Shown here in pieces: positions 1 to 33,526 of a DNA stretch of 33,526 nt (positions are counted from its first letter, which is position 1; each line of letters starts with the position of its first letter). Origin of the DNA: Melioribacteraceae bacterium (lineage in GTDB: Bacteria > Bacteroidota > Ignavibacteria > Ignavibacteriales > Melioribacteraceae). The stretch covers positions 1 to 33,526 of the forward strand of contig JAOADJ010000043.1 of assembly GCA_026417375.1 (NCBI GenBank), given 5' to 3'. A program made the position numbers and the translations under genes. The notes beneath the pieces are model-generated. The model ran no database searches. It saw only the letters and a program-made list of their open reading frames with translations, and was not told where the DNA came from.

Positions 1-56
1 AAACTGATTTGATTTTGATGATATGGCTTAAATATTACTTTCCCGCTTTGTCCCAT
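1..56 (-). CDS. IS1182-family transposase, N-terminal fragment
   Basis: Reading the minus strand from the ATG at 56 gives 18 codons, MGQSGKVIFKPYHQNQIS, before the window ends. The stretch FKPYxQNQIS is the characteristic opening of IS1182-family (DDE) transposases, which cut and rejoin the ends of their element. A Shine-Dalgarno-like AAAGGA lies about 7 bases upstream on the minus strand, which supports this start. The gene is partial only because the window stops; nothing seen suggests decay. The C-terminus of the same kind of protein, in the same orientation, lies at 33457-33526. Confidence 0.82.
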   Translation of the reverse strand, partial: MGQSGKVIFKPYHQNQIS

Positions 57-108
57 TTATTTTTCCTTTCTTCTTCAGACAAACTTATTTAAATCTTTTC
101 TATTTTAC

Positions 109-136
109 AAAAAAGGCTGCCCTTTTGAGACAGCCT
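109..136 (-). terminator. Hairpin with T-run inside the IS end
   Basis: AGGCTG (114-119) pairs with CAGCCT (131-136) around an 11-base loop. On the minus strand the stem is followed by six T residues. It lies downstream of the minus-strand DUF192 gene and upstream of the transposase start. It can therefore end transcription of the host gene and shield the transposase from read-through. Such shielding is a known habit of insertion sequences; its use here is inferred. Confidence 0.6.
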
Positions 137-158
137 CTACGTTTTTATATTTAAATAA

Positions 159-722
159 TTAATTTCTTCTCCAAACAATTTTATCACCTTCTTTAATACC
201 AAAGTTATCACAATAACCAGCATTAACTTCCACAACAAATTTTGCAGGTTTAATTGATGGTAAAGAAGTGTCATTCATTGGTTTGGCATTTTTAATAATT
301 CGTACAATTTCCATTTTAGAATTAACATATATAATATCTAAAGGCAAAATTGTGTTATGCATCCAAAAAGCTTGCGGTGCTTCATAATCGAAAATAAAAA
401 GCATACCCTGGTTTTGTTCCATTTTATCCCTAAACATTAATCCAAGTTGACGTTGTTCATCAGTATCTGCAATTTCAATATCAATACTCGAAATTAAATT
501 ACCTTTTGAATCATTAAATGATAGTTCACCTTCTTTGGTAAATGAATAAACAGTTTTGCTGCTCATCGCATTCTCCACCTGTTCATTAACAGTTTCTTTA
601 TTTGTAAATAAATTTGAAAAAACAAAAAATGCAATGAAAGATATTAAAACAATAACAGTAATAATTTGCGTTAATTTGTTTTTTTTCGCTGGTCTTCTAC
701 TATTTTGATTATTTTTGCTCAT
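159..722 (-). CDS. DUF192 family membrane-anchored protein
   Basis: A 187-residue protein of the DUF192 family, whose biochemical role is not established. A basic, polar start (residues 1-15) is followed by one hydrophobic segment at about 17-38, so it is probably a membrane-anchored or lipid-free exported protein. The DUF192 domain fills about residues 75-185 and shows the family signatures RQLGLMFR, GMLFIFDY, FWMHNTILPLDIIYV and VVEVNAGY. The length suits one domain plus an anchor. It is the first host gene next to the insertion sequence, its stop being about 20 bases from the IS end, so its natural downstream terminator may have been displaced. No pathway can be assigned. Confidence 0.9.
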   Translation of the reverse strand: MSKNNQNSRRPAKKNKLTQIITVIVLISFIAFFVFSNLFTNKETVNEQVENAMSSKTVYSFTKEGELSFNDSKGNLISSIDIEIADTDEQRQLGLMFRDKMEQNQGMLFIFDYEAPQAFWMHNTILPLDIIYVNSKMEIVRIIKNAKPMNDTSLPSIKPAKFVVEVNAGYCDNFGIKEGDKIVWRRN

Positions 723-773
723 AAGAATAAATATTTTGTTGGTATCAAAATTAATAATTTTTAGTTGGAAAAT

Positions 774-1622
774 ATGAGTTCAAAAATTTTATTTAGAGAA
801 AAAATAACTCTTGAACCAATTCAGGAAAAAATGATTTCAAATGGTTGGGGTGAAGATGTAATTAAAAATACAATTACAGAAAAAATTATATATGAATCTG
901 ATGGATTAAAAATAAAAGGTTACATTTCATATCCAATTGATAATTCAAAAAAGTTTCCATGCATTATTTGGTGTCGGGGAGGTGTTGGTGATTATGGTGC
1001 AATTGATGAATTTAATGCGAGAGGAATTTTCGGACAAATAGCAAGTTGGGGTTATGTTGTTTTTTCAACTCAGTATCGTGGAAATGATGGAAGTGAAGGA
1101 AGAGATGAAATTGGTGGAGCTGATATTAATGATGTTTTGAATTTAATTCCATTGGCAGATGAAATTCAAAATGCTGATAAAAATATTTGGGGAATTGAAG
1201 GATGGAGTCGGGGTGGTATGATGACTTATTTGTGTTTAACTAAAACAAATTTATTTAAGGCAGCTGTTACCGTTGGTGCAATATCAAATTTGGATTGTGA
1301 AAACAACAGCACTTATTATAAATATTTAGAAAATATAAATGTAAATATTAATGAAGTAAAAAATCTTTATGATGAATGTTATAATCGTTCAGTAATAAAT
1401 TTTCCTGAAAAAATATCTACCAATACAAATCTTCTGATTATTCATGGGTTGAATGATGAAATTGTATCGCCTAATAATTCAATTGAATTGTCAAAAAAAT
1501 TAAATGAATTAAAATTCCATCATAAAATTGAATTAATAGAAGAAGGTGATCATTTTTTGAAAAATCATAGAGAAATTGTAAATAATTTGAAAAGAGATTG
1601 GTACAAAAAATATTTACAGTGA
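774..1622 (+). CDS. Alpha/beta hydrolase (prolyl oligopeptidase-like, S9 fold)
   Basis: A 282-residue serine hydrolase of the alpha/beta fold without a signal peptide, so probably cytoplasmic. The nucleophile elbow GWSRGG places the catalytic serine at S145. D228 in HGLNDEIVSP and H260 in EEGDHFL complete a convincing triad, and the oxyanion-type segment WCRGG lies near residue 68. These features resemble the peptidase S9/dienelactone hydrolase group; the substrate (peptide or ester) cannot be told. The ATG at 774 is preferred, but the frame is open to a TTG at 765, which would add three residues. Its stop overlaps by 9 bases the stop of the convergent glycosidase gene, so no terminator separates the two. 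Confidence 0.85.
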   Translation: MSSKILFREKITLEPIQEKMISNGWGEDVIKNTITEKIIYESDGLKIKGYISYPIDNSKKFPCIIWCRGGVGDYGAIDEFNARGIFGQIASWGYVVFSTQYRGNDGSEGRDEIGGADINDVLNLIPLADEIQNADKNIWGIEGWSRGGMMTYLCLTKTNLFKAAVTVGAISNLDCENNSTYYKYLENINVNINEVKNLYDECYNRSVINFPEKISTNTNLLIIHGLNDEIVSPNNSIELSKKLNELKFHHKIELIEEGDHFLKNHREIVNNLKRDWYKKYLQ

Positions 1623-3314
1623 ACCAAATTTTAATTCAAACTCTTTTTTTGAATTTATAAAATTAATTTTTATCGATTCATACTTTTGTGAAATATTCGA
1701 GATGTCAATAATATTTTTTCCTTTTAAAATATTTTCTTCTTTTAATAAAGAGTAAATTTTATTTAGCCCAAAATAAATTTCAATTTTATCATTCAGATTA
1801 GATTCTACAATCAAAAATTTCTCTAAATCATTTTTTTTATAAAAGACCGGTTTATTAATATTAAACCCAGAATCAAAAAGTTCTTTCATCTTTGGAATTT
1901 CAATTTCAATAACGTTTGTTGGTTCAATACTTTCTTTCCAAAGTTTATTAATTGATTTTAAGGCAAAATAATATTTTACTTTTTTAGGTTTATTAATAGA
2001 AATTGTAACATAATTGTTATCTGCAGGAATAACATCAAATAAGTTTTCTTCATTTGTTTTTGAATTTATTTTTGGAAGATTATAAATGGAAAAATATTCA
2101 ACACTATCTGCATTACTATTTTTCTCTAAATCCCAAAATAAAGTAAATAATTTATCATCATCATTTTTTTTAAAAGACAAATTAAATGGTTGCGGAGGAT
2201 ATTTATTTATCAACCAGGGCATTTCAGTTGGAAATGTTTTATAATCAAATAAATTAAAATTATAGTCTTTTATATTTTCATATCTGAAAAATGCAACTCC
2301 ACTTGATTTTAATTTGCGGGACAAATTTATCAAATCATTAATTTGAGGTTTAACATTATCTTTAAAAGCACCAATACCCAGAATTATATTTCTTCCATTA
2401 GAATTTTCTATCCAATCTTTGGCAAGAATATCGAATTTAGGATTCTCATCAAGCGCCCAATAAATTTGTGGAGATAAATAATCAACTATTTTTTCTTTAA
2501 GCCAGCCATACGAATCCTGATATAAATCGGAATAACTTTCCCAGCTTATCATTCCTTTTAGTTTTCTATAAACACCAATTGGAGAAGCACCAACTTTAAT
2601 TTCGGGGCGTAATGATTTAACTTTATCATATATTTCTTTTACTAACGAATTAATATTTTTTCTTCTAAACTCATCTCTCGGTAAACCTTTTCCATGAACT
2701 TGAAAAGAAAAATCATCTTCAAAATTTTTTCCGGGGTAGCGAATGTAGTCCAAATTAATTCCATCTACATCATAATTTTCAACCATTTCTAAAATTAAAT
2801 CTGATAAATAATTTCTCACTTCAGGCAATCCGGCATCTAACCAAAAAGATTTTTCATTTTGATTTTTATATTCAACAATCCATTCGGGTTTTCGTTGTGC
2901 AATATGATTTGGATTGGTAAAAATTTTATCTTCATTTCCAGAAAAAACCAAGTTCATATTTAACCAAGCATGAATTTCAATTCCATGATAATGTGCTTGT
3001 TCAATAGCAAACTGAAGTGGGTCGTAAGATGCATCGCCATCAACTTCGCCGGTAATATAATATGATAATGGTTCGAATGACGATTTGAATAATACAGTTC
3101 CATTGAAACGTACTTGAAAAAAAACTGTATTAAAATTTTTTTCTTTAAGATTATCAAAAATTTCAATTAATGATTTTTTTTGTTTCTCAACATCATATGT
3201 TGATGGAGGCCAATCAAGTCTATAATTTGTTGCTATCCAAACTGCTCTTGTTTCTCTTGATTGTGAATAAAGATTCGATAAGATAATTAATATTAATAAA
3301 AATATTTTTTTCAT
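1614..3314 (-). CDS. GHL10-type family 10 glycosylhydrolase-like protein (DUF187)
   Basis: A 566-residue secreted protein. Residues 1-17 form a signal peptide ending at YSQ. Residues about 20-330 match the GHL10 (DUF187) domain, a TIM-barrel glycosidase relative: the opening ETRAVWIATN, the segment FFQVRFNG, and DGINLDYIRYP, in which the aspartates and glutamate-like positions are expected in the active site. The rest (about 370-566) is probably Ig/fibronectin-like beta-strand material with no recognised name. Family members are linked to cell-wall or polysaccharide cleavage, but the substrate is unknown. Its ATG overlaps the stop of aroB (ATGA), so it is probably translated from the aroK-aroB message, an odd partner for shikimate genes. 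Confidence 0.85.
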   Translation of the reverse strand: MKKIFLLILIILSNLYSQSRETRAVWIATNYRLDWPPSTYDVEKQKKSLIEIFDNLKEKNFNTVFFQVRFNGTVLFKSSFEPLSYYITGEVDGDASYDPLQFAIEQAHYHGIEIHAWLNMNLVFSGNEDKIFTNPNHIAQRKPEWIVEYKNQNEKSFWLDAGLPEVRNYLSDLILEMVENYDVDGINLDYIRYPGKNFEDDFSFQVHGKGLPRDEFRRKNINSLVKEIYDKVKSLRPEIKVGASPIGVYRKLKGMISWESYSDLYQDSYGWLKEKIVDYLSPQIYWALDENPKFDILAKDWIENSNGRNIILGIGAFKDNVKPQINDLINLSRKLKSSGVAFFRYENIKDYNFNLFDYKTFPTEMPWLINKYPPQPFNLSFKKNDDDKLFTLFWDLEKNSNADSVEYFSIYNLPKINSKTNEENLFDVIPADNNYVTISINKPKKVKYYFALKSINKLWKESIEPTNVIEIEIPKMKELFDSGFNINKPVFYKKNDLEKFLIVESNLNDKIEIYFGLNKIYSLLKEENILKGKNIIDISNISQKYESIKINFINSKKEFELKFGSL

Positions 3315-4390
3315 ATAAAAAGAGATAAACCTTTCTCTAAAGATTTTACAATTAATATTTTTTCTGCCTCAACATCAATAAAAATATGTCCGGGTTCTTT
3401 CACTAATACAAATTTAATTTTTCCATTCCTGTTTTTTTTATCTCTCAACATTATTTTATATATAGATTCAATATTTGCATTGTTGATTGAAATTAGGTTT
3501 TGAAATAAGAGAGGAAGTTTTAGTAAGGAATTCAAATCTTTATGATTAATTAATTCTAAATAAAATGATAAATAAAGTGAACATGTAATTCCGATAATTA
3601 CTGCCTGACCATGTTTAATTTTATGATTTTGATCAATTTCAATTGCATGACCAAATGTATGACCAAGATTTAAAATTTTTCTTAATCCAATTTCTCTTTC
3701 ATCATTTTCAACAACATTTGTTTTGAAAGAGATACTTTTTGCTATAAGTTTTTCAATATCATTAATATTATTATTTAATACTTTGTTTAATGTTGATTTA
3801 TAAAAATTATCACCCGTCAGAAAATAATATTTTGCAACTTCACCTAATCCACAAAGAAGTTCATCATTTGGTAAGGTTGATAAAAATAAAGTATCAATTA
3901 AAACAAAATCGGGTTGAAAAAAAGTGCCAATTAAATTTTTTGTGTCGCCAAAATTAATTCCTGTTTTTCCGCCAACCGAACTATCAACCATTGAAAGTAA
4001 TGTGGTTGGAATTTGAATAAATTTTGTGCCTCTTCCAAAAGATGATGCAACAAATGCTGCTAAATCACCAAGAATACCACCGCCAATAGCAACAATTGTT
4101 GTATCTCTTCCATAAGATTTTTTTATAAGTAAATTGAAAATATTTTTTACTTCTTCTAAGTTTTTATTTTTTTCAGTTGATGTGAATATGTAAAAATATT
4201 TTCTTTTGAAATTGTCAAAAGTATTTTCAATTAAATTCTTATGATGAATAAAAACATTTTTATCAACAATTATGAATAAATTTTCATAAAGATTTTTTTT
4301 GTTGATTAAATCAATAACATTAGTAAAAATGTTTCTTCCAATAAAAATTTCATATGGTTTAGAAGAAGTATTAACTTTTATTTTTTTCAT
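3311..4390 (-). CDS. aroB: 3-dehydroquinate synthase
   Basis: AroB converts DAHP to 3-dehydroquinate, the second step of the shikimate pathway to aromatic amino acids, using NAD and a divalent metal in the cytoplasm. The 359 residues match the usual length. The NAD-binding GGGILGDLAAF, the phosphate/substrate region IPTTLLSMVDSSVGGKTG, and the metal-binding LNLGHTFGHAIE and KHGQAV segments are all present, so the enzyme looks intact. The start overlaps the end of aroK by 20 bases and the stop overlaps the next gene, so the three genes are probably one operon read leftward. The N-terminus lies inside the coding end of aroK, so translation is probably coupled. Confidence 0.97.
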   Translation of the reverse strand: MKKIKVNTSSKPYEIFIGRNIFTNVIDLINKKNLYENLFIIVDKNVFIHHKNLIENTFDNFKRKYFYIFTSTEKNKNLEEVKNIFNLLIKKSYGRDTTIVAIGGGILGDLAAFVASSFGRGTKFIQIPTTLLSMVDSSVGGKTGINFGDTKNLIGTFFQPDFVLIDTLFLSTLPNDELLCGLGEVAKYYFLTGDNFYKSTLNKVLNNNINDIEKLIAKSISFKTNVVENDEREIGLRKILNLGHTFGHAIEIDQNHKIKHGQAVIIGITCSLYLSFYLELINHKDLNSLLKLPLLFQNLISINNANIESIYKIMLRDKKNRNGKIKFVLVKEPGHIFIDVEAEKILIVKSLEKGLSLFI

Positions 4391-4919
4391 TAGTTAAATA
4401 AAAAATTTTTTTTGCAATTTTATCGATTGTTTTACCAAGTGGGCTTAATTCTGTATCTATTATTATATCTGCCATTTCATAATAATGTTTTCTCTTTTCC
4501 ATTAATTCTGTTATTCGTTTAATAAACTCTGTTTCGTTTTTATTATTAAGAACTAGATCTTTAAAAATAGGTCTGTCAGTTTTGTGTTTTAATCTTTTAT
4601 ATAAAGTTGAAGGGGAAACTTTCAGATAAATTATTTTTCCGCTTCTCTTCATCATTTCATAGTTGTTTTGATTTACAATTGTTCCACCACCTAATGAAAT
4701 TACTAAATTATCTTTTTTAACAAGTTCATTAAGAATTTTAGATTCTGCCTCACGAAAATATTGTTCTCCAAATTTTTCAAAAATTTCAACAACTGTTAGT
4801 TTTTCATTTTGTTCAATTTCTCTATCAAGATCATAAAAATCGTAACCAAGCACATTTGCTAAAATTGGTCCAATAGTGCTTTTTCCACTTGTCATAAATC
4901 CAGTTAAAAAAATTTTCAT
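4371..4919 (-). CDS. aroK: Shikimate kinase
   Basis: Shikimate kinase phosphorylates shikimate at the 3-hydroxyl with ATP in the cytoplasm. The 182 residues have the expected size and landmarks: the Walker A loop GFMTSGKST (lysine K13), the Asp pair DLD (D30/D32) that binds magnesium and shikimate, FREAE (R56) and SLGGGT (77-79) lining the shikimate site, and the lid arginine in DRPIF (R116). The gene is followed directly by aroB with a 20-base overlap, a common pairing for this pathway. The reading frame opens 58 bases from the neighbouring beta-barrel gene, with no strong Shine-Dalgarno sequence, as is usual for this AT-rich group. Confidence 0.96.
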   Translation of the reverse strand: MKIFLTGFMTSGKSTIGPILANVLGYDFYDLDREIEQNEKLTVVEIFEKFGEQYFREAESKILNELVKKDNLVISLGGGTIVNQNNYEMMKRSGKIIYLKVSPSTLYKRLKHKTDRPIFKDLVLNNKNETEFIKRITELMEKRKHYYEMADIIIDTELSPLGKTIDKIAKKIFYLTNEKNKS

Positions 4920-4977
4920 TTTTTACTTTGCTCAAAAATCATTTTAAATATAATAATTATTTGAAATATGAGATGAA

Positions 4978-5670
4978 TTAAAAATTATAAACTACACCTA
5001 AAGAAAAAATAATTCCATCAATATTAAGTTTTGAGTAAAATGTTGAAGTGTTTAATAGATAAGTTTTCCCATTATAATTAACGATGTTTGATGTATAACT
5101 GTTTTTCCAAATCAATTCAGGGTCTCTGAATTTCATTTGGAAACGAATAGAAAGAGGTTGATAAAATAAATATTCCATTCCTACAGAAACAGTTATTCCA
5201 TAAGAAAATTTATATAGTTCACTTTTAATTTTCTGATCGCCAATTTCTCTTTTAAAGAAGCCAAAATAACCAGATGAACCACCTCCCATAAAAAAATTAA
5301 AATTTTCGTTTGAAAAAGGTAAATAGTAATAAATAGAAAATTCAATCGGTATAAAAATAATTCCATCATTAGTGTGAACTTGTTCCCCGGATAAATTAAA
5401 ATTATTGTACTTGAAATTTTTGTTTAAATATTCTGTAGATGCTGAAATAAAAATTTCTTCAAAAAATTTTGTTCTAAATTCCAAAGAAACACTGTAAAAA
5501 TTATTAATCTCTATAAAGTTTGATCTTAATACTTTATCTGAAGAAAAAGGATTATAAAACAATTTTGAAGTTGTAGTATAATTACTGCTAATTGCAATAT
5601 TATTTTTCTTAAAGATTTGTGGATAAACAAAATTTGCAATTAGAATTAATATTAAAAATAACTTTTTCAT
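4978..5670 (-). CDS. Putative outer-membrane beta-barrel protein
   Basis: A 230-residue protein with a clear signal peptide (residues 1-18, ending YPQ). The rest alternates polar and hydrophobic/aromatic residues in short strands and ends in the aromatic VVYNF, as in small outer-membrane beta-barrels. GGGSSGYFGFF and SVGMEYLFYQP resemble turns and strands of porin-like (OmpW/OmpA-barrel-like) proteins. I do not recognise a specific family and would not assign a function. It lies between the PPIase terminator and aroK on the same strand, and could be the first gene of the aroK-aroB message or a single-gene unit. Confidence 0.75.
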   Translation of the reverse strand: MKKLFLILILIANFVYPQIFKKNNIAISSNYTTTSKLFYNPFSSDKVLRSNFIEINNFYSVSLEFRTKFFEEIFISASTEYLNKNFKYNNFNLSGEQVHTNDGIIFIPIEFSIYYYLPFSNENFNFFMGGGSSGYFGFFKREIGDQKIKSELYKFSYGITVSVGMEYLFYQPLSIRFQMKFRDPELIWKNSYTSNIVNYNGKTYLLNTSTFYSKLNIDGIIFSLGVVYNF

Positions 5671-5715
5671 TTCGATTAAAAATATAGGAAGTAAAAAATT
5701 AAAGCAAGAAATAAA

Positions 5716-5739
5716 AAAGCCGTCTTGAAAGACGGCTTT
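5716..5739 (-). terminator. Rho-independent terminator of the PPIase gene
   Basis: AAAGCCGTC (5716-5724) and GACGGCTTT (5731-5739) form a perfect 9-bp stem with a 6-base loop. On the minus strand it is followed by a run of T. It begins about 5 bases past the stop codon of the peptidyl-prolyl isomerase gene. It is one of the few GC-rich spots nearby. Confidence 0.88.
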
Positions 5740-5744
5740 AATTT

Positions 5745-7829
5745 TTAGCGGAAGAACAAATATCGGTTATCAACAATGTCTGCATTCTTTTTTAATTGCT
5801 CAACCCATTGACCGAGATAAATATTTCTTTTGTTGTTAATTAATTCTTTTTTTATCGCTTCTTTTTGGAATGCAAATAACTGAGGATCAAATTTTGTTTT
5901 ATAAGTTAATTTTATAAGGTAAACATTATTTGTTCCTTTTACAGGATTAGTCCATTTATTCAAATCAGATTTTAATGCGACTTCAGAAAAAGCAAAATCT
6001 CTTCCAAGTTTTACAATTGAGCCATTTGATGTAAATTCATTTGTAGTATCTATTTTTGCACTTGGCCAAATTGAGAGCGCAACCTGAGGGTCTCCATTAT
6101 CACCAATTTGAGATTTTATTTTCTTAGCAACTTCAAAAGCTTTATCAAGTTTTTTTGTTCTTAACACATTTGGTTTTATAGATTCTTTTACTTCGTCAAA
6201 TGGTTTGATACCAGGTTTAATAATTTCTGAAACCATAGCAACAACATAACCGGAAGGAACTCTGAATACATCACTAACTTCACCAACACTATTTTCGAAA
6301 GCCCATTTAACTAAAGCTCTGTTTATTCCTAAACCTGCAATTGCAGCATCTTCTTCTTTAAATGGTTGTGATTCAATAATATTATATTTCAACATTTTTG
6401 CTTCAGATTCAAAACCATTTTCTTTAGCAACGTAAGCAAAATCTGCAGCATCTTGGAAAATTTTATCTGATGTAGTTGCTGAGATATTTACTTTATTAAC
6501 AATTTTTTCTAAAACAAAATTTTGGTTTGAACGACCAGTTACTTTAATAATATGATAACCAAATTGAGTTTTAACAGGTTTTTGAATTACACCAATTTTA
6601 CCGCTGTAGCAGGCATCTTCAAAAGGTTTAACCATTTGACCTTTGCCAAACCATCCTAAATCACCACCATTTGAAGCACTTCCATCTTGAGATTTTGCTT
6701 TTGCAACTGCTTCAAAATTTGCACCTTTCATTAACTCATTATAAATCTCATCAATTTTTTTCTTGTCTTCGCTATCATTACCAGTTGAACGAACTAAAAT
6801 ATGCGAAGCTCTTACCATTTCATTTTTAGCTGAAACTTTATCTACTAATTTATAAACTACCATTCCTTCCCAGGTTGGAATAGGACCTACAATATCACCT
6901 TTGTTAGCTTTTGTTAAAACATCACGTGCTTCAGCTGCCAAACTTGTAATTGAAACTGTATCTTTTTTATATGGTTGTTCTGAATACATTTGAACATAAG
7001 TTTTGAATGAAGCGGTATCAGCTTTTAATTTTGAAACAATTGCTTCTAAATTTTTCTTAACTAAAAGAGTATCGCTTTGAGAAGGCAAACGATTAAAAAC
7101 GACAAATTTTAATTTTCTTTGAGCTTCAATTTTGAACTCATCAGCATGTTCATCATAATATTTTTTAATGTCATCATCTGAAACTTTAACATCGCTATCA
7201 GGAATTGTGTTTGGATCTATTGCAATGTATTGAGCTTTCATTTTAATATTTTGTTTAATGAAATTTTCATAAGCTTCATTTTCTGTAGCGGTTACAGATG
7301 CAAATAAAATATTCTGAAGTTTTTGTTGTGTTAATCTTTGCCTTTCACGTTCTTCAATAGTAATTAAAATTTCTTTATTACGAGGATCTCTCATAGCAGT
7401 TTCAAATGCTTGTCTGTTGAAAGTTCCGGTAGAATCAGTAAATTGTTGTCTGATATCTACAGGAGGATTAGGACCCATTATTGCATCACGAACTTCATCA
7501 TCAGTAACAATAATTCCATATTCTTTAATTTTTTTGTCGAGCAATTTTTGAGTTACCATCATTTCCCAAACCTGATCCCTGAAATAATCCATTTGTTCTT
7601 CAGAAATTTGCTGACCAGCTTGTTCTTGTTGTTTTCTTAATCTTTCAACTGTATTTGAAAAATCCTGATAAGAAATTTCTTCTCCATCAACAGAGCCAAC
7701 ATTTTGAGATTGAGTTCTTGCAAAATCCAAAACCCTTGAATCTGAAAGAACCATGAAAATAATAAATAAACCACCAACGGTTAAAATAAACCAAGGAGCC
7801 ATACTCCTCATTCGGGCCATCATACCCAT
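5745..7829 (-). CDS. SurA/PpiD-like peptidyl-prolyl cis-trans isomerase
   Basis: A 694-residue periplasmic folding factor anchored in the inner membrane. Residues about 10-31 are one transmembrane segment, followed by a SurA-N-like chaperone region (about 45-200) and a parvulin domain at about 337-433, recognised by RASHILVR, GGDLGWFGKGQMVKPFE and TQFGYHIIKV. A further helical and parvulin-like remnant region reaches the C-terminus. Such proteins help outer-membrane barrels fold, which suits a genome rich in barrels. I chose the ATG at 7829: GGAGG at 7839-7843 (minus strand) lies 9 bases ahead of it, whereas the upstream TTG at 7838 directly abuts that site. A strong terminator follows, so the gene is probably transcribed alone. 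Confidence 0.92.
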   Translation of the reverse strand: MGMMARMRSMAPWFILTVGGLFIIFMVLSDSRVLDFARTQSQNVGSVDGEEISYQDFSNTVERLRKQQEQAGQQISEEQMDYFRDQVWEMMVTQKLLDKKIKEYGIIVTDDEVRDAIMGPNPPVDIRQQFTDSTGTFNRQAFETAMRDPRNKEILITIEERERQRLTQQKLQNILFASVTATENEAYENFIKQNIKMKAQYIAIDPNTIPDSDVKVSDDDIKKYYDEHADEFKIEAQRKLKFVVFNRLPSQSDTLLVKKNLEAIVSKLKADTASFKTYVQMYSEQPYKKDTVSITSLAAEARDVLTKANKGDIVGPIPTWEGMVVYKLVDKVSAKNEMVRASHILVRSTGNDSEDKKKIDEIYNELMKGANFEAVAKAKSQDGSASNGGDLGWFGKGQMVKPFEDACYSGKIGVIQKPVKTQFGYHIIKVTGRSNQNFVLEKIVNKVNISATTSDKIFQDAADFAYVAKENGFESEAKMLKYNIIESQPFKEEDAAIAGLGINRALVKWAFENSVGEVSDVFRVPSGYVVAMVSEIIKPGIKPFDEVKESIKPNVLRTKKLDKAFEVAKKIKSQIGDNGDPQVALSIWPSAKIDTTNEFTSNGSIVKLGRDFAFSEVALKSDLNKWTNPVKGTNNVYLIKLTYKTKFDPQLFAFQKEAIKKELINNKRNIYLGQWVEQLKKNADIVDNRYLFFR

Positions 7830-8015
7830 AAAAATCAACCTCCGATTTTAGAAATAGCTAAAAATTTGAGCGTCAAATTTAGACTAACCACTTGTTAAAT
7901 GCAATTTTATAATAAAAATAATGAATTAGAAGGTTTTAACTGATTCTAACAAAATTGAATTTGCAATGTGTTAGTTACATACCTTATTTTGGCAACATAC
8001 AATTAAAGGATTTTT

Positions 8016-8228
8016 ATGATTTCATTTTTTAATTCATGGCTACCATATTTATATCTTTATGTTGGGGGAGGTTTGTTTTTTTTAGCAGGATTGATTTTAA
8101 TAAGAAAAACAAAAGCAATTGATATGAGATTAAAAAGAGATCGTTTTTGGTGGAAAGTTATGATATTTGGTTTTTTCTATTTCGCTTTTTTTCATGCAAT
8201 TTTAATAATAGCAGCATTATACTGGTGA
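8016..8228 (+). CDS. Small two-helix membrane protein beside the symporter
   Basis: A 70-residue protein with two hydrophobic segments (about 8-28 and 48-69) joined by a basic loop rich in K and R, so both ends probably face outward. AAAGGA (8005-8010) precedes the ATG at good spacing. Its stop lies 7 bases before the sodium symporter, so the two form one unit. Small partner proteins are known for several sodium:solute symporters (for instance the DUF4212 and DUF997 types), but I cannot match this one to either. A role as a subunit or stabiliser of the symporter is an inference from position only. Confidence 0.72.
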   Translation: MISFFNSWLPYLYLYVGGGLFFLAGLILIRKTKAIDMRLKRDRFWWKVMIFGFFYFAFFHAILIIAALYW

Positions 8229-8235
8229 GAAAATT

Positions 8236-10350
8236 ATGGACAAAGCACTTAATATTGGAACTCAAGCCGATTGGATAGTTCTTGTAATTTATATGATTGC
8301 AATGCTTCTCTTCGGAACTTACTTTGCAAAATACAACAAAGACACAAACGATTTTTTCTTCGGTGGAAGAAGATTTACTTGGTGGATTATTGCAATGTCA
8401 ATTGTTGCTACTGGAATTAGTAGCCATAGTTTTGTGAAATACTCAGCAATGGGATTTAAGTATGGATTTTCATCTTCTATGTCATACATAAACGATTGGT
8501 TTTTTGTACCATTCTTCTTGTTTGGTTGGTTACCAATAATCGTTTATTCAAAAATTAGATCCATTCCTGAGTATTTTGAAAGAAGATTTTCGCCTGCCGC
8601 AAGATTTTTTGTTACCATTCTTCAATTACTATACTTGGTGGGTTATGTTGGAATAGGATTTCTAACTATGGGGAAAGCAATTCTTCCATTAATGCCGGAA
8701 TCTATTTCACTATTAGGATTTGAAATACATATTTCTTTAATGGGTCTAATTTGGGTAACAGCAATTGTAGTTGGTATTTATATAACTTTTGGAGGTCAAA
8801 CTGCTGTTATTTTTACAGATTTGGTTCAGGGTGTAATGCTACTATTTGCAGGTTTGCTTGTTTTCTTTTTGGGGGTTTCTTACGTTGGTGGGTTTAGTGA
8901 ATTTTGGAATTTATTACCAACATCATGGAAATTACCTTTTGCCGGATTTAACTCACCTGCTGAATTTAATTCTGTAGGAACATTTTGGGAAGATGCAATA
9001 GCTGGTTCAGTTGGATTTTTGTTCATGAATATGGGATTAATTATGAGATTTATGGCGACTAAAAATGTTCACGAAGGAAGAAAAGCAGCAACAGTTAATA
9101 TTCTTTTTATGCTTCCAATTTCAGCAATTGTTGTTGGTGGTGGTGGTTGGGTTGCAAGAGCTATGTATATTAAAGATCCATCTTTGTTCCCTGAAAATTT
9201 TTCTCCGGATAGTGTGTTCGTATTAGTTTCTCACATTTTGGCTGGTCCTGGAATGTTTGGTTTTATTATAGCTTCTATTGCAGCAGCATTAATGTCAACT
9301 GTAAGTACTTTGTTAAATGCTACTGCTGCAATTTGGGTTAATGATGTTGATAGACCAATAAGAATTTGGTTGAAAAAAATTAATAAAAATGACAAGCAAG
9401 ATGAAGTTCATGCAATGAAAGTTGCAAGAATTGCAACAATGTGCTTTACCTTGCTTGGGGTATTAGCAGTTTATGCATTTAATTCATATCCAACTGTTTA
9501 TCAAGCTCATGCCTTTTTTCATGCAACTTTAACTCCTCCTTTAATGGTTGCAATATTTTTTGGAGCTTTTTGGAAAAAATTTACTCCCGCGGGTTTGATT
9601 ACTACCGTAATAGGAGGAATTTTACTAATGCTTTTGGGCAATAGATATCCATTGGAATTAATTGGACCTATATCACATGGAACTCCATTTGACCCCAAAC
9701 ATCCATTTACTTATATGGCAGCTCTATATAATTTAATTGTTTGTAGTGGAGTAGCTGTTATTGTTACATTATCTCAAAAACAATTACAAAAAATTTCTAA
9801 TATTATTAAGAAAAGCTCTAATAATAAATTAGTTATGAATTTTTTAATTGTTCTTAGCATTTTAATAATAATTTTAGATTTAGTTGTTGTTTTTGGAAAA
9901 GTAAATACCTTACCTCTATTTGTAATTTTCTTTTTAACTTTATTAATGAGTGGTATTGTTGCATTGTTAACAACACATTTTGTTAAATATGACCCAGAAA
10001 TACAAACTTCTGGTTTGACTGTTTGGTCAATTCATAAAGCGAAAGAATGGTTTAAGGGAAGAAAACTAAATGAAAAAGAAGGTGAAATTGTAAGAGTCCA
10101 CTTTAAAGTAATTGACGGAGATGAAGATGAAATTAATTTTTCTCATAAAGATATGAATAAAATGGCAGCAGAAGAGGGTGATTTTGTTTATATAACAGAT
10201 ACTAGAAAATGGTTAGGTGGTTTGAAATCTTGTCATTCTGTTTATGGAAAACCACATGATGAAGATGGTGTAGTTTACATTAGAAATTTACATTTGGAAA
10301 AGGGATTATTTGTTCCCGGTAAAGTATTAGAAGCAGAGAAAGAAATGTAA
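8236..10350 (+). CDS. Sodium:solute symporter (SSS family) with C-terminal soluble domain
   Basis: A 704-residue inner-membrane transporter of the SSS family, which uses the sodium gradient to import sugars, amino acids or other small solutes. The N-terminal half carries typical signatures: YFAKYNKDTNDFFFGGR after helix 1, and ATGISSHSF in the next helix, where sodium-coupling residues are expected. About 13-15 hydrophobic segments reach to about residue 580. The last about 120 residues are hydrophilic and acidic (for example DGDEDEINF, EEGDFVYITD) and exceed the usual SSS length; I do not recognise that domain. The substrate is not evident. It is co-transcribed with the 70-residue membrane protein and is followed by a bidirectional terminator. 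Confidence 0.93.
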   Translation: MDKALNIGTQADWIVLVIYMIAMLLFGTYFAKYNKDTNDFFFGGRRFTWWIIAMSIVATGISSHSFVKYSAMGFKYGFSSSMSYINDWFFVPFFLFGWLPIIVYSKIRSIPEYFERRFSPAARFFVTILQLLYLVGYVGIGFLTMGKAILPLMPESISLLGFEIHISLMGLIWVTAIVVGIYITFGGQTAVIFTDLVQGVMLLFAGLLVFFLGVSYVGGFSEFWNLLPTSWKLPFAGFNSPAEFNSVGTFWEDAIAGSVGFLFMNMGLIMRFMATKNVHEGRKAATVNILFMLPISAIVVGGGGWVARAMYIKDPSLFPENFSPDSVFVLVSHILAGPGMFGFIIASIAAALMSTVSTLLNATAAIWVNDVDRPIRIWLKKINKNDKQDEVHAMKVARIATMCFTLLGVLAVYAFNSYPTVYQAHAFFHATLTPPLMVAIFFGAFWKKFTPAGLITTVIGGILLMLLGNRYPLELIGPISHGTPFDPKHPFTYMAALYNLIVCSGVAVIVTLSQKQLQKISNIIKKSSNNKLVMNFLIVLSILIIILDLVVVFGKVNTLPLFVIFFLTLLMSGIVALLTTHFVKYDPEIQTSGLTVWSIHKAKEWFKGRKLNEKEGEIVRVHFKVIDGDEDEINFSHKDMNKMAAEEGDFVYITDTRKWLGGLKSCHSVYGKPHDEDGVVYIRNLHLEKGLFVPGKVLEAEKEM

Positions 10351-10369
10351 AGTATCAGTATTTCTTCTT

Positions 10370-10402
10370 TAAAGTGGCAAAGAATTTTTCTATGCCACTT
10401 TA
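10370..10402. terminator. Bidirectional terminator between convergent genes
   Basis: TAAAGTGGCA (10370-10379) and TGCCACTTTA (10393-10402) make a perfect 10-bp stem with a 13-base loop, in the 53-base gap between the converging symporter and PorQ-like genes. T-rich DNA flanks the stem on both strands. Confidence 0.8.
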
Positions 10403-10403
10403 T

Positions 10404-11510
10404 TTATTCTTCATTAAAAAAAATATCATTCATTCTGATTGTAATACCTGCTGCCGATAAAGTTTTTTTAGATTTAATTATTTGTCCATTTTGATTGTAC
10501 ATTTCAATTTGATTAATCGGAATAAAAGCATAATCAGCTGAAATGGTTAAAGGTATTTCAACACCAAATTTGTTAAGTGGTAAATTAAGTCCAAAACCAT
10601 ATCTTAAAATTGGTTTAGCTCTATCGTAAAGTAAATTATTTTCTGGTAATTGAATTGAACCAATTCTTATCAAAAACATTTCTTTTATTTGAATTTGTGT
10701 TCCAATTCCCCAATAGTCAACATCACCTATTTCTTTTTTAAGTGGATTTAATAAGCTTTTGTAATTTCCTGTTAATAAAATTTGAAAATCATTTTTTGTT
10801 TCATTGCTTTTAAATTGCAAATTGTAAGCAAAACCAATTTTGAAATATCTTGGAAGTCTTACAATTCTATAATCATTACTAAAAATAAAATCTTTCTCTT
10901 TATAATCTGTTCCAAAATTTTGAAGTGTAGTGCCAATTGTTACTTCGTGTTGAGATTTTAAAGATGAATATTTAAAAACTGAATAAAGCAACCCAAAATC
11001 TAAAAGAATTGCTGTGTTTGATTCTAAATTTAAACCAATTCCTAAATCACTAATTCTTTTGTGGTCAAAAAATTTAAGATTAACTCCTGCATTAAAATTT
11101 TTGAAAATTAATTTTGACAGAGAAAAAATTAAGGTACTGTTTCTTTCATCGCTTTGACTGTTAAATAAAGATTTTCCAGCATGAAATTCGTTATAAGCAA
11201 TACCAAAATCTCCAATTTGTAATTTTAAAGTTCCACCAACAGATTTGTATTTGAAAGTTTCAGTTTCACTTATCCAATTAAAAGAACGTGTATGATAAAA
11301 AAGTGTGGTATTATTTTTTTGAAACAAGTTAGCTGGGTTTTCAATAAATGATGAAGGGCTAAAATAATTTGCTACAAAGGATTCTCCCATAGCAATACTT
11401 ACAGGATTAATTACGACATCAAGAGAAGTGTTTTTGTAATTAAATGAATTGAATAGTGATTGAGAAAAAATTGCTGATGTTAAAAACAAAATAAAAAACA
11501 AATTTTTCAT
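10404..11510 (-). CDS. PorV/PorQ-family outer-membrane protein
   Basis: A 368-residue protein with a signal peptide (1-16, ending FSQ). The N-terminal motif NPVSIAMGESFVA followed by FIENPANLF fits the PorV/PorQ/UPF0164 group (compare SMGEA and YNPAG in classic members). The remainder is strand-rich and fits a FadL-like outer-membrane barrel. In T9SS bacteria PorV carries cargo to the surface sortase, while PorQ belongs to the attachment complex. The divergent motif here fits PorQ slightly better, but I would not commit. Its ATG overlaps the stop of the serine hydrolase gene (ATGA), so the two are coupled. Confidence 0.8.
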   Translation of the reverse strand: MKNLFFILFLTSAIFSQSLFNSFNYKNTSLDVVINPVSIAMGESFVANYFSPSSFIENPANLFQKNNTTLFYHTRSFNWISETETFKYKSVGGTLKLQIGDFGIAYNEFHAGKSLFNSQSDERNSTLIFSLSKLIFKNFNAGVNLKFFDHKRISDLGIGLNLESNTAILLDFGLLYSVFKYSSLKSQHEVTIGTTLQNFGTDYKEKDFIFSNDYRIVRLPRYFKIGFAYNLQFKSNETKNDFQILLTGNYKSLLNPLKKEIGDVDYWGIGTQIQIKEMFLIRIGSIQLPENNLLYDRAKPILRYGFGLNLPLNKFGVEIPLTISADYAFIPINQIEMYNQNGQIIKSKKTLSAAGITIRMNDIFFNEE

Positions 11511-12997
11511 TTTGACCTTTCAAAAAATAATTCTGTAAAAATAAAATCGGGAGAATTAGGAACTTCAATTGTAAAATGTTTAATATTTGCATTAAAGTCC
11601 ATATCAAATTTTACCCAACCACGAGTAAGAAAATCATCTTCCCAATCAATATAAAAAGTATCGAAGTGATAATGTTTTAATTCACCTTTGAAAGTTGGTG
11701 ATGGCAAAAATTGAAGAAATAATTTTCCATCTTTTAATAAAACTTCAGCTTTGCCATACATTTTATCTTCATAGATTCCACAATATTTTTCCAATGGTAA
11801 AGAAGATTTTGTATTTTTAATTCTAACTTCTTCTCTTCTTTTATTTTCTTTTTCAAAATTTTCAATTCTTCTTTTCCAATTTTCCAACATAGTTTTGTTC
11901 CAATCTTTTGCTTCAGGCAAAAAGAATGTTTCCATTATATAGTTTCTAATTGCAGTTACCATTCCAGTTTCTGAATTGCTTAAAATTACTAAACCAAAAT
12001 TTTCTTCAGGAATAATTGAAACATCTGAAATCATACCAGGCATTCCTCCACCATGATTTAATAATTTTTTCCCATTCCAATATCTGATAAACCAACCAAG
12101 TCCATAATTCATATTTTCAATTGGAGTTTGATTCGACCACATTTCATTTGCTTGTCGTTCACTAAAAATTTGTTTTCCGTTGAATTTCCCTTTTTTAAGT
12201 TGAAGACGAATCCATTTTGACATATCATTAACATTAGAATTAATTGCACCAGCAGGGGCAACAGTTTCAATTGAATAAAAATCTTTGAATGTTGTTAATT
12301 TATCATTTTCATATTTATGTGGAAAAGCAAAATTGCCGAGTTTTTTCATCTCATCAATCGAAGTTGTGGTTCTGTTCAACCCAAGAGGATTAAAGAAATG
12401 AGCTTTAATGTAATCGCTCCAAATTGTGTCTGTTACAACAGGAATTATTTCTCCAGCAACACTAAACATAATATTCTGATAACCATATTTGCTTCTAAAA
12501 CTTGAAGTTGGTTTCAAAAACTTTGCACGTTTTATTACTTCTTTTGAATTATAAGTAGAACCTAACCACAGAATATCTCCGCTAAAAGTAGCCAAACCAC
12601 TTCGATGAGTTACCAAATCTCTTATTGTAATTTCTTTAGTAACATAAGTATCATACATTTGAAAAGAGGGGAGAAAATCAATTACTTTATCATCCCAATT
12701 AATTTTGCCACGATCAACCAATGTTGCAAGTGCAGCAGTAGTAAATGCTTTTGAGCAAGATGCAATCATAAAATTCGTATTTTCATCAACTGGTTCATTT
12801 GTACGGATATCTCTAACTCCATATCCTTTTGAAAAAATCAGAGAATCATTTTTAACAATTGCAACAGCAAAACCTGGCATTTTCCAATCATTCATTGACT
12901 TTTGTATATAATTATCAATTTTTTCAAGTTTTTCATTTCCTTGAGAAAAAGTTAATGTTACATATAAAAAGAATAATAGAAATAATTTTGACTTCAT
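11507..12997 (-). CDS. Serine hydrolase, class C beta-lactamase fold
   Basis: A 496-residue exported protein. Residues 1-18 form a signal peptide (ending FSQ). The beta-lactamase-related domain covers about 22-360 with the full active-site set: SCSK (S80 nucleophile, K83), YQN (Y173-N175) and HGG (315-317). A C-terminal beta-rich region (about 395-496) resembles the DUF3471-type domain often fused to this group. Members include D-aminopeptidases, esterases and penicillin-binding-like proteins; true resistance activity is unlikely from sequence alone. It is translated together with the PorQ-like protein downstream. It faces the pectinesterase gene across a 163-base divergent promoter region. 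Confidence 0.9.
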   Translation of the reverse strand: MKSKLFLLFFLYVTLTFSQGNEKLEKIDNYIQKSMNDWKMPGFAVAIVKNDSLIFSKGYGVRDIRTNEPVDENTNFMIASCSKAFTTAALATLVDRGKINWDDKVIDFLPSFQMYDTYVTKEITIRDLVTHRSGLATFSGDILWLGSTYNSKEVIKRAKFLKPTSSFRSKYGYQNIMFSVAGEIIPVVTDTIWSDYIKAHFFNPLGLNRTTTSIDEMKKLGNFAFPHKYENDKLTTFKDFYSIETVAPAGAINSNVNDMSKWIRLQLKKGKFNGKQIFSERQANEMWSNQTPIENMNYGLGWFIRYWNGKKLLNHGGGMPGMISDVSIIPEENFGLVILSNSETGMVTAIRNYIMETFFLPEAKDWNKTMLENWKRRIENFEKENKRREEVRIKNTKSSLPLEKYCGIYEDKMYGKAEVLLKDGKLFLQFLPSPTFKGELKHYHFDTFYIDWEDDFLTRGWVKFDMDFNANIKHFTIEVPNSPDFIFTELFFERSK

Positions 12998-13097
12998 GAA
13001 TTCCTCAACTTTAATAATGAATAAAATAAGATTTATTTATTACAAATTAAAACTTCTTAAAATTATTAATCAAAAAAGATGAAAAAAGATAAAAATG

Positions 13098-13150
13098 TTG
13101 CATTTTAAAAATCTTTTAGGCAAATTAATTATCAATAAAGTAAACGATAA
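13098..13150 (+). promoter_or_regulatory. Promoter/operator of the pectin locus, copy 1
   Basis: Upstream of the pectinesterase, TTGCAT (13098-13103) is followed after 17 bases by CAAATTA (13121), then ATAAAGTAAAC (13135-13145), one base, and ATAA (13147-13150). TTATC (13129-13133) and GATAA (13146-13150) form a dyad around the core. The same elements occur at identical spacing at 18378-18430. The TTG box would act as a -35 element. The core overlaps the expected start of transcription and lies 10 bases before the ATG, so a repressor is the likeliest partner. Confidence 0.6.
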
Positions 13151-13160
13151 AGGATAATTT

Positions 13161-15644
13161 ATGAAAAAAATACTTTTCTTATTGATTGTTTTATTTTCAA
13201 ATAATTTTTCTCAAGATTTCTCAGCTTTTTGGAAAATGGATGCAACAACTCAAAATGCAGTAACTGTCTCAGGAGCAATTTTAGCAAATGACCAAAAAAT
13301 TGTCGGGTTAGGTATTAATGGTTGGGCTGGAAATAACAATGCAGCAAAACTTTATTCAACAACCGGCGGAAACACAGTTTTAGGTTTTTGGCCAAATGAA
13401 AATGAATATAATTCTGAAAGATATGCTGAATACTTAGTGAAAGCCAAAAATAATGGTTCGTTAAAAGTTAGCAACATAAAATTTGAAATTGGAAATAGCG
13501 GTGGATCGGATAATTTAAGGGCAGACTTTTTTTATAGCACAGATGATTTTAAAACATCAACCAGAATTGGAACAACTGTTTCATTATTAAATAAAGCAAT
13601 GCAAACAATTGAATTTTCTTCATTAAATGTAACTGCAGAGAATGGAAAATCTTTTACTTTTAGAATTTTTCTTTGGGCAACAAATGGTGGAGCAACTTCA
13701 GGAAAATATGCAAACATTCAAAACTTAGAAATAAAGGGAACAACATCAGGTGCATCGGTTGAATTACCATCAATTTCAACAAATGCGGCAACATATGTTT
13801 CAACTACATTTTTAACAATTGGTGGAAAAATTACTTCTGATGGTGGCGCTAATATTGATTCACGTGGAGTTTGTTGGAATTCAACAGGTTCACCAACTAT
13901 TAATAATAGCAAAATTAATCTTGGTAATGGTGTCGGAACATTTTCCACTAAAATTCAAACTTTGCAACCAAATACAACTTACTATTTCAGAGCTTTTGCT
14001 ACAAATAGTGCTGGCACTGCCTATGGAAATGAAATAGTTGTAACAACATTAGCTCAAAAAACAGTGCCTAAAATTACTACAACGGCAATTAGTAATATAT
14101 TAGCAAAGTCTGCTCAATCAGGTGGAAATATTTCAGATTGGGGTGGTGATAGTATAAAGGTAAAAGGCATTTGTTGGAGTAAAAATCAAAATCCTACAAT
14201 TAATAATTCATTTACGGAAAATGGAAGTGATATTTCTACTTTTACTTCGGTAATGTCAAATTTAGAACCATCAACTACTTATTATGTTCGTGCTTATGCA
14301 ATAAATTCAATTGGTATTGGATATGGAAATGAATTATCATTTACAACACAAGCTGTTGCTCCGAATGTTAAAAAAGTAGTTGCTAAAGATGGTAGTGGTG
14401 ATTACAAAACAGTTCAGGAAGCATTTGATAATGTTCCAGATTTTTATACAGGTACATGGACTATTTTTGTTAAAAAAGGTACTTACAAAGAAAAATTACT
14501 TCTTTCATCAAAAAAAGTAAATGTTATTCTTGAAGGAGAAGATAGAGATAATACAATACTTACTTATGATGATTATTCAGGCAGGGTTGTAAATGGTGTT
14601 ACATTAGGTACATCAACTTCATATAGTGTAGCAATTGATGCAAGTGATTTCATTGCAAAGAATATAACATTTCAAAATACTTCAACTGTAGCTCAGGCTG
14701 TTGCTTTAAGAATTCAAGGTGACAGACATTCATTTTATAATTGCAAATTACTTGGATATCAAGATACATATTATACTTGGGGTGGAAGTGGTGTAGGAAG
14801 AAGTTACATGAAAAATTGTTTTATCGAAGGGTCAGTTGATTTTATTTTTGGTAGAAATATAGTTGTTTTTGATAACTGTACAATTAATATAAACCGAAAC
14901 GCAGGAACTTTAACAGCAGCAAGTACAGATGAATCATCAAAATTTGGGTACGTATTCTTAAATTGTAAAATAACATATAATAAAATAGGTTTTGACAATA
15001 ACCCAATCACTTCATTTTATTTAGGAAGACCATGGCAAAATTCACCAAGGACTGTTTTTATAAAATGTGAAGAACCCGATGCACTTAACGCACAAGGTTG
15101 GCTAACATGGAATGTTACTCCAGCATTATATGCTGAATATAAATGTTATGGTGCGGGCTCAGATTTTTCAAAAAGATTAAATATTTCAAGACAATTAACT
15201 GATAATGAAGCAAAAGATTACAACATTAAAAATATTTTCTCAAAAAATTCTTCGCCTTCTTTCAGCAATGATTGGCTTCCTGATACAACAATAACTACTT
15301 CAATTAAAAACGAAAATGATGTAGGTTTTATTCCAAATGATTTTGAATTGTACCAGAATTATCCAAATCCTTTTAATCCCGAAACTGTAATTAAATATAA
15401 AATTCCATCAAATAATATTTCTAACGATAAACTTTTTGTTACATTAAAAATTTATGATGTAATTGGAAACGACATTGCAACACTTGTTAATGATTATCAA
15501 ACTCCGGGAATTTATAACTATAATTTTTCTCTCACTAATCATAAATTATCAAGTGGGGTTTACTTTTATCAATTAATTGTAAAAAATATTTCAAACAATG
15601 AATACTTGTTTTCAAGCACAAAAAAATTTGTTTTGATGAAGTGA
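13161..15644 (+). CDS. Secreted pectin methylesterase (CE8), T9SS cargo
   Basis: An 827-residue enzyme that removes methyl esters from pectin outside the cell. Order: signal peptide 1-18; an unassigned beta-sandwich about 20-195; two repeats of about 95 residues (about 200-395), each with RGVCWN/KGICWS and the close TTYYFRAFATNS/TTYYVRAYAINS, like fibronectin III; pectinesterase domain about 405-690. The catalytic set is complete: Q512 in AQAVAL, D535 in GYQDT, D560 in VDFIFG, and R623 in LGRPW. The sorting tail starts at Q732 (QNYPNPFNPET), marking it for T9SS export and surface attachment. It is the first gene of the plus-strand polysaccharide locus, behind a shared operator-like element. 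Confidence 0.95.
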   Translation: MKKILFLLIVLFSNNFSQDFSAFWKMDATTQNAVTVSGAILANDQKIVGLGINGWAGNNNAAKLYSTTGGNTVLGFWPNENEYNSERYAEYLVKAKNNGSLKVSNIKFEIGNSGGSDNLRADFFYSTDDFKTSTRIGTTVSLLNKAMQTIEFSSLNVTAENGKSFTFRIFLWATNGGATSGKYANIQNLEIKGTTSGASVELPSISTNAATYVSTTFLTIGGKITSDGGANIDSRGVCWNSTGSPTINNSKINLGNGVGTFSTKIQTLQPNTTYYFRAFATNSAGTAYGNEIVVTTLAQKTVPKITTTAISNILAKSAQSGGNISDWGGDSIKVKGICWSKNQNPTINNSFTENGSDISTFTSVMSNLEPSTTYYVRAYAINSIGIGYGNELSFTTQAVAPNVKKVVAKDGSGDYKTVQEAFDNVPDFYTGTWTIFVKKGTYKEKLLLSSKKVNVILEGEDRDNTILTYDDYSGRVVNGVTLGTSTSYSVAIDASDFIAKNITFQNTSTVAQAVALRIQGDRHSFYNCKLLGYQDTYYTWGGSGVGRSYMKNCFIEGSVDFIFGRNIVVFDNCTININRNAGTLTAASTDESSKFGYVFLNCKITYNKIGFDNNPITSFYLGRPWQNSPRTVFIKCEEPDALNAQGWLTWNVTPALYAEYKCYGAGSDFSKRLNISRQLTDNEAKDYNIKNIFSKNSSPSFSNDWLPDTTITTSIKNENDVGFIPNDFELYQNYPNPFNPETVIKYKIPSNNISNDKLFVTLKIYDVIGNDIATLVNDYQTPGIYNYNFSLTNHKLSSGVYFYQLIVKNISNNEYLFSSTKKFVLMK

Positions 15645-15655
15645 GTTTAAGTCTT

Positions 15656-15690
15656 TCTTTCCTTATCTTTATATGAAATTTTAGGAAAGA
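15656..15690 (+). promoter_or_regulatory. Hairpin covering the GH16 ribosome binding site
   Basis: TCTTTCCT (15656-15663) pairs perfectly with AGGAAAGA (15683-15690), 8 bp with a 19-base loop. The right arm is the Shine-Dalgarno-like sequence 5 bases before the GH16 start codon. It could limit GH16 translation or be chance in AT-rich DNA. Confidence 0.35.
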
Positions 15691-15695
15691 TATTA

Positions 15696-16748
15696 ATGAA
15701 AAAAGTTATTCTATTTATTACAATTATTATTTATTCAAATATATTTTCACAAAGCTGGAAATTAATTTGGTCAGATGAATTTGATGGACCGACAATAAAT
15801 TCATCTTTCTGGACTTTTGAAATTGGAACTGGTACAAATGGTTGGGGGAATAATGAACTTCAATATTATACAAGTAGAACAGAAAATGCTAAAATAGAAA
15901 ATGGAATGTTAGTTATAACAGCGCATCAAGAGCCATATAGTGGTAGAAATTATACAAGCGCCAGAATGAAAACACAAGGGAAAAAAAGTTTTAAATACGG
16001 AAAAATTGAAGCAAAAATGAAATTGCCTGTTGGTAAAGGTTCTTGGCCAGCTTTTTGGATGTTGGGGGATAATATTACTTTTGTAGGTTGGCCAAAATGT
16101 GGTGAAATTGATATAATGGAACATGTTAATAATGATCCTGCTGTTTATGGAACAATTCACTATGATAATAATGGACATGTCTCAAGAGGGGGAAATAAAA
16201 ATGTTGATGTTACAGATTTTCATTTATATTCAATCGAGTGGGATGCAAATACTATTAAGTGGTTTGTTGATGGTGTTCAATATTATTCTGTTTTTATTGT
16301 TAATGGAATTAATAGCACAGAAGAATTTCATAATCCATTTTTCATTATTCTTAATCTTGCAATTGGTGGTAATTGGCCCGGTAGTCCCGATGGAACAATG
16401 CAATTCCCAATTTATATGTATGTTGATTATGTAAGAGTTTATGAATTAACTACTAATATTGAAAAAATAAAAAATGAAATACCAAACGAAATTAAACTTG
16501 AACAAAATTTCCCAAATCCATTTAATCCAACGACAAATATTAAATTTTCAATACCTAACGATGCATTAACTAAATTAACAATTTATGATTTACTTGGAAA
16601 CGAGGTTGAAGTTCTTGTTAATAATTTTTTAACTGCAGGAAATTATAATTACAATTTTAACACCAAAGATCTGACAAGTGGAATTTATTTTTACAAATTA
16701 CAAGTTGGTAATTATGTACAAACCAAAAAAATGATATTATTAAAATAG
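15696..16748 (+). CDS. Secreted GH16 endo-beta-glucanase (laminarinase-like), T9SS cargo
   Basis: A 350-residue glycoside hydrolase of family 16, which cuts beta-1,3 or beta-1,3/1,4 glucans internally with retention. Residues 1-18 are a signal peptide. The GH16 domain (about 20-250) opens with KLIWSDEFDG and has the catalytic motif GEIDIMEH, giving E137 as nucleophile, D139 as helper and E142 as acid/base. ARMKTQGKKSFKYGK and GSWPAFWMLG are further family marks. The T9SS tail begins at Q270 (QNFPNPFNPTT). The tail is 83 residues long and aligns without gaps to that of the small secreted protein ending at 19297. Exact glucan specificity cannot be read from sequence. Confidence 0.94.
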   Translation: MKKVILFITIIIYSNIFSQSWKLIWSDEFDGPTINSSFWTFEIGTGTNGWGNNELQYYTSRTENAKIENGMLVITAHQEPYSGRNYTSARMKTQGKKSFKYGKIEAKMKLPVGKGSWPAFWMLGDNITFVGWPKCGEIDIMEHVNNDPAVYGTIHYDNNGHVSRGGNKNVDVTDFHLYSIEWDANTIKWFVDGVQYYSVFIVNGINSTEEFHNPFFIILNLAIGGNWPGSPDGTMQFPIYMYVDYVRVYELTTNIEKIKNEIPNEIKLEQNFPNPFNPTTNIKFSIPNDALTKLTIYDLLGNEVEVLVNNFLTAGNYNYNFNTKDLTSGIYFYKLQVGNYVQTKKMILLK

Positions 16749-16752
16749 AGCT

Positions 16753-18369
16753 ATGATTCATAATTTATTTCTCTTTTCATTCTTTTTATATTTTAACATT
16801 ACTTCCTCCACTCAAATCAGTTTTTCATTTCCTAAAAATTATCAAGATACATTAACCTATAAAAATCCAATAATTCATCAGGATTTCTCAGACCCGGATG
16901 TAATTCGTGTGGGTGATGATTATTTTATGACAGCATCAAGTTTTTCTCATTTTCCAGGGTTGCCAGTTTTACATTCAAAAGATTTAGTTAATTGGAGAAT
17001 TGTTTCTTATGCTGTAGATAAATATCCTTTCAAAGAATTTGAAAAACCGCAACATGGATGTGGAATTTGGGCACCTTCAATAAGATTTCACAATGGTGAA
17101 TATTATATTTTTTTTGGAGATCCCGATCATGGAATTTTAATGACAAAAACAAAAAATCCTTTTAGTAAATGGGAAAAATTGCATTTGGTAAAAGAAGCAA
17201 AAGGTTGGATTGATCCTTGTCCATTCTGGGATGATGATGGAAATGCTTATTTAATTCATGCTTGGGCAAGAAGCCGTTCTGGAATTAAACATAAATTAAC
17301 TATTAATAAATTAAGTAGTGATGGAAAAAATTTTTTAGATAATGGTGTTGATGTTTTTTGCGATTCAATAAATCATCCTACAACAGAGGGACCAAAACTT
17401 TATAAACGAAACGGTTATTATTACATTTTTGCTCCTGCTGGTGGAGTTAAATATGGTTGGCAAATTGTTCTGCGTTCAAAAAATATTTATGGTCCATATG
17501 AAGTAAAAAAAGTTTTAGAACAAGGTTCAACCAAAATTAACGGACCACATCAAGGAGCCTGGATTTCAACTCAAAACAATGAAGATTGGTTTATTCATTT
17601 TCAGGATAAATATTCGTATGGAAGAATTGTACATCTTCAACCAATGAAATGGGAAAATGATTGGCCTGTTATTGGAATTGATTTTGACCAAAATGGAATT
17701 GGTGAACCTGTTGAGAAATTCAATTTCCCAAATTTACCTTTGACTAATATTAAATTAAAAAAAAGTGATGATTTCAACGAATTAAAATTAGAGCATCAAT
17801 GGCAATGGCAAGCAAATTTTGATGAATCCTGGTTTTCATTAAATAAAAGAAAAGGTTGTTTAAGATTATTTTCAAAATTTAATAATGATAAAAACTTATA
17901 CAATGAACCAGCATTATTACTCCAGAAATTTCCGGATGAAAAATTTTCTGCAATAGTAAAAGTAGATTTAAACGGATTAAAAGAATTTTCAAGAGGTGGA
18001 TTAATAATTTTTGGAAAAGATTATTTTACTCTAAGTATTAAAAAAGAAAACAATAACTTCAAAATTTATCAGACCTCTTGCATTAATGCGGACAAAAATG
18101 TAGAAGAAGAAATGTTAGCTGAAAAATATTACAATGAAAAAATTATATACTTAAAAGTAAACGTAGAAAATGAAATGGACGAAAAATTAATTCCACTTGC
18201 TAAATGTATTTTTAGTTTTAGTAAAGATGGAAAAACTTTTGAACAGATTGGAAAAAGTTGTTTTGCAAAAGAAGGAATTTGGGTTGGAGCAAAACTAGGA
18301 TTGTTTTGTGTTTCTGAAAATGAAAATAAAAATTCATTTCTAGATTTTGATTGGATAAACATTAACTAA
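16753..18369 (+). CDS. GH43 beta-xylosidase/alpha-arabinofuranosidase
   Basis: A 538-residue family 43 glycoside hydrolase acting on xylan or arabinan side chains. A hydrophobic leader (1-20) is followed by the five-bladed catalytic domain (about 36-330). The catalytic residues are visible: base D47 in DFSDPDVIRVGDDYF, pKa-tuning D154 in WIDPCPFWDDDG, and acid E212 in TTEGPKLY. Residues about 340-538 match the C-terminal concanavalin-like domain usual in GH43 beta-xylosidases. Unlike its neighbours it has no T9SS tail, so it is probably periplasmic and handles oligosaccharides already imported. It starts 4 bases after the GH16 stop, so the two are translated together. Confidence 0.92.
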   Translation: MIHNLFLFSFFLYFNITSSTQISFSFPKNYQDTLTYKNPIIHQDFSDPDVIRVGDDYFMTASSFSHFPGLPVLHSKDLVNWRIVSYAVDKYPFKEFEKPQHGCGIWAPSIRFHNGEYYIFFGDPDHGILMTKTKNPFSKWEKLHLVKEAKGWIDPCPFWDDDGNAYLIHAWARSRSGIKHKLTINKLSSDGKNFLDNGVDVFCDSINHPTTEGPKLYKRNGYYYIFAPAGGVKYGWQIVLRSKNIYGPYEVKKVLEQGSTKINGPHQGAWISTQNNEDWFIHFQDKYSYGRIVHLQPMKWENDWPVIGIDFDQNGIGEPVEKFNFPNLPLTNIKLKKSDDFNELKLEHQWQWQANFDESWFSLNKRKGCLRLFSKFNNDKNLYNEPALLLQKFPDEKFSAIVKVDLNGLKEFSRGGLIIFGKDYFTLSIKKENNNFKIYQTSCINADKNVEEEMLAEKYYNEKIIYLKVNVENEMDEKLIPLAKCIFSFSKDGKTFEQIGKSCFAKEGIWVGAKLGLFCVSENENKNSFLDFDWININ

Positions 18370-18377
18370 TTTTTTCC

Positions 18378-18430
18378 TTGACAATAAAATATTTTTTACA
18401 CAATTTAGTTAGCGATAAAGTAAACTATAA
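18378..18430 (+). promoter_or_regulatory. Promoter/operator of the pectin locus, copy 2
   Basis: TTGACA (18378-18383), 17 bases, CAATTTA (18401), then ATAAAGTAAAC (18415-18425), one base, and ATAA (18427-18430). Spacing is identical to the copy at 13098-13150; the last 30 bases agree at 25 positions by hand count. It sits in the only sizeable gap (73 bases) within the locus and is followed by GGAGG and the ATG at 18443. It probably starts a second transcript under the same control. Confidence 0.65.
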
Positions 18431-18442
18431 TATGGAGGAAAA

Positions 18443-19297
18443 ATGAAAAATTTATTTTTACTTTTATTTGTATTTTTAACTTCTTCTGCAATTCTTTTTG
18501 CACAAGATACATACTTCACAGAAACTTTTGATGATACTTCATCTGTAATTCCAAAAAGTTCACCTGGTCCAACTACACCAACAAAATATAAATTAGAACG
18601 TTCAGGAGAATGGACATTTTTAGGTGTTTATTTGGGTGGTTCAACAAATGGATGTGGTACAATTACAACTACTTCAAGAACTTTAAGAATGCCAAAAATT
18701 TCGACAGTACAAGGTGCAGGAATAACCCCACCATGTTATGCAATTTCTCCAAAATTAAGTGGTGTTGGTAAAGTATCGTTTAAAGAAGGAAGAGGTGGTG
18801 CTTCAAGAATTATCTCTGTTTATAAATCTACTGATGATGGAGCAACATGGACATTGGTTGGAAAAACAGATCAAGGTACTACAAAATGTGTTGAAATATC
18901 TTATACTGTAAATGATTCAAAAGCAAACAGAATAAAATTTGCAAATGAAAGTGATGCCGGTGATGTTGACCTTGAAGATGTTGTAATTACAAAATCAACT
19001 GGTGTTTCTGTTGAAAATATTGAAACTATACCAACTCAATATATTCTTGAGCAAAATTATCCAAATCCTTTCAATCCGGAAACAAATATTAAATTTTCAA
19101 TTCCAAAAGATGGATTAACAAAATTAGCAGTTTATGATTTACTTGGTAATGAAATTGCAACTATTGTTAATAAATATTTATCAGCTGGAAATTATTCATT
19201 CAGTTTTAATGCAAAAGATTTTCCAAGTGGTATTTATTTATATCAGTTGAATATTAATGGTTTGATGTTTACAAAGAAAATGATGCTTGTGAAATAA
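18443..19297 (+). CDS. Small secreted beta-sandwich protein, T9SS cargo, function unknown
   Basis: A 284-residue protein that I do not recognise as an enzyme. Residues 1-21 form a signal peptide (ending FAQ). Residues about 22-195 are strand-rich with YKSTDDGATWTLVGKT and a closing DVDLEDVVI, the pattern of lectin-like or carbohydrate-binding beta-sandwiches. A similar segment (YSTDDFKTSTRIGTT) occurs in the N-terminal domain of the pectinesterase. No catalytic signature was seen. The T9SS tail starts at Q204 (QNYPNPFNPET). A strong GGAGG precedes the start, and the promoter element of the locus lies just upstream. Its place right before the pectate lyase suggests a surface pectin-binding role, which is inference. 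Confidence 0.85.
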   Translation: MKNLFLLLFVFLTSSAILFAQDTYFTETFDDTSSVIPKSSPGPTTPTKYKLERSGEWTFLGVYLGGSTNGCGTITTTSRTLRMPKISTVQGAGITPPCYAISPKLSGVGKVSFKEGRGGASRIISVYKSTDDGATWTLVGKTDQGTTKCVEISYTVNDSKANRIKFANESDAGDVDLEDVVITKSTGVSVENIETIPTQYILEQNYPNPFNPETNIKFSIPKDGLTKLAVYDLLGNEIATIVNKYLSAGNYSFSFNAKDFPSGIYLYQLNINGLMFTKKMMLVK

Positions 19298-19301
19298 TAT
19301 T

Positions 19302-20951
19302 ATGAAAAAAATTTTTTTTCTTTTCCTTTTCGCTGAATTAATAATTGCACAACAATTAGCTTTTCCGGGTGCAGAAGGTTTTGGTAAATATACTACTGGT
19401 GGAAGAGGTGGAATTGTTTACGAAGTGACAAATTTAAATGATTCAGGACCTGGAAGTTTGAGAGATGCTCTCTCAAAAACAGGTCCTATTACAATTATTT
19501 TCAGAGTCTCTGGCACTATCGAATTAAAATCTCCTCTTAAAGTTACTAAACCAAATGTTACAATTGCAGGACAAACAGCACCGGGCGATGGAATTTGTTT
19601 AAGCAATTATACTTTTTCAGTTCAGGCTAATAATGTTATTATAAGATATCTTCGTTTTAGATTGGGTGATTTAACAAAGTATGAAAATGATGCGGCAAAT
19701 GGAATGGGTTATTACAAAAATATAATTCTCGATCATTGTTCATTTAGTTGGTCAATTGATGAATGTGCAAGTTTTTACAACAATGAAAATTTCACAATGC
19801 AATGGTGTTTAATTTCTGAAAGTTTATATAATTCATTTCATTCAAAAGGGGCACATGGTTATGGTGGAATTTGGGGTGGTAAAAATGCAACTTTTCATCA
19901 CAATTTATTAGCACATCATTCAAGTAGAAACCCTAGATTTGCAGGAGGAGAAACACCCGTTTGTGAAAATGTTGATTTCAGAAATAATGTAATTTACAAT
20001 TGGGGTTCAAATAGTGCTTACGGTGGTGAAGCTGGTAAAATTAATATTGTTGCCAACTATTATAAATTTGGTCCTGCAACTAAATCTGGTGTAAAGTACA
20101 GAATAATTGATATTTCTGATACTGCAAGTGCATGGTTTGTTAAGGATAATTTTGTTTTTGATAGCCCAGTAATTTCAAGTGATAATTGGAATGGTGGTGT
20201 TCAAGGAACTCAAGCTAATTTTCACAAAAACAATAAAAAAAGATCTACCCCTTTTCCATTTGAGCCAATTAATCAACAAACTGCAGAAGAAGCTTATAAT
20301 TTAGTTTTACAAAATGCAGGTTGTGTTCTTCCTAAAAGAGATCCGATTGATGAAAGAATTATTAGTGAAGTTAAAAATGGAACATCTACCTATGGTGGAA
20401 TTTGGGGCGCTGGAAAAGGGATTATTGATTCACAAAAAGAAGTTGGTGGATGGCCTATATTAAATTCTACAAATCCTCCAATTGATAATGACAAAGATGG
20501 TATGGCTGATAGTTGGGAAATTTCTAAAGGATTAAATCCAAATAATCCTGATGACAGAAATTTAGTTGATTCTTCCGGCTACACAATGCTTGAATTATAT
20601 CTAAATGGAATAGTTGATGGAACTGTCGTTTCAGTTGAAAATAATAATCAACTTCCAATTGATTTTAAATTATTTCAAAACTTTCCTAACCCGTTTAATC
20701 CTACAACTAATATTAAATATGAAATTCCTCATATTGATATAAACGGGGAAAAAACAAATCAGAAAGTTAAATTGAGTATTTATGATACTCTTGGAAATGA
20801 AGTAGCAATATTGGTAAATGAAATTCAAAAACCCGGATTTTATAATTATTCATTTTCATCAAAACATTATTCATTATCTAGTGGGGTTTATTTTTATAAA
20901 TTACAAATTGGTAAATATTCAGAAGTAAAAAAAATGATTTTAATGAAGTAA
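19302..20951 (+). CDS. Secreted pectate lyase (PL1-like), T9SS cargo
   Basis: A 549-residue lyase that cleaves de-esterified pectin by beta-elimination with calcium. Order: signal peptide 1-17; parallel beta-helix about 18-380, opening with AFPGAEGFG and TGGRGG, then NDSGPGSLRDAL, TIAGQTAPGDG, DHCSFSWSIDE and HHSSRNPRF, with the aspartates and arginine expected to bind calcium and act as base; a calcium-loop segment of thrombospondin-3 type (DNDKDGMADSWEISKGLNP, about 395-415); T9SS tail from Q459 (QNFPNPFNPTT). Its tail carries an extra linker, as in the pectinesterase. It follows the small beta-sandwich gene by 4 bases and acts after the esterase in pectin breakdown. Confidence 0.94.
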   Translation: MKKIFFLFLFAELIIAQQLAFPGAEGFGKYTTGGRGGIVYEVTNLNDSGPGSLRDALSKTGPITIIFRVSGTIELKSPLKVTKPNVTIAGQTAPGDGICLSNYTFSVQANNVIIRYLRFRLGDLTKYENDAANGMGYYKNIILDHCSFSWSIDECASFYNNENFTMQWCLISESLYNSFHSKGAHGYGGIWGGKNATFHHNLLAHHSSRNPRFAGGETPVCENVDFRNNVIYNWGSNSAYGGEAGKINIVANYYKFGPATKSGVKYRIIDISDTASAWFVKDNFVFDSPVISSDNWNGGVQGTQANFHKNNKKRSTPFPFEPINQQTAEEAYNLVLQNAGCVLPKRDPIDERIISEVKNGTSTYGGIWGAGKGIIDSQKEVGGWPILNSTNPPIDNDKDGMADSWEISKGLNPNNPDDRNLVDSSGYTMLELYLNGIVDGTVVSVENNNQLPIDFKLFQNFPNPFNPTTNIKYEIPHIDINGEKTNQKVKLSIYDTLGNEVAILVNEIQKPGFYNYSFSSKHYSLSSGVYFYKLQIGKYSEVKKMILMK

Positions 20952-20978
20952 TTTTTTCACTTTTATTGGGAGAATAAA

Positions 20979-23900
20979 ATGCACCGTAGATTAATTTCGG
21001 TGAAAAACCTTTCCTTCATTTTTTTATTAATTACAATCTTATCGCAATTACAATTAGCACAAACAAGAAGTAGAATTATGGGAGTTGTTAAAGATTCTCA
21101 AACAAAAGAGGAATTAATAGGTGCTAATGTAATTGTTAAAGGTACTTATCTTGGAGCTGCAACTGATGTTGAAGGAAAGTTTATTATTATTAACGTTCCT
21201 GTTGGAACTTATGACTTAACAGTTTCTATGGTTGGTTATACAACTAAAACATTAAATAGAGTAATAGTTTCTGCAGATCGGGTGACTTCTCTTGAAATAT
21301 TTTTAGAACCAGCAACTATTCAAGGGCAAGAAGTAATTGTAACAGCAAAAGCTGATGAATTGCATAAGGAAGTTTCAAATACACAAATGGTTGTTTCATC
21401 AGATCAACTACAGGAAGCTTCAGGAGTTAGACAAATTAATGCATTTCTTTCAAAACTTCCCGGTATAGCAGAGTCAAATGGATTTTTAACAATTCGTGGT
21501 GGTTCTGCTGATCAAACTGGTACTATGGTTAATGGATTAGCCTATAATAACGCAGCTGTTGGTAATGCAGAAACTTCAATTCCAATGAGTGCAGTTGAAC
21601 AAATATCATTGTTATCGGGTGGCTATAATGCTGAATATGGTAATTTTCGTTCTGGGTTAATTAACATTACAACAAAAAGTGGATCACGTGATTCATATAA
21701 AGGAACTTTTAGTTTTTCAAGAAATACTGCTCATTTAAAAAGATTTGGTGATTCATTTTATGACCCAAATAATTCTTTATTAAGACCATTTTTATCTCCT
21801 GAGGTTGCTTTTGTTGGAACTTCAACTGCCTGGGCAAATGATGAATATAAACGAGGACAACACTTAGCATTTACAGGATGGATTGCACAAGCAAAAACTT
21901 ATAATACAGGTAAACCCGCTTCACAACAGGCTTCCCCTTATGATATGTTTTTATTGGCTAACTGGCTTCATATGACAATTCCAGATTATGAAGGTTTATC
22001 TAAACTTTCACCGGAATTAAAAGCTCAAATTGGTTACTATGAATTATCAGATGAGCAGAAAAAAGCTTTTAAAGATCATCATATGACAGAAGAAGGAATG
22101 GATTGGAATTTTGATGGTGGATTTGGTGGACCTGTTCCATTCATAGGCAAATATTTAGGTAATGCAACTTTTTATATTTCAAATTCATCAAGTGAACAAT
22201 TTTATGTTCAACCAGTTGTAAGAAAAAGTCAACAAATATTTACAACTCTCGGAACATTAAAATCTCAACCCACAGAGAATTTAACTTTGACATATAATGG
22301 TTTATGGAAAAGACAATTAGGAGTTTCACCGGCAAGGCCACCACAAGGTGATGCACCAAATGCTGGCAATTCGGGTGGTTTTATGCAAATTGATAATGTT
22401 CGTCATATTGCTTTAAGAACTGAAGCTAATTTGAAATATGCTTATGATCCTCCTTTCTTTCCAATGCTTGATCAAACAACCTATATGCATGGATTAACAA
22501 TAAATCATGTATTAAGCAAAAGAACATTTTATGAATTGTCATTAAGTTATTTACATATTTATGATCATTCTCCAATAGGTGATAATCGTGATTCAACTGT
22601 TATTACAAAATTTGGTCCTTTTCTTGTTAATGAAATTCCTTATGGAAAATTACAATTTGGTTCTCGTGCTATTCGTGGCGTAACTTACCCAATTTATGTT
22701 GCACTACCAGGTTTGCCCTTTTCTTACATGAGTAAAGAAGGTGATTTATACGATAATATAAAAGTTACTCAAGCCCGTGTTAAATTTGATATTTCTTCAC
22801 AGGTTGATGATAATAATTTTGTTAAAGCTGGAATTGAATATAATTACATTGATTTGAAACATAACTTCTGGGAAAAATGGAACAACAATGCATATAACAC
22901 TTATGAATTTAATTTCCATAGATGGCCAAGTCAAACAGCTTTATATGTGCAAGATCAAATCAATTACAATGAAATAGTTGCAAACATTGGTGTTCGTTTC
23001 GATTACTATTACAACGGTGGTGGAAAATGGCCAACCGGTGATCCATTTAATGAATCAATGTTCCGACCTCAAAAGGTGGATACTTCTCTTTACAGATATT
23101 TAGCTTCAGGTCGCTCTTACATTTGGGATATCTGGGAAGCTTATGATAGAAATAATCCCGGATTTTTACAACCAATTAAAAACTTTTATGCTATAAGTCC
23201 AAGAATTGGTGTTTCATTTCCGATTACTGTTGATTCAAAATTTTATTTTAATTACGGACATTTCAGATCAAATCCACCTTATTACACAATGTATCAATAT
23301 CGTTACAGATATGATAAAAATGGATTATATGATATGTCTAATCCAAATCTTGAACCACCAAGAACAATTTCATATGAACTAGGTGTAGCATACAATTTTT
23401 ATGAAAATTATATTTTACAAATTTCCGGTTATTCAAAAGATGTAACAGGTGAAGCTGGAACAGTTACATTTAAAAATGCTGCAGGAACACTTAATTATAC
23501 CAACAGAGCAAATAATCAATATCAGGATATTCAAGGTTTGGAAATCAATATTTCAAAAAATGATTTTAGCTGGATAACAGGCTGGTTGAACTTTAATTAT
23601 ATGTTAAAGAAGAATGGATTGACAGGAAGAAGTTTAATTACTGATTTAACAATCAATAACGATCAGGAAGGTTTATATGCTGGCAATGAAACAAAAACAT
23701 TACCACAACCAGAATTTAATGCTAATATAACTTTTAAAACTCCAGCTGATTGGGGACCAGAATTTTTAGGAACTGGATTATTAGGAAATTGGAATATTAC
23801 ATTATTTGCTTCTTATGCAGCAGGAGATTATTTCACCTGGAATCCACTTGGTAAACTTCATTATACAAACAACTTGCAATGGCCGGATTATTACATGGTT

Positions 23901-24245
23901 GATTTAAAGATTACTAAAGCATTTAAATTTGCCGGAATAACTGCTTCATTCTTTCTGGATATAAGTAATTTATTTAACATTAAGGTAAGTATGTTAAATA
24001 ATGGTTATGCTTTTTATGATGCAAACGATAGAAGTAAATACTTAGCTTCTTTACGTTTACCGATGTATGATTCACCTGAATATGATGATCTACGTGCGAA
24101 AAATCCCGGTAGCTATATTCCTGGTAAAGATAAAGTTGGAGATTTAAGAAGTGCTGATAAACCATATATCAATGATCCAAATTATGATTTCTGGCTTTTC
24201 AGATCACCAAGAGATATTTGGTTTGGTGTTCGTGTTGATTTTTAA
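20979..24245 (+). CDS. TonB-dependent receptor with carboxypeptidase-regulatory-like domain
   Basis: A 1088-residue outer-membrane receptor for energised import of large ligands, here probably pectin oligosaccharides. Signal peptide about 1-27; carboxypeptidase-regulatory-like domain about 31-115 (GVVKDSQTKEELIGANVIV, DVEGKFIIINVPVGTYDLTV), as in SusC proteins; plug about 120-240 (VIVTAKADEL, LPGIAESNGFLTIRGGSAD, GGYNAEYGNFRSGLINITTK); the rest is a large barrel ending in the aromatic WFGVRVDF. GGGAG precedes the ATG. It is followed by a 739-residue surface protein and a PorV-family gene rather than susD. Substrate is inferred from the flanking enzymes only. Confidence 0.93.
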   Translation: MHRRLISVKNLSFIFLLITILSQLQLAQTRSRIMGVVKDSQTKEELIGANVIVKGTYLGAATDVEGKFIIINVPVGTYDLTVSMVGYTTKTLNRVIVSADRVTSLEIFLEPATIQGQEVIVTAKADELHKEVSNTQMVVSSDQLQEASGVRQINAFLSKLPGIAESNGFLTIRGGSADQTGTMVNGLAYNNAAVGNAETSIPMSAVEQISLLSGGYNAEYGNFRSGLINITTKSGSRDSYKGTFSFSRNTAHLKRFGDSFYDPNNSLLRPFLSPEVAFVGTSTAWANDEYKRGQHLAFTGWIAQAKTYNTGKPASQQASPYDMFLLANWLHMTIPDYEGLSKLSPELKAQIGYYELSDEQKKAFKDHHMTEEGMDWNFDGGFGGPVPFIGKYLGNATFYISNSSSEQFYVQPVVRKSQQIFTTLGTLKSQPTENLTLTYNGLWKRQLGVSPARPPQGDAPNAGNSGGFMQIDNVRHIALRTEANLKYAYDPPFFPMLDQTTYMHGLTINHVLSKRTFYELSLSYLHIYDHSPIGDNRDSTVITKFGPFLVNEIPYGKLQFGSRAIRGVTYPIYVALPGLPFSYMSKEGDLYDNIKVTQARVKFDISSQVDDNNFVKAGIEYNYIDLKHNFWEKWNNNAYNTYEFNFHRWPSQTALYVQDQINYNEIVANIGVRFDYYYNGGGKWPTGDPFNESMFRPQKVDTSLYRYLASGRSYIWDIWEAYDRNNPGFLQPIKNFYAISPRIGVSFPITVDSKFYFNYGHFRSNPPYYTMYQYRYRYDKNGLYDMSNPNLEPPRTISYELGVAYNFYENYILQISGYSKDVTGEAGTVTFKNAAGTLNYTNRANNQYQDIQGLEINISKNDFSWITGWLNFNYMLKKNGLTGRSLITDLTINNDQEGLYAGNETKTLPQPEFNANITFKTPADWGPEFLGTGLLGNWNITLFASYAAGDYFTWNPLGKLHYTNNLQWPDYYMVDLKITKAFKFAGITASFFLDISNLFNIKVSMLNNGYAFYDANDRSKYLASLRLPMYDSPEYDDLRAKNPGSYIPGKDKVGDLRSADKPYINDPNYDFWLFRSPRDIWFGVRVDF

Positions 24246-24269
24246 TTAGAAGAAAAATTGGAGATATAA

Positions 24270-26489
24270 ATGAAACTGAATTTTAATTACTCAAAAAAAA
24301 CATTCTTAAAAATTTTTCTTTTAATGCAAGGAATTATTTTCTTTTTGAATGTTAATGTTAATGCTCAACTTGTTCAAAAAACTGCTTCGATGCGTGTAGG
24401 TAGATTCTGGATTGGAATTACAGATAATGGTGACAGAGGAAATTTTTCTTTTACTAGTGGATTCTTTCCTAATGATTATGATGTTTTAGGTATTCGTGGA
24501 CAGTATGCACAAGCAAATACCGGAACAGGATTTTTAATTGCTACATTAATGTTTAATAATCCTTATGAAACAGATCCAAAGAAAAAAATTGATACTGTTG
24601 CTGTTTGGGGTTTAACTAATCAATATATGCCAACAGGTAAAGTAGTTTCTCCCTTAACAAATTATATTCGTTATAAATATCCACAACAAGTAATTTATAA
24701 TCCAACCAAAACCGAAACAGTTACTTTACAAGATTTTGGAACTTATGATCCATCAAAATTTAAAGATGGTACTTACGATCAGATTGTTGAAGTTACAAAT
24801 GAATATATTTATGGAATAACACTTAAAAGAAAAATCTTGGGATGGAGTCAAAATTTTAATGATAACTATGTAATCTTTGATTTGGAATTTACAAATAACA
24901 GTAATCAAACTTATGATAGTTTATTCATTCAAATGAATACTAATTTAAACAATGGTGAATTTTCGAATGGCAGAAATCCCGGACCACAGGGAAATGAAAT
25001 TGGATTTGAACCACAAAAAGCATGGCAACATTATCATGGAGCAAGAGCAAGTGATACATTAATGACTTTTTATAATGGAAAAGTAAAAGGAAAGATGAGA
25101 GTGTTTTATGAATATGGAGCTGATGATCCTACCCGACCAGGTGATAATATGGGAGCTCCGTTATTAAGTCAAAATGGTAGATTAGTTGGTGCTGGAATGC
25201 ATTTTTATACAATTCTTCATGCTTCAAAAAGTGCTTATACAAATCCACAAGATGATAAAGATGATTTTCTTCAACCAAGAATAACTTATACCGGAAATGG
25301 TTCACAACTTCCTTATACATCAACTGGAGATCCATACGGAGATAAAAACTTTTGGGCAATGCGTGGCGGATTATATCAGTTTTCTAAAATGAGTGGAAAT
25401 ACTTTTTCTAATACATATCATAGTATAAATAACGATGAACTAGGTAAAACAGAGTGGTTTAATTATCCGGGTGGTTCACAAGCAGAAAATTTTATGTTCT
25501 CAAGTTTCGGACCTTATAAATTAGCCCCCGGACAAAAAGTAAGAATTGTTTATGCATCTGGTTGGGCTGGCTTAGATCCTAAAACAGCTCACGATGTTGG
25601 TAAAAAATGGTTAAAAGGAACATTACAAAATCCTCCGAATATGCCAAACTCAAATACAGGTTGGTTACCATCAAACTTTGCATTTCCTAATGATGCAACA
25701 GAAATGGATAAAAGAAAAGATCGTTGGGTAAGTAGCGGAATTGATTCAGTTATGTTAACTGCCTATCGTGCTAAATGGAATTTTGAGCGAGGTTATAAAA
25801 TTCCACAGGCTCCACCACCACCATCGATGATTACTATTGCAGCTTATGGTGACGGTACTGAAATTTCCTGGGTTGGAACTGAAGCAGAAAATTTTCCGAA
25901 TTTTGCCGGATATAGAATTATGAGAAGAGTTTCTAATCAAGATACAACTTATTATGAAACAATTTATGATTCAGATAAAAATGATAAAGCTGCTACACAT
26001 AAATTTATTGATAAAACTGTTTTAGCTTTAGGGCAATATTATTATTACATTCAATCAAAAGCTAAAATAGATGAAAATGATTTAAATGCTGATCCAACAA
26101 CTCGCGGCAAAATAATTTATAGCGGTCGCGTTTTTGTTCCAAATATTTATTGGGTTAATCCTCCAAGACTTTCACAAGATGATCTTTCAAAAATCAGAAT
26201 TGCTCCAAACCCATATAACATTAATGATCCATTATTAAGAACTTATGGTTACACAGATCAACGGGCAATTAATTTTTACAATTTACCAGCTACTTGCGAT
26301 ATTAAAATTTTTACAGAAAATGGTGACTTGATTAAAACAATTAAACATGATAGCAAAGTGAGAGCAGGTAGTGAAACCTGGGATATGATAACCGATAGCC
26401 AACAAGTAATAAGCAGCGGTGTTTATATTGCTGTGATTCAAAAGCCAACTGGTGAAAGTACTTACTTAAAATTTATTGTTGTGCGTTAA
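24270..26489 (+). CDS. Large secreted protein with FnIII-like domain and FlgD-like C-terminus
   Basis: A 739-residue exported protein of unknown function. Signal peptide about 1-32 (ending VNAQ); a long unassigned beta-rich region about 35-510; a fibronectin III-like domain about 515-630 (SMITIAAYGDGTEISW, FAGYRIMRR, QYYYYIQSKAK); and a C-terminal FlgD-like domain starting near R643 (RIAPNPYNI), with IKIFTENGDLIKTI and SSGVYIAVIQ, resembling a variant T9SS sorting domain. It lacks helical TPR signatures, so it is not SusD. It lies between the receptor and the PorV-family gene with 24- and 16-base gaps and a good GGAGA site. A surface ligand-binding partner of the receptor is plausible but unproven. 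Confidence 0.85.
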   Translation: MKLNFNYSKKTFLKIFLLMQGIIFFLNVNVNAQLVQKTASMRVGRFWIGITDNGDRGNFSFTSGFFPNDYDVLGIRGQYAQANTGTGFLIATLMFNNPYETDPKKKIDTVAVWGLTNQYMPTGKVVSPLTNYIRYKYPQQVIYNPTKTETVTLQDFGTYDPSKFKDGTYDQIVEVTNEYIYGITLKRKILGWSQNFNDNYVIFDLEFTNNSNQTYDSLFIQMNTNLNNGEFSNGRNPGPQGNEIGFEPQKAWQHYHGARASDTLMTFYNGKVKGKMRVFYEYGADDPTRPGDNMGAPLLSQNGRLVGAGMHFYTILHASKSAYTNPQDDKDDFLQPRITYTGNGSQLPYTSTGDPYGDKNFWAMRGGLYQFSKMSGNTFSNTYHSINNDELGKTEWFNYPGGSQAENFMFSSFGPYKLAPGQKVRIVYASGWAGLDPKTAHDVGKKWLKGTLQNPPNMPNSNTGWLPSNFAFPNDATEMDKRKDRWVSSGIDSVMLTAYRAKWNFERGYKIPQAPPPPSMITIAAYGDGTEISWVGTEAENFPNFAGYRIMRRVSNQDTTYYETIYDSDKNDKAATHKFIDKTVLALGQYYYYIQSKAKIDENDLNADPTTRGKIIYSGRVFVPNIYWVNPPRLSQDDLSKIRIAPNPYNINDPLLRTYGYTDQRAINFYNLPATCDIKIFTENGDLIKTIKHDSKVRAGSETWDMITDSQQVISSGVYIAVIQKPTGESTYLKFIVVR

Positions 26490-26505
26490 GAGAAGGAGAA
26501 ATATT

Positions 26506-27498
26506 ATGAAAAAAATAAATTATTTATTTCTTATTGTTTTATTTACTTCATCAATTTTTGCTCAGGTTGGACTAAATAAACTTGCACAAAGCACAATGAA
26601 TTTCCAATTAGTAAGTATCTCACCTAAAGCAAGCTCAATGGGTGAAGCTTTTTATTCAATTGGTGTTGGTTCTGAAAGTGTTTTTTATAATCCGGCAGGA
26701 TTATCATTAACAAAACATCAATATGATGTAACATTAAATTATACTCAATGGATTGCAGATATAAATTATTTAGGTGGTGCAGTTTCATACAATTTAGATA
26801 ATTATGGTACTGTTGCTTTAAGTGCTTTGACAGTTGATTATGGAACTATCTATGGAACACAATTAGACCCTTTAAGTTCAAGTCCAACAGGATATATTGA
26901 AACTGGAAATGTTAGCAATGTTGGTGCATATTCTTTTGGGCTAAGCTATGCTAAATCTATCAATGAAAAATTTTCGATTGGTGGTAATGTAAGATTAGTT
27001 GGACAAAATTTAGGAACTAATACTTTTGTAAGTGGAATTTCAAAAGAGAATAAAGCTACTAAATTAGTTTTTGATGCAGGTGTACTTTACAATACTGGAT
27101 TTAAAAACTTCAGATTTGGAATGGCAATAAGAAATTTTTCATCTAACATTAAAAGAGAAGAAATTTCTGAACAACTTCCTTTAACATTTACAATGGGTGG
27201 CGCTATTGATGTTTTGAAATTTATTAATGATAATGAAAATGATGAATTGACTTTTGCAATTGATTTTTTACATTCCAATTCATATTCGGAAAGAATTAAT
27301 ATTGGTGCAGAATATAAATTTCTGGGAATGGTTTCTTTGAGAGCAGGTTATCAAACTAACCGTGATATAGCATCATGGTCTGCTGGTGTTGGATTTTATA
27401 CAATTCTTTCAGATTATAATTTAGAAGTAAATTACTCGTTTTCTAAAATGGAAATTTTTAATAACGTAAACAGACTTTCATTGAATATTGGATTATAA
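26506..27498 (+). CDS. PorV-family outer-membrane protein
   Basis: A 330-residue protein with signal peptide 1-20 (ending IFAQ). ISPKASSMGEAFYS and VFYNPAGLS are the hallmark N-terminal motifs of the PorV/LptO family, a 14-strand FadL-like barrel. PorV delivers T9SS cargo to the PorU sortase; whether this copy does so or binds the receptor complex is unknown. The start at 26506 is chosen because AGAAGGAGAA (26491-26500) precedes it and it opens a proper signal peptide. The frame also extends to a TTG at 26476, inside the previous gene, adding ten basic residues that would spoil the signal. Last gene of the locus, followed by two hairpins. Confidence 0.88.
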   Translation: MKKINYLFLIVLFTSSIFAQVGLNKLAQSTMNFQLVSISPKASSMGEAFYSIGVGSESVFYNPAGLSLTKHQYDVTLNYTQWIADINYLGGAVSYNLDNYGTVALSALTVDYGTIYGTQLDPLSSSPTGYIETGNVSNVGAYSFGLSYAKSINEKFSIGGNVRLVGQNLGTNTFVSGISKENKATKLVFDAGVLYNTGFKNFRFGMAIRNFSSNIKREEISEQLPLTFTMGGAIDVLKFINDNENDELTFAIDFLHSNSYSERINIGAEYKFLGMVSLRAGYQTNRDIASWSAGVGFYTILSDYNLEVNYSFSKMEIFNNVNRLSLNIGL

Positions 27499-27503
27499 AA
27501 AAA

Positions 27504-27564
27504 GTTATCTCAAAAATCTGAAATTATCTTATTCAATAAATAAGAAATCAAATTTTGAGATAAC
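27504..27564. terminator. Long-range 12-bp inverted repeat after the PorV gene
   Basis: GTTATCTCAAAA (27504-27515) and TTTTGAGATAAC (27553-27564) are perfect complements 37 bases apart, starting just past the PorV-family stop and followed by an A/T run. It may be a terminator or a processing/stability hairpin. The loop is longer than usual. Confidence 0.5.
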
Positions 27565-27578
27565 CTAAAAAAAATTTT

Positions 27579-27612
27579 ATTGTCACTCATTGATTAATCA
27601 TTGAGTGACAAT
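27579..27612. terminator. Bidirectional terminator between PorV gene and sdhB
   Basis: ATTGTCACTCA (27579-27589) pairs with TGAGTGACAAT (27602-27612). The middle TGATTAATCA (27591-27600) is itself a palindrome, so the whole is nearly symmetric. T-rich tracts flank it on both sides, and it lies between convergent genes. Confidence 0.78.
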
Positions 27613-27628
27613 TTTATTTTAAAACAAA

Positions 27629-28396
27629 TTAAACAACTTCTTCTTTAGCAATCTTTGCAACAATATAGTCACGATTCATTCTTGCAATATTTTTTATAGA
27701 AATTCCTTTAGGGCATTCAGCTTCACACGCATATGTATTTGAACAAGAACCAAAACCAAGTTCATCCATAACTTTTACCATTTTTTGAACTCTTTCATAA
27801 CGTTCAGGTTGCCCTTGTGGTAAAAGAGCAAATTGAGAAACTTTAGCGCTGACAAACAACATAGCAGAAGCATTTTTACAGGCAGCAACACAAGCACCGC
27901 AACCAATACAAGTTGCTGCGTCCATTGCTTCATTAGCTACTTCTTTTGGAATTGGTATTGCGTTTCCATCTGGTACGCTACCAATGTTTACAGAAATGTA
28001 TCCACCTGCTTGTTGAATTTTGTCAAAAGCACTTCTATCAACAATTAAATCTTTTATAATTGGAAAAGCTTTTGCTCTGAATGGTTCAACATAAATTGTT
28101 TCACCATCTTTAAAATTTCTCATATGTAATTGACATGTTGCAATTCGTGGTATTGGTCCATGTGGATGCCCTTGAATTACTAATCCACAAGTTCCGCAAA
28201 TTCCTTCGCGGCAATCGCTTTCGAATGCAATTGGTTCTTGATTTTTACTTTCTAAATCATTGTTTAAATCATCTAACATTTCGAGAAAAGATGAATCGGG
28301 AGAAACAGAAACTTTATAATCAACAAACTTTCCGGGCGTATTTGAATTTTTTTGACGCCAAATTCTTAGAGTTAAATTTAATTTATTTGTATTCAT
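27629..28396 (-). CDS. sdhB: Succinate dehydrogenase/fumarate reductase iron-sulfur subunit
   Basis: The 255-residue electron-transfer subunit of complex II passes electrons between the flavin subunit and quinone. An N-terminal ferredoxin-like domain holds the 2Fe-2S ligands in CREGICGTC with a further distal cysteine. The C-terminal domain holds cluster ligands in [11 protein letters not shown] and [15 protein letters not shown] for the 4Fe-4S and 3Fe-4S centres. The ligand pattern looks complete. The gene starts at the stop of the flavoprotein gene (a 1-base overlap), so it is the last of an sdhC-sdhA-sdhB operon. Direction (succinate oxidation or fumarate reduction) cannot be read from sequence; frdB is an equally fair name. 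Confidence 0.95.
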
Positions 28397-30306
28397 TATT
28401 TATAACTCCTTGTTGCTAATTGAATATTTTCAAAAACAAGAGGTTCTTTATTTAATTCCCATTCACCAACAGATTTAAATTCCCACGCAGCTACATAAGC
28501 AAAATTTTCATCATCACGTTTTGCTTCACCTTCTTCGGTTTGATATTCTTCTCTGAAGTGACCACCACATGATTCATTTCTATGCAAAGCGTCAATTGCC
28601 ATTAATTCACCAAGTTCAAGAAAGTCAGCCAATCTTCCGGCTCTTTCTAAGCATTGGTTAACATCATTTGAATCACCGACTACATTTACATTTTTCCAGA
28701 ATTCTTCTCTTAATTCTTTTATCTCATTTATAACTTCTTTTAATCCTTGTTCATTTCTTGCCATTCCAACTTTATTCCACATTAAACGACCAAGTTGTTT
28801 ATGAATATCATCAACAGTTCTTTTACCTTTTATTGAAAGAAGTTTGTTTGTCATATCTTCAATTTCTTTTGCTGCTTTATTAAATTCTTCATGATCTGTT
28901 TTAACATAAGAAGGTTTATCGCCGGCAAGATAATTACCAATTGTATAAGGAATAACAAAATAACCATCTGCCAAACCTTGCATTAAAGCACTGGCACCAA
29001 GACGATTAGCTCCATGATCACTGAAATTAGCTTCACCTGCAACAAATAAACCTGGAATTGTACTCATTAAATTATAATCAACCCAAAGCCCACCCATGGT
29101 ATAATGTGGTGCAGGATAAATTTTCATTGGTGTTTTGTATGGATTTTCACCTGTTATTGTTTCGTAAATTTCAAAAAGATTTCCGTAACGTTCACGAATT
29201 ACATTTTCTCCTAATCGATTAATTGCATCTCTGAAATCAAGGTAAACAGCTTCTTGTCCTTTTGCACCTCTTCCATCATCAACTGCTTCTTTGGCAGCTC
29301 TTGATGAAATATCTCTTGGTGATAAATTTCCATAAGTAGGATATTTTCTTTCTAAATAATAATCTCTTTCTTCTTCCGGAATATCATTTGGATCTCTCAT
29401 ATCACCTTTAATTTTAGAAACCCAGATTCGTCCATCGTTTCTTAAACTTTCACTCATTAATGTTAATTTAGATTGTCCTTCACCATGAATTGGTAAACAG
29501 GTTGGATGAATTTGAGTGTAACATGGATTTGCAAAAGCAGCACCTTTTTTATGAGCTCGCCAAATTGCTGTAGCGTTACAATTCATTGCATTTGTTGAAA
29601 GGAAAAAAACATTTGAATATCCACCTGTTGCTAAAATAACTGCATGAGCTGAATATTTTTCTATTTCACCTGTTACTAAGTTTCTGCAAATTACTCCTTT
29701 TGCAACACCATCAACTAGAACAACATCAAGCATTTCTCTACGTGTAAAAAGTTTTACAGTACCAAGAGAAATTTGTCTGTTCATTGCAGAGTATGCACCA
29801 AGCAATAATTGTTGACCTGTTTGACCTTTTGCATAAAAGGTTCTTGAAACCAAAGCACCGCCAAAAGAACGATTATCAAGTAATCCACCATACTCGCGTG
29901 CAAAAGGAACACCTTGTGCAACACATTGATCTATAATATTATTACTTACTTCGGCAAGACGATATACATTTGCTTCGCGCGCTCTGAAATCGCCACCTTT
30001 AATTGTATCGTAAAACAAACGATAAACTGAATCGCCATCATTCTGATAATTTTTTGCTGCATTAATTCCACCTTGTGCTGCTATTGAATGAGCTCTGCGT
30101 GGACTATCATGAAATGTAATTACTTTTACATTATATCCAAGTTCACCTAAACTTGCTGCTGCCGAAGCTCCTGCTAATCCACTTCCGACAATTATGATTT
30201 CATATTTTCTTTTGTTTGCTGGATTAACAAGTTTCATGTTGAACTTGTGAATATTCCATTTATCCTGAATTCTTCCTTCAGGAATTTTTGAATCAAGTTT
30301 AATCAT
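28396..30306 (-). CDS. sdhA: Succinate dehydrogenase/fumarate reductase flavoprotein subunit
   Basis: The 636-residue catalytic subunit interconverts succinate and fumarate at a covalently bound FAD. The dinucleotide fold [11 protein letters not shown] starts at residue 40. [14 protein letters not shown] gives H73 as the likely flavin-linking histidine. [11 protein letters not shown] and [11 protein letters not shown] are substrate-domain marks. The length suits the b558-type (Bacillus/Bacteroidota) complex. The ATG at 30306 is preferred over an in-frame start at 30366: a strong GGAGGTGG (30311-30318, minus strand) lies 4 bases ahead, and the longer form would run 64 bases into sdhC. The start overlaps the sdhC stop as ATGA. 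Confidence 0.96.
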
Positions 30307-30968
30307 TGTCCACCTCCAGATAAAAAGTAGATTGGTATTAGTGCAAAAAGGAAAGCTGTAATCCATGAATAGAAAAAGCCAACTTTCTGAATTAATGGAA
30401 AATATTTTTTATTGTTCCATCCAAAAGTTTGAAATGCACTTTGAAAACCATGATTGAGATGAAAGCCTAATAATATCATCGCAATAATATATGCGATTGA
30501 ATAAAGTGGTTCTCTAAATGCGGCAGATACATATTCATAATAAGTATGATTTGTATGAACATCAGGATTAAAATTAAAAGCAACCCACATTGTTCTTAAA
30601 TGGACAACTAAGAAAATAAAAATTATACTTCCACTATAAATCATAGTTCTTGAAAAAATTGATGAATTTTCGGAAGAAGCGTTAACGGCATAACTTTGAG
30701 GACGAGCCTGTTTATTTTCCCACCAAAGTTTTACTCCATTGAAAATATGTAATACAAAAATTGTAGCTAAAATTATTTCTATAACTCTAACTAAAGGTTT
30801 GATATTATCTAAATTTTTTACAACTGTGTTGAATAGCTCCGGTCCACCAAAAAGAGTTAGATTATTAATTAGATGAATAACTAAAAATAATATCAAACAA
30901 ATTCCCGTTAGAGCCATTACAAACTTTTTACCAATAGATGAATTTAAAGCTCTTGTAAACCAGCTCAT
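30303..30968 (-). CDS. sdhC: Succinate dehydrogenase cytochrome b558 subunit
   Basis: The 221-residue membrane anchor of complex II binds haem b and exchanges electrons with menaquinone. Five hydrophobic segments are visible, with histidines suited to bind two haems: H32, H74, H123 and H170/H173. The single large anchor, without sdhD, is the b558 type shared by Bacteroidota, Chlorobi and Bacillus. It is the first gene of sdhC-sdhA-sdhB; AGGAG (30974-30978, minus strand) precedes the ATG. The start faces the B12-regulated receptor gene across a roughly 490-base divergent region. Confidence 0.94.
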
Positions 30969-31165
30969 TAAAATCTCCTATTTTTAGTTTGATGAGTAGT
31001 TATTTGAAATGAAAAAATATTTTGAAAAGTTTCAAAAAAAAGTACCATTAATGAATTAATTTTATCTTTATTGCAAAATAAAGTTATTGATTGTTTTATA
31101 CAAGACTTAAAAGCCTTTTTAAAATGAAAATATATTTTTTAATTTTGTCTTGAGTTCTTTAAAAG
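30969..31165. other. Divergent intergenic region (sdh and btuB promoters)
   Basis: A 197-base AT-rich stretch between the sdhC start and the riboswitch. It must hold the sdh promoter (leftward) and the riboswitch-leader promoter (rightward). I could not single out a convincing -35/-10 pair for either, and no ORF or RNA gene is visible in it. Confidence 0.5.
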
Positions 31166-31329
31166 TTTGTGGTGAATTTCTTAATAGGGAAACCGGTGAC
31201 TAGTAATAGAAATCCGGTGCTGTCGCGCAACTGTGAAAGACGTTTTATGCGATCAACAAATACCACTGAATAATAAAAATATTCGGGAAGGTGTTGATTG
31301 TAGTCTTAAGCCAGGAGACCTGCCACAAA
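31166..31329 (+). ncRNA. Cobalamin riboswitch aptamer
   Basis: A textbook B12-sensing aptamer. TTTGTGG (31166-31172) and CCACAAA (31323-31329) close the P1 stem. Conserved pieces follow in order: GGGAAACCGGTG (31187-31198), AATCCGGTGCTGTCGCGCAA (31211-31230), ACCACTG (31262-31268), CGGGAAGG (31284-31291) and the B12 box AAGCCAGGAGACCTGCC (31308-31324). It binds a cobalamin and should lower expression of the downstream B12 receptor when the vitamin is plentiful. The cobalamin form cannot be decided by eye. Confidence 0.96.
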
Positions 31330-31337
31330 TTTCATAA

Positions 31338-31459
31338 TTAATCAACCTTCGCGGGTAGGGTTTTGATTAACGAATTTCATTTCGTTTCAAAGCATTCCAT
31401 CTTTTGGAATTTCTCCCACGAAGTTATTCTTTAATCAATAATATTTAGGAGTAACTTCT
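31338..31459 (+). promoter_or_regulatory. Riboswitch expression platform with RBS-sequestering hairpin
   Basis: P13: TTAATCAA (31338-31345) pairs with TTGATTAA (31363-31370). Its loop has CGCGG (31350-31354), which pairs with UCGCG of aptamer loop L5 (31223-31227, one G-U). Next come small hairpins at 31369-31386 and 31394-31410. Last, GAAGTTATTCT (31420-31430) pairs with GGAGTAACTTC (31448-31458), 11 bp with two wobbles, burying the AGGAG site directly before the ATG at 31460. No T-run terminator was seen, so control is probably translational. Confidence 0.75.
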
Positions 31460-33382
31460 ATGAAAAACATTTTTATTTTTTTGTTTGTATTAATTTCATT
31501 TCAACAATCAATTTTTTCTCAATCAGATTCTGCTAAATCAATTTTAAATGAAATTATTGTTACTGCAACAAAATCTGAAACACCTTATTATGCAATAGGT
31601 AATTCTGTCTCAGTTATTACATCAGATATTATTAAACAGAAACAATTAAAAACAATAGTTGATGTATTAAAAGAAATACCCGGTTTATCAATAACTCAAT
31701 TAGGTGGTCCGGGAAAACACACAAGTGTATTTATGCGCGGAACAAATTCAAATCATACACTTGTAATTTTAGATGGTGTTGAATTAAACGATCCATCATC
31801 TCCAAGTAATGCATTCGATTTTTCAACTTTAAATGTAAATGACATTTCAAGAATAGAAATTGTTCGGGGTTCTCAAAGCACTCTTTATGGTAGCGATGCA
31901 ATTGGTGGTGTTATAAATATTATAACTAAAAAGGGAAGTACTCTTCCACAATTTAATTTTGAAGGAGAAGCAGGTTCGAATAATTATTATAGAAGTAGTT
32001 TATCTGCACTTGGTTCTTATGAAAAAATTAATTATTCAATTTATGCTTCCCGCGCATCAAGTAAAGGTATTTCGGCAGCAAATTCAATTTATGGAAATAT
32101 TGAGAAAGATGGTTTTGATAATACTTCATTTGCTTCAAATATTGAATATCATTTTGAAAAAAATTGGAAAGTTGAATTCAATTATAAATTTTTAAAAGCG
32201 AATACCGATTTAGATCAAAATGAAAAATTTGGTGATGACCCTAATTATAATTTCAAACAAGAAGAACAGATGTTTAAAATAAAAGTAACTTCATTTCAGT
32301 TTGATGATTTATGGAAGCAAGAATTATCAACTTCATTTATCAGAAGATTTAGTAACGCTATTGATTTGCCAGATGCAGTTAATAAAATGACTTCATCAGA
32401 TTCATACAATAATGGTTCACGTTTAAAGATTGACTGGCAAAATAATTTATTTGTTTTCCAAAATAACATTATAACTTTTGGACTTGATAGTGAAGTTGAA
32501 TCGGCATATTCAAGTTATTTTTCAAATAGTGAATGGGGACCATTTAATTCAATTTTTCCAAAACAATCAACAAGAACAACAGGTGCTTATTTACAAAATC
32601 AGTTTGAATATGATAAATCATTTTTCATTACTGCCGGGTTAAGATATGATTTGCATAAAAAGTTTGGAAGTGTAACAACTTTCAGGTTTTCACCTGTTTA
32701 TTATTTAAAGTCAACTAATACAAAATTCAGATTTTCTTATGGTAATGGATTTAAAGCTCCATCATTATATTATTTATTTGATCCATCTTTTGGAAATCCA
32801 GATTTAAAACCTGAAAAATCAAAAAGTTGGGATTTTGGTGTTGAACAATTTTTTGAAAATTCAAATCATTCAATTTCTTTAACATACTTTTCTACTAAAA
32901 TTGAGGATATGTTTGGATATGATAAAAATTTTAAAACAATAAATATTTCTAAAGCCAAAACAAGTGGTATAGAATTAATTTCAAAATTTATGTTTGATAA
33001 TTTTACAGTATCAGCAAATTATACATATACATTTGCAATTGATGATTACGAAAAAAGTTCTGAATACAAACAAGAATTATTACGTCGTCCTAAAAATCAA
33101 TTTTATTTTTATACAAATTATAATTTTAATAATAATTTTGATTTTAGTTTTTCACTTAAGTATGTGGGCAAAAGATTTGATAAAGATTTTTCAACTTTTC
33201 CTGCAAAGAGAATTACTTTAACAGATTACACTCTTATAAATTTAAATACGAATTACAAATTCAACGATATGATTTCAATTTATGGTAGAATAGAGAATTT
33301 ATTTGATAAGAATTATGAAGAAGTATTGTATTATGGTACATTAGGAAGAACATTTTATATAGGTCTTGATATAAATTATTAA
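31460..33382 (+). CDS. btuB: TonB-dependent cobalamin receptor
   Basis: A 640-residue outer-membrane receptor that imports cobalamin with energy from TonB-ExbBD. Signal peptide about 1-20 (ending IFSQ); TonB box-like EIIVTATKSE near residue 30; plug about 35-150 with LKEIPGLSITQLGGPGK, VFMRGTNSNHTLVILDGVEL and GSDAIGGVINIITKKG; then a 22-strand-type barrel ending in the typical GLDINY. The length is close to BtuB. The strongest evidence for the substrate is the cobalamin riboswitch in its leader. No other B12 gene follows, because the insertion sequence begins 9 bases after the stop; more transport genes could originally have lain downstream. Confidence 0.93.
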   Translation: MKNIFIFLFVLISFQQSIFSQSDSAKSILNEIIVTATKSETPYYAIGNSVSVITSDIIKQKQLKTIVDVLKEIPGLSITQLGGPGKHTSVFMRGTNSNHTLVILDGVELNDPSSPSNAFDFSTLNVNDISRIEIVRGSQSTLYGSDAIGGVINIITKKGSTLPQFNFEGEAGSNNYYRSSLSALGSYEKINYSIYASRASSKGISAANSIYGNIEKDGFDNTSFASNIEYHFEKNWKVEFNYKFLKANTDLDQNEKFGDDPNYNFKQEEQMFKIKVTSFQFDDLWKQELSTSFIRRFSNAIDLPDAVNKMTSSDSYNNGSRLKIDWQNNLFVFQNNIITFGLDSEVESAYSSYFSNSEWGPFNSIFPKQSTRTTGAYLQNQFEYDKSFFITAGLRYDLHKKFGSVTTFRFSPVYYLKSTNTKFRFSYGNGFKAPSLYYLFDPSFGNPDLKPEKSKSWDFGVEQFFENSNHSISLTYFSTKIEDMFGYDKNFKTINISKAKTSGIELISKFMFDNFTVSANYTYTFAIDDYEKSSEYKQELLRRPKNQFYFYTNYNFNNNFDFSFSLKYVGKRFDKDFSTFPAKRITLTDYTLINLNTNYKFNDMISIYGRIENLFDKNYEEVLYYGTLGRTFYIGLDINY

Positions 33383-33394
33383 CTAAAAAAAGAG

Positions 33395-33422
33395 GCCGTC
33401 TCAAAAGTAAATTTGAGACGGC
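33395..33422 (-). terminator. Hairpin in the IS end, transposase/btuB terminator
   Basis: GCCGTCTCAAA (33395-33405) and TTTGAGACGGC (33412-33422) form a perfect 11-bp stem with a 6-base loop. On the minus strand it is followed by TCTTTTTTT, an ideal terminator for the transposase gene. On the plus strand it can also stop transcripts from btuB, whose stop is 12 bases before the stem. Confidence 0.82.
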
Positions 33423-33456
33423 ATTTCATTTTTACAAAAATATGTACAAATATTTT

Positions 33457-33526
33457 TCATGCCGATATTGTTGCCCATTTTGATAAATTATGAGCCAGTG
33501 CAACCAACCCGATTTCAACGGTTACT
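33457..33526 (-). CDS. IS1182-family transposase, C-terminal fragment
   Basis: On the minus strand the last 22 codons before a TGA (33457-33459) read VTVEIGLVALAHNLSKWA followed by TISA. The VEIGLVALAHNLxK ending is typical of IS1182-family transposases. The start lies outside the window. Its orientation equals that of the N-terminal fragment at 1-56, so the two could be parts of two direct copies or of one copy split by the window edges. No frameshift is seen in the short visible stretch. Confidence 0.85.
   Translation of the reverse strand, partial: VTVEIGLVALAHNLSKWATISA

Follow-up and report, generated by a model that had tools for sequence, protein, structure and literature searches.

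A TonB Receptor, a T9SS-Type Partner Protein and a PorV Paralogue at a Pectin Locus of a Melioribacteraceae Bacterium: A Candidate Capped Glycan Importer outside the SusC/SusD Family

Introduction

Which protein, if any, takes the part of SusD at a pectin locus that contains a TonB receptor and no susD gene? This question is raised by a locus of a Melioribacteraceae bacterium, located in a window (i.e., the whole stretch of DNA that was analysed) of 33,526 nucleotides. A preliminary description had read positions 13161–27498 as eight plus-strand genes forming a SusD-less pectin/hemicellulose locus, possibly of an alternative design in Ignavibacteria. The last three genes encode a TonB-dependent receptor (T), a protein of 739 amino acids (C) and a PorV-family barrel (V), herein referred to as the trio.

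In the related bacterium Melioribacter roseus, a TonB receptor is likewise part of a glycan operon; this starch operon, however, contains SusC, SusD and SusE, a trio is not described in the available part of the source, and pectin was not confirmed as a growth substrate (PMC3534657). As far as the accessible parts of two further sources go, Ignavibacteriota are merely named among possible T9SS carriers (PMC11285876), and Ignavibacteria, polysaccharide utilization loci and SusD are mentioned together (PMC10576277). Our literature search, with subscription papers and preprints outside its scope, retrieved nothing joining PorV, Ignavibacteria and TonB-dependent, and no description of the trio in titles and the beginnings of abstracts, which does not prove its absence from print.

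The Pectin Locus and Its Enzymes

Open reading frames and profile matches confirm eight genes at 13161–27498, all on the plus strand and spaced by 4–73 bases. The first encodes a pectin methylesterase of 827 amino acids (13161–15644; PF01095, 218 bits) that contains FN3-like repeats and ends in a T9SS type A tail of marginal score (TIGR04183, 23.1 bits; cut-off 23). It is followed by a GH16 glycanase of 350 amino acids (15696–16748; PF00722, 81.8 bits) with a type A tail (PF18962, 44.6 bits), and by a glycosidase of 538 amino acids (16753–18369) composed of GH43 and GH43_C2 domains (PF04616, 211 bits; PF17851, 122 bits), which lacks such a tail and is presumably periplasmic. Next come a surface protein of 284 amino acids with an N-terminal part of unassigned function, whose only match is to its T9SS tail (18443–19297; PF18962, 38.5 bits), and a pectate-lyase-like protein of 549 amino acids with a type A tail (19302–20951; PF18962, 32.3 bits). 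The lyase had been assigned to PL1; its pectate-lyase-like nature is upheld, and the PL1 profile matches all stay below cut-off (PF00544, 21.1 versus 24 bits; PelZ NF041900, 163.6 versus 840 bits).

T9SS tails are thus carried by four of the first five gene products—the GH16, 284-residue and lyase-like proteins match both PF18962 and TIGR04183, and the pectinesterase barely exceeds its cut-off—so that the claim of T9SS-tailed extracellular enzymes applies to most enzymes of the locus, with the exception of the GH43 glycosidase. Enzymes for one glycan are clustered (pectin methylesterase, pectate-lyase-like protein, GH43 and GH16), a feature by which SusCD-type loci are recognised. We conclude that the eight-gene run is a pectin locus; for hemicellulose, just the GH16 and GH43 genes speak. 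Counts of promoters and terminators did not exceed those in shuffled sequences (82 versus a mean of 84.3, and 2 versus 5.3, respectively), and the scan is therefore uninformative on operon ends.

SusD is absent from the ten window proteins scanned, including all eight of the locus. The genome as a whole is not SusD-less, since a SusC/SusD pair is encoded at C38:7286–11432, with the sole PF07980 match of the genome; a genome search with PF12771 gave 0 matches. A susD gene elsewhere, if co-regulated with the locus and binding its receptor, had been named beforehand as evidence against the proposed design; the one found sits beside its own SusC.

The Receptor T

T (20979–24245, plus strand, 1088 amino acids) comprises a CarbopepD_reg_2 domain (PF13715, 71.7 bits), a plug (PF07715, 39.6 bits) and a barrel. 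It had been described as a TonB receptor with a SusC-like N-terminal domain, and this N-terminal likeness is borne out. The SusC/RagA profile TIGR04056 matches residues 33–252 exclusively, at 67.3 bits, far from the cut-off of 368.25 for family membership; four other trio receptors of the genome score 55.6–86.8 bits, and one receptor of a third kind 88.2 bits. As the positive control, the genome's own SusC at C38 attains 412.5 bits, together with 49.5 bits for the signature TIGR04057, ruling out that T is a SusC. The predicted structure of T (pLDDT 80.6) matches barrels of TonB-dependent transporters at Z values of about 30, and T as modelled is an ordinary plugged transporter barrel of this kind.

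The Partner Protein C

C (24270–26489, plus strand, 739 amino acids) was characterized by a single-chain model, structure matches and homologues. No family was assigned by the Pfam scan, and a Foldseek search with the entire chain gave no match (TM < 0.2 by query length). The model (pLDDT 75.6, pTM 0.76) is predominantly beta and predicts a supersandwich domain (residues 44–513), an FN3 domain (513–633) and a variant T9SS signal domain (637–739). The supersandwich resembles the N-terminal domains of GH94 and GH116 in structure comparison (Z 13–14), a domain-level match which by itself is no sign of glycan binding.

The C-terminal domain (26166–26489, plus strand; NPYN ... SGVYIAVIQ ... KFIVVR) aligns with the neighbouring type A tails, and in the model it adopts an Ig-like signal domain of the PorZ/PorU type; residues 637–739 match the CTD of PorZ (5m11; Z 12.2, rmsd 2.5, 24% identity, 85 residues aligned) and that of PorU (6za2; Z 10.6). 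The standard tail profiles PF18962 and TIGR04183 do not match C at E 0.001, and a single-sequence search of solved structures with the tail retrieved only unrelated matches; being uninformative, it made the structural comparison necessary. As modelled, the tail of C is a variant T9SS-type domain that escapes the standard profiles.

A simple lipobox scan found none in C; its signal peptide ends in NVNAQ, without cysteine, and the lipid anchor of SusCD surface partners is accordingly lacking. The mostly beta model and the missing Pfam match disfavour C as a SusD homologue. SusD-type folds do not occur among the structure matches listed for C, which excludes nothing on its own.

The PorV-Family Barrel V

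V (26506–27498, plus strand, 330 amino acids) is an outer-membrane barrel of the PorV/PorQ family (NF033709, 172.8 bits; cut-off 90), as had been stated, and most likely starts at ATG 26506 and not at TTG 26476. It fails the PorV equivalog model NF033710 (62.1 versus 250 bits) and falls marginally short of the Pfam PorV family PF19572 (26.7 versus 27 bits), the only family returned by the Pfam scan at E 0.001, with none of the PorP/SprF type. Profile search retrieved a single relative of solved structure, the PorV belonging to the SprA translocon (6h3i, E 3.8e-18), which is the general shuttle for type A cargo according to the part of the source consulted (PMC10994853). The genome has one equivalog of the general PorV, at C36 (NF033710, 255.6 bits; cut-off 250), adjoining PorU (PF01364, 313 bits). 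V, in contrast, is a paralogue of the T9SS shuttle PorV that is tied to its locus.

In a quick tree with long branches, V groups with window-type PorVs in a clade of 42 (SH-aLRT 100), and PorV clades track the trio kind in two of three kinds. Cargo with the variant tail is encoded at the loci of all 20 V-type genes sampled; these comprised every fifth row and the last, after the best PorVs per genome, and are hence high-scoring ones.

PorV is linked to the FadL fold, and V might instead let sugar acids pass as a passive porin of the FadL type, with C as cargo of the general PorV. The missed equivalog cut-off would suit such a porin, as would the outcome of two tests of whether the C tail and V co-diverge in a special manner, both negative: by length-matched distances, the CTD–V value of 0.75 is the lowest among ten region pairs (T and the N-terminal domain of C, 0.84), and the partial correlation is 0.02, compared with 0.52 for T–V and 0.60 for T and the N-terminal domain of C, values which may merely reflect the length of T. 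Co-divergence was therefore rejected as proof of pairing, leaving family and linkage to support a dedicated shuttle. Given the SprA-translocon PorV as sole solved relative and the variant-tail cargo at all sampled loci, we consider the porin improbable and retain V as a putative shuttle.

Conservation of the T-C-V Unit

A public scan gave at least 579 stretches and at least 527 relatives, and at least 76 loci were kept. Of these, 75 were scored (L131, for which the ORF choice fell on the opposite strand, was left out), and 68 could be evaluated for the position of T, as 7 of the 75 have no upstream ORF. Among the matches listed, T lies immediately 5′ of C in 67 of these 68 loci, with a median gap of 24.5 bases over the scored loci, and V is found on the same strand at most three genes away in 67 of 75; the remaining 8 have no V within three genes. 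Some loci (such as L099, L103 and L104) show the order V-T-C with linkage retained, and the adjacency of C and T persists where the position of V shifts. The anticipated recurrence in related genomes beside carbohydrate genes was found. The design also occurs in genomes whose titles name KSB1, Calditrichota, Neomarinimicrobiota or Kryptoniota, so that its placement in Ignavibacteria is too narrow. This conservation across phyla excludes a chance run of three genes; T-C-V is a conserved gene unit.

Linkage also bears on whether C acts with T at all. C could be a free-standing glycan-binding or enzyme-like surface protein exported by the T9SS, co-transcribed with a receptor that imports alone and not in complex with it. 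Supersandwich domains are known in enzymes, other T9SS surface proteins are encoded at the locus, and five further receptors of the genome have a neighbour with a type A tail and no PorV, one of these neighbours being a GH18. The nearly invariant T-C adjacency is, however, hard to reconcile with independence: among the matches listed, the commonest other neighbour cluster occurs at 30 of the 39 window-type loci, its position varying, and C and T stay together even when V moves. We thus regard a free-standing C as unlikely and proceed with C as the partner of T.

Pectin Association of Window-Type Trios

Loci of the window type were separated from those of the sister type at the step in identity from L156 to L157, neighbours being annotated only afterwards. 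Pectin genes accompany 33 of 39 window-type loci versus 0 of 36 of the sister type, among the matches listed; this count favours each group by construction, since the window itself and loci of its type supplied the pectin probes, whereas the GHL10 and TIG probes came from the sister-type locus at C50. Pfam counts are free of this bias, and among the families listed (25 per listing) for 122 window-type neighbours are GH88, GH28, PME and UxaC. Pectin genes were found at 0 of 20 other PorV loci, high-scoring ones sampled as every fifth row plus the last. The pectin association of window-type trios is thus established.

This sorting of trio subfamilies with substrate genes is what importers would show. 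It argues against a trio that works as a module for secretion or assembly, with T energising or gating the delivery of C and no nutrient being imported. T, C and V are all predicted outer-membrane or surface proteins and the PorV family consists of secretion parts, as such a module would have it; T as modelled, however, is an ordinary transporter barrel, and we judge this reading very improbable beside one of nutrient import.

A Model for Glycan Uptake by the Trio

We consider it somewhat probable that the trio is a TonB importer, with a glycan-binding partner brought to it by the T9SS and a dedicated PorV paralogue, and that it resembles SusCD in its working without being a member of that family. 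Outside the cell, pectic cell-wall material would be attacked by three T9SS-tailed proteins, namely the pectinesterase, the pectate-lyase-like protein and the GH16 enzyme. From what is known of the respective families, the T9SS would carry C across the outer membrane, where V, acting as shuttle or anchor, would take it over, so that C is kept at the cell surface beside T. The supersandwich domain of C, possibly sitting on T as a lid, may bind pectic oligosaccharides and pass them to T, which would import them into the periplasm using TonB energy. Final breakdown would fall to GH43 and to enzymes encoded elsewhere; galacturonate genes (GH88, UxaC and others) lie on contig C53, beside a second SusD-less receptor. 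By handing oligosaccharides to T, the T9SS-delivered C would let the trio do the job of SusCD, with a non-lipoprotein partner in the place of SusD.

With SusC/SusD, the trio shares a CarbopepD_reg_2 TonB receptor, an adjacent gene for a surface partner and substrate-specific CAZyme genes, to which the trio at C50 adds a nearby sensor-kinase gene with regulator propellers. It differs in three respects: T scores below the TIGR04056 cut-off; C, unlike the helical lipoprotein SusD, is a T9SS-type cargo rich in beta structure and has no lipobox; and a PorV paralogue joins the unit. That a surface protein other than SusD can cap a TonB transporter is known from BtuB-BtuG of Bacteroides vitamin B12 uptake (PMC10404256); the trio complex, in comparison, is proposed from genes and single-chain models. 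BtuG is a lipoprotein, and the portion of that source at hand mentions neither a T9SS signal nor a PorV partner, and calls lipoprotein-capped transporters seemingly exclusive to Bacteroidetes. A shuttle gene of its own commonly adjoins the cargo gene in the type B T9SS system of Flavobacterium johnsoniae, where the PorP/SprF shuttle is proposed to accompany the cargo to its place and a single PorV serves all type A cargos (PMC12618676). There, however, the shuttles are PorP/SprF, the cargos carry type B tails and are adhesins, either known or predicted, and no TonB receptor is mentioned in the part of the source available.

Trios, SusD and PorV across Genomes

The genome contains six trios and one SusC/SusD pair. 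Glycan genes adjoin three of the five other trios, namely GHL10 (C50), GH16, CBM9 and GH2 (C35), and a CBM48-like gene (C19); hence, the trio design is not specific to pectin.

If the proposed reading is true, SusD lipoproteins are just one way of capping a TonB glycan importer, and the T9SS, known for the export of enzymes and adhesins, builds import machines, too. The trio would then mark glycan-uptake loci overlooked by SusCD-based searches for polysaccharide utilisation loci, pectic oligosaccharides would be the predicted substrate of one trio subfamily present in several phyla, and there would be a role for the PorV family's large expansion in FCB phyla outside Bacteroidia. In the widest form of this reading, T-C-V would stand parallel to SusCD as another general class of capped TonB importer: the T9SS would assemble the cap from outside, a dedicated PorV paralogue would hold it, and the class would provide the main polymer uptake in Ignavibacteria, KSB1, Calditrichota and Neomarinimicrobiota and account for the abundance of PorV-family proteins; this is conceivable, although we lean slightly against it. 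SusD is scarce, with 22 matches in total over 58 genomes (PF07980 only). PorV-family matches number 9–31 in each of these genomes and, fragments included, 9 to 53 per genome over all those examined, the largest counts being lower bounds since at most 30 candidates were scored per genome; the genome studied here has 17, of which 10 exceed the cut-off.

A SusD-less locus with a receptor, surface protein and barrel

Eight plus-strand ORFs span 13161-27498 of the window and encode, in order and by profile scans, a pectinesterase, a GH16 protein, a GH43+GH43_C2 protein, a 284-aa T9SS-tailed protein, a pectate-lyase-like protein, a TonB receptor (T, 20979-24245), a 739-aa surface protein (C, 24270-26489) and a PorV/PorQ-family barrel (V, 26506-27498). 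The preliminary description of a SusD-less locus is borne out, since SusD was not found among the window proteins scanned. This does not extend to the genome as a whole (2.83 Mb, 58 contigs, 99% complete); PF07980 (SusD) has one match, on contig C38, immediately 3' of a receptor that scores above cut-off for SusC and matches its signature, and PF12771 gave 0 matches in the whole-genome search. SusD is thus missing at the locus, not in the genome. That the enzymes are T9SS cargo holds for four of the first five genes (the pectinesterase tail being barely above cut-off), but not for the GH43 protein, on which profile scans found no tail. Of the proposed PL1 lyase, a pectate-lyase-like protein stands, but its lyase scores lie below the curated cut-offs.

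Further upstream, on the minus strand, 10404-11510 encodes another PorV-like barrel (NF033709, 67 bits; cut-off 90); no receptor adjoins it in the window, and it overlaps the end of a gene (11507-12997) that by eye resembles a beta-lactamase-type serine hydrolase.

Conservation of the trio

T, C and V form a conserved and general trio, probably a novel type of capped TonB importer. Matches to C occur in 57 of 58 genomes (the window's own and 57 relatives), many covering the C-terminal tail only. In the stretches examined around the better matches, T adjoins C in 20 of 20 and a PorV-family gene is also present in 19, the exception (L088) lying on a contig of 5.8 kb whose sequence ends after C. 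At least 76 loci were retained from a scan of named genomes. Among the matches listed, T lies immediately 5' of C in 67 of the 68 loci having an upstream ORF (in the remaining one, L158, two C genes stand in tandem), and V lies within three genes on the same strand in 38/39 window-type and 29/36 sister-type loci, the two types being separated by an identity step. The search of related genomes proposed in the preliminary description thus recovers the trio; the design, suggested there for Ignavibacteria, reaches further, as trio loci occur in records titled Ignavibacteria, candidate division KSB1, Calditrichota, Neomarinimicrobiota and Kryptoniota.

Structural features and putative mechanism

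By profile and structure, T groups with general TonB-dependent transporters (Z ~30 to PirA, BtuB and Cir). Its model contains a helix-rich stretch at residues 269-367 (window 21783-22079) that may form an outer loop and is a candidate docking surface for C. For C, Foldseek returned no whole-chain match (TM <0.2 by query length); in domain-level comparison, residues 44-513 resemble the N-terminal supersandwich of cellodextrin/cellobiose phosphorylases and GH116 (Z 13-14, ~225-260 residues, rmsd ~4). In the model, residues 513-633 are FN3, and residues 637-739 resemble the T9SS signal domain of PorZ (Z 12.2) and PorU (Z 10.6). The tail ends in K-F-x-V-V-R, versus K-x-x-x-x-K in the locus enzymes, and K734 and R739 are invariant across 23 homologues. 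In the F. johnsoniae translocon, a conserved CTD lysine touches PorV (PMC10994853, excerpt); we infer that K734 is its counterpart. PorV of that translocon is the sole solved relative of V by profile.

The evidence fits a TonB importer with a T9SS-exported, PorV-held surface partner: T9SS would export C, and V, as a locus-bound PorV paralogue, would hold it at T. The lid role of C and the shuttle role of V are putative. Counting against this mechanism, sequence distances show no extra coupling between the C tail and V; all parts are simply inherited together. Precedents for a capped importer are SusCD and BtuB, the latter capped by the lipoprotein BtuG (PMC10404256, excerpt), and for cargo-specific shuttles PorP/SprF (PMC12618676, excerpt); according to the same excerpt, every type A cargo relies on PorV. 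The trio brings these ideas together in one module, and its combination of capped importer, T9SS cargo and own PorV was not found described in the literature searched.

Trios and other receptors in the same genome

Ten PorV-family matches lie above cut-off in the window's genome. Six fall in trios, on contigs C24 (the window), C50, C35, C19, C30 and C5, where the contig end truncates the receptor; one is the true PorV, next to PorU on C36, and three lie outside trios in the stretches examined. The C50 trio is of the window kind (C ~700 aa). In the other four, C is 1034-1224 aa long, its tail is of the same kind and a Pfam scan found no domain above cut-off in it; T, where intact, is ~900 aa. 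Glycan-related neighbours accompany three of the five non-window trios, in a scan covering C50, C35, C19 and C30. The C50 trio has GHL10, a lipobox protein with a TIG domain and a gene for a sensor kinase bearing regulator propellers; C35 has GH16+malectin, CBM9, GH2 and a sodium symporter; and C19 has a CBM48-like T9SS protein (SusE/F model below its cut-off). C30 has an FG-GAP T9SS protein. The C50 sensor (L085:14596-17688) unites two-component regulator propellers, Y_Y_Y and histidine kinase domains in one gene and resembles those of Bacteroides glycan loci, but is found here near a trio, not a SusCD pair.

The CarbopepD_reg_2 domain identified 22 receptors: five in trios (the sixth trio's being cut), five with a type A T9SS-tailed gene immediately 3' and no PorV (two on C53, and one each on C26, C30 and C2), one SusC, and 11 others, of which nine have 720-830 aa (one at a contig end) and two ~1080 aa. 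The pairs of receptor and canonical type A T9SS-tailed gene without PorV (L217, L219, L222, L228, L215) constitute a simpler SusD-less dyad; in one of the five, the tailed gene is a GH18. The two 1080-aa receptor-like proteins, which begin with CarbopepD_reg_2, lie in tandem on C38 (L114:4045-7305 and 7605-10829) and gave no NCBIfam match at 1e-5.

PorV-family lineages

All 58 genomes contain PorV-family matches (9-31 each, the highest counts being at-least values); SusD (PF07980) totals 22 matches in 17 of them. Twenty genomes reached via named loci, mostly titled as other FCB phyla, hold 13-53 PorV-family matches each, and eight SusD matches across seven genomes. When every fifth PorV match in the list was sampled, 18 of these 20 further genes adjoined a TonB receptor, for which chance adjacency within two genes is roughly estimated at ~3% per PorV (22 receptors, ~2,600 genes); the other two, at contig edges, adjoin variant-tail cargo. 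Twelve loci are of the large-C kind and eight (L193, L198-L202, L206, L211) show a third arrangement of variant-tail cargo, T9SS-tailed 700-aa protein, 500-aa protein (no Pfam match in the one tested), 935-957-aa receptor and PorV. Seven of these eight loci carry an extra ~360-aa gene after PorV; in L211, PorV comes last.

A quick tree of 115 PorV rows places window-kind PorVs in one clade (support 99; 83 rows plus an unlabelled row from L172, a locus that bears a trio) and third-kind PorVs in a separate one (7 rows, support 99), so that each of these two kinds has retained a PorV lineage of its own. Large-C PorVs do not form one clade, and this speaks against a simple rule in their case. The window-type subset is a clade of 42 rows (support 100), with rows titled Ignavibacteriota, KSB1, Calditrichota, Kryptoniota and Neomarinimicrobiota. 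Within this Ignavibacteria-rich clade, the KSB1, Calditrichota and Neomarinimicrobiota rows (L123, L124, L126, L129, L130, L134, L136) cluster together (support 94, not starred), which may reflect inter-phylum transfer of the locus.

Association with pectin

A Pfam scan of 122 genes beside window-type trios (63 of them upstream, among which are the five of the window itself, and 59 downstream) yielded, among the families listed, GH88 (16), GH28 (11), pectinesterase (11), GH43 (9) and UxaC (6), as well as PL9-like and PL10-like lyases; KDPG aldolase, PfkB kinase and LacI accompany several loci. Direct comparison found one or more of six pectin genes in 33/39 window-type loci, three of the six loci without one being on contigs <6 kb, and in 0/36 sister-type loci, which have TIG-domain proteins (26/36) and GHL10 (14/36). 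The proposed proximity of the trio to carbohydrate enzymes is thereby confirmed in other genomes.

The lone GH88 and lone UxaC of the window's genome both lie on C53, in a stretch (L215/L216, 75-98 kb) that also holds a GDSL esterase, GH28, pectinesterase, DUF4861, KDPG aldolase and, by eye, a transporter-like protein, together with a 999-aa receptor and its 560-aa T9SS-tailed neighbour; neither SusD nor PorV was found in the 40 kb examined around it. This second pectin receptor likewise sits beside a T9SS-tailed protein and lacks a SusD, and, given these pectin genes, galacturonate use by this organism is plausible from its gene content.
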